64,000 nucleotides of DNA from Diphasiastrum complanatum (Eukaryota; Streptophyta; Lycopodiopsida; Lycopodiales; Lycopodiaceae): the NCBI GenBank assembly GCA_029204225.1, contig CM055093.1, forward strand, positions 1,038,117 to 1,102,116, written 5' to 3'. Below the pieces are notes generated by a model that did no database searches, was not told the origin of the DNA, and saw nothing but the letters and a program-made list of their open reading frames with translations. The position numbers and the translations under genes are program-made. Numbering within the stretch: the stretch's first letter is position 1; every line of letters starts with the position of its first letter. Positions 1 through 64,000 of this stretch are shown piece after piece.

Positions 1-40
1 TGAAAATTGTTTGCCCCATAGCAATGTGATGCCAGTTTCA

Positions 41-1559
41 TTACATATGATTTTGAACTGATGTTGAAGCTAATATCATTAATAGTACAACAATGCTCTG
101 AAACACTGGTAATAAAAATGTTTTCTTGCGTTTTAGTCTTTTGGAAAAATGACTAAACATCTGATTAATTTGATCATGAGTTTGACCCACCAACAAAAAT
201 CGTATTTTCATTTTTTGATTTTTTTTTTCTCTACCAATATGGACAAGTGAGCCAGTATGCCAAAGTATCTTTTGTACAATGCTGATAGTCAAATTTGGAT
301 CATTTCGAACATTGGGATAATTGAAAAATACTTTTGACTCCAATGTGCCATTAAACACAAGTGCTTCAATGAGATGATGAACAGGAATAAAATCTGCGTC
401 GTTCAAATTTTTTGGCACTCTAAAAAAATGGGGTAACATCGTTTTCTTCTGATTCATGCCATCAATGACAAGACCCAGATACTTGTGGAAACTCCAGCAT
501 TTTTTTCGATGTTTCGCCAATTTTGGTCTTTCAATTGTTTCTTGTTCTTTGTGCACTTAAAGCACTTTTGTAGCGCCCACTAGAAAATGTAACAATTAAA
601 ATATTCAATAAATTATAATAATATCATAACATTTATAATTTGAAAATTCAAAAGTCATCAAAAAACTAAAGTTTTTAAAGTATTGAAAGTTAATAAATTT
701 TTACCTTTCTTATCATTGGTCTTTACTAGTTGTTTGGCAGATTTTAACAATTCGCATATCAGACTAAAAGCATGGTTTGGTGGTACAAAAAAAGAACCCA
801 TTTTTCATTGTACCCTTTGGTAGTATATTTCACTTTTTGGGGATTTGGGAGGGAGCTTGATAGATGCTACTCACGAAGTTAATGCAATGAAGGACCTGAT
901 ATATATGGGCCTACCCTCTTGGAGTATTGGGGGTTAAGTGGTGGGCCTACTCTGTCTCCTCCAATAAAAAACATAAATTTAGTAAACTTTTCCAAACCAA
1001 AATCTCTCTTCCAAATCTTAAGAAAATATGAGTAACTTAAATAGGCAACATTTTTGGTCTTAGCGAACTCCTTATACATAAAAAATATCTCCAATTTTGT
1101 ATACTTATCTGGCAAGTGAAAATATAATAAATTTGGTAATTTTTCTCCATGCACATCCACAAACTGCTTTAGCAAACTCGTAGCATTCAAATCATCCGGA
1201 GACACGGTTCCTACCCTACAATGATCCTTGCAATGTTGGATTTTTTTGAAGTCGTGCGTGCATTCTTTGAAGGCATGAATTTCCAATCGCATGAACAACT
1301 TTGCAGGCTTTTTGACAAACCTATGTTGCATTTTAAAAATATGCATACGAGTTTTTGTTAGGTCTCATTGTGGCACACAAATAGTAATTCTTTTCATCTT
1401 TACTTCACAAAAAAAATTGGACCTCAATTCCTTCATCTCTTTCTTGTTTAATTTCTGTAAGCAAGAGGATGAACAACAAATAATGCATCGTACCGTCCGA
1501 ATCTCGTGTCTTGTAATCAATTGTTTTTGACGTTTTGTCAAAATAGGTGAAGATTTCAA
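41..1559 (-). pseudogene. Broken DUF7869-type transposon-associated protein gene
   Basis: Three minus-strand segments read as one protein broken apart. The N-terminal piece (1365-1559) has a C-C-S-S-S-C cluster. The middle piece (879-1346) contains 'YLSYSYFLKIWKRDFG', like the segment that precedes DUF7869 in plant and animal proteins of this type. The C-terminal piece (41-556) has 'LGLVIDGMNQKKTMLPHF' and 'LLVGQTHDQINQMFSHFSKR', close to the DUF7869 hallmark VGHTHEDIDQMFSRFS. Such proteins are thought to be transposon-derived nucleases; the function is not proven. The middle piece runs into unrelated sequence near 970, and 557-878 shows no recognisable part of the protein and holds stops, so it is an intron, an insertion or decay. 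I do not see a functional copy. The family call is by motif recognition only. Confidence 0.55.
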
Positions 1560-1960
1560 GTCTCTCCCAACTCTAATTTTAGTATGAAATTTTTAATGAA
1601 GTTGAAGGCCAAAATGCACTTCACTTCTTTAGGGCCCTCTTCAACAACCCTTCAGACTCCATCCAATGGTTGATTCTGATCCAACCATGGATATTCCTTC
1701 TGGATACCACGAACTGAGCCGTTGATCTTGTAGCTTCTCTATCCAACGGATCTAAGCACTCTTGTGCACTAATGGAGAGTCTTGTAAGCGCTACCCACTC
1801 TGAAACGCTATGGCTTCACCCTGGTTCCACGCGCGAACAATCCGCGACCTCCCTGTCTACGGCCGCGCCTCCCCAAGCTCATTTTTGCTTGATCTAACTC
1901 ACCTACAGATCAATTTGAGCACAATTTGAGGCCTAGAGCAGGGTCACCCTACTGATACCA
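1560..1960 (-). other. Possible retroelement leader ending in a primer-site-like sequence
   Basis: This stretch is richer in G and C than its surroundings and has no long reading frame. It ends with 'actgatacca' at 1951-1960, which on the minus strand reads tggtatcagt, close to the plant copia primer-binding site tggtatcagagc. The arrangement suggests a minus-strand leader followed by LTR sequence. The match covers only about ten bases, so this is an inference. Confidence 0.3.
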
Positions 1961-2109
1961 AGTCGGTAGAGTGTTCAATCATGAAATCCCATGGAGAAAC
2001 GATGATTTTAGCTCAACTTGACAAAGTGGCTTTTTTCACCTTTTACCGCAAATCTGCTAGGTTAACTGTCTGGAGACAAATCTCTGACATAAACCTCAAA
2101 ATATCCGTG

Positions 2110-2225
2110 CTATATGCTTCTGACCAAAAATCTTTTGGTAATTTCATCTCAACTAGCATAGATCTGGCACTTTTCACAATCATACGATTCTTGCGCTCAG
2201 CTACACCATTGAAAAATACAGTTGC
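2110..2225 (-). pseudogene. Ty1/copia integrase fragment
   Basis: The minus-strand frame gives 'NGVAERKNRMIVKSARSML' followed by 'LPKDFWSEAY'. This is the signature around the third catalytic residue (the E of AERKNR) of copia integrases. Only about 38 residues survive. The fragment runs directly into LTR-terminus sequence of another element at about 2226, so it is debris joined by insertion or deletion. Confidence 0.8.
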
Positions 2226-2505
2226 TATGTGAGCTTGCTGTGGAGGGTGTTTTTTGTCTGTGTTACTGTGTAGCATGATCTGTGTTCCTGTGCAAAGCAA
2301 ATTCTAAGTTGGTATCAGAGTCGTACAAGGAGTGTACACAGTACAACATCGCCGTTGAAGAGAGCTTCGAGAGAACTGTCTTCTGAGAGTTCGGGGTTTA
2401 CGGTGGGTTGAAGACGGAAAGAGAAGCACTGGTGCACGGTTTCTAGTTTATAGAGGCTTGCCAAGCTCAGCAGAGAAATTCTTAGCCTATGCATATCATC
2501 AGACA
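2226..2505 (+). repeat. LTR terminus, primer-binding site and leader of a copia element
   Basis: An LTR end runs to about 2309 and is followed by the primer-binding site tggtatcagag at 2310-2320, complementary to the 3' end of initiator Met-tRNA. The leader after it ('acaacatcgccgttgaagag', 'ttcggggtttacggtgggtt') recurs in reverse orientation at 53090-53291, next to a matching LTR. The two places are therefore copies of one family. No gag follows here. Confidence 0.7.
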
Positions 2506-2700
2506 TGGAAAAATTTGGTGAAAAATTGACAATTTTGAAGCCAGTTCAAAATTGTCAATTCATATATGTTCTTCATCATATTGGAAAATTGCAACGCATT
2601 TCAATTTGACATATTTAGTGAGACATTTTGAAAATCCTATGTATTTAGAATTTTTTAACAACCAACAATGAATGAAATACATAATGTGTTTTATGATAGA

Positions 2701-3260
2701 ATAACAACTGAGAGAAAAACTTTTAAAATCATAGATAACAATATTTCAATCATCTATACACATCGTGAAGATGTTATATAATTCAATGAATATGCGCTAG
2801 AAAAACTATTTATGATCCCTCTCAAATAATCACAACCACAATACAAAGTAATGCATCACACATGCCTGAAACGCAAAGTTGGTTGATGGAAGAAAAATTC
2901 CACCAAATACCAATATTAGTTATTGGTGCAAAGGTGATGCTACTTTCCAACATGGATATAAGAAAAGAGACTGTAAATGGAGCTATAGGGACAATTATGG
3001 AGCTAATTTTCAAAGAGCGATTTGAGGAAATCAAGTCAATAAAAGTGAAAATTGAAAACATGTGACTAGGTCAAATTTTGCAAAAGTAAGATACAACACA
3101 CATATCTACTACAAGTCAACATTTCCTCTCACTCTAGCGTATGCCACGACAGCTCACAAATCCCAAAGGATGACAATAAAAAACACAACAATCTTGAACA
3201 TTAAAAAAAAACTTCTGCCCTGCATTCACATATGTCATGCTCTCAAGAGTAACAAAAAGG
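2701..3260 (+). pseudogene. PIF1-like helicase C-terminal fragment (Helitron type)
   Basis: Plus-strand frames carry the C-terminal motifs of PIF1/Helitron helicases in order. They are 'IIYTHREDVI*FNEYALEKL' (2760-2810), 'ILVIGAKVMLLSNMDI' with 'TVNGAIGTI' (2910-2990), and 'FPLTLAYATTAHKSQRMTI' (3120-3180), the last matching the motif VI consensus PLxLAYAxTxHKSQGMT. The frame changes near 2830 and 3060, and a stop interrupts the first motif. The Walker A and B parts are missing. Such fragments normally come from Helitron Rep-helicases; the cellular PIF1 gene is the alternative. Confidence 0.8.
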
Positions 3261-3593
3261 AAAGATATTTTCATCATAATGAAATTACACTATTACATTT
3301 TCAACCTATCCTACTTCCAGAATGCACAACATGTTCTTGATGAACTACAACCATTTTTGCATAATAAGCTCATCAATTCACAATATGTCGATAGCAATTG
3401 AGGTACCATCTCTTTATTCGTAAATTTTATTTGCATGAATTTGAACAAGGTTAATTAACTCAAAAGATTTTTTTTTTCTTTTATCGAATGTTTATTATAA
3501 ACATTTCTAACTTGACAAATCATAACTTGTCTAATTTTACAAAAAATTGCTATTCAAAAACCAAAAGAAGAAGCAACAATTGACAACATCTCA
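3261..3593. other. AT-rich stretch with no recognised feature
   Basis: The sequence between the helicase remnant and the next fragment is AT-rich and stop-dense. I see no gene or repeat in it. Confidence 0.5.
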
Positions 3594-3803
3594 CTAGTTT
3601 TGTCGATGCCAAGATGGAGATCCAGGTATGTTTGGTCCAAGACTGTATTTTAAGACATGTTTAAAGATGTCTTGCTCATTTTCTCTTTGATTTTTGGACA
3701 TGTATTCAATGATGTCTTTTTTTAGAACTACAGATTGTGTGTTGGAAGATAAGAGAATTGCTTGTCTAAGCTGGTACATAATCAATATATATGGAGTATA
3801 CAA
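3594..3803 (-). pseudogene. Possible Helitron-like N-domain fragment
   Basis: A 69-codon minus-strand frame ends in 'KYSLGPNIPGSPSWHRQN'. In a shifted frame it is followed by 'EMLSIVASSFG'. This resembles the RGSPAYW...LLAMVRQLG region of Helitron-like N-terminal domains. It lies near a PIF1-like tail but on the opposite strand, so the two are not one collinear gene. The resemblance is short and the call is tentative. Confidence 0.3.
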
Positions 3804-5000
3804 TGTGAAAATTGAAAAAATGACCTAACTCTAATCTTAATGTAATCCAAAAAATTCATTTTGCCATCATAAAAGCCATGGCCAAATGGAAATAAGAAAG
3901 TAAACAACGTTGTTTCCAAAGTAATTATTTTGTTGTTGTCTTGGTTTATTGGTATTCCTTCAACATTGGTTGTAAATTGTATTGAGCGTTCATGTAGATT
4001 TCCTTTGCTATGTAATTGGAGGTTCGAGTATTGGTAGATGTTAATTTTTGAGTGTTTTTGGCTAGTGTGTCATGTCTTCCAAAATAGCATTATTGTGAAT
4101 CATTGGATCTGTTTGCATTGTTTCAAAAGTTGATTCAAGTCGATCTTTATCAAGAAAATCTTTCATTGTGTTCTTAGATACCAAACATCCAGAGCAAGAG
4201 TATTATGTTTAGTTTCAAGAGCATGTTTAAACCTTTGTTCACAAACGCTATCTACACCAATCAAACACAACATATCTATTTGGAAGAGTCCGAATGGAAA
4301 CATCAATAAGCAAACTCTAAGTAGTAGAGTTGTGCGGTCATAATAATGGCTTGGAGGATTTTGTAAGATTGCTACTAATGGCTTCAAGTATTGCTATACG
4401 TAAACCACCCTCAGAAGAATTTTGACATTTCATGCAGACAAGGTCTCTTGGAGTATTTATGATCTGGAGAAAGATCACAATATAAATGGCTGCGTACGAA
4501 GAGATTTGAAGTTTGAGCTTACTTGCTGCTATGCACTTATAGAAGCAAAGAGTGACTCGATAATCACAAGGATGTGATTGAGATTTATATGCATAGTTAC
4601 GGTACGAGGGAGAAAATTATTATTTTAGTGATTTGTGAGTGATTTAGTACATCATCGAAATCAATCTTACATGACTGATGAATAGAATATTCATTCTTGG
4701 TGTAATGAGAGGCAGATAGAGATGTCGACGTTCCGTTGTATTTCAACTCCTCAGTGCCTATGTTGGATCTTGCAAAGCGTTTTGGAATAACAGCAACGCA
4801 TTCAAATTCGCCACCTCTCATGACCAATGTGGAGGTGGGCTTGGATCATCCCACAATTTGGTCGAGAGGTGAATGCTAATAAAAAGGGCATCAACTTACA
4901 ACCAAAGATCATAAAGGATGGTCATTATATTTAGCTACAGGATGGTACATTGTCAAAGAAGAAGAACAAAATTATCCAAGAAGAATGGTACCGAGTTTAT
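3804..5000. other. No supported gene
   Basis: Only short frames of up to 76 codons are present on either strand. I recognise no protein motif, LTR, microsatellite or RNA gene here. It may hold decayed sequence from the flanking pseudogenes. Confidence 0.4.
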
Positions 5001-5429
5001 TACTCAGAATACAAGTGACCTCTCAATTGATACTCAAAGAGCGGTCTAAAGATGAGGCTGCGGATATTAGAAAGCCACCATATCGGAATATGAGCTAGAG
5101 AGATGCAAGAGCCAACATCACAACTACGATGCCTGGTTCTAGTGTTCAGAGGAATGGTGTTGACGTTACAGTAGGTGGTATGGAAATTTTCTGCAAGGAG
5201 GGTTATTGAATTTAACTTCACTGATCATCACACAAGCAGAGGATTAATTGTATATTCACACTCCAGAGTGCCAATAGGAAGTGGGTGCAAGATAGGTTGA
5301 GATAATGCCAACCCAACATCATGTATTAGAAAGGCTGGTTGATAGTTGTGCACAATAAGAAAACGTCCTTAGAGGTTAGCAGAAGATACTTCAGGTTGTT
5401 GATTTTGAGTAACTAATCAAATAAGGTCG

Positions 5430-6165
5430 GAGCATAAGGTCTCACAACATAAGGATGGAACCTTTACGTTGCTCAATGCACAAGCATCATCAACTGCATG
5501 AACGACCTGTTCTTCGTACTCCTCAAATGTGTAACCAACGGACCAGATCCTGAAGAGTTAGATCCGTCATAGTCGATGCGAAGGCCACCACCAATTTCAA
5601 GATATTTCATTCCTGCCCCAAGCAAAGAAAGCTCATAGAATATATGAGCTGCCTCGGTGACAGCCTCCTTTACAATGGATAAAGATGGAATCTGCGATCC
5701 AATATGGAAGTGGAGCAGCTGGAGAACATCTAACATTCCAACGTCCTTCAAAGTTTTGACAATACTCAAGATTTCAGATGCGGACAACCCAAATTTTCCC
5801 TTGTCTCCAGATGTGTCTCCCCAGTGGCCACTATGCTTTGTGGTTAATTTTGCATGGACACCAATCACAGGCTGCACTTGAAGATACTGATCATTCATTT
5901 TAAGAACTATCTGTAGCTCTTCCTCCTACTCCAAAACAATGACGGAATTGAGCCCCAGCTGACGAGCTATTAGCGCAAGCTGCACATATTCTTCTTTGTA
6001 GCCATTGCAAATCAAAAGCGTATCAGGACCACAGGTCAAGACTCTGGTTCAGAACCTGCCTCAAGTCCAAAAGTGAAGTTTCTACCAAACCTCACAGTGT
6101 CTTCAATTAGATACCTGTCTGGATTGCACTTCACTGCAAAAATGCCTTGGAAGCTACCCCTATAG
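5430..6165 (-). pseudogene. Arginine decarboxylase pseudogene, copy 1
   Basis: Plant biosynthetic arginine decarboxylase makes agmatine from arginine, the first step of one putrescine route, using pyridoxal phosphate. The minus strand reads, in order: '[20 protein letters not shown]' (about 6150-6090) with the family's cofactor lysine in VKCN; a stop-ridden stretch; then an open 141-codon frame (5473-5898) with 'VIGVHAKLTTKHSGHWGDTS', 'LLHFHIGSQIP' and 'LGAGMKYLEIGGGLRIDYDG'. After a frameshift, 'EEYEEQVVHAVDDAC' continues to about 5430. Stops and shifts, and loss of both protein ends, make it non-functional. No intron is visible, which fits plant ADC genes whose coding region usually lacks introns, but also fits a processed copy. 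Confidence 0.88.
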
Positions 6166-6429
6166 CCGTTGAGAAAAATGGCTCTCTAGGTATCACAGCC
6201 AAACTCATTATTACAACTGTGTTTCCAAATCTTTCTGCTGATCAACTCGACTCACGAAAGAATAATTTCTGGCTTTTTCTTAATTCAAGTCAATTTTGAA
6301 GAATCGCCTTGATTTGACGAGAAAAACACTTAACATTATTTGGCCGCCCATCTTGGCTGATTACGGCCTCATCGTCATGATCTTGAATGGCCTCGATAAG
6401 AGCTTGCTATTTGAAGGTACTACCGATTT

Positions 6430-6810
6430 CAAGCCATTATAGGGAGGAAGCTGTGATTGACTAAATGTCCCAACCCAAACGGTCCTGTATCATTAACAAC
6501 AATAACAGGCTGCGATCGAAGATACTGACTCATTTTAAGAACTATCTGTAGCTCTTCCTCCTGCTCCAGATTAACAATGACGGATTTGAGCCCCAGCTGA
6601 CGAGCTATTAGCTCAAGCTGCACATATTCCGCATGTTTGTAGCCATTGCAAATCAAGCATCAGGACCACATGTCAAGATTCTAATTCAGGCTCAAGTCCA
6701 AAAGCAAAGTTTGTACCAAACCTCACAATGTCTTCAACTACATACCGATCTGGATTGCACTTCATTGGAAATACGCCTTGGAAGCTACCCCGATAGTTGT
6801 TAAGAAGAAT
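6430..6810 (-). pseudogene. Arginine decarboxylase pseudogene, copy 2 (partial duplicate)
   Basis: A second ADC piece lies just upstream of copy 1 in the same orientation. It reads '[20 protein letters not shown]' (about 6790-6730), then 'MICNGYKHAEYVQLELIARQ', 'LEQEEELQIVLKMSQYLRSQ' and 'PVIVV', and then leaves the family at about 6480. The nucleotide sequence of 6540-6800 closely parallels 5899-6165 in copy 1, for example 'ttttaagaactatctgtagc' in both. This is therefore a partial tandem duplication rather than one split gene. Copy 2 is better preserved, keeping an open 75-codon frame where copy 1 has stops. Confidence 0.85.
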
Positions 6811-6912
6811 TGCAAAACCTCAAGCCTGCTCTTCAGAATCTCTAGAAAGCGAATAATCAAAGGAGTGTTCATTTCTCCAGCCTCTTGGATTTATTGAAGT
6901 ATTGCCATATTT

Positions 6913-7529
6913 GTGCAAGTTGTATTGAATTCACTGGGTCGTACGACCATATTTCTATCTCTTTTGATGAAAAAAATATGGCGCTCCCCATCTCCCATAT
7001 ATGATGTATTTACCAACAATCAAGCCACTCTTTACAGGACAAATTCTTCACAATCAGCGTCCATTCTTGCAAATCAGAGACGACAATCTCGAGAAAAAAT
7101 AGGTGGTCTTTCACCTCGATTGTTCATATCCCAGATGGTGGTACGTGACTCAAGTCGCTCCTCAAAGTAAAAGAATTTTTGAAAATAGAGAACGTCGTGG
7201 AGGACATGGCGCTGCCAACTGATGCACCTCATGAACAAGATCGTGATGATGGATTCGATGACACATTTTTGAAGGATGATCATGTGCAAGCTTCACAAGT
7301 TAATGAACATGTTGAGCGCGAGGCATCATCATCGGATGGATCCATGAAACACGACACACCTTCTTGATCTCACTCATTGTCACCATCGCCATTAGCTTTT
7401 GAAGATCAGCTTATTAATAACGAAGCTATAGGAGATATTTGGGTAGAATTAGAGATAGATTCATTTGGTTTGGCAGATTTTTCGCATGATGTTGCGTCAA
7501 ATGATAACGATGAACCACCAAATGAATAA
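6913..7529 (+). other. Unrecognised reading frames with an acidic C-terminal tail
   Basis: An 85-codon frame (6913-7170) contains 'SASILANQRRQ'. A second frame from 7179 continues through a single in-frame TGA at 7365-7367 to a TAA at 7527-7529, 117 codons in all. That second frame is rich in Asp and Glu, for example 'DRDDGFDDTFLKDDH' and 'GLADFSHDVASNDNDEPPNE'. An acidic tail after a basic region is common at the C-terminus of CACTA TNP2-like proteins, but no diagnostic motif is present. I cannot assign it. It may be the end of a transposase pseudogene. Confidence 0.3.
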
Positions 7530-7884
7530 GTGAGAGAATATGATGTATTTCAACTCATTGTAATATTAATCATATTGCTCACATATGCAACTACATGTTA
7601 TTAATTGACTAGTTGACATCAAACAAGAAGTCGACGCATGTGATTACACAAATTGTGGTCATCATTTTTTTGTGATACATAAGTTTCTTTATTCACTTTT
7701 GCATATGGCAACCAATGTTGATAGAAAATGGAATTCAATGTGTTGATAGGTAACAAATTTCAATAGTGAGATCCATTTACACTCCGTAACATACCGTAGG
7801 TTATACCGAGGGGACTTTTTTTTCATCAGTCGTGATATTACCCTCGATTAGCAGAGTGTCTTGGAATGCCTCTTGGCCACCTTG

Positions 7885-7947
7885 ACCCTCTCTATAACCC
7901 TCTTTATATCCCTCTCTATATGCCTCTCTATAACCCTCTCTATAAAT
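7885..7947. repeat. Short imperfect tandem repeat (CCCTCTCTATAN type)
   Basis: About five tandem units of 11-13 bases follow the pattern ccctctctataa / ccctctttatat. The sequence is pyrimidine-rich on the plus strand and might be a precursor of the CT tracts seen elsewhere. Confidence 0.6.
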
Positions 7948-8097
7948 GTTTGAAAAACAAGTTAAAATTTGGTAGGCTTATACCGAGGCCAAAAACCGGA
8001 ACCTAGGCTCGAGCTTTCCGCTCCCCCCACGACTCGTTTAAAAAACCATCTTTCAAAAAAACACTAAAAAAAAGCCTTGGAAATTGCTAGTCCTCTT

Positions 8098-8330
8098 GTA
8101 GTGCATGGCACAACCAAGAGATGAGAAGGGTTATGATCAGCCTATATATTATGCAAGCAAATAGCTCACACCTATAGAAAAATACTATTTAACAACAGAA
8201 CAAGAAGCATTAAGCTTAAATTTTTCCCTTCGGATGTATTGTCATTTTCTATCATAACAAATTTGTGATGTACATGGATCATCAACCACTGTTATATCTC
8301 ATTCATAAGCCCGCAATTTATATCAAGATT
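8098..8330 (+). pseudogene. Ty3/gypsy RNase H fragment
   Basis: The plus strand reads 'RDEKGYDQPIYYASK*LTPI' then 'EKYYLTTEQEALSL', the conserved start of the gypsy RNase H domain (consensus DQPIYYASRKLTPAEKNYSTTEREAL). A stop interrupts it, and the following sequence degrades within 100 bases. It is an isolated fragment with no neighbouring gypsy domains. Confidence 0.8.
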
Positions 8331-8511
8331 CAATTGAGGTCATTTTTCTACATCAAGCAAGCTAGTTTCAATTTGTATCTTTTTCAATAGAATTGATTGA
8401 GAATTCATTTTTGTTCATTCTCAGGTCCCTAGGTAGTGGGATAGCTAGTACTTGCATCCTTTCTATTGTGTATCCATTCTTATAGAATCAATCTCTTGTT
8501 TAGAGGAGGAT

Positions 8512-8835
8512 GGCATCCATGAATGATTATCTTTTGGATTCTAGTGATAGGTTGAACAAATCAAACTATTCTATTTGGAAATTAAGAATGGAATCAATCC
8601 TTGTAATGTAAGATTTAATGGATATAGTGAGTGGGGATGAGGATGAGCCTTTCCACTTTCAAAAATCCAAAAAAAGACGTGCAAACTAGCCCTTCATTGT
8701 ATTAAAATGAATGTAGCCAATGAATTTCTAAAGGAAGTAGGAGAGTGCACCTCGGCCCAAGAGGCATGGGAGTCCCTTCAAATGTTTATGAGTCAAAGAA
8801 CACTACAAGGTTGCTTGCCTTGAAGCATCTTTCAA
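8512..8835 (+). pseudogene. Copia gag fragment of the element A family
   Basis: From an ATG at 8512 the frame reads 'LNKSNYSIWKLRMESIL', then 'LHCIKMNVANEFLKEVGE' and 'CTSAQEAWESLQ'. This is the DUF4219/UBN2 gag domain found in element A (18609) and in the copy at 62616. At least two in-frame stops and a frameshift near 8790 break it. Similarity ends at about 8835. Confidence 0.85.
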
Positions 8836-9530
8836 AGTTACCAAAAGAAAGGAGAGAGTGAGGATGGGCAAAGACAAGATTGAGGTATTGCCTCATGTCT
8901 TTATCTAGTCTTCCACCTCGCGTCATTCTTCGATCATCAATCGGGATGATCACACTTTGCAACTCTAGGCATCTACAATATATTATGAAGCTCTCTTCGA
9001 CTTTCAGTCAATTGAATTGATTCTTGTCCTCCACCTAATGCAAGAGCACGAGTTGGAGAACTTTATTAAAACTCAAGAAGAGAAGATTTTTGAGTCACGC
9101 ACTACATGTCTGTGCTCTTAAATAATAAATTCTAGAGACCTAATCCTCATGTTATATTACAACATTGACACAAAAGCTCGCAGACACCTTTTTGCAAGGA
9201 TATCTTGGATACAAGCAATTTAAGTATAAAGAATTTTAAGTTTTAATTGTTTGTTCGAATGTCTTGCTTATTGATAAATTCCTAACAAGCTTCCAAATTT
9301 TGGCAATTATCGAGCAACTTGGAAGTGTATTAAATTTGTGTGCAAACACATGGGATGCATAATTCACCAAGAATGAAATGCCAAAAGACATGCATACCCA
9401 TACTAGATGATTATGTGACGCCTAAGATAAGAACGTTAGCCGTTTAACCTATTGCATGAAGGTGACGAACAACGTAACCCTAAGTATTATTTACACTAAA
9501 CCCAAGAAGTATTTCAGGGTTTGCACTATA

Positions 9531-9533
<3 letters not shown>
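8836..9533. other. No supported gene
   Basis: I see no coding region or repeat here. The stretch could include the promoter of the S1-family gene that follows, but I do not see a convincing TATA box at a sensible distance. Confidence 0.4.

Positions 9534-9587
<54 letters not shown>
9534..9587. repeat. CT microsatellite in the 5' leader of the S1-family gene
   Basis: A pure run of about 27 CT units ends 20 bases before the likely start codon at 9608. CT-rich tracts in plant 5' leaders often bind GAGA-binding factors. In one frame the tract reads as a Ser-Leu repeat joined to the protein, but that longer frame would put the repeat before the signal peptide and is unlikely. Confidence 0.95.
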
Positions 9588-9589
<2 letters not shown>

Positions 9590-9607
9590 GGCATAACATT
9601 TGCAAGC

Positions 9608-10470
9608 ATGACGGTGATTAGAATTGCGCTAGCTTTGTTCGTCGTGACAATGGCCATTGTGGCTCCAGCTCTGCCGTCTGCTTCCGCTGATTCTTTCGCT
9701 GTCACCAACCGCTCCCAGCATCCCATTACCATTACTTGTTCTTCAAAAAATGATCATTTAGGTACGCATGTTCTGAGTATCAACGAAGAACGTGACTGGC
9801 ATTTTAATGGCTGGCCATGGACCAAAATTTGGTGCGACTTTTACAAATCTGATGGCAAGTACATGGACCAAGTTGTGTGGTCCTTTTCCTTGTATTACTT
9901 CGTAAGTAAACTCTCATTTGATTCTTAGACTCTTCATATGTTCCGGGCCACAACTTTTCAGCATTTTTGTAAGCGGTTGGAGTTCTCTGAATTTTCTCAT
10001 GCTGTTGTAGTATATAAGCTGGTTTTTATGATTCTTTGACAATGACACTGATAACTACTTTCACATTTTGTTTTTGCAATTTTCTCTTATTGTTGTTTTT
10101 CATTATCATCGATAATGCATGCGTCGCTTTCTTTCGCCAGATCTAGATTTTGTATTGGTGTTACGGATCATACTTTCTTTGTTCGCATTCGTTGTAATCT
10201 ACTTTAAAGTTTCAGCATTACTGATAAGCTAAGTCTGTTTGAGAGGATAAACAAGTCTTTGTTTTTCAAGTTTCAACAACCGAATATGAGGTTTTGCATC
10301 AGACTCGTTCTTCAATAAAATTCTGGATGTTTGTTATAAAGAGCTATAATGCTTGACAGCATTCAAGTACTATGGATCTCATCTGGGATTTAAAAGAAGC
10401 TGGCATCTTCCTGGAAAATGGTTCAAAAGAGAAGCTATTCAGAGGATGGAATGACACCCCGACAAACTAG
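9608..10470 (+). CDS. S1/SPH self-incompatibility-like secreted protein, two exons
   Basis: Predicted exon 1 is 9608-9901 (98 codons) and exon 2 is 10360-10470 (36 codons plus TAG), with a 458-base phase-0 intron bounded by C|GTAAGT and TTGACAG|C. The product is 134 residues, normal for the S1/SPH family of small secreted plant proteins. Residues 1-27 are a signal peptide (hydrophobic core, cleavage near ASA). Family motifs are 'HPITITCSSKNDHLGTHVL', 'WTKIWCDFY', 'VVWSFSLYYF' and, in exon 2, 'LIWDLKEAGIFLENG'. Cysteines at 44 and 76 are present. The C-terminal pair usual in the family is missing: the exon 2 position that normally reads CxW is LIW. If the intron is not removed, a stop at 9926 gives a 106-residue product without the last motif. 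The start at 9608 was chosen because it directly precedes the signal peptide. Poppy S1 is the female determinant of self-incompatibility; most relatives have unknown roles. Confidence 0.82.
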
Positions 10471-11196
10471 AAGCACAACTAGCTCTAGCGCGTATACAGC
10501 TTGTAGAGGTATCTGATTCATGAAGATTACAAACTAGTTCACTCCCATTTGATTAATATTTCATATTCAAAATAATAGTCAAAGCTTCTCAGAACTTAAG
10601 AGAGAAACAGGACGTTCTAAACAGAAATGATGTTCTAAATAACTGGACTTGCAGAGAAAGAAGAATGCGGCCGAAGTAGACATAAACGTGGACTGGATAG
10701 TGCCTCAGTCGTATCGCACGAGCTAAGGAATGGCAGCATCAAGCAACTAGTTTTCTAACGTAGAAGGAAAAGATCTAAGTAGAATTTTCTTTGCAATATG
10801 CGTTAATGAATAGAAGTTAGGAGTAGTTCGACAGCTCGTGAGAGGACGACGGAGATTAATGTTAAGGACTGAATGGTGGGAGTTTTATGATGCGAATAAA
10901 CATGTGCAGTGTGCGTTGTGGTTGATCATGGGCCTTATTTCGAATGTATCTGCAAGTGAAAAAGTTTAGTAATGTGGCTAATTGAATACCTTTATAACGT
11001 ACTTGACAACAATATCATGTGAATGAATGAGTAGCTGCACCTAAAACTACCTTGGCAAAAGAACAAATATTCCATTATTTGCTGTAAGATGTAGATACAC
11101 ATAGAGACTTAACATCCTGTTTTATGGATGGATATGGTTTAGTTTTTCATGTAGCTAGCTTATTTGTTTCCTTTCAAAGCACAAAAGTAAATTGAT
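10471..11196. other. No supported gene downstream of the S1-family gene
   Basis: Only short frames are present. The first part is probably the 3' untranslated region of the S1-family gene. I see no further exon. Confidence 0.4.
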
Positions 11197-11390
11197 TTAG
11201 GTCATTTTCATTTTCACATTGTTTACAGCAAAATATTTGCTGTAAATCAGAAATATAGCAGCAAAAATTGACCAATGAAGCAAGAAAGAATTTTAGGTCA
11301 TTTTCTTCTTCACATTGTTTATAGAAAAGTATTTTCTGTGAATTAGCAATATAGCACCAGAATTTGACCAATTTCAGCAGAAAGAATACT
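11197..11390. repeat. 96-bp sequence in two tandem copies
   Basis: Two copies start at 'ttaggtcattttc' (11197 and 11293) and share 'cacattgttta', 'tttgctgtaaat/ttctgtgaatt' and 'atttgaccaat'. They are diverged at roughly one base in six. No function is apparent. Confidence 0.75.
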
Positions 11391-12903
11391 AGATAATGTC
11401 ATAAAATGGAACGCGAAATCTTTTGAAATGGGAAGTGGCGAAGGACCCTTATTTTTTTAAGCCCTTAAGATTTTAAAAAATTCACGTAAATTTTGAAACT
11501 TCAAATCAAAGCGAAAAAATTATTTGTCAAATGCTACATTTTGCAAATATCTAAAAGTTAGATCGAGTGATGCAAGATAAATCTAAAATTTTAGATTCAA
11601 TTCGCTAAAAAAATACAAACATTAGTTATGGTCAATTTTTTATTATGAAAAATGACTGTTGAAGTGGATTCAAAATTTTCGAACATTTTTTTAAAGAAGG
11701 ATTCAAATGCAAAATTGAAAAATATTTGTTTAACTAACTTATATGAATAATTACTAAACTTAAATAACACAGACGTTTAAAAACCATTTTCTAGAAATAA
11801 TCATTCTTAATAAAGATACTAATCATCTTTTCTAAAAGATAAAAATAATATTCACATAAGAAATTTGATAATTATCTATACACTGTCATAAAAAGATTTC
11901 AATCAAATCATTTGGGTCAGGACTAGCAGCCCTTCCAAGATTTGAATCTACTTGAGTAGTAGACTTCTCTAAGTAACAACATCCACTATTACCACCTTTC
12001 CTATATCACCTTCGTCACCTCCAATGCCATTAGCACGCGGTTGAAGCTCTTTGTAAAGTGGAGCAATATTGTCTTCTGAGGGGCCTAATCTACCAACTTC
12101 TTGAAACTCGTATGGGAAAACTGAAATTCCTACTAATCATATTTTAATAAAAGTTAGTAGCCCAACCTTGATCCAAAAGGTTACAAATCCTTGGTTCTTT
12201 TATTTTTTTGTCGAACATTAAGGTGAAAGGTAAAATCATTTTCATATGCATCAATTTCACCCCTCAAATTAAAAATAGAACATCAAGAAATTACAAATAT
12301 TTTTTTTATACTTAAAACAAACATGGAATACTAAATGCTTTGCAAATAACATTACTCACCAATTGAGTAACAATTCCAATGAACTAGGCAATCTTTTCCA
12401 TAGAGATGTAATCTTATGTTTGCGAATACTGAGAAACAGATATTCTAAGATATTCCAAGAGTTTGTTGAGATCCGCTACTGCGTCTCTATAGAACGTCGC
12501 ACAAAACATTGCGAGTTCTAACCTAATTATGAATTTACAAAGTACAAATAGGCCTTCACATGAATTTAGGCACTATAGTACATTTACATGTATAAAAATT
12601 GAAAATTTTTACAATATAAACAGTAATTTTGGATAATGTGGTATCATGAGGATCCACAATAATAGCTCCAATTTTGACCAGATTCTTGGCAACAGCCAAC
12701 TGGTGAGTTCTCCAATAGTCAAAAATATAGAGGAGCATTGTGTCTCAAGGAGAAGCCCCATTTCACGCGAAAATTTTGTGGTTATATAGCTTAGTGACTC
12801 GAGAGGTTTAAAATGAACAATAAATGAAACCTTAGATAACAGCAGGATAATTTTGAATTTTTCTAATAAAAATTGGGGTCGAGTGACTATGCATTTCTAG
12901 TAG
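11391..12903. other. AT-rich intergenic sequence, no supported gene
   Basis: Both strands are stop-dense. The longest frame is 60 codons (12556-12738, minus) and shows no motif. No LTR or microsatellite is visible. Confidence 0.45.
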
Positions 12904-13060
12904 TTTCATTAGTGTATGTTGATCTCTTTACAACATGTACATTGGGGTAGAATTGCATCTACTCAAGGTAGCACAATGATGAAGTTGATGCAGTTTTATT
13001 AGTCTCATTAGTGTATGTTGAGTTCTATACAACATGTACATTGGGGCAAGGTAGCACATT
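12904..13060. repeat. Imperfect tandem duplication
   Basis: Two copies share 'cattagtgtatgttga', 'acaacatgtacattgggg' and 'aaggtagcaca'. The second is shorter by internal deletion. The region lies just before the GA tract and transposase remnant. Confidence 0.65.
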
Positions 13061-13233
13061 TGAGAATAAACATTTCCAAATGTTAGCTAATTGTCTAATA
13101 CTTTCCCTTAAAGTCCATCTTGGTAACCTCGATGCATACAACAGTTATGCATGTGTAGATTCCATGACCACTTGCTCCTAAAGTCATGAACTTAGAATGT
13201 GGTGACTAGACCATCACTCCCAAACTTCCAATC

Positions 13234-13235
<2 letters not shown>

Positions 13236-13293
<58 letters not shown>
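13236..13293. repeat. GA microsatellite
   Basis: About 29 GA units lie 30 bases upstream of the first frame of the CACTA-like transposase remnant. A much longer CT tract lies beyond its other end, so the two tracts form an inverted pair around it. Confidence 0.95.
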
Positions 13294-13296
<3 letters not shown>

Positions 13297-13326
13297 AAAC
13301 TATGGATAAATATACACATGTTGTAA

Positions 13327-16300
13327 TTGTTGCAGATGTCGAACATACCAAACTTAGTCCGCAAGAAATGCACTTGTAACTACAAGTGCAAACTCACTAT
13401 TGGTGGTATGCAAATGGTCAGCATTAGAACCTATTATAAGCACTGTCACCAAGATACACTTGGAAACGTACATCCTTTGGTGAGGAGACAAATGCAAGAA
13501 ACAACTAGGTCGACATGTGGTACAACGTCTACACAAAGCAGACAACGCTTTTCTAACTTGCGTAGAGAACCAAGAAGGGTATTGTGTAGGTGCATGTCTT
13601 ATTGTGGTGGCGGACGAATGGTCGCTCCCTCCACTTTCAAAAAGCACCAAATGCTTCAACAAAATTTGTGTAATTTGGCTACCAATTTTGGTTTTCCTCC
13701 ACCACAAGAAGAACATGAAGATATTCCCTCGAATGAAAATTTTGCTAATACTCTTTCTAACGAGGAAGCAATGTTTGATGAGATGGACAATTTGAGTGAC
13801 GAAGAGGAGTTTATTGAATTAACCTTATAGAGAGGTGTATCGAGTTGCAATCTCTGTGGGAAAAATTCCAGGCACCAATAGAATCTCAGGATGAGATGCT
13901 TCGAGTCTTGTTCGGAGATATGGGTGGAGCACGAGTTGGAAATAAAAATGACAGGAAGAAAAAGCCGAGTCTTAGTAAACTTTTGGTGCAACTCCCAGCG
14001 ACATGGAATGGGGATCTCAATGGAGTGAAAATTCCAGCTTGTTGGAAGCAATTAAATGACATGTATTCTGGCCTAGGCATGATTGAAGTACAACCTTTCA
14101 AGCTATGTACTGGCTCAAAGACTATACACATACTCCCGAGTTACTTCAACCCAGCAAAGAAGACAATTATACAAAAAATGTATTATATTGTGTGTGCGAA
14201 GATGTGCAAAGAAAACAAAAACTCAAGCGTGATTGCTTGTCATGTTGTGAGAAGTGCCCAAAATGTAGTCTACCAAGGAAAGACATAATTTCCTTTGACT
14301 ATGCACCTATCAGTTCACAATTGCGATTATTGACAAAAAGTAGAACTATATGTCATGAACTGATGAGGATGTGGCGCAATAAGCATTGGTGGTTGGGGAA
14401 AGACCTACATGAGCATCATGAACATATATATGACTTTTGGGATGGTGAAAAATGTAGAGCCACACAAGAATTTTGGAATCCAAATTCAGTCTATAAATTG
14501 CCTATGATTTGTGAGAATTATTATTGTAAAAAGGCGTATGCAACATTTCTGAACAAGTGTCAAGCACTTCAAGATGGATGGAATGAAGATGAAGGAGTAT
14601 ATGACTTTGTGAGTGAAAAATGTCATGGTCATATCCAATGTGAAAGAAAATTGTGCAAGGTATGGATCTTGTAATTGCTAATCAATTGTTTTTTTTAGTT
14701 TTTTAATGAGTCTATGTAGTATTATGGAATTTAACTAAAATCATTTGTATTTGGTAGGGCGATCCTCGAAATTTTGCTCTGCTTCTGCATTCTGATGGCT
14801 TTTAAGCATCTCGAACAACCCAAAAAGATTGTGGCGTGATTGAAATCACTATTCTTAATGCAGGAAAGGGCTTTACTGTAGATATTTTACCTGTGTTAGT
14901 TTTGCCCCTCAGTTGTAAGAAGCTTATTAAGAGCTCAAGTGATGTCTTTGGCGCATTTCTAAGACCATTGGTGGATGAATTAGAATCTCTTTTTGTAGAA
15001 GGGATTGAATTATACTATAACTACCCTTTAAAATATATGTTTAGTCATGTGACAACCTCTTTGAAGCGGTGTCGACTGCGTGCTATACTAATGATGTCAT
15101 GTGTCAACCTCTTCGATGGGAGATCATCTTGCCCAATGTAAAATTGGTCTTTTCAAAGATGGTGGCCAAGCTTTTTGTCGAAGGGATAAAGCTCAATCTA
15201 CGTTAAGTGATAGAAATGACAATTTTGTTGGATGTTATGTTTATGATGGAAACAGATATCAAGCCAGATATCCACCACCTAAGAGATTGATTCTAGAAAT
15301 GGTTGAGGCATTATCACAGGCAAAGAGGGTTTGTAGCTAGGTTGAAAGAGAAGAAATTCTAAAAAGTGCAGGGCTATCAGGAGAGTCAATTCTTTGGAGG
15401 TTATACGATCTCTACACCTTCAATCTCTCGGCAGATTTGGTTTATGATGTGATGCACACCCTTTCATTGAATCTATTCAAAAAATTCATATCTTTCCCTA
15501 TGAAAGGATCAACAAATGATATGAACAGAGCTATCGACGCAACAGTTACAGAGGTATTTAAGATTGCTCTTTATTCCATTCGTTATGGACGTTGGCCAAA
15601 AGTGCCAAGTAAGTACTATGCAAGCTTCAAAGCAGAGGAAAATCAAAAGTTCATACAATGGTGCTTACCTCATATTTTGGGAGTTGTGACTAATATACCT
15701 GGACCGTTGCATGATTTAGGACTTTTGCTAATCGATGTTGCGCATCTTTTTTTACAATTTTAGTCGTGATCATGGATGGTCAAGAAGAGATGTAGAAGTG
15801 GTCAAGCATTTGTTGCTTGCTTGGAGAGTTCGAAACGAAGAAACTTATGGCGAAAATTCATCTCCTTTGGAACATGTAGCAGGTATCAAATATGTTTCAA
15901 AATTCAAGTAAAATGCAATAATTTGATTTGATTTCATCAATATTAAATCTCTATTTTTTTGGTATTTTTTGCAGGTAGTGGAGAGATTCTCGATGATATC
16001 TATCGTCATGGAATGCATGATGTTTTTTAACCAAAGCAACGAGATATCATATACTCAATATTATAGAAGAAGATTGTTTACTACAGTTTTTGAGCACGTT
16101 GAAAGGGACAAAGATGGCCTTATGCCTTTTGAAATAATGCTTGGTGAAATTCATGCTTGTTTAGTTCTTTCAGAAGGATATGTATTTGAAAATGCTCAAG
16201 CTTCTTTATGTTCCAAATGGCACGAGCATGGAATTTTCGAAGTGTCATCCATTGCAAAGGCAAAAAATATTTGGAGATCACATATTGCGTATAGTCATGG

Positions 16301-16734
16301 TTATGCATGTGAGAGGCTTTTAGAAAACAAAGGATTTGCAATCACAAAGAAAAAAAAACAATATCGTGTTTCAAAAGAAGAAGAAATTCAATATGCAGAG
16401 CATTTTTGGTGTATTGAAAGGAATCAAGGGCACTTTGGACGAGTCACAATTTATAGGAGAGTCTTTTTTCGAGGAGAGTTGTATTCAATCAGTGATGGTG
16501 TCGTTGTTAAAGTTGATGAAAGTTCTACACATTGGGAATAGTGTGGGACATTGGAAGGCACGAATCACATCGTTTTTTTCCATGCAACACAATCGAGAGC
16601 ATATGATTTTTTTTAGTGTAGAGTATTACAAACAACATATCATAACTGAGAATGGTGAAGAAAGCTTGTTGATTGACTTTTCAAAAGGGTCGAGTCTTAT
16701 TGCATATGAAACAAAGGATGACCCGCGACTATGA
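13327..16734 (+). pseudogene. CACTA/Plavaka-like transposase remnant
   Basis: Sequential plus-strand frames look like one DDE transposase of the CACTA-related (Transposase_21/Plavaka) type. An N-terminal part has 'CRCMSYCGGGRMVAPSTFKK', a zinc-binding-like motif, and an acidic stretch. Next come 'CEKCPKCSLPRKDIISFDYA', 'FALLLHSDGF*ASRTTQKD' and 'GLSGESILWRLYDLYTFNLS' followed by 'ADLVYDVMHTLSLNLFKKF'; the D-x-MH motif is typical of these enzymes. Two introns fit: AAG|GTATGG (14663) to GGTAG|GG (14757), and a second at about 15883-15974. Breaks include a TAA where the family expects Gln after DGF (a C-to-T change), a TAG near 15338, and frameshifts near 13830, 14150 and 16030. Terminal CACTA repeats were not found. 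Confidence 0.6.
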
Positions 16735-16846
16735 CCTGACCTTTGGCCTAGGTATGTAGCATCGCCTGACATAATGGGCAGGGGAATAAGAGAGAAAAAA
16801 ACTATAGGCAACCAATGAGAGTCTCAAAAATAGTAAAAAAAAATCA

Positions 16847-17026
<180 letters not shown>

Positions 17027-17032
17027 AAAAAA

Positions 17033-17851
17033 TGTGAGAAATTGGCAAAAATCTAGCGTGGTATTTTTATGATAGAAGTTTGTAAGTAAATCTCACATGT
17101 GTGGAGGATGTTCCCACGTGTGGAGAATTGTAAAGTAAATCAAAATGTTTGATAAAGGGGTCTCATAGAATTTCATAGTCAATCATTTAGGTGTAGGATG
17201 TTGATAGGGTCAAATTTGGCATAGATGGCAAATTATCCATTTCCACTTGTAATGCCAATATTGAGCCAAAATAGACCCAAACTTGTGCCAATTAGAGTGT
17301 AGACAAGTGTCATGCTTTTGTTTGATGAAGCTTAAGAGGTCCAATAGGATTTAGAGGTGGAACCTTGTGAGGTCCAATAGAAAATTGAGGTGTGCTTGAA
17401 TATAGTCCAATAGAATTTAGAGGTGCATGGATCAATGGTCCAATAGGATTAAGACGTGGCAAAGTGTGATCCAATCATAGTTAAGCATAGTGGTAGCTCA
17501 TGAATCTATTAGTATCATTGTACTCCTCCTTTTGGATCTAATTGATTTTGAGATTGAGTGGATTTTGAGAGTCATTGAATTTCTAGCTTTCTCTCTCTAC
17601 CCGAGAGCTCATGATGGTTTTTCTCTCTCTACCCGAGGAGAGCAGCTTGTTTTTACTTAGAATACTTTTGGAACACTTCCCACACGTGTGAGTGAGAGTT
17701 GGAAGTGATTGAATGCATGTAGTAGTGTGTTTTTGCCATAGAATCAAAGATAGATCTTGAATCTCAATCTAGTCTTGATCTTGGTGCATCTACACACCTT
17801 AGGAGATCACAAGTACATGTAGTGGACAATCCACACGTGTGAAATTCAACA
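17033..17851 (+). repeat. 5' LTR of element A
   Basis: This 819-bp LTR starts 'tgtgagaaattggcaaaa' and ends 'gtgtgaaattcaaca'. It contains a 33-bp-period CCAAT array (17339-17475) and three CACGTG cores at 17115-17120, 17681-17690 and 17832-17841; the last two are perfect CACACGTGTG palindromes. I see no canonical TATA box. Confidence 0.95.
17339..17480 (+). promoter_or_regulatory. CCAAT-box array with 33-bp period in the LTR
   Basis: The motif gtccaatag occurs at 17339, 17372, 17405 and 17438, exactly 33 bp apart each time, and a fifth CCAAT lies at 17471. Units share 'gtccaatagratttagaggtg' loosely. CCAAT is the binding core of NF-Y factors in plants. The same array is present in the 3' LTR from 21617. 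The position upstream of the presumed transcription start suggests an enhancer. Confidence 0.8.
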
Positions 17852-17864
17852 TGGTATCAGAGCC
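17852..17864 (+). other. Primer-binding site of element A
   Basis: The sequence tggtatcagagcc begins at the base after the LTR. It is the standard plant copia site complementary to initiator Met-tRNA. Confidence 0.93.
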
Positions 17865-18608
17865 TACCTAAGGTTACCATGCATTTTGATCCATTTGAGT
17901 GAAAACTATTCATCAATCTTGAGCTAGAAATTGTCAAGGCCCATTTTCCTAGCTATCTTGTCCAATTTTGGATCAAAAGAGATCAAAAGGACATTGATTA
18001 GGTCTGACCTGGTACTGTACGGAATCAGGTGCTCAGACACGTGTGAGTAACATCCAATTTCAGTTTGGGAGTTCTCTTTCATGTTTGATCCAAAAATCTT
18101 GCTAGATAGCTTGTTTTGAAGCTATTTATGTCTAGTTTCTGATGCAATCAGTTTCATTCCATTTGGTTGAGCCAATCAAAAGTTATAAGCTTTTGAAGAA
18201 GGTTAGGTAGGGCACCTAGACCTGGGTGGACACATTTGGTTTGGTCAAAAGATTGCTTGTTTGATCCAAAATTACAGTTGAATGCTTACCAATCTCATCT
18301 ATATGTGATCTAGGCACTGTTTTGAGATCTTAGCCATTTTGTTTCATGCAATATCATTGTATTTGAGTCAAATTTGGTTTCTTAGTGTATTTCACACGTG
18401 CTAAGAGTGTTTTATCCTAACTTTGCCCATACTCCATCATTTGATGTGAAGTAGATCTAGTTTTGGAGAGATTGAGATAGCTAGTGAGAATCATCTCACA
18501 GTTTGTTGCAAGATCTTGCATAGGAGATGGTAGCACACCATTATTGGATCCTATAGTGAGAGAGAAGCAACATTTTTTGTTCATAACTTTTATTTATCTC
18601 CACTTTAC

Positions 18609-21182
18609 ATGACTTCAATGAGTTCATACTTGTTGCAACCAAGTGAGAGATTGTCTACTTCCAATTATTCAATATGGAAGTTGAGGATGGAGTCCATCTT
18701 GATACTCCAAGATGTGATGGACATTGTACTTGGGATTGAGGAGGAGCCTCAAGTCCTTCAAGAAGTACAAAAATACAAGAAGAGAGCTAGGATGGCTCTC
18801 CACTACATTAAGATGAATGTCTCTAATGAGATATTGAGGGAGATTGGTGATTGTTCTACATCCAAGGAAGCTTGGGATTGTCTCAAGTCCATCTATGAGG
18901 CTAAGAACACCTCTAGGCTCCTCACTCTTAGAAATCAAATATTCCAAAGTAGTCAAAAGAGTGATGAGAGTGCATCTAATTATGTTTTGAGAGTCAAGGA
19001 TATTCATAGGGAGCTTGCATGTATTGGTGACTCAATCAATCAAAGTGAGCTAGTCCAAGTCATTCTCAATGGCTTGAGAGATGAATATGACAACCTTGTC
19101 CAATCCTATGCTATTAAGGAGGAGCTACCAAGTTTGGAGGCCCTTCAAAGTGTGCTTATTTCTGAAGAATCAAGACAAGAGTACAAACTCTTGAGGATGG
19201 ACAAGCTATCACTCAATCATGATGATGGCAAAGTTCTATTTGCCAAGCACAAAGAGAGGAGTAAGAAGCAACACCATCACTTCTCTAATGACAAAGCTAA
19301 AGACCAAGATGGAGAGGAGGAGGATACCTCTCATGCTTCTACTTCAAATCTCAAGAAGAAGAAGATCAAGTGCTTTTATTGTGGCAAGAAAGGCCATTAT
19401 GCCACCAATTGCTTCAAGAAGAAGAATCAACTCAATCAAGCCAACATCACCAATGAGAAAGAAGACTATATTGCAAGTGATGGAGAAGGCTCTCTTGTGG
19501 CATCAAGCTTCTCCTCTTCCACCTTCAACAAGGATGACTCATGGTATATTGATAGTGGAGCATCTTCACATATGTGTGGCTCCAAGAACTTTATTTCATC
19601 TATTATGCCTTATGATGGAGTCAAGAAGACTATATACTTTGCAAGTAAGCATGAGTGCAATATTGAAGGAGTAGGGATTATTACCTTGAAGCTTGCATCT
19701 TCTAAAGATCTCTTTCTCAACAATGTTCTTTTTGTCCCAAAGCTTACAAAGAACATCTTAAGTGTTGGCCAACTTCTTGGTAGTGGCTTTGATGTCAATT
19801 TCAATATTGACAATTGTGTGATCAAGAAGGATGGTGAGATCCTTGCATATGGATCAAGATTTGAAGGCATCTACAAATTGGATCCAAGTGAGAGTGCAAA
19901 CTCTCTTGATGTTTCTTATATGTCCAATATTTCAAAGGAGGATGATCACACAAGATGCACATATCTTCTCTCTTCAAGTATTATGGTGTATGATTATTCC
20001 TTATTACTCAAAGCATATGTTGAGAAGAAATTCTCATTGAAGATCAAAGCCTTGAGGAGTATTGGAGCTCTTGAAGGAATAGCACCATATGAAGTTTTAT
20101 TCAAGATGAAGCCTAAGGTTGATCACCTTAGTGAACTTGGTAGTGCTTGCTTTGCACATATTCCCTTGGAAACAAGAAGGAAGGATGATCCAAGCTCATG
20201 GATCATGATTGGATACTCATCCATCAAGGAGGCCTTTAGTGTCTTTACACTCTCTATTTCAAATGTGATGGTGAATAGAGATGTCATATTGCATGAAGAT
20301 TCAATCTTGGAAGTGGCCGAGATCAAGGCTTCTCAAGAAGCTTCACAAGTTATCCTTTTTGAAGGTATTCAAGTTATGATGGGGCCAATGTGTGAGGAGG
20401 AGTTTCTTCTTCATATGATTTCAAGAAGATCTTCAAGATGCATGGCCGAGTCTTTATGGCTCACCTTACATGGCAAAGAGGGGCATCTTTCATGTTGTAT
20501 CTACTACAACACATTCATATATGCTTCTCTTCCTTTGCTTGAAATGCTATCTTGCTTCATTGAATTTTTTGGATCTCAAAGTTCAAGAAAAGCTATACTA
20601 GTTTTGTATGATGCTTATGGTATGGACATGTTTCTTGTCATTATTGACTTAGATGTGTTTCCAATACTTTTTGAAAGCAAGATATTGTTTTGTCAAAAGT
20701 ATGCTCTTGGTTCTAGTAAGAACAAGATTGAGCTTGGTACTCACTTTTTTGAAAATCATGTTTTCACATGTTTTGAGGCAAATTGTAAACTCCTCTTGAG
20801 ATTAAGTGAAGCATCCAAAGTGGACACTTACATCCTTGAGAGAGTAACTAGCCTAAAAAAGATCAAGATAGTCTTTGATATCAAGATTAGATCCATCATG
20901 GATATAGTTCATTGTATGTGGACTAGTCAAGCTAGAAAGCATAATCTTGATAATCATCATTGTTTCACATCTTATGATCTTGATCTCCATGATCCTTATG
21001 AGGCTTGGAAGACTCAGATTTCTCTATTTATGGTGCATCCATCATGCAAGTGGAACTTTCAAGGCAAAGATCATCATCAAGCATGGAGGAAGCCCATGAT
21101 AATAGTGGCATATTGGTGGAGCACTCTTCAAAGGCATTGGCAAGAGATCTCTACCAAAGAAATCTTATCATGGATATGGTGA
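18609..21182 (+). CDS. Element A polyprotein: gag, protease, deleted integrase and a novel C-terminal domain
   Basis: One 857-codon open frame. Residues 1-210 are a DUF4219/UBN2 copia gag ('STSNYSIWKLRMESIL', 'IKMNVSNEILREIGDCSTSK'). A CX2CX4HX4C zinc knuckle has C255, C258, H263 and C268. Protease follows with the catalytic Asp 315 in 'WYIDSGASSHM'. The integrase catalytic core is deleted: 'KIKALRS' near residue 480 jumps to 'ALEGIAPYEVLFKMKPKV', so the catalytic acidic residues are gone. 'RRSSR' at about 606 marks where copia proteins normally lead into reverse transcriptase. Instead about 250 residues follow with no known domain, including a block at about 650-806 ('FEANCKLLLRLSEASKVDTY', 'MWTSQARKHNLDNHHCF', 'DPYEAWKTQIS') shared with elements B and C. 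The protein ends 'TKEILSWIW'. The long intact frame suggests recent selection in the source copy. Confidence 0.85.
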   Translation: MTSMSSYLLQPSERLSTSNYSIWKLRMESILILQDVMDIVLGIEEEPQVLQEVQKYKKRARMALHYIKMNVSNEILREIGDCSTSKEAWDCLKSIYEAKNTSRLLTLRNQIFQSSQKSDESASNYVLRVKDIHRELACIGDSINQSELVQVILNGLRDEYDNLVQSYAIKEELPSLEALQSVLISEESRQEYKLLRMDKLSLNHDDGKVLFAKHKERSKKQHHHFSNDKAKDQDGEEEDTSHASTSNLKKKKIKCFYCGKKGHYATNCFKKKNQLNQANITNEKEDYIASDGEGSLVASSFSSSTFNKDDSWYIDSGASSHMCGSKNFISSIMPYDGVKKTIYFASKHECNIEGVGIITLKLASSKDLFLNNVLFVPKLTKNILSVGQLLGSGFDVNFNIDNCVIKKDGEILAYGSRFEGIYKLDPSESANSLDVSYMSNISKEDDHTRCTYLLSSSIMVYDYSLLLKAYVEKKFSLKIKALRSIGALEGIAPYEVLFKMKPKVDHLSELGSACFAHIPLETRRKDDPSSWIMIGYSSIKEAFSVFTLSISNVMVNRDVILHEDSILEVAEIKASQEASQVILFEGIQVMMGPMCEEEFLLHMISRRSSRCMAESLWLTLHGKEGHLSCCIYYNTFIYASLPLLEMLSCFIEFFGSQSSRKAILVLYDAYGMDMFLVIIDLDVFPILFESKILFCQKYALGSSKNKIELGTHFFENHVFTCFEANCKLLLRLSEASKVDTYILERVTSLKKIKIVFDIKIRSIMDIVHCMWTSQARKHNLDNHHCFTSYDLDLHDPYEAWKTQISLFMVHPSCKWNFQGKDHHQAWRKPMIIVAYWWSTLQRHWQEISTKEILSWIW

Positions 21183-21300
21183 GGGTGCTGCTATGATGGA
21201 TCCCTTGGCTGATCTTCACTTCTTATGCATACCAAAGGATCCACTCAAAAAGATTTACAAACTTCTCAAGTGATCTAGTACCTTTCCAAGCTACTTTTTT

Positions 21301-21309
21301 GAGGAGGAG
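21301..21309 (+). other. Polypurine tract of element A
   Basis: gaggaggag directly precedes the 3' LTR, as expected for the plus-strand primer. Element B has a related tract at the same position. Confidence 0.85.
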
Positions 21310-22123
21310 TGTGAGAAATTGGCAAAAATCTAGCATGGTATTTTTTATGATAGAAGTTTGTAAGTAAATCTCACATGTGTGGATGATGTTCCCACGTGTG
21401 GAGGATTGTAAAGTAAATCAAAATGTTTGATAAAGGGGTCTCATAGAATTTCATAGTCAAGCATTTAGGTGTAGGATGTTGATAGGGTCAAATTTGGCAT
21501 AGATGGCAAATTATCCATTTCCACTTGTAATGCCAATATTGAGCCAAAATAGACCCAAACTTGTGCCAATTAGAGTGTAGACAAGTGTCATGCTTTTGTT
21601 TGATGAAGCTTAAGAGGTCCAATAGGATTTAGAGGTGGAACCTTGTGAGGTCCAATAGAAAATTGAGGTGTGCTTGAATATAGTCCAATAGAATTTAGAG
21701 GTGCATGGATCAATGGTCCAATAGGATTAAGAGGTGGCAAAGTGTGATCCAATCATAGTTAAGCATAGTGGTAGCTCATGAATCTATTAGTATCATTTTA
21801 CTCCTCCTTTTGGATCTAATTGATTTTGAGATTGAGTGGATTTTGAGAGTCATTGAATTTCTAGCTTTCTCTCTCTACCCGAGAGCTCATGATGGTTTTT
21901 CTCTCTCTACCCGAGGAGAGCAGCTTGTTTTAACTTAGAATACTTTTGGAACACTTCCCACACGTGTGAGTGAGAGTTGGAAGTGATTGAATGCATGTAG
22001 TAATGTGTTTTTGCCATAGAATCAAAGATAGATCTTGAATCTCAATCTAGTCTTGATCTTGGTGCATCTACACACCTTAGGAGATCACAAGTAGTGGACA
22101 ATCCACACGTGTGAAATTCAACA
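21310..22123 (+). repeat. 3' LTR of element A
   Basis: This 814-bp LTR matches the 5' LTR except for about eight substitutions, one inserted T and a 6-base deletion (acatgt) near the end. It is followed by aaaaa, the target duplication. Confidence 0.95.
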
Positions 22124-22649
22124 AAAAAATAGAGTATTATGAAACGGATATCAAGACTTTTGGGATGACGAGAACGTCGAAATTGAGAAGAATGATTTAT
22201 GATTACCAATAATTGTATTCACATGGATTCATTTTTTACTTTTACATTCATTGCAATACTTTTATACATATCAACTCATAGCTACAACGTCAATACCAAT
22301 ACATATTTTGTCCATTCATGACCATTTCAATTTCAAACAACAATAGGGTTTGCAAGTTCCATAAAATTGTGGAAAAAAGATGTCAAAACTATGAGGGAAA
22401 AATGAAGGGAGCATTAATTAATGGTTGGAATATTAAAGATGATCCAAATTAAACCCCATTGAAGATTACACCTCAAAAGAGGCTCATTGGCTCTACAAGT
22501 GACTTGTATGTAATGAGGGGGTGTCTCATCTATGATGACACCGAAGAACACCATGGTTTGTAAGCACTTGGCAGTCCTTGAGTCTTACGGTTTGTAGCAT
22601 CGAAGAGAGAAAATGATGCTACTACTTTGAACTCAATATCTCAAAGTGG
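22124..22649. other. No supported gene
   Basis: Sequence on the far side of the element A insertion. It should be the continuation of the DNA left of 17033. I see no transposase motif and no long frame in it. Confidence 0.4.
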
Positions 22650-23015
22650 TTACATGTAGTTCTTAAGAAGATTTGTCATAGGAACTGCTATCTGAGCATA
22701 TTCCTTGACAAATCGTCTGTAATATCCCGTCAAACCAAGAAAGATCTGAAGCTCCAAAATATTCTGAGGTCTTAGCCAATTGAGTATGGCTTTAACCTTA
22801 TTCGGGTCCATCTTAATCCCATCTGACAAGATAATGTGACCCAAATATGCTACTTCTTCAACGAAGAATTCACACTTGGATTGTTTAGCATAAAGCTTAT
22901 GCTTTCTGAGAGGTCGAAACACCTTTCTGGGGTCTTTTAGATGCTCCTACCTCGTTTTGCTGTAGACGAGGATGTCATCTAATACAACTACAAACTTTCC
23001 CAAGTATGGTCTGAG
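22650..23015 (-). pseudogene. Ty3/gypsy reverse transcriptase fragment
   Basis: The minus strand reads 'VLRPYLGKFVVVLDDILVYS', with the catalytic F/Y-x-DD-type motif (here VLDDI), then 'LYAKQSKCEFFVEEVAYLGH' and 'LQIFLGLTGYYRRFVKEYAQ'. These are the last fingers/palm and thumb motifs of gypsy reverse transcriptase. One stop (TAG at about 22948) divides it. At its upstream end it is fused to copia sequence at about 23018. Confidence 0.88.
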
Positions 23016-23483
<468 letters not shown>

Positions 23484-23601
23484 TTCATTTCTACACAAGG
23501 AATAGGCCTTTGAATAAAAAACGATCTTGCACTTGATTCATAACATTGTTATGATCATTGTCTCTCATTTGATTGGTTTTGCTTTAGACCAAATAGTGTA
23601 A

Positions 23602-23708
<107 letters not shown>

Positions 23709-23875
23709 TTGACACTACTTGTTCATAGTAATTTAATTCAAAGAAAAACCACTAACTATATATTTCCGACAATATGATCTAATGAAAGAATATTTGTTCA
23801 ATCACACTTGAGGATTTTGATCAAACTCTAATTGGCCATTATGTAAATCAAACTCTATTAGTCTAAAAAATAATT

Positions 23876-23878
<3 letters not shown>

Positions 23879-23970
<92 letters not shown>
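23879..23970. repeat. CT microsatellite
   Basis: An uninterrupted CT run of about 46 units, 60 bases before the 3' end of the Ptta/En/Spm remnant. Confidence 0.96.
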
Positions 23971-23972
<2 letters not shown>

Positions 23973-24029
23973 GACAATCATTTAACATAATGAATATCAT
24001 AAATAACCAAATTAAGTTAGTTGTACATT

Positions 24030-24960
24030 TCAAACAAGTTGAATTAACAAAATTTTGGGTATGCATGCATACATGATGCACTGGAGGCGGTGGTGTGTTT
24101 TTGTCATGCAAAGAATCTTGGCTTGCATTCGTATCAAACTATCATGCAATTCTTTGATCCTTGACTCCACCTTTGCCTCCACTTTTGCCTCCACTTGTGA
24201 ATCCAACCTTGCATCAACAAGTCTATCTACCTCTTCCAAGCTGACATAATTAGATCTATGCCTACGATCAGGTAGCGCTGCACCAAGACCACATCCTGGA
24301 GCACGTCCTCGATTTACTTTGCCAAAATAAGCATCTAGAGGAACGCTAGCCTCAACCCTGACGGTTTTATCCAAACACTAGCAATTGGAAGAACAAATGA
24401 AATGTTAGTTGAAAATTAGAAATTGTTACATTGACCATATAGATAATTTTCTTTCAACAAACTTACATACCTGTAGTTTTTTCTTTGCAAATTCATTAAG
24501 CTCTCCATGATTTTTACTTCGTTTGAAAGTATGTGCACAAATGAAAAGCTCTCTTGCTGTTGGTTCTCGTCCTAACCCTTTTTTCCTATGACAAAATTGA
24601 AGAAGAAGTCACATACTTATAATATTACAAAAAAATTGACATAACAATTAGAGATTTAAAAAGCATACCATATCATCCTTCAACCCCACATAGCCAGCAT
24701 GACCCCCATGCAAACTTCTCATGAATTTTTCACGATTTCTTTCTCTCATCTTCTGTTGAAAGCCAAATATACCAATAATAAAGTTAAATTGTACAAAACA
24801 CTTTTTTTATACATAAGTGAAATACACTATTGTTTTATCTTGGATACCTGGTGTTCTGGAGAATCGTAAACTGTTGAAATTGGAGCCACTCTTCTTGATC
24901 TTGCAACTAGCGAGGCTTACTTGGCTCTTCTCGGCTATAGTTTTAAAGACCTATAAATTC
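24030..24960 (-). pseudogene. Ptta/En/Spm (Transposase_24) gene remnant, several exons
   Basis: This is the accessory (TNPA-like) protein type of plant CACTA transposons. On the minus strand, exon-like pieces read 'QDQEEWLQFQQF' (near 24890), 'KMRERNREKFMRSLHGGHAG' (24660-24755, acceptor TTTCAACAG, donor ATG|GTATGC), 'GLGREPTARELFICAHTFKR' with 'SKNHGELNEFAKKKLQ' (24475-24590, donor CAG|GTATGT), and 'VNRGRAPGCGLGAALPDRRH' plus a coiled-coil-like VDARLDSQVEAKVEAKVES (24030-24374). These match the order of the Ptta family: NR-K, GREPT...LF..TH, GLG, C-terminal coiled coil. Two joins appear to need one-base shifts, so it is probably inactive. Confidence 0.7.
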
Positions 24961-25212
24961 ACATCTTTGATACAAATTAGTTGATATGAACTATAGGTAC
25001 AAATATGACTTCATAATTTAGATGAAAATTTAATTATTGTTCATTGCTATATTAAAAATACTATATAACTATACTTATTTCTATAAGAAAGTACCTCATG
25101 CCGTAAATTACAAAAGATATGTGAAAATTTGTCTTTGAAATACTTGTCCACATATTTACAGTTGTATGAAGCCTAACACATGACAATACAAAAACATAAA
25201 AAATGACAATGG

Positions 25213-26040
25213 GAACCTATGGGAAGTGACAGGATAGAGAACGGGCATACTGGTAGCCTGAGACCTCCGTTCTAGCATACCGGGGGTGGCCCTAGGTTCG
25301 TGAATCCGATATGGACCTGCTAGATCCATTCATGTCCAATTTTGACATCGTTTGGTCAATATGACCTTTCGTCCCGGGGAGAACGCTTTTAGGCAATGGA
25401 AATGACCTAGTTTGGCAATTTTCCATCAAAGGGTCCATTTTTCCGAACAGCGTCGGTTTCTCATATTGTCTATTCCGACCAGTGGGCGACGTCGAGGGGA
25501 ACCTATCGGAATAGACAGGATGTTGAATGGGCCTACAGGTAGCCCGAAATCTCCGTTTGAAATTTGACTCAGAGAAGGGCTTCGGGGACAATTGGTGTTT
25601 GGTCCCAGAATTGGCTGAAATCACCTAGATTTCTAGACGGGGGGTGGTCCAAGGTTTCTGAATCCGATACAGACCCGATGGATCCATTCATGCCCAACTC
25701 CAACATCGTTTGGTCAGTATGACCATTTGTCCCGGGGAGAACGCTTTCGGGCAATGGGAATGACCTAGTTTGGCAATTTTTCGTTCAATGGTCCATTTCT
25801 CCAGATGGTGTCAGTTTCTTGTGCTGTCTATTCCAGCTAGTGCAGCGACATCGAGTGGAACCTGTGGGAAGTGACAAGACATCAAACGGGCATACTGGTT
25901 GTCTGAAACCTCCGTTCGAAGTTCAGCCCAGAAACGGGCTTCGGGGACAATTGGACAATCAGGGGTGGCCCTAGGCACGTGGACCCGATACAGACTTGAT
26001 GGATCCATTCATGCCCAATTCCAACATCGTTATGACCTTT
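25213..26040. repeat. Three tandem copies of a GC-rich repeat of about 290-360 bp
   Basis: Units begin near 25213, 25499 and 25859 at 'aacctatgggaagtgacagg' or a variant. They share 'gatggatccattcatgccca', 'gtcccggggagaacgctt' and 'cctagtttggcaattttt'. Base composition is clearly richer in G and C than the flanks. Small minus-strand frames across the units are not convincing genes. Its place between a Ptta gene and the AT-rich 26045-26570 repeat suggests a subterminal region of a CACTA element. Confidence 0.8.
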
Positions 26041-26044
26041 TTCT

Positions 26045-26570
26045 AGACTAAAATCATCATCTCATGCAAGAAACTGGCATAAGTGACAACCCAAAATATA
26101 GTCTTTTATTTTGGTTTATATGACAACATTTCAAAAGCCGTCATTTATGCCAAAGATGATAATTTTTTTGGTTTTATGGCTAAATGTCTAAATAAGTGGC
26201 CAAATAAAAGGAGTTAGATGAATATGATATCATAACGCCCTTAAGTTGATATAAGTGTGTCATATATTTTGTAATACACGTTGATGATATGTATTTCAGT
26301 GTATTAGTATCCAATGGTATTTAACACATTGATAGGTATAATATCCGATGTATAAATTTACACATATAAGATGAATATGATAGATATATGTGATATCTAG
26401 ACTTAAGTCATCATTTCATGCAAAAAAATTGGCATAAAGGATGGCCTAGAAAACTCTCGTTTATTCTGTCTATATGATAGCTTTTCAAAAGGCATCATTT
26501 ATGGCAAAAATGACATTTTTCTAGTTTTGAATGGCTTATATGTATAGATGAGGAGGTGAAAAAAAGTAGT
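26045..26570 (-). repeat. Two units of the palindrome-bearing AT-rich repeat, inverted
   Basis: These are reverse-orientation relatives of the units at 42100-44100. They share 'catcatctcatgcaa', 'aagccgtcatttatgcc', 'ttgatataagtgtgtcatat' and 'ataggtataatatccgatgt'. The second unit is incomplete. Confidence 0.75.
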
Positions 26571-27797
26571 TACATTGAGATAACAATATAAGAGTCTTGT
26601 TAAGAATTAGGATTTGAGGACCATGCAAAGTTCTACAATGACCTCCATGCATGTGAGATTGTACAAGATCTATGATAGATCAACTCAGATTTTCAAGATC
26701 TATCAAATGCACTTTAAATCAAGGCAAGAGCTCATCTACATCAAAAGTTAAGATCATCCAAAGACAAGCTAGTTTTTCACATCCACATGAAAAAACTAAG
26801 TGCAATTCACTATGAGACACAAAACCAAGCCCCTTGCTCTCATGTAGAGAGATAAAGGCCACTCTCTCAAGTAGAGAGAGAATTTGCTACAAAGAAACAA
26901 GTCCAAAATTGCATTAACTCTCAAAAATATTGTATGTACAAAAATAGCACACTTCCAAATAGTAATGAATATTTGTCACAACATAAGAAATATAGACATC
27001 AAAGAACATTATAAGTACCTGTAAAATGTTGAAGATGTGGTATGATGGAAAAATGCCTTAATACTTTTTGTGGCACTTTGGATTGTGGTTTTTTCCAGTG
27101 ACTTTCTTTGCAAATGGGACAACTATTCAGACTTTCATATTTTCCACAGTATAATTCACACATGCATGGATAGTGTGGTAACCTAGACCAATGTCCTTGA
27201 TCACCTTCTTTGCCTCATAGGTGGAACATGGAAGTCATTAGAGGAGTTTTGAGCTCCAAAAAAACCCTTTAAGAATTCATGCAAGATGTAGTTTATATTA
27301 TTAAAATATTATAACACTAATACTTTTGACTTGCCATAACTTTTTAATCGTAGCTCAAAAGTATGTCATCTAACATATCATTGAAAGCCCTTGTTGAGCG
27401 CTTTTCAATGCTCCAAACTCTGCTAAATTTGGACTTACTACTAAAAAGTTATGCCATTTTTAGTGTGGAATCAAAATGTGGACTCAAAAAGATACGTTAC
27501 ATAGATTTCAAATTTGAGTGTTTTGATTGGTCCATGTGTAAGAAAAAATTGAGAAAAAATATAAAAAGAATCTTTACAAAGGGAATAGATGTTCATGAAG
27601 CAAGGTCAATAGCTTATCAAAACTTGTTTGCAACCATCCATGGACCACCTTTAGATTATATAGACACAATATAGAAAATAATTTGCTTCTTTTGCATCCT
27701 TCAAACAATGGCTTCTTTGCATCTTCCATTAGAGAAGAAATTTTTTTGGCATCAACATCTTCATTTCCTTTTACCTTACTGATTGTAGCTTGATTCC
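26571..27797. other. Probable retroelement-derived sequence without a supported gene
   Basis: 26740-26900 resembles the LTR at 53860-53960: both contain a tgtagagagata-type stretch and repeated 'gtagagagag'. A 103-codon plus frame (27363-27674) has no recognisable motif. I cannot define the ends of an element. Confidence 0.35.
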
Positions 27798-28629
27798 TGT
27801 GCAAAAAGTACAAAAAGGACCAAGAGTGGATCCTAATCTGATCCTCAAGAGGGATTGGTTGTCGGATTACTTGACCTATCAATCTACTTCAGATTAAGAT
27901 CAATCTAGATCAATTCTAGACACAAAATCCTAACAAGAACAATCATTAATTGAAGGTAAGTGTACTTTATGGTTTCACATGTGTGAAACATTGTCTGAGT
28001 ACAGACTCCAACCTGAAAATAAAGTACACATTGATAGAACCTCAAAACAATCAAAACAAATGTAGACAAATGGAGAGAATCACTCAAAATTGCTTTCAAA
28101 ACCAAGATTGGTGTCTCACAATGACTATGGCCAAATGTGGCTCTATATATACAATAAGTGGGAGCTCGTGGTAATGATCATCCCTATGATCCCACATGTG
28201 TGAAGGTGCTTTGTCATATGATGATTCATCATGCAAAACTGACACTTGGACAAAACTTTCTATTTTGAGCACTTTTGGTCCATTTTCCCTCTATATGGAG
28301 ATCTACTTGGAAATCTTCTAGAAGTCAAAATTCGCCTACTTCAAATTATTCCACACATGTGAGCTGTCCTCTACACATGGAATATGACACCTAACCAAAG
28401 GATGTGGCTCATGCAATCCATATATTGATGCCATGTGTCATATGTCTAGAAAACTAGTTTTTGGCCTTTTTAGCCACTAGAACTTGAATTAAATCATATG
28501 TACAACCTATATGATTATGGTGCATGACAAGTACACTATTTTAACACGTGGGAACAGACTCCACACATGTGTGTTTATCTATATACAAGATTTTTGGCCT
28601 CTACCAAGCTTATTTTTGCATTTTTCACA
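27798..28629 (-). repeat. 3' LTR of element B
   Basis: An 832-bp LTR that on the minus strand begins TGTGAAAAATGC and ends TTGCACA. A TATA-like tattgtatatatagagcc (minus strand) lies near 28140-28155. Several CACATGTG palindromes are present. Confidence 0.93.
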
Positions 28630-28769
28630 CTCCTCCTCAAAAATCTAGCTTGGTAAATCTAGCTTGATGGAAAACATGATGATCTTGAACTTGACTCCAT
28701 GGGCTGAATTGGTCTTTGTTGGTTCAAAAGGTGTGAAGATCAGCCAATGAGCTTGATGTTGATCTGAAA

Positions 28770-30146
28770 TCACCATATCCATGATAGTGCTTCTTTGATG
28801 TTGACATCTTTGATGAGCTTGAGAGCTTTGCACCATCCTAGCACCTCCAAAATTGATTCCTTCCAATTTTCATGTAGATTGTTGACCTTGAGGCTTGCTC
28901 CTTCACATGAGATATGCTCCTCTTTCCCTTGAAATGTGAGCCACATGGGTTCAACCATGTTTCTTGAGTTTCTTTTTGGAATCACAACTTGAGAAGGTCT
29001 CTCCTCCTCAATCCTTGGCACACTTGAACCTTGAGATGACTCCTTAAGATCCTCTTCATGGTGCTCCTTCTTGATGGAAATCCGAGACCTCCATGTCTCA
29101 TAATGATCACAACAAGTATGACCATTCAATATGCACTTCCTATGATTATCAAGATTACTTATGCTAGAAACATAAGTCCAAAAATCACCACAACTTGGCA
29201 TGATTTTTCCAATATTGAAATCAAAAGGTATCTCCATCTCAGTAAGGCTAACTACTTGCTTATGGATATAAGTGTCCACTTTGGATTCACTTATTCTCAT
29301 AAGAAGTTTACAACTTGCCTTTAGGATTGAAAACATACAATTTTCATCTTTATGAATAAACACATCATTCATGATCTTATTGAAACCAAAAGATCCTACA
29401 TTATGAAGATATTTCCATTTCCTTGACTTCATAACTAATGTAAGCTTACAAGGAAAACATATTTTGCTATCTTTTAAGGCATCACACTCAACTAGTATTG
29501 TCTTAATCCACCTTTGAGATACAAAAATCTCTTCAAAGCAAAATGGTTCTTCATAAGTTGACATGAGAGCATTAATGAAACTATTTTCATTTTGTGATTG
29601 CTCCTTATTCTTGATTGATTTCTCTTGGATAATAACAATAAGTTTGAACTTATCTAAAGTTCCAAGCAAAATACTTTCCAAAGACATAAAATAAATCCAA
29701 GTTACTTTCATGAAAGTGACATCTATTTTTGCATCTTGAACCAAACAATGCACTTCCAAATGAAAAATTTCAAAAGATTCAACATGTGTTGTGATGGACT
29801 CTTGAAGACAAATCTTGCAAGTCCTTGTGAGACTCCAAGCCTCATTCACCTTTCCACAAAGGAAAAACTTTTCCTTGGACTTGTCCTTCTTGTATTTGCA
29901 TTTTGAACTTGAAGCTCCATCCTTCACCTCGGCCCCCTTGCTTTGGTTCTCCTTGGATGGATTGGTCTTCTTTTTGAGGCATCTTGAGAAAATATATCCT
30001 CCCTTGCCACAAAGGTTGCACTTAGGATCCTTTCTTTCCTTCAATAGGATGCCAACTATTGATGCCATGTGAATAAAAACCTGTGATATGATTCTACAAA
30101 TGTAATTTGTGACTTTCAAGAGACTAGATTTGAACATCTTCAACAA
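28770..30146 (-). CDS. Element B protein: zinc knuckle plus novel domain
   Basis: A 458-codon open frame. A knuckle-like CX2CX4YX4C (C43, C46, Y51, C56) has Tyr in place of the usual His, so metal binding is doubtful. Residues about 203-357 match element A's unknown block: 'CFEEIFVSQRWIKTILVECD' against A's 'CFIEFFGSQSSRKAILVLYD', then 'CKLLMRISESKVDTYI', 'SNLDNHRKCI' and 'HYETWRSRIS'. Here 'KRNSRNMVEPMWLTFQGKEE' follows the block at residues 391-410, whereas in A the equivalent precedes it, so the modules were reordered. The frame ends 'IKEALSWIW', as in A. No reverse transcriptase, integrase or protease motif is present. The function is unknown. Confidence 0.72.
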   Translation of the reverse strand: MLKMFKSSLLKVTNYICRIISQVFIHMASIVGILLKERKDPKCNLCGKGGYIFSRCLKKKTNPSKENQSKGAEVKDGASSSKCKYKKDKSKEKFFLCGKVNEAWSLTRTCKICLQESITTHVESFEIFHLEVHCLVQDAKIDVTFMKVTWIYFMSLESILLGTLDKFKLIVIIQEKSIKNKEQSQNENSFINALMSTYEEPFCFEEIFVSQRWIKTILVECDALKDSKICFPCKLTLVMKSRKWKYLHNVGSFGFNKIMNDVFIHKDENCMFSILKASCKLLMRISESKVDTYIHKQVVSLTEMEIPFDFNIGKIMPSCGDFWTYVSSISNLDNHRKCILNGHTCCDHYETWRSRISIKKEHHEEDLKESSQGSSVPRIEEERPSQVVIPKRNSRNMVEPMWLTFQGKEEHISCEGASLKVNNLHENWKESILEVLGWCKALKLIKDVNIKEALSWIW

Positions 30147-31727
30147 TCTACAAGGACCTACAAAAGGTCTAGCTCACAAACCTAAGAATCAATCTTCACA
30201 GTAATGACTAGTCACTTGGAAACTTTGCTTTGATCACTAAGACAAAAGCACACAATCTTTGAATCAAATCACTAAAGAAATTAGATCCAATCTCCTATTG
30301 GACTCATCAAATACCAATGACTTTTTCTTTTGAAAGTTGAAATGGATATGAAAAAGATTTGACACCTAGATTTTCCTTTTCACTTGACTAGTTTTCTCAA
30401 CACTTGAGATTCTTGAACAAAAGGTGGGTTTTGTTTCAAATACATGAAAATCAAACTTAATCACTTCTTTTGGACTCAATTCTTGACCCAAATAATCTCC
30501 CACTTGAGATTTAGAATGAATTTGATTTGATTTGACAACAAACCATACCACCAATTTTTCACAAAGCTTAAAAATTAGACAACTAGATATTCACAAAGAT
30601 CTCAACCATGCATGAATACTCAAATATAGACTCCTCATTCTAGACATCCAATGGGATCACAAATTGACCCTCACACTCTCACAAAGAAAGTTGAATAGAA
30701 CTAATTTGAGTTTCATACATACTATGTCAATTTTTTCTCAACAAATTGAATTCAATCACTCCTATTGGATTCCACCAATTACTCTACCTTTTAAGACTTG
30801 GAATGAAATTCAAAATCAAAAGTTGTGATTTTTCTCACTAAGATATTTTGCTTCAAAGGGCTAATGCCACTTAGAAAGATTTAATCACCTAGGAGAAGAC
30901 AAATTCTCCACCAATAACAACGCAAAATGAGCTTCTAGATCTTGCCCTCTACAAAGGAAGGAACTCTTAGAAAATTGGATCTCTCTCTACACATTTGCCA
31001 TAGACACCTTAATGACTCTTTTCAAATCTTACAATCACTCAAACAAATTGAGTAGGGCTGAACAATGTGACTTGGATCTCAATCTCTTTTCTAGAACTCA
31101 ATTTAAGCCAATCTATGTCAAATTCTACAAAAGATTTGCATAGATGCTCTATATGCACTAGAAACTCTCAAAGGTTTCACTTGGAGGACAGATCCAAGGA
31201 TGCTTTCTAGCAAATTGATGCTTCTAAACTTGACCTTATCACTCTTGAACAAATCTAGAGTGATGGTACAATGGATTTCATCCTCTCACCTTGCATATTA
31301 CTCCTTAATCTATGATTTTTAGCAAAATCTCTCTCAACTTCAACATGCACTCAAAAAATCAGAGATAATCGATTAATGCACCTAATTCAAGCTTCAAATT
31401 TAATTTCTTGGCTGATCTAATCCTAGAACTAATCAAGGGATTAGATTCTCTATAGAAAATGCTTGATTTTGCACCAAAAATCTCTCAAATTGGGTGTGTG
31501 AGTCAAATTGTACAAATTTTTGAATTTTCTCAGCCAAAACTGGAGCTGTACGGACTCACACGTGTGAAAAGACTTCCTACATCCCACAACAAGATCTGGA
31601 CCAAAAATTTTGAGGATAGCTATCAAATCCAACTCGCTACACAAAATTTGACTAGTTTCCAAAAAACTGCTAATTTTGGCTTTGATTTGGATTAACCCTA
31701 TCAATTCCAACAAAACCTCTTGTACTT
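30147..31727 (-). other. Long untranslated leader of element B
   Basis: About 1.6 kb between primer site and reading frame with no long frame in the element's sense. Non-autonomous LTR elements often keep a long leader carrying the packaging signal. A degraded gag may be hidden here, but I do not recognise it. Confidence 0.55.
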
Positions 31728-31740
31728 GGCTCTGATACCA
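31728..31740 (-). other. Primer-binding site of element B
   Basis: ggctctgatacca on the plus strand is tggtatcagagcc on the element's strand, directly next to the 5' LTR. Confidence 0.93.
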
Positions 31741-32555
31741 TGTGCAAAACGTACAAAAAGGACCAAGAGTGGATCCTAATTTGATCCTCAAGAGGGATTG
31801 GTTGTCGGATTACTTGATCTATCAATCTACTTTAGATTAAGATCAATCTAGATCAATTCTAGACAAAAAATCCTAACAAGAATAATCATTAATTGAAGGT
31901 AAGTGTACTTTATGGTTTCACATGTGTGAAACACTGTCTGAGTACGGACTCCAACCTGAAAATAAAGTACACATTGATAGAACCTATGTAGACAAATGGA
32001 GAGAATCACTCAAAATTGCTTCCAAAACCAAGATTGGTGTCTCACAATGACTATGGCCAAATGTGGCTCTATATATACAATAAGTGGGAGCTCGTGGTAC
32101 TGATCATCCCTATGATCCCACATGTGTGAAGGTGCTTTGTCATATGATGATTCATCATGCAAAACTGACACTTGGACAAAACCTTCTATTTTGAGCACTT
32201 TTGGTCAATTTTCCTTCTATATGGAGATCTACTTGGAAATCTTCTAGAAGTCAAAATTCGCCTACTTCAGCTTATTCCACACATGTGAGCTATCCTCTAC
32301 ACATGGAATATGACACCTAACCAAAGGATGTGGCTCATGCAATCCATATATTGATGCCATGTGTCATATGTCTAGAAAACTAGTTTTTGGCCTTTTTAGC
32401 CACTAGAACTTGAATTAAATCATATGTACAACCTATATGATTATGGTACATGACAAGTACACTATTTTAACACGTGGGAACAGGCTCCACACATGTGTGT
32501 TTATCTATATACAAGATTTTTGGCCTCTACCAAGCTTATTTTTGCATTTTTCACA
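31741..32555 (-). repeat. 5' LTR of element B
   Basis: An 815-bp partner of the LTR at 27798. It lacks 17 bases (between 'aacct' and 'atgtagac') present in the other copy. A minus-strand TATA-like sequence lies near 32065-32080. Confidence 0.93.
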
Positions 32556-32560
32556 ATTCC

Positions 32561-33285
32561 CATATTCACTGCCCTCATTAATATTGCATGAATCCTCACC
32601 AATACGATTTTCACATTCCAATGAGACCGTTTGGCACAACGAGACTTGCATGGCTATGCAAAGAGCAGTGACAGAGAGCCATAAAAATTTACAGGAGCAG
32701 ATTGGGTGGAAATCTGAGAAAATTGTGCAATTTTCAGATTCTATGAGCTATTGAAGACTTTCTCAGAAAATCTAATCGTTAGCGGACAATTGGACACAAA
32801 TCGAATAGCTTTAAATTTGATCACTGAGCTAGAGGAAGGCCGACCTCAGTCAGATGATGAGCTGCAAGAGAAACCACAAAGAAATTGCAAAAATGTCCAA
32901 AATATTCTTCTCTTCAAAGTTGCTAGGGTTTACAGGAGAAAAACGGTGGATCTTTCTCTGTCAGAAGTGTTTTGATAATCTGTAAATAGGTAAGGATGGG
33001 CGCTTGGATAGGGCAACCCTAACCGCAGCTGGCCGTGGAGTGCCGTGGATCAGCCAGGGAGCTATAGCAGTTTGAATAGGGCGGCATCCATAGCCACAAG
33101 CTTAAAGCTTCAAGCAAAGAGAAATGAAGGAGGAGAGAGATCGAGAGGGCAGTGACGGACAGCTCGTGTGCATCCAATCAGACTGAGAGGGTAGCGGTTG
33201 GAGAGCCTCGGCATATGGAGGAGCACGATTCAGCGCACCCAAATAGTCAACATCGTTGGATTTGGATCCAACGCGATCGATGGTG
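32561..33285. other. Unrecognised sequence between two retroelements
   Basis: Two small frames (within 32437-32754 and 32751-32975, plus) and a richer base composition around 33000-33250 are the only features. I recognise no motif. It may be the original target DNA of element B. Confidence 0.35.
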
Positions 33286-33463
33286 TGAATCTACTCAAAC
33301 TCGCATTCTATCTTTCCCACACTTTCAAAAAGTGTTTATTCAAATGAAATTTAGACTAATGAACTTTGAAAAGTCAACCTCTAAGTCTAAAACAAATTTT
33401 GACCTCACTATGCCAAATATGGAAATATTGCAAAACGTGATGAAACTAGTTGAATCTTTCACA
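33286..33463 (-). repeat. Truncated 3' LTR of the copia element at 33-38 kb
   Basis: 178 bp match the terminal part of the LTR at 37770-38419, from 'tgaatctactcaaactcg' to 'gaatctttcaca'. The rest of this LTR is missing, so target duplications cannot be checked. A purine tract on the minus strand abuts it. Confidence 0.85.
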
Positions 33464-33465
33464 CT

Positions 33466-36400
33466 CCCTCTTCAACTAGTTTTAGCATAGACTTTGATAA
33501 TACTCCAAGTGAAGTCCTATGCTTCATGAACAAGTCTTTTCCCAATGCTTTGGTGAAGATATCAGCTACACATTCCCTTGAAGACACATGTTGAAGCTCC
33601 ACCTCCTTTGTAATGACTCGCTCCCTCACAAAATGATATTGTATCTCAATATGCTTGCTCCTAGCATGAAAGATAGGATTGGATGCCATTCTTTGGGCTG
33701 ATTTATTTTCACAAAAGATGATTGGGCTCTCTGAAAAATCCAGCAAGTGAAGATCCTTGATCATCCTCTTGATCCATACCATCTCCTTTGTGCAATGTGT
33801 AAGAGCTTTGTACTCGGCCTCACTAGATGACAATGAGATAGTGGCTTGTTTCTTTGACATATATGATATAGCTCCATCACCTATGAAAATACAATAAGAA
33901 CTAATGAATTTCCTATCCATTACATTTTCAGCATAGTCCGAATCTGAAAATCCAAAAGGATTAGGTGATGATCCCTCATACAATATGCCAAAATCTCGAG
34001 TTCCAATGATGTACGCTTTCCTAGCTTCCAATGCTCCTCACTAGGATCTTGCATGAATTGACTCAATCTTCCAACACAATAGCTTAGATCGTGTCTAGTA
34101 ATGGTTAGATAGGTGAGTGAACCAACTAGCTTCCTATAGAGAGTAATGTCCTCAAAGGATCTTTCATTACCTCTTATAGTTAGCTTTACATGAGACTCCA
34201 TAGGTGTATCAATGGCTTTTGCATCTACCATATGAAATCTTTCTAGAATAGAATTAGCATACTTATCTTGACAAATGAAAGTAGATTGAGAAGATCTAAT
34301 GACTTTTATTCCTAAAATGTAATGCAAATTACCAAGATCATGCACTCAAACTCCTTCTTAAGAGCATTCTTGATATCCTCCACATCTTGATTGTCTCCAC
34401 CACTCAAGATGATATCATCCACGTAGATTAGCAAGATGGTAACATGATTTCCAGCAAACCTATAATAAAGTGAATGATCATACTCACTCATAACAAAGCC
34501 TTGAGAGAGTAAAAAAGTGTTAAGCTTACTTGGTGCTTGCTTAAGGCCATACAAACTCTTTTGTAGAAGACACACATGATTTGGCTTTGTTGATGAAATG
34601 TAGCTCTCAGGCTGCTCCATGTATACTTCCTCCTCAAGATCACCATTCAAGGATGCATTTGAAATGTCCATTTGCTATAGATCCCATCCATAAAGTGTAG
34701 CAAGTGAATTGATGACTCAAATGCTTACCATCTTTGCCACGGGTGCAAAGGTCTCATCATAGTCAATTCCTTGTTGTTGAGCATATCCTTTTGCCACTAA
34801 CCTTGCCTTGTACTTGTTGATAGATCCATTGTGGTTTGTCTTCACCTTGAAGATCCATTTGCATCCAATAGCTTTCTTGTCCTTAGGCAACTCCACCAAT
34901 ATCCATGTTCCATTCTTCATAAGAGCTTGATACTCGAGATCCATTGCTTGGATCCACTCCTCTTCTTTCCTTGCTTGATCTACACTTGTAGGCTCATCCA
35001 AAGAGGTTAGAAAAGCAACATAATTTCCAAAAACTATTTTCTTACCCTTTTGATCATATGTGAGCCTTGAAGGTACTTGTCTTTCTCTTGATGTTCTCCT
35101 TGGCTTTTGACTTGATAAAGGTCCATCATCACCACCATCCAAAGTAGGATCCATCTCATCAACATCAAGAATGTTAGATCCATCCACTTTACCATCATCA
35201 TGCTTGAAGACACCTTTGGAATGTTCCCCTCATCAAAAATGACATCTCTACCAACAATCACTTTGTTAGTAGAAGGAATGTAAACCTTGTAGGCTTTACT
35301 CACCTCACTATATCCAACAAAAATACCTCTTCTTGAAGATGGACCTCCTTGGTCTTATCATCAAGAGTAATGTTGACATAGCATGTGCATCCAAAGGTTC
35401 TTAGAAAGTTGACACTCGGCCTCCTCTTGAATAGCATCTCAAAAGGTGTCCTTCCATCCAAAATAGCACTCGGCCACCTATTGCACAAGAAATTGGCACA
35501 CAACAAAGCTTGATCCCAAAACGGTTTGTCAAGATTAGCACTTAACCTCATAGCTTTAGCACTTTCACATAAAGTCCTATTCTTTCTTTCAGCCACTCCA
35601 TTCTGTTGTGGGGTCCTTGATGTTGTGTACTCCCTCTTGATCCCATGCTCATCACAAAAGTCCTTGAACTTGTTAGATAAGTTGAAACTTTGTAAATCTA
35701 GAAATAGATCTATTACAAGGTAGTCTATGTGACTTAGACAAAGCACAAGACTCACAAACATGCTTGTCATTACTTAAGGAACTTGGAAGACCAATCACAA
35801 CCTTCTTCCTTGCCATTACCTCCAATGACTTGAAGTTGAGGTGTCCCATCCTTTTGTGCCAAACCTTTTGAATAGAAATTTGCTCCCTTGCAACACATCC
35901 AACTTGGTTAGCAATAACACAAGCTTCAAGTTTGAATAACTTCCCTTGTCTTTTACCTTTTCCAATCAAGACATCCTTCCTTTTGATCAAACAAGCATCT
36001 CCATCAAACTCCACCTTGAGGCCCTTACTTAGCATTTGACTCACACTAAGCAAATTCTTGGTAATAGATGTAATAGACAAGACATCCTCCAAATGAACAT
36101 TCCTATTTGTGGAGAGAGAAATAGGAAATGTGCCAATCTCTTTGATTGCACACTCACCATCATTGGCCGTGTAGATCACCCTCTTGTCATCTCCATATGC
36201 CAACAAAGAAGTGAAGTACTCTTTGTGAAAGGTCATGTGTGAACTTGCTCCACTATGAATCCACCAAGAATCTAAATCTCCATCATTAGCAAGCATACAT
36301 GAAGACATCACAAAAGCATCATCATTTGCATCTTGAACATCCAAACCATCCTCATCAAGGGTAAGATTACCTTGCTTGTCTCCTTGATCTCTCTTCTTCT

Positions 36401-37169
36401 TGTAGCACTCACTTGCAAAGTGTCCTTCGATGCCACAATAGAAGCACTTGAGCTTTGATCTATCCTTCTCTTTGCCACTTGAAGAAGAATCCACTTGATC
36501 TTGCCCTTTAGACTACTTGCTTTTGGTTTTGCCCTTGAATTTGCCCTTTTTGAACATAGCATCCTCTTGAAGTGTCGATGTAGATCCACCTCTTGCTTGA
36601 AGCCTATATTCCTCATTGATCAAGATCTCTTGAAGATCTATCAAAATTGGAAAAGTCTTTTGAATAGCAATACTTTGAACAATGTTAGCATGATCATCCA
36701 ACAAGCCATTAAGAATCACTTCAATAAGCTCTCCTTCCTTAATGCTTTCATCTATGCAAGCTAACTCATCATTCAATGCTTTCATTCTCAAAACAAAAGT
36801 ACTTGGACTTTCTTCATTCTTTTGCAAACAAGAAAAGATTTTCCTTCTTAGAGTCAACACTCTATAAGTAGACTTGGATTCATAAAGCTTATTCAATGAA
36901 TTCCAAGCTTCCAAAGATGATGTGCACTTACCAACTTCCTTGAGAAGTTCATTGGTAACATTCATCTTTATCATGTGTAGAGCCTTCTTGGCCCTCTTGT
37001 CATACCTCAATTGATCTTTTTGTGTTGCTGGTCTCTCCTCCAAGCCTACAAAAATATCCAAAACATCATTCATCTCAAGAAGTGACTCCATCCTCACCTT
37101 CCACAATGAATAGTTACTTGAGGTAAGCCTATCATTGGCTTCCAACATGACTCCAATTAAGGTTTCCAT
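33466..37169 (-). pseudogene. Copia gag-pol with all domains, inactivated
   Basis: Minus strand in order: gag (36513-37169, 'DRLTSSNYSLWKVRMESLLE'); after a single in-frame TAG (36513-36515) at a codon that is Trp in the copy at 49 kb, a zinc knuckle 'CFYCGIEGHFASEC'; protease 'WWIHSGASSHM' with catalytic Asp replaced by His; pre-integrase 'VWHKRMGHLNFKSLEV'; integrase with the first catalytic segment deleted at 'FTK' and a frameshift into 'TPQQNGVAERKNRTL' (35300-35770); integrase C-terminus; reverse transcriptase split at 34717, 34671 and 34345 ('GYAQQQGIDYDETFAPVAKM', 'YGLKQAPSKLN', 'ILLIYVDDIILSG', with YVDD intact); RNase H (33459-34031, 'ISLSSSEAEYKAL', 'CVADIFTKALGKDLF'). It is the best-preserved reverse transcriptase in the window and a relative of the likely helper for elements A and B. 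Confidence 0.92.
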
Positions 37170-37756
37170 GTAGCAATGACCTGATCTTCTCTTTCAACCT
37201 GCTTCAATGCACAAAGTACTCCTTTGAACAACAACAAATGCGTTCAAAAGAAATCACCAAGATTTGAAACTAGCTCACAAATTCTCTTTTAGCACTTATC
37301 CAAGCAAATCAACACATAGAATCATGGAATCTTGATCAACTTATGATCTATCCTCAATCCAATGACTTTTGCCACTTCCTAATATTGAAACACACTCAAA
37401 TGAAGTCCATCAACCTCACTATCAAGAGAGCCAATCAAAATTAGGGTTTTGACAAAATCACAAAAAATTGACTATTCCAAATCTACAGGCAAATGCTTAA
37501 AATTTGAAATGCAATCTATAAGCCACCACTTAGGCTGAACCAATGATCCAAAAATCGGCCCAATCTAGTATGTGAATTCAAGAATCAGAATTGAACAAGT
37601 ATATTGACCTATTTAGTGTTTTGATCTACAAAAGATCCAATCTACAAAAGCAAAAAATCCGATTTTGGTGTAGAATCCTCTCTAGCATGCTCTAGACTTG
37701 ATATCTTCACCAAATCATTGATAGATCTGATTTCCTCCTTCATAACCTGAAACACA

Positions 37757-37769
37757 AGCTCCGATACCA
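37757..37769 (-). other. Primer-binding site of the 33-38 kb copia element
   Basis: The minus strand reads tggtatcggagc, one base different from the usual tggtatcagagc. It abuts the LTR at 37770. Confidence 0.85.
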
Positions 37770-38419
37770 TGTGAAAGATTTCAGATCCTTAAGATCCAAT
37801 CTACTTGAATGATCTTCGGTTAGAAAGAGAAATACACTACCAATCTCACCAATGTAGAAAAATCAGCATCTACACACAATTTGAGATGCAAACACTAATA
37901 GAACTTGATCAAACTTGAATGAAATTATTATGTACTATTGTTGTCCGTACAAAACCAGCAAGCTACTATATTTCACACGTGTGGATCCAAAAATAACAAA
38001 TACAGATCATTCTACACATAGAATTGCAAGCAATCACCAAGATAGTGCACCAATGGATAGTAGAACCCAAGAGAACCATGTATAAGCATGAAATGAGATA
38101 GAGAAGAGAGAAGATGACTCTCTCCATGAGTTACATCCTTTTATAGTAGGTCCAGACCCTATTTGGCCACTTGGCTTTCCCACCAAAATGCTAACCCTAC
38201 TAATTTTGGGTCTAGATTCAATGTACCTAACTTATTCAAATTGAATCTACTCAAACTCGCATTCTATCTTTCCCACACTTTCAAAAAGTGTTTATTCAAA
38301 TGAAATTTAGACTAATGAACTATGAAAGGTCAACCTCTAAGTCTAAAACAAGTTTTGGCCTCAATATGCCAAATATGAAAATATTGCAAAATGTGATGAA
38401 ACTAGTTGAATCTTTCACA
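37770..38419 (-). repeat. 5' LTR of the 33-38 kb copia element
   Basis: A 650-bp LTR with plus-strand ends tgtgaaagatt and gaatctttcaca. It carries a minus-strand TATA-like 'actataaaagg' near 38143-38155 and a CACACGTGTG palindrome near 37975. Confidence 0.88.
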
Positions 38420-41211
38420 ACACGCAGAGGATGAAGAACGGGTCAATAATCACACTTTCAATGCTCTTGGCGAGTGGTGAGTTTGATGATTTTGCAATTT
38501 TGCAGTCAGTAAGTCAATTTTGATCAAGTCATTTTAGCTGTGGAGTAGTGTATCAAGTTTGTCATCGAGGAGATACACTTCAACTACCAGTTTGGATACG
38601 TCAAGTCAATTGGCCATATCAGTATTGCATCAAGGATGCAGATTTTAGTGATGACAGGATGCAGATCATTTGGTTTGGACCATGGAAGATCTCACAGGTT
38701 CACTTGGAGGGATATTGGCATGCATAGTTATGTGACAGACTTGATGGTGGCTTTGAAGCTCACATCTCATTGTATTCTCAAGGAGTAGTTTGAAAATATT
38801 CACAGGAGCAACTTAGAGCTAGATTGGAGGAATACAAGTGGGCACTACAGGGTAGATTCTCAGATCTTTGTAATCGTAGATGGCATTGGGATACTTGGTA
38901 GGGATAGCACTGCAGGATGACATGGGATGATCATCAGGGGGTAGCTATTTCAGATTGGACTTGAGTCTTTAGATGGACAAGACTTACAGGTGGGATTCAT
39001 GATGGAATCAAAAAGCTACAAATGAAAATGGACAAAGAGTGAAGCTTTGGGAGCTAGCTCTAGGTTGGAGAGCTACTGGAGATCGCACGGGGTGTGATCG
39101 GAGGGCAAACACTATGATGGGTGTTTTGCTAGCGATCTACTACAGGGGACATTGATGGTGAGGACTTGATGGTGTGCTCATTTGGGAGTACAAGATGGCA
39201 TTACAGCAGGGGGCCAGTTTTGGACATTGGCATTGATGGGGAGGCATCTACCATCATGGGCGTGGATAAGCTACCTATAGCTTTCATGTAGTTGGCTGTA
39301 TTTGCAGGAGTCTAGGCTTGGCACAGGTATTGGATTTTCCATGGTGCAGATTCTCAGGTGGTGAGATTAGGGATAAGCCTAGAGGGAGTCACTCAGAGCC
39401 ATATACCGTAGTACGATCAAGGAGACAATAGTCTCGGGATCCCATGAGCGGTGACTCAGGGACAAGCTTGCATTGGCATGGTGTCGGGTGGCACATAGCT
39501 AGGGAGAGCGAGCAGATGCTAGGAGCCAGGTGGAGTAGGTGATGCTTTGGAGTTCAGCTTGTCTAGTAGGATGGTGACCAGGATCGGAGACATCAGGTGA
39601 GCATAGCATGTGGATGATGAGTCCATTGGGGTGGCACTCAAGGAGATGCTACAGTTGCTCAGATATGATATGTCATTTGATGTATGGACAATGTTCTTCA
39701 GCTGGTGTATCATGTGATGACCTAGGGATGGGTCATGCCTACTTGGAGGTAGGTGGCATGGAGTGTACCTAGGGTGGTACATATCCTGAGGGCATGGAGT
39801 GCATTACGGGGTGATGTAAATCAGCTGCATGGTCATATGCATGATAGTCTCCAGGTTGGCGTCATCCATCATTATTTGGTAAGCTGAATGCAATCTTTTG
39901 ATTAGATCCAGTTGGAGTCTAGTTGCACTACAGGTGGACAGATTCTTGGGGAGCTATCAGCGGGTAATGGATACTTGGTGATCAGATGGTACAGGGTTCT
40001 AGAACTATCCTACTTGATATGCTATGGATCGTGGGTGAGTTGTTCATCATGATAGTGGATCTAGTTTGCATTTGCTTTGGCTTGGACGCTATGATGGATG
40101 TTGTGGGGAGATAGGCTCTTTGGTGGGAGGCCTATAGACTGGTCAAATCAGAGTTGGCAACATCAAGCATGGAAAGCTGAACCTACATGGGATGTAGGAC
40201 AGATAGATCATCATCAGTATCTCTGGGAGGTGGGCGAGCTACTCAGGTATAGCCTATGGTGAGGTTTGTGTACATTCATTCATTGAGTCCTTGGTAGACT
40301 CTTGCGCTTGGAGCATGGGGAATGGATGGGGATCAGCTTTCAAGCCTATTGGACAGGATGTCAGGGCAAAGCGGCTTGGAGCATAGCTTTGTTTGGGAGA
40401 TACATCAGGGATGAGGCTTGGAGCAATCATTGGTTCGAGATGGTTGATCTTGGATGATGTATGAGGACATCTATGTGATATGCTTGGACGTGAGGGCAGG
40501 TGCAGGCCATGGTAGGAGACCTGATTTGATGACCAATGGTGTAGTAGTGGATCTACAAGTGGCACAGGTGTTGGTACGACAGGATACCACTTATGGGCAG
40601 GCCATGGTCATGTATTTGACGCTTTATCATTCGTGCTAGTGTGCATGAGTGTGTGTGGGCTTGCATGTTGCCTTGTCATGAGGGTCTAGATCTGAGTCGG
40701 AGTCATATGTGGTTGTGCATTTGCTACTCATAAACAAAGTAGTCATTTGATAGCTCTTTGACTTGTCATTAAGTCTACTAGTTGTTTATCCGGTGAGGGT
40801 ATAGTCTTATGGTGGTAGTAAGATTTCCTCAGGTTGAGCCTCAGTCGCTCATGTATGTCAGCTTTATAGGTCTGTGCTTGTAAGTGTTTGGTAGGATGTC
40901 AGCCTAGCTAGATGGAGGATGCAATTCTCATGGTGGCAGTGGAATTTCCTTAGTTTGAGCCATGTCGCTCATGTGGTCCACTTGTGGTCAAGTTGGATTG
41001 GGGACGAGTCAGTTGGTCGAGAGTGTGGTAGACTCTTTATATGAGCATTGTGTTTACATGATACTTCGTGTGCCAAACCTGGTAGTTTGATGGTGTGCTT
41101 GAGTATGAGTCAAGTACAAGGTAGCAAGGATATGCATAACATCTTTTGGACACTCCAGATGTTGCTGCAATATATTTTTTTACTCCTACTGCATTTGAGC
41201 TTAAGGGAGAG
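38420..41211 (+). mobile_element. Non-coding internal region of an LTR retroelement
   Basis: About 2.8 kb rich in G and T with no frame over 103 codons and no retroelement domain. It runs into a purine tract (aagggagag) and an LTR at 41212. Large non-coding interiors are typical of LARD-type derivatives. The left end starts abruptly at the LTR of the preceding copia element, so the 5' LTR is missing or outside the retained part. Confidence 0.5.
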
Positions 41212-41680
41212 TGTTAAGAATCATATTTGATCTGATATGTTTATTGTAAGCTCAAAATGCAGTATTGTAATTAACTATACATATCTTCAGTTAATTAGGA
41301 TTTACAATTTTTGGTTGTTATCGGGACATGACCCACTATTGTCATATCAGTCGGGCACTGATCTAGTAGATGGCTACTTGGGTTAGCCAGGTAGCCACAC
41401 GTAAGAAAAGTTAGCCTGTACAGAGTTTTATACAGTGTATGCTATACTCGAGGGCATGTCTCAAGTTTGTCGGTCGAATTTGGCCATATTGGGCCCGACC
41501 TTAGTTTGACAGGTGGTAGGCCAATTTTAGGACACCTGCCTTTTCATGCAGTTTGTGAATACTCTATATATACAATGTTTCTTTGTAGTCTATTAGCTTT
41601 TGTTGTGCCATCTTTGAGAGCTTGGAGGAGTGTCTATGTTGATTGATTATGTGATCTGCATACTGCACTAAATCCTAACA
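41212..41680 (+). repeat. LTR (469 bp) of the non-coding element
   Basis: It starts TGTTAAGAAT and ends AATCCTAACA, giving inverted TGTTA/TAACA ends. It contains 'ctatatatacaatg' near 41562 and is preceded by a purine tract. No second copy of this LTR was seen in the window. Confidence 0.6.
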
Positions 41681-42099
41681 AGATTTTAACACATATTGTT
41701 TAGACAATTCCTTGACACTGCTTCTTATCTTTTGAAGATAAGCTGACGACATTTGATAAAAAAAACCTCCCATGTTATCTGAAAGGTGTTATGTACAAAG
41801 CTTAGGCAATAATATAATATTATTCATAATTTGTAAACTAGAAAGTGTTTAAAAGCTCATCAAATATGTCTTTTTGTGAAACATTTTATGTATATTATCT
41901 ATGAGTATTATCTTTTTTTCCTTCTCCATTCGTGGATCGAAAAAGGGCTCTAGTCCATTTAAGATCAAGTGTCGCCGCTAAACCTCATCTAAACTCTTCA
42001 TACGACATCCCAAACAATCACGACAAGGACACGACACATATTTCATACCACGTGTTGTAGCTTCATGCTTGGATTGGTTCCAAAGTTCCTGAACCCTAT

Positions 42100-44100
42100 C
42101 CGCTTTTGTCAATATATCATCCATGTGATATTTAAGTCTATGTATGACATATCTTTATCATATTAGGCAGTATCCATCCATTCATGTGTAAATTTACCTA
42201 CTTGGGCTATACATGGGATATTATACCTATCGACATGTTCTATATTGTCTGATTCAACACTAATAAATATCATCGATGTGTATTACACAATATAAGACAC
42301 ATTTTATACCTATCAACATGTTCTATATTGTCTAATTCAACAGTAATACATATCATCAACGTATATCACACAATATATGACACAATTAAAGGCAAGTTAT
42401 ACTATCATATCCATCTAACTACTTTCATTTGCCGACTTATCTACACATGAAGCCGTAATTTTTTTTATAAATAGTAAATTTTGGCATAAATGACGGCAAC
42501 TGAAAAACTGTCACATAAACCAGAATAAATGACGGTTTTCAAAACCGTCATTTATTCCATTTTTTGCATGAATTGATGTTTAAGTCTATGTATCACATAT
42601 ATTTATCACAATAGGCAATGATCCATCCATTCATGTGTAAATTTACCTACTTGGCTTATACATGGGATATTATACCTATCGACGTGTTCTATATTGTCAG
42701 ATTCAACACTAATATATATCATCGACGTGTATCAAACAATATATGACACACTTATATCAATTTAAAGGCATGTTATACTATCATATCCATTTAACTACTT
42801 CTATTCAACCACTTATCTACACATAAAGCCGTAAATTTTTTTCAAAAAAGTGTAATTTCCAGCATAAATGACGGCTTCTGAAAAACTATCATATAAACAA
42901 GAATAATTGACGGTTTTCTAGGCTGTCACTTATTCCATTTTTTGCATGAATTGATATTTAAGTCTATGTATCACATATACTTAGCATAATAGGCAGTAAT
43001 CCATCAATTCATGTGTAAATTTACCTGCTTGGGTTATACATGGAATATTATACCTATCGACATGTTCTAAATTGTCGAATTCAACACTAGTACATATCAT
43101 CGACGTGTATCAAACAATATATGACACATTTATATCAATTTAAAGGCATGTTATACTATTATATCCATCTAACAACTTTTATTTGCCCATTTATCTACAC
43201 ATGAAGCCATAAAAAATTGTAATTTTTGGCATAAATGATGATTCTGAAAAACTATCATATAACCCAGAATAAATGACTTTTTGCATGAATTTATATCTAA
43301 GTCTATGTATCACATATATTTATCATAATAGGCAATAACTCATCATTCATGTGTAAATTTACCTACTTGGGTTATACATGGTATATTATACCTATTGACA
43401 TGTTCTAAATTGTCGGATTCAACACACATCATCGACATGTATCAAAAAATATATCAAACACTTATATCAATCTAAAAGCATGTTATACTATTAGATCCAT
43501 CTAACTACTTTTATTTGCCCACTTATCTACACATTAAGCCATAAAACTTAAAAAAATGTCATTTTTGGCTTAAATGAGAGCTTTTGAAAAACTGTCATAT
43601 AAACTAGAATAAATGACGGTTTTCTAAGCCGTCATTTATTCCATTTTGTGCCTGAATTGATATTTAAGTCTATGTATCACATATTCTTATCATAATAGGC
43701 AGTAATCCAACCATTCATGTGTAAATTTACCTTCTTGAATTACACATGGGATATTAGCTATATTGTCAAATTCAACACTAATACATATCAACTTTTGAAA
43801 AGCTATCATATAAACAAAACAAGAAAAATCTACAATTTTCTAGGCCACCATTTACACCAATGTTTGCATGAAATGATGATTTAAGTTTAGATATCACATA
43901 TATCTATCTGATTATGCAGTAATCCATTCATTTATGTGTATATTTAGCTTATGTTATACTGTATCACATATTATTCCTATCCATGTGTTCAATATTGTTG
44001 AATTCAATACTAATACATTGTAATACATATCATCAATATGTATCGAAAAGTATATGACACACTTATATCAACTTAAGAGTGTTATTCTATTATATCCATC
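42100..44100 (+). repeat. Tandem array of about six diverged units of roughly 340-440 bp
   Basis: The marker 'tatttaagtctatgtatcac' or a variant starts units near 42127, 42567, 42955, 43291, 43661 and 43878. Units share 'gtgtaaatttacctacttgg', 'atattatacctatcgacatg' and 'tgttatactatcatatccat'. Each junction carries an inverted repeat around 'atgacggttttc...ccgtcatttattcc'. One, at 42523-42557, is a perfect palindrome with 17-base arms and one central base. Inverted relatives lie at 26045-26570 beside a Ptta gene. CACTA subterminal repeats or a satellite are both possible. Confidence 0.8.
42523..42557. repeat. Perfect 35-base palindrome (17-base arms)
   Basis: Arms gaataaatgacggtttt and aaaaccgtcatttattc flank a single C. 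Equivalent sites in neighbouring units (about 42903 and 43608) are diverged versions. Confidence 0.9.
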
Positions 44101-44103
44101 TAA

Positions 44104-44460
44104 CTAGTTTTATTTGCCCACTTCCAACATCATCTGCAATCATATTACCTCGTTTGCCATCTTTGAAGCTGCGACATATTCAGCTTCGCATGAGGATTGA
44201 GCCACCAAGGTTTGTTTCTTGTATGTCCAGCTGATTGCTGCTCCGCACACAATCAAACATCCTCTTGTCACGGACTTGTTGTCGTCTTTTCAGCTCGCCC
44301 AACTTAATCTTTCGCACGAATGTGTTCAAATCTTTGTCGTCCCACTGTAGGTAAGTTAATTGGTCTTCCAAGAACATGACCTGATTACAAGATTGAGTCT
44401 CATTCTAGGTTTGCAATTCTTCCCATAAATCCTTTGCGTTTGAAATTGATGTAAGATCTA
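44104..44460 (-). pseudogene. Copia RNase H and gag scraps joined together
   Basis: Minus strand 'AISWTYKKQTLVAQSSCEAE' followed by YVAASKMANEV is the copia RNase H SS.EAEY motif (44150-44250). Immediately beyond it, 'MFLEDQLTYLQWDDKDLNTF' with 'VRKIKLGELKRR' is gag (UBN2)-like (44270-44400). Their adjacency reflects deletion of everything between. Both are short and broken. Confidence 0.7.
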
Positions 44461-44468
44461 GGATTATA

Positions 44469-44660
44469 TTGTCATGCACTGAGAAAATTAACCCACAATT
44501 TGCCAATGGGCATAAATATATTGTCATGGTAACCGACTATGCTACAAAGTGGGTGGAAGTGAAAGCATTGCAGGATAATACCACAAAGTTCATCATCAAG
44601 TTTATATTTAATAATATTCTCATGAGATTCGAATGTCCTCTGAAAATATAAAAGGATGTA
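44469..44660 (+). pseudogene. Ty3/gypsy integrase fragment
   Basis: The plus frame reads '[20 protein letters not shown]' then '[12 protein letters not shown]' and 'ILMRFECPL'. This corresponds to the gypsy integrase core around its first catalytic Asp ([10 protein letters not shown]). The fragment ends shortly before a CT tract. Confidence 0.88.
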
Positions 44661-44678
44661 AACTCATGGGAAGAGATG

Positions 44679-44807
<129 letters not shown>

Positions 44808-44869
44808 ATGCTTATACATGAGTTCTCTTGGGTTCATCTATCCTCGGGTGCACTATCTTGATGATACCT

Positions 44870-45144
44870 TGCAATCTTGTGTGTAGAATGCTCATATTTT
44901 GCTATTTTTGGATCCACACATGGAAAGTACATTAGGGTATCGTTATTTTACGGACATCAATTTCATTCTATCATATATTTGATGTTTTATCAAGTTCTTA
45001 TTGAGTTTGTATCTCTTTCATTGAGTAGATGCTGATTTTTCTACGTTGGCAATGTTGTAAATAGTGTTGTCTTTTTTAACCAAAGACCAAGAGACACATT
45101 TTGGATCTTAATGATATAAAATTCTTCACATGGTATCACAGCTC
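44870..45144 (+). repeat. LTR end and primer-binding site of a plus-strand copia copy
   Basis: LTR-like sequence ends 'ttcttcaca' at 45130 and is followed by tggtatcacagctc, a slightly changed primer site. The LTR end matches the family at 37770 (ctttcaca end). The left boundary is approximate. Confidence 0.65.
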
Positions 45145-45710
45145 TTGTGTTTCAGGTTATGGAAGGATCAACCAAATTTATCAAACATTTGGAGGAGATA
45201 CCAATGCTAGAGCATGCTAGATTGATTTCTACTCAATAATCGAGTTCTTTGCATATGTAGATTGGATACTCAATTTTGGTTTATGAACTTGTGGAATTCC
45301 AATTTCTTAGTTGGATTACTGTATTTGGTGATTTTTGATGCATTAAGGTGGTCTCATTAAAGGCTACAAGATTCTATATCAAGTTTTAGGCAATTGCATG
45401 TAGAAATTGGAAGAATTAATTTTTAGTGATTTTATCAAAACCCTAATTTTGATTGGATCTCTACTTTTTGAAGTTGCTGGACTTTAATAGAGTGTGTTTC
45501 AGTCTTAGGAAGTGGAAAGATCCATTATATTGCTGGTAGATCATAGGTTGATAAAAAATTCTTCAATCTATGTGTTGATTTGCTAGTTATAGTGCTAGAA
45601 GAGAATTGAGAGTTTCCATTGTGAATTCTTTTTTAATACATTTGTTGTTATTCAAAAGAGTGCTTTGAGCATTGGAACATGTTGAAAGGAGAAGATCAGG
45701 TCGCTTCAAC

Positions 45711-46058
45711 ATGGCTACAAGTGGAGGCTTTATGTTGGGCAATGATAGGCTTACCTCAATCAACTATTCTACTTGGAAGGTGAGGATGGAGTCCTTATTG
45801 GAGATGAATGACTTGATGGAGATTGTTGTAGGTGTGGAGGAGAGGCCTCAAGCACCTCAAGATCCAGTGAGGTATGACAAGAGAGCAAAAAGATCTCTAC
45901 ACATGATAAAGATGAATGTTACCAATGAGCTACTCAAGGAGACTGATAAGAGCAATTCATCTCGAGAGGCTTGGGAAGCTTTGAAGAAGCTTTATGAATC
46001 CAAGTATACATCTAGAGTTTTGACTCTAAGAAGACAAATCTATTGGAATTTAATCTAA
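45711..46058 (+). pseudogene. Copia gag, 3'-truncated
   Basis: From ATG 45711 the frame reads 'MLGNDRLTSINYSTWKVRME' and 'IKMNVTNELLKETDKSNSSR', ending 'SRVLTLRRQIY' before unrelated sequence. It is the same gag as at 36513-37169 and 49069-49722, but in plus orientation. The start was chosen over an upstream ATG (45672) by comparison with those copies. About half of gag remains. Confidence 0.85.
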
Positions 46059-46904
46059 CTCCTCCTCATCCCAACAGCTGTCCTTTCTCTCAAAACTACT
46101 CTCTCAAAAAGTTCTGCAGAAAATGGACTGTTTTCTAATAGTCTGCATGTTTGCACTAATATCACAAACATGCAAAAATCCTGACAAAGACTTCCAATTC
46201 ACTTTCGGGATTTTTCTAAGCACTAAAGATTTTGTGAAAAAGATGACAAAGTGTTCACTAAGGTTTAACTCCATTTCATGCACTTTCAGATATGCGACAA
46301 TTCTCCCAAAAAATGCGAAAAATGCAACACTCTACAGATTTACATAGGATTCTAAGTACAAATCGTCTATGTCCTCACACTCCAATAGAAACTCATGGTA
46401 TATCACGTGCAATGGTTGTAAGTGATCCATAGTGACATGCAAGGCATGCACAAATTGAAATGGACACATGCATGATGATTTGTACAATTCTAGTTAGAAA
46501 ACTGACACTTGGTAGAAGTAGGTAGAAATGCATGCATGAGAAGTGACAAATGTCACTAATACTCTAGTTTTCACTCATAGATGTGGATGGATGTGGTTCT
46601 ACCTCGAGATACCTCAAACTCCATAAATATGTGTAGACATTCTCATAATCTTTGATGAAGAACCAAGCTTTGAAGATATTCCATGTCATTTTGGATCTAC
46701 ATTATCATTTGCTTGAATATTGCTCTCTCTTTCTCTCTCTAACTCGTGTTGAGGCTTATGCTCATACACTAAATTCTTGTACTTTTTCTCTCTTGTAATC
46801 AAAGCTATCATTCTTTGATTCTTAGAATGTGTGCTACCACTATACTAAAGCAGCACCACATGACTCTATAAATCAAGCAAGTTTTACTGGTCCATCTTCA
46901 AGAT
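46059..46904. other. Probable LTR-like sequence, ends not defined
   Basis: 46560-46860 has LTR-like character: 'ctctctctttctctctctaa' followed by 'cttgtactttttctctcttg', as in the promoter-downstream part of the other LTRs here. No coding region is supported. No terminal repeats were paired. Confidence 0.3.
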
Positions 46905-47489
46905 CTATTTGACACAATAAAATGACCATGAATTCACCAAAATTTGACAATATCCAAACCTTGGCACTAAGTGGCTCAACACTTGAGAATTAGCCATGGA
47001 TGAGTGATATAATGAACCTCTAGTAGCTTCATTTCCATCAGCAGAACCAGCCAAGAATTCTAGTACAAATCCAACATCAAAATGATGCTCACCAATGTAG
47101 CTAGTTTTACCATATCTTGACAATTTGCACACATCCACATGAAAGTGCTCAAACATGAGATAGAACAAGCAAAGTAGACTTGAACAACACTTCCTTGCTG
47201 CTCCTTTGACCTTACTTGAGTCTTCAGTAACCTACAAAAATAGATCCATAACATCTTTGCCAATTGACTCTTCTTTGATGCTCTTGACTAGCTCCAAATT
47301 GGCACCTTCCCTTTTGACTGGTTGAAGCGCTTTGAGATCAACCTCTTGATATTCATCTTGACCATCAAAGATTGAAAAAACTTTCCTTTCCAGATACATT
47401 ACTTGATTTTTTAGCAAGATAACATCCTTCCACTTGCATAGCACCATCTACACAAGAAGGTCCTCCAAAAAATGTTTCACTCTTCATAA
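46905..47489 (-). other. Unrecognised reading frame replacing copia reverse transcriptase
   Basis: Directly after the copia 'MDLEYQALMKS' segment, the minus strand leaves the copia pattern. The frame at 47232-47447 (71 codons) is charged, for example 'SIFDGQDEYQEVDLKALQPV' and 'LVKSIKEESIGKDVMDLFL', and looks like a protein rather than random DNA. After it, 46905-47168 gives another short frame. I recognise no family. It could be captured host coding sequence or an unrelated insertion. Confidence 0.35.
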
Positions 47490-49722
47490 GAGCTTGATAC
47501 TCAAGATCCATTGCTTGGATCCACTCCTCTTCTTTCCTTGCTTGAGCTACACTTGTAGGTTCATCCAAAGAGGTTAGGAAACAAATAACTTCCAAAAACT
47601 AATTGCTTACCCTTTTGATCATATATGAGCCTTGAAGGTACTTGTCTTTCCCTTGATGTTCTCCTTGGCTTTGACTTGATGAAGGTCCATCATCATCACC
47701 ATCAAAAGTAGGATCAAGAATGTTAGATCCATCCACACTACCATCAATCATGCTTGAATATACTTTTGGAATGTTCCCCTCATAAAAAATGACATCTCTC
47801 CCAACAATCACTTTGTTAGTCGAAGGAATGTAAACCTTGTAGGCTTTACTCACCTCACTATATCCAACAAAAATACATCTTCTTAAAGATGGATCCTCCT
47901 TGGTTCTATCATCAAGAGTAACATTGACATAGCATGTGCATCCAAAGGTTCTTATAAAGTTGACACTTAGCCTCCTCTTGAATAGCATCTCAAAATGTGT
48001 CCTTCCATCCAAAATAGCACTCGGCCACCTATTGCACAAGAAATTGGCACACAACAAAGCTTGATCCCAAAACGGTTTGTCAAGATTAGCACTTAACCTC
48101 ATAGCTATAGCACTTTCATGTAAAGTCCTATTCTTTCTTTCAGCCACTCCATTTTGTTGTGGGGTCCATGATGTTGTATACTCCCTCTTGATCCCATGCT
48201 TATGACAAAAGGTCTTGAACTTGGTAGATATGTACTCACCACCATTGTCACTCCTTCAGCACTTTAGTAGATAGATCCAACATAATCTACTAAAATCATC
48301 AATGAATGTTACATAAATCTTAGCTCCACTATCACTAATTGTAGTAAATCCATGAATATCCAAATGTACAAGTTGAAAAGGCTTTGTAAATCTAGATATA
48401 GATCTACTATAAGGTAGTCTATGTGACTTAGCCAAAGCACAAGACTCACAAACATGTTTGATATCACATAAGAAACTTGGAAGACCTAACACAACCTTCT
48501 TCATTGCCATTATCTCCAATGACTTGAAGTTGAGGTGTCCCATCCTTTTATGCCAAACCTCTTGAATAGGTATTTGCTCTCTTGCAACACATCCAACTTG
48601 GTTAGCAATAACACAAGCATCTAGTTTGAACAACTTCCCTTGCCTTTTACCTTTTCCAATCAAGACATCCTTCCTTTTGATCATACAAGCATCCCCATCA
48701 AACTCCACCTTGAGGCCCTTACTTAGCATTTGACTCACACTAAGCAAATTCTTGTCTATAGATGGAATAAACAAGACATCCTCCAAATGAACATTCCTAA
48801 TTGTAGAGACAGAAATAGGAATTGTGCCAATCACTTTGATTGCACACTCACCATCATTGGTCGTGTAGATCACCCTCTTGTCTTCTCCATATGCCAACAA
48901 AGAAGTGAAGTACCCTTTGTGAAAGGTGGATCATTTGCATCTTGAACATCCAAACCATCCTCATCAAGAGTAAGATTACCTTGCTTGTCTCCTTGATCTC
49001 TCTTCTTCTTGTAGCACTCACTTGCAAAGTGTCATTTGATGCCACAATAGAAGCACTTGAGCTTTGACTTATCTTTCTTGCCCTTCAAACCACTTACTTT
49101 TGGTTTTGCCCTTGAATTTGCCCTTTGTGAACATAGCATCCTCTTGAAGTGTCAATGTATATCCACCTCTTGCTTGAAGCCTATATTCCTCATTGATCAA
49201 GATCTCTTGAAGATCCATCAAACTTGGAAAATTCTTTTTAATAGCAATACTTTGAACAATGTTAGCATTAGCATAAGACATGCCATTAAGAATCACTTGA
49301 AGAAGCTCTCCTTCCTTAATGCTTTGATCAATACAAGACAACTCATCATTCAATGCTTTCATCCTCAAAACAAAAGTACTTGGAGTCTCTTCACTCTTTT
49401 GCAAATAAGAAAAGATTTGCCTTCTTAGAGTCAACACTCTAGAAGTAGACTAATTCCAAGCTTCCAAAGATGATGTGCACTTACCAACTTCCTTGAGAAG
49501 CTCATTGGTAACATTCATCTTTATCATGTGTAGAGCTTTCTTGGCCCTCTTATCATACCTCACTTGATCTTGTTGTGTTGCTGGTCTCTCCTCCAAACCT
49601 ACAACAATATCCAAAACGTCATTCATCTCAAGAACTGACTCCGTCTTCACTTTCCACAATGAATAGTTGCTTGAGGTAAGTCTATCATTGGCTTCCAACA
49701 TGACTCCAATTGAGGTTGCCAT
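47490..49722 (-). pseudogene. Copia gag-integrase copy lacking protease and reverse transcriptase
   Basis: Minus strand: gag 49450-49722 and 49069-49437, separated by a small deletion; zinc-knuckle region damaged near 49030; a deletion that removes the protease DSG motif, joining 'DVQDAND' to 'LLAYGEDKRVIYTTN'; pre-integrase 'VWHKRMGHLNFKSLEI'; integrase core with 'LVHLDIHGF', 'RSDNGGEYIS' and 'NGMAERKNRTL', so all three catalytic residues are visible across a stop at about 48253; integrase C-terminus (47599-47800). Sequence identity with the 33-38 kb copy is high. Beyond 47490 reverse transcriptase is absent. Confidence 0.9.
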
Positions 49723-50303
49723 GTAGCAATGACCTGATCTTCTCTTTCAACCTGTTTCAATGCACAAAGCACTCCTTTGAACAACAACAAATTTTTTCAA
49801 AAGAAATCACCAAGATTTGAAACTATCTCAAAAATTCTCTTCTAACACTTATACCAAGCAAATCAACACATAGAATTATGAAATCTTGATCAAGCTATGA
49901 TCTGTCCTCAATTTAATGACACTTCCTACGATTGAAACACACTCAAATGAATTCCAGCAACCTCACTATCTAGAGATCCAATCAAATTAGGATTTTGACA
50001 AAATCACAAAAAATTGATTTTTTCAAATCTACATGCAAATGCTAAAAACTGATTATGCAATCTGATAGCCACCACTGAGGCTGATTTCATGATCCAAAAA
50101 TCTGCCAAATCCAGTATGTGAATTCAAAAATCGGAATTGATCAAGTTTGAAAAACTATTTAGGGTTTTGATCTACAAAAGATCCGATCTACAAAAGCAAA
50201 AAATTTGATTTTGGTGTAGAATCTCCTCTAGCATGCTCTAGCCTTGATATCTTCAGCAAATCATTGATAGATCTAATTTCCTCCTTCATAACCTAAAACC
50301 ACA

Positions 50304-50515
50304 AGCTCTGATACCATGTGAAAGTTTTCAGATCATTAAAATCCAAAGCACAAACTCGCCTACAAACTTTCCCACACTTTCAAAAAGTGTATTTAAATGA
50401 AATTTAGACTAATGAACTTTGAAAAGTTATTCTCTAAGTCTAAAACAAGTTTTGGCCTCAATATGCCAAATATGGAAATATTGACAAAATGATCAAACTA
50501 GTTGAATCTTTCACA
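50304..50515 (-). repeat. Primer-binding site and internally deleted LTR
   Basis: tggtatcagagct (minus, 50304-50316) abuts an LTR at 50317-50515 that has both ends of the 650-bp LTR at 37770 but lacks its middle, leaving 199 bp. It is the 5' LTR of the copia copy at 47490-49722. Confidence 0.85.
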
Positions 50516-50779
50516 AACCGCATAAGAACCGCAATCATCAATCTTGCGATTGCTTACGGTCTGTTCAACTTCCTCACGAATATGGCTTCTCATCAACCAA
50601 CCTGCCTATTCTAATTTCATAATATCAATAACTCTAAAGCGACTTGGCCTAACCTATCTACCTAACCATGTAATTACATTTTCCATTGCAAATACATAAC
50701 TAATAAAACTTCGATTACATTTGATTCCAACTCATATTTACAATGTACATTCTTATGGCCAAAATAGGCCTAACAACAA
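50516..50779. other. Short non-repeat interval
   Basis: I see no coding or retroelement motif in these 264 bases between two LTR pieces. Confidence 0.4.
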
Positions 50780-51215
50780 GTATAGTGCACCAATGGATAG
50801 TAGAACCCAAGAGAACCATGTATAAGCATGAACGAGATAAGAGAGAGAGAATTTGATCTCTTTCCATGAGTTACATACTTTTATAGCAGACCTAAATTCA
50901 AATCTTGGTTTCCCTCCATAATGAGAACCCTACTATTTTGTGACTAGATTCAATGTATCTACAACTCAAATTGAATCTCTCTAAAACGCGTGTTCTATAG
51001 GTTCCCACACTTTCCAAAAGTGTTTATACAAATTCTTCTAGACTAATATAACTTTGAAAAGTCAAACTCTAAGTCTAATATGAAAATTGGCCTCAATTGC
51101 CAAATATACAAATATGACCAAAATAGCAAAACTAGTTGAAATCTTTCACACTCCCTCTTCAACTAGTTTAAGCATAGACTTTGAAAACAAGCCCTTTCCC
51201 AATGCTTTAAAGTAC
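50780..51215 (-). repeat. Partial copia LTR plus purine tract and RNase H tail
   Basis: 50780-51150 matches the LTR at 38050-38419 ('tagtgcaccaatggatagta' onward to tctttcaca). 51151-51215 is the minus-strand purine tract and the last bases of an RNase H region. It is cut at 51216 by a plus-strand copia piece. Confidence 0.75.
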
Positions 51216-51546
51216 CACCCATAATTGATATAGAGAATAGTGTCCACTTTCCAATGTACTTTATGTTCCTAATCTCACAAAGAATGTGATTAGTGTTGGA
51301 AAGTTATTTGATGATGCTTTTGAAGTGGAATTCAATGTCAATAGTTGTTTCATAAAGAAAGAAGATAAGATCCTTGCATGTGGATCTAGATATGGAGGCA
51401 TTTTCAAGCTAGATGTGCATGAAAATGCAAGTGCAAGTGATGTTGCATTGATGACTTATGTTTCCAAGGAGGAGTTATGGCAAAGGAAGTTGCATGTTAC
51501 CAATTTCAGATCTATGCCTATTATAGTCAAGGAGATCATGCACTAG
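51216..51546 (+). pseudogene. Copia protease/pre-integrase fragment
   Basis: The plus frame reads 'MISVGKLFDDAFEVEFNVNS', 'ILACGSRYGGIFKLDVHENA' and 'ELWQRKLHVTNFRSM', parallel to element A residues 380-450. It is a plus-strand scrap wedged between minus-strand copia pieces. Confidence 0.82.
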
Positions 51547-51940
51547 CTCAACATCACGTATGCGCTCACCAATAGAATGTAGTTCATCCCTCATTGTCTT
51601 GATTCTGCTCATGTACATCTGAATGTGCCCTCCTTGCTCCATTTGGGCACTATTCAGTTTTGACTTCAAAAACATAATCCTTGATGGATTTGACATCTTG
51701 AACTGCTCCTTTAGCACATCCCATGTCTGTCTAGGTGTAATGGCATCACTTATGTGGATAATGATGTGGTCTTTCACTGACAAGTTGATGAAGGTCAAAG
51801 CTCTCCTCGCCTTCCTATCGAACACTTTAATGTCTGTTTAATTTGGCAGTCTTCTCTCATCACCTGTGACGACATCCCACACTTCCTTCTCTATCAGTAT
51901 GTTTTTCATTTTGAATTTCCACACTGCATAATTAAAAATC
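51475..51940 (-). pseudogene. Copia gag fragment of a second family
   Basis: The minus frame (116 codons) reads 'RKARRALTFINLSVKDHIII', 'TPRQTWDVLKEQFKMSNPSR' and 'MYMSRIKTMRDELHSIGERI', a UBN2 gag unlike the others here. Its leader and LTR appear to be those at 53090-53555. Confidence 0.85.
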
Positions 51941-53089
51941 CCGTCCAAATTGTTATTTTTTGCTCAAAATGGACTCCCCCATGTTTGCCATCACAAAACT
52001 GCCTTAAACTGCAACTGTAGGCCTAAATGTGTTCTGAGTACAATGGCAACATTAGTAGCTTATTTTAATGCCCTGCTAAAATTTTACACCAGGGCATCCC
52101 ACCGCTTAGGTGGCATTTCGCAAGCCAAGTTGCTTTTCAAACGTGAAATGCTTCTCACCTCACACTCCTGACTACCCGCTCCCTGAAAGGGCCAAAAGAG
52201 ATTTGATGTCCATTGAGTGATTTCTCCATCACAATCACTCTGTTTTGTGGTACCGTACTTGCAGATACAGTCTAGGTGCCCTTCGTTTGGAGTCCTAGCC
52301 CTTTGTTTGGCCAAAATAGGCCAAGGGAGGCCCAAACTAGAGATTTTTCAGCTTTTTGAACTGCTTCTTTTTTATGAAGTCCAATAGCCTTCAAAATGAC
52401 TTTCACTAGTCAGGCCCTTTCAATGGATTTCCATATAAAAAATTTTACTGAAATTTTTCTATATATGGCCTTCAAAACTTCACCCTTTCAAAGTCCATCA
52501 TCACCGTTGAAGTAGATCCAACGGCCCCAACAACAAGTAATCTTTGTCGTTGATCGGATTTTAACTTCCATCGATGATTGTCAATGATACCGTGAGTCGA
52601 ACCAGGCCCTTCGAACCGCTACTCACTCAAGTACACTATGGACTTACTCCACTTGGTCACGCGTGCTCAACCGCAAGCTCTTTGGTTCCTCTCTTCACGT
52701 GGCCATCTCTGTCTTTATAGATTTATGGCTATGGCAGCCTGCACCCTACTCAGTCCACGACCATCCACGGCCTTTTGGAATTAGCTTCCTTGCACCGGGG
52801 CACACTTCTGTGACCATTCATAGTGCTGAAAACAGACTTCTCTAGAAAGAAGATTGAGATTTTGTAGTGCAAAATCCTAAGCCAGGGTTCTTGTACTTTT
52901 CTTCTCACCTAGCAGCCTCTGTACAGCTCTTCAACAACCAAATCCTCTTGCTTTGAGGTCACCCTACAGCTGGTGATCCGCAGCTTCAAACCCTTTGTCA
53001 ATCAGTATCCGATTGGATGCACACCGACTACAAACGCCAAGCAGCCTCTTTACGGAATTTTTAGAATTCTGCCTCTCCGCTTTTTAGAT
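51941..53089 (-). other. Leader-like region of the second copia family, no supported gene
   Basis: It lies between the gag fragment and the leader/primer site. Composition is mixed and the reading frames are short. 52600-52800 has a GC-richer stretch similar in character to 1700-1900. Confidence 0.4.
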
Positions 53090-53555
53090 TCAACTGACAA
53101 GACCTGTCTCTGAATCCTCTCATAGCTTCAAGCTTGGCAAGCTTTTGTATGCTAGAAGTTGTGCACTAGTGCTTAACTTTCCGTCTTCAACCCGCCGTAA
53201 ACCCCGAACTCTCAAAAGACTTCTCTTCTCTTGAAGCTCTCTTCAACGGCGATGTTGTTCTGTGTACACTCCATGTACGGCTCTGATACCAACTTAGAAT
53301 TTGCTTCAAACAGGGACACAAATCATGCTACACAGTAACACAAACAGAAAGCACTCTCCACACCAAGCTCACGTAGCAACTCTATTTTTCAAAACAAAAA
53401 TACATTGTACATATAGTTCTTCACTATGGCAACCCATGCATGGCCCAAGTTGCCATCGATGGGACGCGTGTCCCATCGACTCGCCTCATGGCAAGGCCAA
53501 CTGATCCTTATCTACTGATAGGACCCATAGTATAGTAACACAGTAGTTCTACTTT
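53090..53555 (-). repeat. Leader, primer-binding site and LTR of the second copia family
   Basis: The leader matches 2320-2505 in reverse. The primer site ggctctgatacca lies at 53279-53291, and the LTR follows from 53292 ('acttagaatttgctt'). The outer LTR end near 53555 is approximate. Confidence 0.72.
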
Positions 53556-53853
53556 AATTCTAACTGTTATATCCTTTTATAACAGGTCCAAATCTAAATT
53601 CAAACTTTGGTTTCCCTCCATATTGAAAACCCTACTATTTTTGTGACTAGATTCAATGTATCTACTAGTCAAATTAAATCTCTCTAAAACTCGTTTTCTA
53701 TAGTTTTCCACACTTTCCAAAAGTGTTTATTCAAATGCCTTTAGACTAATATAACATTGAAAAGTCAAACTCTAAGTCTAATATGAAAATTGGCCTCAAT
53801 TGCCAAATATACAAATATGGCCAAAATAGCAAAACTATTTAAAATCTTTCACA
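53556..53853 (-). repeat. Partial copia LTR
   Basis: It matches 50880-51150 ('gactagattcaatgtatcta', 'ccacactttccaaaagtgtt') and ends 'aatctttcaca'. The start is truncated against the previous LTR. Confidence 0.75.
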
Positions 53854-54370
53854 AAAACTAAGTGTCATAAAGCCTTGCTCTTGGGTAGAGAGATAATCCA
53901 AGTACAAAAACTCATGTAGAGAGAGAAAGCCAAAAAATCTCTAAATGTAGAAACACACTAACTCCAAAGAACTTACATAGAATTGATCTAATACTCATAC
54001 ATGTAGCAACTAGAGGTGAAGGAGAGTGAAGCATGATTGTACCCCTTCTTTTTGTCCTCTAAATGTGATTGGCTTAGTGACGCATGGACCCTTAATTTTG
54101 ATTGGACCAATTTCGTGGATCTCTTAGTTGTGATTTGTCACATGATCTCAATACAACACATAGGAAGGTGTCACTAGCCCTCTACCATCATGACATGTGT
54201 CAAGTGCCTAACTTACTCTTGGATTTGGCCTAATCATCATGTGGCATGTGTACTTGCTCAAGTTATCTCTAATGCCAAAATTGGCCTACTCACTTACTAA
54301 CATGTATAATCACACAAAAAAGTCAATATAGCCCCTAACTCAACCTAGATAATTTTTTCTATTTTTCACA
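53854..54370 (-). repeat. 3' LTR of element C
   Basis: It ends in 'tatttttcaca' on the plus strand (minus-strand start TGTGAAAAATAG, like element B). A purine-rich tract (aggagacg on the minus strand) abuts it. The far end is not resolved and no partner LTR was found. Confidence 0.6.
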
Positions 54371-54423
54371 CGTCTCCTAAAAAGGTATCTATTTTAAAAT
54401 AATCATAGAACTTGTTGAGTAAA

Positions 54424-55460
54424 TTATTTGGTGTGAGAAGTAGCCAAAGAATATTTGGATGAAGCCAATTCACCATTGCCATGAGAGGATCTCCTTGATG
54501 GAAATCCAATACCACCTTCCTTGATGATCATTCCACCATTCCTTCCATGCTTGAAAAAGGCTTTTGATTTGAAAGCTCCTCCCCTTTGAAAATGGCTGCA
54601 CCATGATGGAAATTCGAGGCCTCCATGCCTCATAATCACCAAGAAGATCAAGGTCACAAGATAGGCAAAATGGCTGATTGCCAAGATTTTGCACTCTAGC
54701 TTGACTAGTCCACATAAAATGAAATTTTTGCATGATAGATCTAATCTTGAAATCAAAAAATATCTTGATCTTATTGAGGCTACATACTTGCTCAAGGATG
54801 TGTCATTTGTGTATGATTCACTTAATCCCAAGAGAAGTTTACAAATTGCCTCAAAATGAAAAAACAAGATTTTTCACACTATGAGAGATTACCTCATACT
54901 TGCTCTTACAAGGTCCAAGAGCATAGATTTGATGACACAACCACTTGCTTTATATATGATTTGGAATCATATCTAAGCCATCAATGACAAGAAATATGTT
55001 CATACAAGAGGCATAATCAAGACTAGCATTGTCTCACTCCAACTTTGAGATGTAGAAATCTCATAAAAGCAAGACGGTACATCAAATATTGGAAAAAAAG
55101 AAAAAGTGAATATGTTGAGGTAGATACCACCTGAAAATTTCCTCTCTTTTCCATGAAATGTGAGCCACAAAGACTCGGCCTTGCCTTTTGAAGATCTCCT
55201 TGGAGCTAGGAGGTGAAAAGACTCCTCCTCAAGTCTTGGCAACTCTCTATTATGCATTTGGATTTTTGGTAGATATGAGTATTCTACCATCATCCTCTTG
55301 ATTGAGATGAGATCCTCCTTATTCCCTACATGCAAAGAAATTTTTACAAAACATATGGATCTAAAGATCCCCAAAGTATCAACTATTGCAATCTTCTTGT
55401 CAAGCACCATTGATAAGAGATACGGCCTCCAATTTAAGTCTTCAATGAAGAAGTCACATA
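54424..55460 (-). pseudogene. Element C: broken copy of the element A/B novel-domain gene
   Basis: Minus strand in the same order as element A: 'PRRSSKGKAESLWLTFHGKE' (A has RRSSRCMAESLWLTLHGKE), 'VPSCFYEISTSQSWSETMLV', then from 54867 'FEAICKLLLGLSES'. After a frameshift near 54740 follow 'FHFMWTSQARVQNLGNQ' and 'DLDLLGDYEAWRPRIS', with the end 'SIKEILSWQW' at 54470. At nucleotide level the core parallels A closely. Frameshifts and stops, and the lack of gag upstream of 55460, make it defective. No reverse transcriptase is present. Confidence 0.8.
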
Positions 55461-56846
55461 AAAAAGCACCATCTTTGCTTCTACTTGTTTTGTTTCTTTT
55501 CGTAGTTTTTGTTTTGCATCCATTTTGTGCTTTGCGGTCCTGGAGGTGTATTTAGGATTCGCGAGTATGTCGCAGCCTCAAAAGTGGCAAATGAGGTAGT
55601 GTGGTTGTGGATGATGTTGGAGGCAATCGGGATACCACAAGACTCTTAAGCGTAGCCATGGACAAAAAAGGCCATTTGTTTTGTTATTATGATATAAAGA
55701 TAATACTTTTACGGGAAAAAAACAACTATGGAAGCCTCTCAAGAGGCCTTGTCTACAAACATTCAGGTATGACTTCTCATTATCAATTCGCATGCGAATT
55801 CTACAATATACAAACAAGAATGGGATAAGTACTTTATGACAAAACCCTTTTTTACGTTCTTCAATATACTTCCTCCTTTTTGATAAAGAAACGACTTAAG
55901 AAAAAGATATTATTTTCCAAAAAGAAAAGTTTACTAACGAATTCTCAAAGAAACCCTTGTCAAAGAACCTTACAATAAGGACTCCAATAAGACAATCTTA
56001 GACAACATAGAAATGCGTAACCTACGTTGTTTTTACAAAAGGGTTAGAATGGCATGGATCTGTCCTAATACCTAGTAAAGACACTGGAAATCATTTACAA
56101 AATAACTAATCATGTCTTTCCAAAGCAATGTCCCCATACCATGGTTGTTACATGATTTCTATATAACAATCATGACATTACTGTACCCTACCCTTTTAAG
56201 TGTTACTTTAGACCTTTGGTGAGATACAACTGGAAAGCATGGATATGCTCAAGAGTATGGACAGTAGTGCATGACAGACCTTGCTCTATAAGGGTCACTT
56301 GGGTTAGCATAGCATGGATTTGCTCTAATACCAGCACACGTGTCCACACTAAGTCTTTTGGCTAAGCAAAACGTAAACGGTTAAAACTTTTCATAATCCT
56401 GTTAAAACTAAAAATGAACTGATATGGACCAAATGCCCGTAAGCTGATCAGCATGGCACTTGTCCTGATATGGTAACATAACGGCTATAGAAAGATCTGT
56501 CTCAGATCTATCTACTTTGAAAATTTCAAAGCAATCAGAGCCAGGATCAAAAAGTTATTAAGGAAAAACCATCGCAAAGGGCCTAAAATCACACTTTTGG
56601 CCAAAAAAACTGATCAGATCCTCAAGGACCCAGATAGAATTCCACAAATCCATCAAGATCCAGCTACTCTGGACTTCCCCATCAAATGAATCTGAGATCC
56701 GGATGATCAATAATAGCCAGAACGGGAAATCAAACACCAAACCATCCTAGAGTTGCAACAACACGTATTGAACCAAAATCGGAACCAGCAGCAATGGAAC
56801 CAATGGGTCAACTTGTACTTGTTGCACCCTTGCATGCAGTTCAGAG
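55461..56846. other. No supported gene
   Basis: Short frames only. 56040-56100 and 56290-56340 share an 'agcatggatttgctctaata'-like phrase, a possible diverged duplication. No retroelement domain is visible. Confidence 0.4.
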
Positions 56847-57285
56847 TGTTGGATTTATCTCCTTTACTTCTCCTAAATCCTATATTAATCTGATTACAGC
56901 TCTGATTACAGCTCTGTTTGCTCTACATTCAAATTTGTGTCAATATTGCTATGCTTTTCTACATTCTGTCTGACTTTCTTATTGCTTAATTAGGTAGTTT
57001 GTTTTTCATGAATTATTATTAGTCTATGTCTAGCTTTTCACGAGAAATTATCTTTTTGATATTTTGCTGTTCAATGTTTGGCTACGTAATCAGATCGAAC
57101 ATGATTTCTATCACTAACATTCTGTTCGAGTCTGATAGGCATAGTCATGCTTAAGGAAAGAGTGAGATAGCTCATTCCACTGCACACGAACACTTTCCTT
57201 TCGAGTTCGCTTCTTTTCGTGTTCATTTTTTTTCGAGCTATTTTTTGTTTCTCACACTCGTCTTTCCCAACATGGTATCAGAGCT
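56847..57285 (+). repeat. 5' LTR and primer-binding site of the copia element at 57-61 kb
   Basis: The LTR 56847-57273 has inverted ends TGTTGG and CCCAACA. The primer site tggtatcagagc follows at 57274-57285. No 3' LTR was found. Confidence 0.75.
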
Positions 57286-57427
57286 ATTTTCGTAGCCTGA
57301 TAAGCTTCCACAGTAACAAGACTCTACTAGCCGATAGAGTAATTGTCTTCTTGTTCTGTAATTTAGCATCAGATTTTCATACTTAAGTCACCGATAGTTA
57401 TTCCTATCACCTAGACTAATCTTCCAC

Positions 57428-60400
57428 ATGGATTCCCAAGGGAAAGCCAGTCCTATCATGGACAAGCTTGATGGAGCCAATTACCATCTGTGGAAATTTA
57501 AGATGAAAATAATGCTAATGGCTAAATAATTGTATGTCATTGTTATAGGTGCAGAAGGGAAACCCGAAGCAGATGACACAGCAATCTCCAGATGGAAGCT
57601 GAAGGATGGAAAGGCTTTCGTGTTGATCATCCTCAATATTTTGGATACTCAGATCGGCCATGTATCCAAAGCCTAGACATCCAAAGATGTCTGGGAAATT
57701 TTGAGCACATTATATGAAGTGCGAGATATAGCTTCCAAGCTACATCTCAGGAAGAAATTTTACTCCCTCAAGATGGCGAGTGGTGATTCCCTGCTCAATT
57801 CAAGAACCTGCTGAAGCAAATGACCATTGTCAGATCTATCATCAACGATCAAGACACAGTGATGCAACTGCTTACAAGCTTGTCAAGCTCATACAATAGC
57901 TGGATGATGATCATCACGACACATCCAGAACTGACTCTTTCGACAGCTGAATGATGATCATCACGACACATCCAGAACTGACTCTTTTGACAGTCATTAC
58001 AATGTTGTTGCAGGAAGACACGCGGAGGAACAAAGCCTCAAGTTCCTCAGCTGATTCTCATGCCTTGTACACGAACAAGAGCATGACTAAAAGAGGAAGA
58101 AGAAAGGTCCAAAAAAATCAAAGCAAGACCAAAAACCAGCACAGCACAAGGAACAGTCGAATCCACAAACGAAGAAAAAACTGTTCTGCAGATACTACAA
58201 GCGAAACAACTACAAAATTTAAGGCTGTCGGATATTACAAGCTAAGAACAACAACAAGGGTCAGTCAAATCAAGTGGCCAATGCAGCTAAAGAAGCTCCA
58301 TAGCCCATTCAAAAAGCAGATCATGATGCCTTTATAACCAGCCATCATGGAGCATCTAGCGACAATTCTTGGTTTTTGGATTCCGGTGTCACTCAGTCTC
58401 ATTAGTTGTTTCAAGTCCTATACACCCTACAGTACCAACAAATATGTTCACCTTGGCGATAATAGCACACAAGCTATTAAAGGTGAAGGTATTGTAAGAT
58501 TGAGCTTTGCAAATGATCAATCTAAGCTACTTTCTAAAGTTCTGTATGTACTCAACTTATCTACAAATTCTCTGTAAGCTAAACCATAGATCTAGGACAT
58601 AAAGTAGAATTCGAATGTGATCAATGCAAAGTAGTTGATAGGACATGCAAGATTGTAGCACTCAGAAAGAGGCATGGATACTTGTATAGATTAAGTCATT
58701 GCTTTTTTGCCTCTAATCAGGCACTCAATACTTCTATTCAAGCAAATAAAAGTTTACTTTGGCATTATAGACTTGGTCACTTGAATCATACTGTTGTACA
58801 ACAAATGTCTAGACATTCTATTATTCTTGATCTAGACTATCCTCATGATAAAGTTAAGTAACCTGTCTGTCAAGACTGTCTAGTTGGCAAATAGACTAGA
58901 AAACCATTTAGATCAAGCCATCAGCATACTGCTAAAAGATTGTTAGACATTGTACATTCAGACATTTGTGGCCCGATGAAAAATCTTTTGCTGAAAAATG
59001 CAAAGTATTTTATAACTTTTATTGATGAATTTTCCAAAAGGACTATGGTGTACTTTATCAAAAAGAAATCACAAGCCTTCAATCGCTTCAGAATCTTCGA
59101 GGAGCGTGCAAAAAAAGAGACTAGAAGGACGATCAAGGGCTTAAGGTCAGACAATGGTGGAGAGTACATCTCTGCTGAGTTTAAGGAGTACCTCCAGAGC
59201 CAAGGCATTGAGCAGCAATTCATCACTCCTTACAGTCCTCAGTCAGATGGCTTAGCCGAGAGGAAGAACCGTACTCTGGTTGAATCAGCCAAATGTATGC
59301 TAGTGCATGCATCGCTGCCCAAGAGCTTCTAACTCAAAGCTATCTCCACTGCAGCTTATGTCCAGAACAGATGTTCGACCAAGGCTCTCTTAGGCAAAAC
59401 ACCCGATGAGGTGTGGACAAACTCTAAGCCTTCTGTGAAGAACCTAAGAGTATTCGGATGCGTTGCCTACAAGGAAGAAATTCGACTTCCAAAGGCTCAA
59501 GACCATCCTGATTGGATATACTTCATCTGATAGCACATACAAGCTGTATGATCCTGATACCCAGCAAGTTTTGTATAGCCGGGATATGGTCTTTATCGAG
59601 GATCAGTTTGTTGACGTCAAAGGCAAAGATATTATTCCAGGAGAACCTTCATCACCTGCCATTGACACGACAATCAGAGCTTCGGGCTCATGTGTGTCCA
59701 TTATCGACCCACTATTTGACAGCGAATCAAACGAAGACGTTGCTGCTACCCAGCAACAAGTCCCAGGAGTGGTTCTTCAGTCGATTCCTCCCAGAAGATC
59801 AAGCCGAGTGCGCACACAGCCCACAAGGTATACTCCCGAGTCTGCATGTCTCTTGATACGAGAACCGACAATAGTCAAAGAGGCACTCAGCCAACCAGAC
59901 TCTGGTCTCTAGAGAGAAGCTATGGACAGAGAGTATTCTTCTATGATCAAGAACCAACTTCAAGATCAAATACAATGCCAATGGAGCAATTGATTGAAAG
60001 AAGACAAGATTGGTAGCATGAGAATTCACTCAGATCCCTAACATCGACTACTGAGACTTTCAGTCCTGTAGTCAAACATTCGTCGATCCGAGCACTCTAT
60101 CATATGCTGTAATTGCCAACCTTGAAGTGCACCAACTTGATGTACAAACAGCTTATCTGAATGGAGTTATACAAGAAGACATCTACATGATCTAGCCCAA
60201 AGGATACGTTTTGGAAGGTATGAAGAATCATGTCTGTAAGCTCCATAAAGCACTTTACGAATTGAAACAGTCTGCTAGAGCTTGGTTTCAAAGGATCAAC
60301 ACATTCCTCATCGAACAAGGATTCCAACCAAGCACTGTTGATTGCAACGTCTATTCCAAGTCGGTGCAACAATCCTTCATTATCATCACCTTATACATGG

Positions 60401-61290
60401 ATGATACGTTGATTTTCAGCAACAACACCAATTTGGTCAAGGATTCTAAATAGATGTTGTTTTCAGAGTTCAACATGACTAATCTACGCGAAGCTCACTT
60501 CTGTCTGGCCATTCAGATCCACAGAGACAAAGTGAGACGACTGATCTATATCACTCAACAAAGGTATCTTCACAATGTTCTTAACATATACAATCGAATA
60601 AATTGTAAATTAACTCACTCACCGATGGATCCAGGCCTATATTTGTCGAAGGACCAATGTCCCCGGACCAAGCAGAAAGAGGAGCAGATGAGAGAGTATC
60701 CTTATCGATTGACATTTGGATCTCTCATGTACACAATGGTCTATACAAGACCTGACATCTTTTTTGCAGTAAGCTCACTCAGCCAATATATGGCTAATCC
60801 TGGCATTATCCATTGGAAGGCTCTCATAAGAGTCATGAGGTATATTCGAGCTACAATGGACCAATGCATCTGCTATGGAGAAGTCAGCAATGACAATCTT
60901 CATTAGCTCAGTGGATATTTTGATGCAAGCTGGGGAGGAGATGTAGACAATCATAAGTCCACATCTGGATTTACATTCTTCTTCAACGACGGTCCTATCT
61001 CATGGAACAGTCGTAAGCAAACCTCTATTGCTCTTTCTTCTACAGAAGCAGAATACATTGTTGCTTCCCAATCTATTAAAGAAGCGTTTTGGTTGACAAA
61101 TTTACTATTAGGACGTTAGTTTGTATCAATACAATCCCACAATTATAGTCTATGATAATCAAAGTACTATTGCCTTATCGGCCAACCCTAGATTTCACTC
61201 TAGGAGTAAGCACATTGAAATCAGATATCACTACATCAAGGTCAAGGTTCTCAACAAGGAGGTAAGCTTAATGTACTGTAGAATGTAGGA
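57428..61290 (+). pseudogene. Copia gag-pol, heavily mutated
   Basis: Plus strand in order: gag from ATG 57428 ('MDKLDGANYHLWKFKMKIML', with stops); degraded zinc knuckle near 58190; protease 'NSWFLDSGVTQSH' (58365-58410, catalytic Asp kept); pre-integrase 'LWHYRLGHLNHTVVQQMS'; integrase 58940-59332 with 'LDIVHSDICGP', 'GLRSDNGGEYIS' and 'GLAERKNRTLVES', all catalytic residues visible; reverse transcriptase 60100-60906 with 'LDVQTAYLNGVIQEDIYM' and 'LYMDDTLIFS' (YMDD); RNase H 60907-61260 'SIALSSTEAEYIVASQSIKE'. Many stops sit at codons that were probably CAA, CAG or TGG, suggesting C-to-T decay. The gag carries a 47-bp tandem duplication. It differs clearly from the other copia families here. 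Confidence 0.92.
57899..57992. repeat. 47-bp tandem duplication inside copia gag
   Basis: Two copies of 'gctgratgatgatcatcacg' and following bases start at 57899 and 57946 with only two differences. The duplication shifts the frame, since 47 is not a multiple of three. Confidence 0.92.
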
Positions 61291-61539
61291 CTACCAATGG
61301 TGCCCTTATAGAAAAGCTAAGGTACCTTGTAAATCAGTTTTTAAGGCATTTGTCAGAGTGTCACATCTTTTGCATTTTTACCAACATTAATTTCAGCGAA
61401 GGCTCATGCACTGTGCAATTAGATTTGACAACGACATCAGCCACACACAATTTCTCACAAACAGCACATCCACTTTGTACTTTCTTTATCTGCACACCTA
61501 TAAAATTATATATATATTGAATACCATCTAGTCTCTGTT
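61291..61539. other. Unassigned stretch between two retroelements
   Basis: RNase H similarity fades after 61260 and the next LTR is recognisable only from about 61540. No feature is supported in between. Confidence 0.4.
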
Positions 61540-61710
61540 TGTGAATCATATATGCATGTTACATTGTGCTCTTGCCAAGTTAGATTTGTGAGATAGATCT
61601 TGGATTTCAATCTATGTTTGATCTTTGTGAAATCACCACATCTTAGGAGATCATAATCATACACTTTTGGGGAGTCCAACACGTGTGAAATTTAACATGG
61701 TATCAGAGCC
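61540..61710 (+). repeat. Truncated LTR and primer-binding site of an element A relative
   Basis: 'tagatcttggatttcaatct' through 'acacgtgtgaaatttaaca' (to 61697) matches the end of the element A LTR. tggtatcagagcc follows at 61698-61710. The CCAAT array part of the LTR is missing. Confidence 0.82.
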
Positions 61711-62392
61711 TATCTATGATATCCATGCATACATCAAGAGTGATGAAAAATCTGCCTTGAAATCAAGATCCAGAGAGTGTAGTTGCATCTCTATAGCCAT
61801 CAAGGAGATTTTTGGATCATAGGGGACCAAAAACACATTGATCCATGTTGGGTACTATACATAATGTACTGCTTAGGCACATGTGAGATCGCCAAAATTT
61901 GAATGGTTGGTTTTCTCCAAGTTAGATCCAAATCAAGTGCCTGATAGCTTGTTGGAAAGCTACTAAAGTGTAGTTTCTAGTACAATTGATTTCATGTCAA
62001 TTGAATGTGTATTGATGAAGTTATAAGCTTTCAAAGTGAGGTAGGTAGGGCACCCAACCTGGTTGGACACATCAATTTAGGCTCACATCTACCTTGTTTG
62101 ATCCAAAAACTCAAGAAAAAGCTTGCCAATCTTATCTATTTGAGATCTAGACAAATTTTTGAGGTCATAGCCACATAGTTTCATGCAAATAAATTGTATT
62201 TGAGTCTTTTGTGGATGTTTTGTGTGCTTTTCATGTGCTTGAGTCAAGTTGACCCAAATTTTGTCCTTGCTTCATCTTTGGATGAGAGTTTCATCTAGTT
62301 TGAGAGAGATTGGTAGAGCTAGTGAGATTGATCTCACACCTAGTTGCAAGATCTCAAATTGGAGCTGGCATGATACCATTATTGCATCCTTT

Positions 62393-62575
<183 letters not shown>

Positions 62576-62615
62576 AACACTTTTTGATCCATTGCAAGAC
62601 AATTTCTCAAGAAAA

Positions 62616-63105
62616 GATGGCTTCCATAGGTTCCTTTTTGTTGGAGCATGGTGAGAGATTGAACACCTCCAATTATGCCATTTGGAAGGTGAGGATGGGG
62701 TCCATTTTGGTACTTCAAGATTGAGATTGTGTTAGGACTTGAGGAGGATCCTCAAGTGCTCCAAGAGGTCCAAAAGTACAAGAAGAGGGCAGGATGGACC
62801 TACATATAAGGAAGATGAATGTTTCCAATGAAGTGTTGAGGGAGATTGGCTCATGCACGTCAATCAAGGAGGCTTGGGACACATTGAAATCCATTTATGA
62901 GGCAAGGAACACATCAAGGTTGCTCAGACTAAGGAAGCAAATCTTTCAAAGCTTCCAAAGGAGTGATGAGATTGCCTCAAATTATGTTTTGAGAGTCAAA
63001 AGTCTTCATAGAGAGCTTGCTTGCATAGGAGACCAGCTCAAGTGATCCTAAATGGGCTGAAGGAAAAATTTGACAATCTTGTCCAATCTTATGCAATCAA
63101 GTGTA
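62616..63105 (+). pseudogene. Copia gag of an element A relative, truncated
   Basis: From ATG 62616: 'GERLNTSNYAIWKVRMGSIL', a frame break near 62720, then 'IRKMNVSNEVLREIGSCTSI', 'KEAWDTLKSIYEARNTSRLL' and 'NYVLRVKSLHRELACIG' (open frame 62794-63045). It parallels element A residues 1-170. A small deletion and stop near 63040 and an abrupt end at 63105 ('tatgcaatcaag') finish it. Confidence 0.88.
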
Positions 63106-63282
63106 GGGTGTGTAGAACGAGTGGTGAGCAGCCCTTCGTCTGTCAAGAAGGGTTAGAACACAAGGATAGGCTCCTAGCTATACTTAGTTGCTAGTTTAGA
63201 TGCTTCCTAACTCTACTTTAACACTACCCCAACTTAACTCTACTTTCTCTAACTCTAAGCACAAGCATTCATCATGGTTGTA

Positions 63283-63370
<88 letters not shown>

Positions 63371-64000
63371 GGAGGTTAGCTCAAGTGCTAAATATGTAGG
63401 CTAAAGTAGAAACCATAACTATTACAAACAATAACAATGGAAATGGAAGCAAAAAGCAAAACACAACAAGAGACAATAACAAGATTGATTAGCACTTGAG
63501 GATGCTTGCACTCCAATTTGGTAGAGTTTTCTCCTCTCCATAAGCATGTAAAATGGTTACAAATGGTGCCTTTTTATCTTTGGGGTGGCCCTTGCTATTG
63601 CTTCCTATTGGCTACTTGCAAGAAGGAGGGATTGAGATCCACACCCTTCATAAGAAGCACAAACTAATCTATGGTGTAGAAAGAAACACACCCCACCTAC
63701 CACCATTTGACCTTTGACTAATTACAAAAACTTAGGAACTTAAGTTTAACTTAACTTTGGTCTTCTAATATTATTTTTAATTACATGGCCCAAAGTCTAG
63801 TTTATACAAAAATGATTATGTACAAGTGCTCATTGGGCCATGGGCTTACGCATGCATGATGCCACGACCCTCGCAACTTATTTCTACTTTTTTCGACTAT
63901 TTTATTTATTTACACGAGAATATCCCCAATAGAGCCTCCAACCTGAAGTAGTGTCGGCGGTCCCTCGGCACTATGGTGTTTAGTAGAGTGTCTGTTTTGC
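63106..64000. other. Unassigned sequence with a GA tract
   Basis: Sequence unrelated to gag begins at 'tgtagggtgtgtagaacgag' (63105). It may be the edge of another mobile element running out of the window. No frame is supported. Confidence 0.35.
63286..63367. repeat. GA microsatellite
   Basis: An uninterrupted GA run of about 41 units, 180 bases after the truncated gag. Confidence 0.96.

What the first reader, a model, noticed from the sequence alone, without database searches (positions are those of the whole stretch)
17033..32555. Retroelements A and B share an unknown protein domain in place of reverse transcriptase
Elements A (plus) and B (minus) are both complete, with LTRs, primer sites, purine tracts and 5-bp target duplications, yet neither has reverse transcriptase or RNase H. 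Both carry long open frames (857 and 458 codons) with a shared block of about 155 residues: A 650-806, B 203-357 (CF.E.F.SQ...K.ILV..DA; CKLL.R.SE.SKVDTYI; NLDNH; YE.W...IS) and the same C-terminus (KE.LSWIW). Established: non-autonomous LTR elements such as TR-GAG and LARD exist, but I know of none with such a domain. Inference: a protein-coding, reverse-transcriptase-less family mobilised by copia helpers. The domain might be captured host sequence.
Basis: partly seen in the sequence, partly recalled or inferred. Interest (0 to 1): 0.88.

Follow-up and report, generated by a model that had tools for sequence, protein, structure and literature searches.

The report
Retroelements with eroded but open polymerase frame
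The supposed new protein domain is, in its first half, a worn-down remnant of an ordinary retrotransposon reverse transcriptase, and what is odd is that these parasitic elements seem to keep the reading frame free of stop codons although its protein sequence no longer seems to matter.

Summary
Observation: mostly right. A (17033-22123, +) and B (27798-32555, -) are complete LTR elements with PBS, PPT, 5-bp duplications and long open frames whose C-terminal parts are homologous (blastp 3e-21). Interpretation: a new domain is not supported. A profile of the block's first half (A 630-710), built from A/B/C copies only, finds the N-terminal edge of copia reverse transcriptase in four frames outside these elements (E 6e-8 to 1e-4). 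B's flanks are eroded gag and integrase-RT linker. The second half (A about 709-806) stays unassigned. A also has gag, a protease-region domain and integrase SH3. Between families A, B and C the block shows no third-codon-position excess (A-B 0.38/0.38/0.38, w 0.79), unlike gag and pol controls, yet the frame is open; unselected drift over the A-B distance would leave about 14 stops. So openness, not amino-acid sequence, appears conserved; weak constraint (w about 0.7) is not excluded. A related copia family has 53 of 55 scored copies with long frames and shares PBS and an LTR motif, so mobilisation in trans is plausible. Verdict: new variant of a known kind. Why the frame stays open is inferred.

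The parts
17033..17851 (+). element A 5' LTR
17852..17864 (+). A primer-binding site TGGTATCAGAGCC
18609..21182 (+). A open frame, 857 codons
18687..19181 (+). A gag (Retrotran_gag_2, codons 27-191)
   Evidence: E 2.9e-28
19365..19415 (+). A zinc knuckle, codons 253-269 (just below Pfam cut-off)
19542..19787 (+). A Pol_BBD domain, codons 312-393 (protease region, recalled)
   Evidence: E 6e-22
20103..20303 (+). A integrase SH3 domain, codons 499-565
   Evidence: E 5.7e-12
20394..20732 (+). A integrase-RT linker and eroded RT N-terminal edge, codons 596-708
20733..21026 (+). A second half of block, codons 709-806, unassigned
   Evidence: no significant match to RT or RNase H
21286..21309 (+). 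A polypurine tract region
21310..22123 (+). A 3' LTR
31741..32555 (-). element B 5' LTR
31728..31740 (-). B primer-binding site
30147..31740 (-). B leader, 1,594 nt, 16 ATGs with short frames (at most 21 codons)
28770..30146 (-). B open frame, 458 codons
29586..30146 (-). B codons 1-187: eroded gag zinc-knuckle region, then a weak integrase-core match
   Evidence: z 13.6, 0/300; E 0.009 for B 97-171 (weak)
29361..29609 (-). B codons 180-262: eroded RT N-terminal edge
   Evidence: z 5.1 for B 188-358, 0/300; E 0.0014, 0/40
29073..29360 (-). B codons 263-358: unassigned second half
28773..29072 (-). B codons 359-458: integrase-RT linker remnant and shared end KEALSWIW
   Evidence: z 11.4, 0/300
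27798..28629 (-). B 3' LTR
54470..55310 (-). C, decayed third relative of the block
61552..63176 (+). A-like LTR end, leader and gag of another, decayed element

Best explanation
A and B are members of two large, young, RT-defective families of copia LTR retrotransposons. A is semi-autonomous in layout (gag, protease region, integrase SH3); B has lost recognisable gag too. The shared block is in its first half the residue of the ancestral pol (integrase-RT linker and N-terminal edge of RT), followed by about 100 codons that I cannot assign. The elements are copied in trans by proteins of related copia elements, using the same primer site, purine tract and an LTR motif (sharing shown; mobilisation inferred). 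Since the families split, the block has drifted at the amino-acid level, but stop codons and frameshifts have been removed from the lineages that transpose (inferred from shared against private changes). Most likely reason (inferred, about 0.5): RNAs whose main frame is read through to near the 3' LTR are translated without early termination, so they escape nonsense-mediated decay or otherwise last and get packaged more often; the encoded C-terminal protein itself does nothing specific.
For: RT origin: an HMM of A 630-710 (32 rows, A/B/C copies only) hits RT frames outside those elements: L063 6.2e-8, two in L015 1.2e-5 and 2e-5, window:35229-34720 1.1e-4; three of the four are RVT_2 by Pfam, the fourth was not scanned. 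hhalign A 630-710 E 1.6e-5, 0/40 column shuffles as good; B 180-262 E 0.0014, 0/40. DNA profile hits L063 at 1.2e-7, L015 at 0.004. No clear aa constraint: A-B 0.38/0.38/0.38 by codon position, w 0.79; simulated true w 0.5 reaches that in 5/100, 0.3 in 0/100; fixed differences A-C 0.154/0.210/0.183, C subgroups 0.043/0.068/0.036. Controls: pol L015-L063 0.24/0.20/0.49, A gag-L016 0.30/0.15/0.46. Frame kept: 0 stops against 13.7+-3.4 simulated (min 4 of 300); 12 C copies share no internal stop as a group and indels found in 4 or more of them are -3, +3, -21 or a compensated -7/+7. Stop-free match rows: A 128 of 135, B 48 of 93, both best-score lists. Helper: 53 of 55 scored rows with frames of 1,287+ aa; shared PBS, PPT, LTR motif.
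Against: The second half of the block matched neither RT (5/40 shuffles as good) nor RNase H (94/100 as good for A 709-810). Against the single L015 RT, A's block alone is not significant (z 0.0). Neutral drift with stop rejection gives w as low as 0.79 in only 9% of 300 runs, while w 0.7 reaches or exceeds it in 40 of 100, so weak constraint fits at least as well. Within-family shared variants give w 0.40 for B 1-187 and 0.50 for B 359-458, 0.36 for A 570-634 and 0.60 for the A block, on few changes. One +1 indel is shared by 2 of 12 C copies and four stop positions by 2 of 12 each; the single D copy has indels of 1, 2, 4 and 1 nt and stops in the B frame, private or shared unknown. B's leader has 16 upstream ATGs, so how ribosomes reach the frame is unknown, and a 3' untranslated part running into the LTR is not short, which weakens the decay explanation. 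No expression or mobility data.
Confidence: 0.62

Rival explanations
1. The C-terminal region is a functional but fast-evolving accessory protein (exapted from RT and unassigned sequence), so the frame is open because the protein is used.
For: Frame kept open in A, B and C lineages; alignment A1 has invariant clusters such as SK-VDTYI, NLDNH, KE.LSWIW; weak constraint about 0.7 fits w 0.79; w 0.40 for shared variants in B 1-187.
Against: The conserved clusters are conserved at DNA level with no third-position excess; no Pfam or PDB relative.
Confidence: 0.25
2. The second half of the block is captured host or foreign sequence joined to RT remnants.
For: It has no significant match to RT or RNase H.
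Against: No host homologue was seen, but only this one genome, Pfam and PDB could be searched and genome hits are swamped by A, B and C copies; it lies where the rest of pol would lie.
Confidence: 0.2
3. The block is conserved as RNA or DNA (packaging signal or structure) and openness is a by-product.
For: DNA-level conservation without codon structure; in B against relative D the frame (15% different, gaps counted) is closer than the leader (20-23%).
Against: No convincing consensus RNA structure: -29 kcal/mol over 880 columns, 9 of 77 pairs with a compensatory change; no Rfam hit for 17000-32600; it does not explain multiples-of-three indels and missing stops.
Confidence: 0.12
4. Plain decay: the frames are open only because the families are very young.
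For: LTR identity 98.2% and 95.6%; scored A copies 97-100% identical.
Against: A and B differ at 38% of aligned block sites and drift over that distance should leave about 14 stops.
Confidence: 0.07

Closest known systems
Non-autonomous RLC_Angela of wheat (PMC9744471, passages seen)
   Same: copia by its RLC code (recalled); degenerate coding sequence; co-evolution with autonomous partners; high copy number
   Different: the paper reports numerous frameshifts and in-frame stops there; here the frame stays open
RLG_Sabrina_SA 'semi-autonomous' element of wheat (PMC9744471, passages seen)
   Same: gag plus protease without RT and integrase, like A
   Different: gypsy, not copia; A's frame runs on through eroded pol to near the 3' LTR
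TR-GAG and LARD elements (definitions recalled; search listing only)
   Same: non-autonomous LTR elements, TR-GAG with gag only
   Different: A has more than gag; B is not non-coding like a LARD
Clover yellow mosaic virus defective RNA whose coding capacity determines accumulation (White 1992; only the title in a reference list seen)
   Same: works-like analogue: a helper-dependent RNA that profits from an open frame
   Different: RNA virus, not a retroelement; content recalled

Membership tests
Ty1/copia LTR retrotransposon superfamily | LTRs, PBS, PPT, short target duplication | tested here: met
Ty1/copia LTR retrotransposon superfamily | copia-type gag | tested here: met
   A only: Retrotran_gag_2 2.9e-28; B has only an eroded remnant
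Autonomous copia element | RVT_2 reverse transcriptase and integrase core | tested here: not met
   no RVT_2 or rve hit in A or B
Autonomous copia element | RNase H | tested here: inconclusive
   block second half does not match RNase H, but Pfam also missed a likely copia RNase H piece
New domain family | no homology to known retroelement parts | tested here: not met
   first half is RT N-terminal edge; second half unassigned
New domain family | amino-acid level purifying selection | tested here: not met
   flat codon positions, w 0.79 between A and B; weak constraint not excluded
LARD | non-coding internal region | tested here: not met
   open frames far beyond chance
TR-GAG | gag present, pol absent | tested here: inconclusive
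   A has gag plus Pol_BBD and SH3
Semi-autonomous gag-pro element | gag and protease present, RT and integrase core absent | tested here: met
   A; protease identity of Pol_BBD recalled; activity untested
Helper-mobilised non-autonomous element | cis signals shared with an RT-bearing family | tested here: met
   PBS and a motif upstream of it shared with the L016/L063 family; PPT shared with L015
Helper-mobilised non-autonomous element | mobilisation in trans | not testable with these tools
   needs expression or transposition data

The most novel reading that the evidence does not exclude
Helper-dependent retroelement RNAs are under selection for an uninterrupted reading frame as such, independent of the protein encoded, because translation through the body of the RNA decides its survival or packaging; A, B and C are natural replicates of this rule.
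Probability: 0.35. Interest if true: 0.72.

Novelty: new variant of a known kind. Interest (0 to 1): 0.45.

Why it matters
It removes a supposed new domain and leaves a sharper puzzle: three lineages that appear to keep frames of hundreds of codons open without clearly keeping the protein. If confirmed, it gives a large natural data set for asking whether translation itself, rather than the product, selects retroelement RNAs.

Tried and rejected
By-eye alignments of the second half of the block to RT (KSVDTPM, GSLM, HWK) and to RNase H (STEAEY, ARSKHI) looked good but failed shuffle tests, so I make no claim. A weak hit at L020:8274-8411 (E 0.04-0.07) lies in sequence that does not read as RNase H and was dropped. 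B 97-175 was no better than shuffles against the RT profile (24/40), but that profile lacks the integrase core, so B's integrase-core reading rests on one blast match (E 0.009). A 'captured host gene' could not be tested beyond this genome, Pfam and PDB. RNA structure and Rfam: nothing convincing. Within-family dN/dS was uninformative: A gag to SH3 itself shows w 0.93 for shared variants, the A block 0.60, the B block 1.13; those A and B copies were chosen by protein score, which biases against stops and frameshifts. The C copies were the window copy and 11 of the 40 places listed by a DNA search, picked by me to span 80-88% identity, not at random. Rows dropped: 28 of 30 A copies and 20 of 20 B copies passed the length filter, and copies identical to the window were represented by the window; in profiles, rows over 98% identical, rows under half length and rows beyond a thinning limit were left out, and A/B/C places were kept out of the RT profile (membership of the block profiles checked). 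In one search an older query file was searched by mistake; one search repeats the search with the right one. Literature: no paper on frame retention without protein constraint in LTR elements appeared in the listings; this is a limited open-access library and I saw titles and the start of abstracts only.
Full report
Setting. The window lies in a 1.7447-Gb assembly of 5,176 contigs. Every contig from C1 to C23 for which I saw a length is chromosome-sized, 42 to 102 Mb; a 23-chromosome, 1.7-Gb plant recalls the clubmoss Diphasiastrum complanatum, but this was not tested.

Elements. A runs 17033-22123 on the + strand, B 27798-32555 on the - strand. LTR pairs are 98.2% and 95.6% identical. B is flanked by GGAAT on both sides, A by AAAAA in an A-run. 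Both carry the primer site TGGTATCAGAGCC and the purine tract TTTTTGAGGAGGAG.

Proteins. Pfam finds in A a copia gag (2.9e-28), Pol_BBD (6e-22), the integrase SH3 domain (5.7e-12) and a zinc knuckle just under the cut-off, but no integrase core or RT; it finds nothing in B. Pieces of the block have no believable Pfam or PDB relatives. Pfam's silence on RNase H means little, since it also missed a likely RNase H piece at 33462-34031. A and B align over the C-terminal frame with E 3e-21.

What the block is. An element next to a B copy (L015) carries integrase end, linker, RT (RVT_2 2.3e-73) and, by recalled motifs, RNase H. Against it, B 188-358 scores z 5.1 and B 359-458 z 11.4, each 0 of 300 shuffles as good; B 1-187 scores z 13.6 (0 of 300) against the gag piece of L016. 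Against the single L015 RT, A's block alone is not significant (z 0.0; A 570-857 z 0.8); profiles are needed. hhalign places A 596-708 on linker and RT edge in order (E 9.4e-6). With column shuffles A 630-710 gives E 1.6e-5 (0 of 40 as good) and B 180-262 E 0.0014 (0 of 40), while A 700-810 and B 265-360 fail (5 of 40 each). An HMM of A 630-710, whose 32 rows are all A, B or C copies, was run against every six-frame open stretch of 25 or more residues held; outside A/B/C elements it found the D relative in L064 (3e-8) and then the RT edge in L063 (6.2e-8), two L015 frames (1.2e-5, 2e-5) and window:35229-34720 (1.1e-4), with two more RT-bearing places unsure (E 0.13 and 0.33). A DNA profile agrees (L063 1.2e-7, L015 0.004). 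RVT_2 starts only at residue 92 of the window piece 34720-35187, so Pfam's model begins within this region, which helps explain the missing hit. The second half fails against RNase H too and remains unassigned.

Selection. Between A and B the block differs equally at the three codon positions, 0.38/0.38/0.38, with 211 aligned codons and w 0.79. Fixed differences behave alike: A-C 0.154/0.210/0.183 (w 0.79), two C subgroups 0.043/0.068/0.036 (w 0.66, only 21 changes), B-C 0.354/0.377/0.305 (w 1.60), A-B 0.404/0.427/0.371 (w 1.09); and B against D over the B frame 0.129/0.105/0.117. Controls in the same genome show a strong third-position excess: pol of L015 against L063 0.24/0.20/0.49, A gag against L016 0.30/0.15/0.46, A gag against the element at 62617 0.16/0.11/0.45. 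A 45-nt linker stretch of A against L063 is intermediate, 0.20/0.13/0.27. Simulation with A as stand-in ancestor: neutral drift with stops rejected gives w 1.04+-0.20, 9% of 300 runs at or below 0.79; true w 0.7 gives 0.79 or more in 40 of 100, 0.5 in 5 of 100, 0.3 in 0 of 100. Without stop rejection 13.7+-3.4 stops are expected over both lineages and never fewer than 4 in 300 runs; the window copies of A and B have none.

Frame. In 12 C copies (the window copy and 11 fetched of 40 listed by DNA), indels present in 4 or more copies are -3, +3, -21 or a compensated -7/+7; a +1 is shared by 2, the rest are single; 24 stops are seen, none at a position shared by more than 2 copies; the only group-wide stop is the terminal one. 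In B's alignment to A two group-wide stops appear at A codons 683 and 685, where B is aligned out of A's frame; in their own frame 2 of 3 B copies have no internal stop and one has one. In B, shared frame indels are 3 and 3 nt against 1, 2, 3 and 7 in the leader, but those copies were chosen by protein score. Of scored match rows, 128 of 135 A rows and 48 of 93 B rows have no stop inside; both are best-score lists and so biased. First-look candidates were 12,441 and 26,515, which are not copy counts.

Helper. A copia family represented by L016/L063 has 55 scored rows, all without stops in the matched part, 53 with frames of 1,287 or more residues (a capped best-score list). Its primer site at L016:7255 is the same, and the stretch upstream of it, presumably its LTR, shares a motif with the LTRs of A (87.9% over 33 nt) and B (84% over 50 nt); A and B share that motif at 92.9% over 28 nt; the PPT with its upstream CCAAGCTA is shared with L015. 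That such elements serve A and B is inferred.

Mechanism. Shown: RT-derived first half, absent or weak amino-acid constraint between families, missing stops and frame-preserving shared indels, shared cis signals. Inferred: trans-mobilisation; openness acting through RNA survival or packaging. Difficulties: upstream ATGs (9 in A's leader, 16 in B's), a terminal stop still followed by about 130 nt and the LTR, and a leader more diverged than the frame in B-D (20-23% against 15%, gaps counted), which I cannot explain.

Known context. In wheat, passages of PMC9744471 describe non-autonomous RLC_Angela with numerous frameshifts and stops, and gag-protease RLG_Sabrina_SA as semi-autonomous. A resembles the latter in content, B the former in lost content but not in its open frame. 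A defective plant-virus RNA whose coding capacity determines accumulation is the closest working analogue; I saw only its title.

Noticed in passing
window 33286-38419 (-): RT-bearing copia element with short LTRs (178 bp aligned, 96%), its coding sequence split over several frames; a related partial copy at 47472-50522
   Followed up: partly
window 16850-17022, 23604-23705, 23879-23970, 44682-44802, 62396-62574, 63286-63367: Six perfect TC/CT/GA arrays of 41-90 copies; one ends about 10 bp before A's 5' LTR, one lies between leader and gag of the A-like element
   Followed up: no
window 44-556 (-): DUF7869 fragment (2.7e-12)
   Followed up: no
L064 (G000 C23:18629000-18632000): D, a B-like family: frame 15% different from B, leader 20-23% (gaps counted); why the frame is closer than the leader is unexplained
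   Followed up: partly
A LTR 62-89, B LTR 59-86, L016 about 6470-6522: Motif shared by the LTRs of A and B and by sequence upstream of the primer site of the long-framed copia family, although little else there is alike
   Followed up: partly
L020:8274-8411: Short stretch resembling the SEASKVDT motif inside a rearranged copia element, E 0.04-0.07
   Followed up: partly
window 42304-43756: Tandem array with 378-bp period, about 4 copies
   Followed up: no
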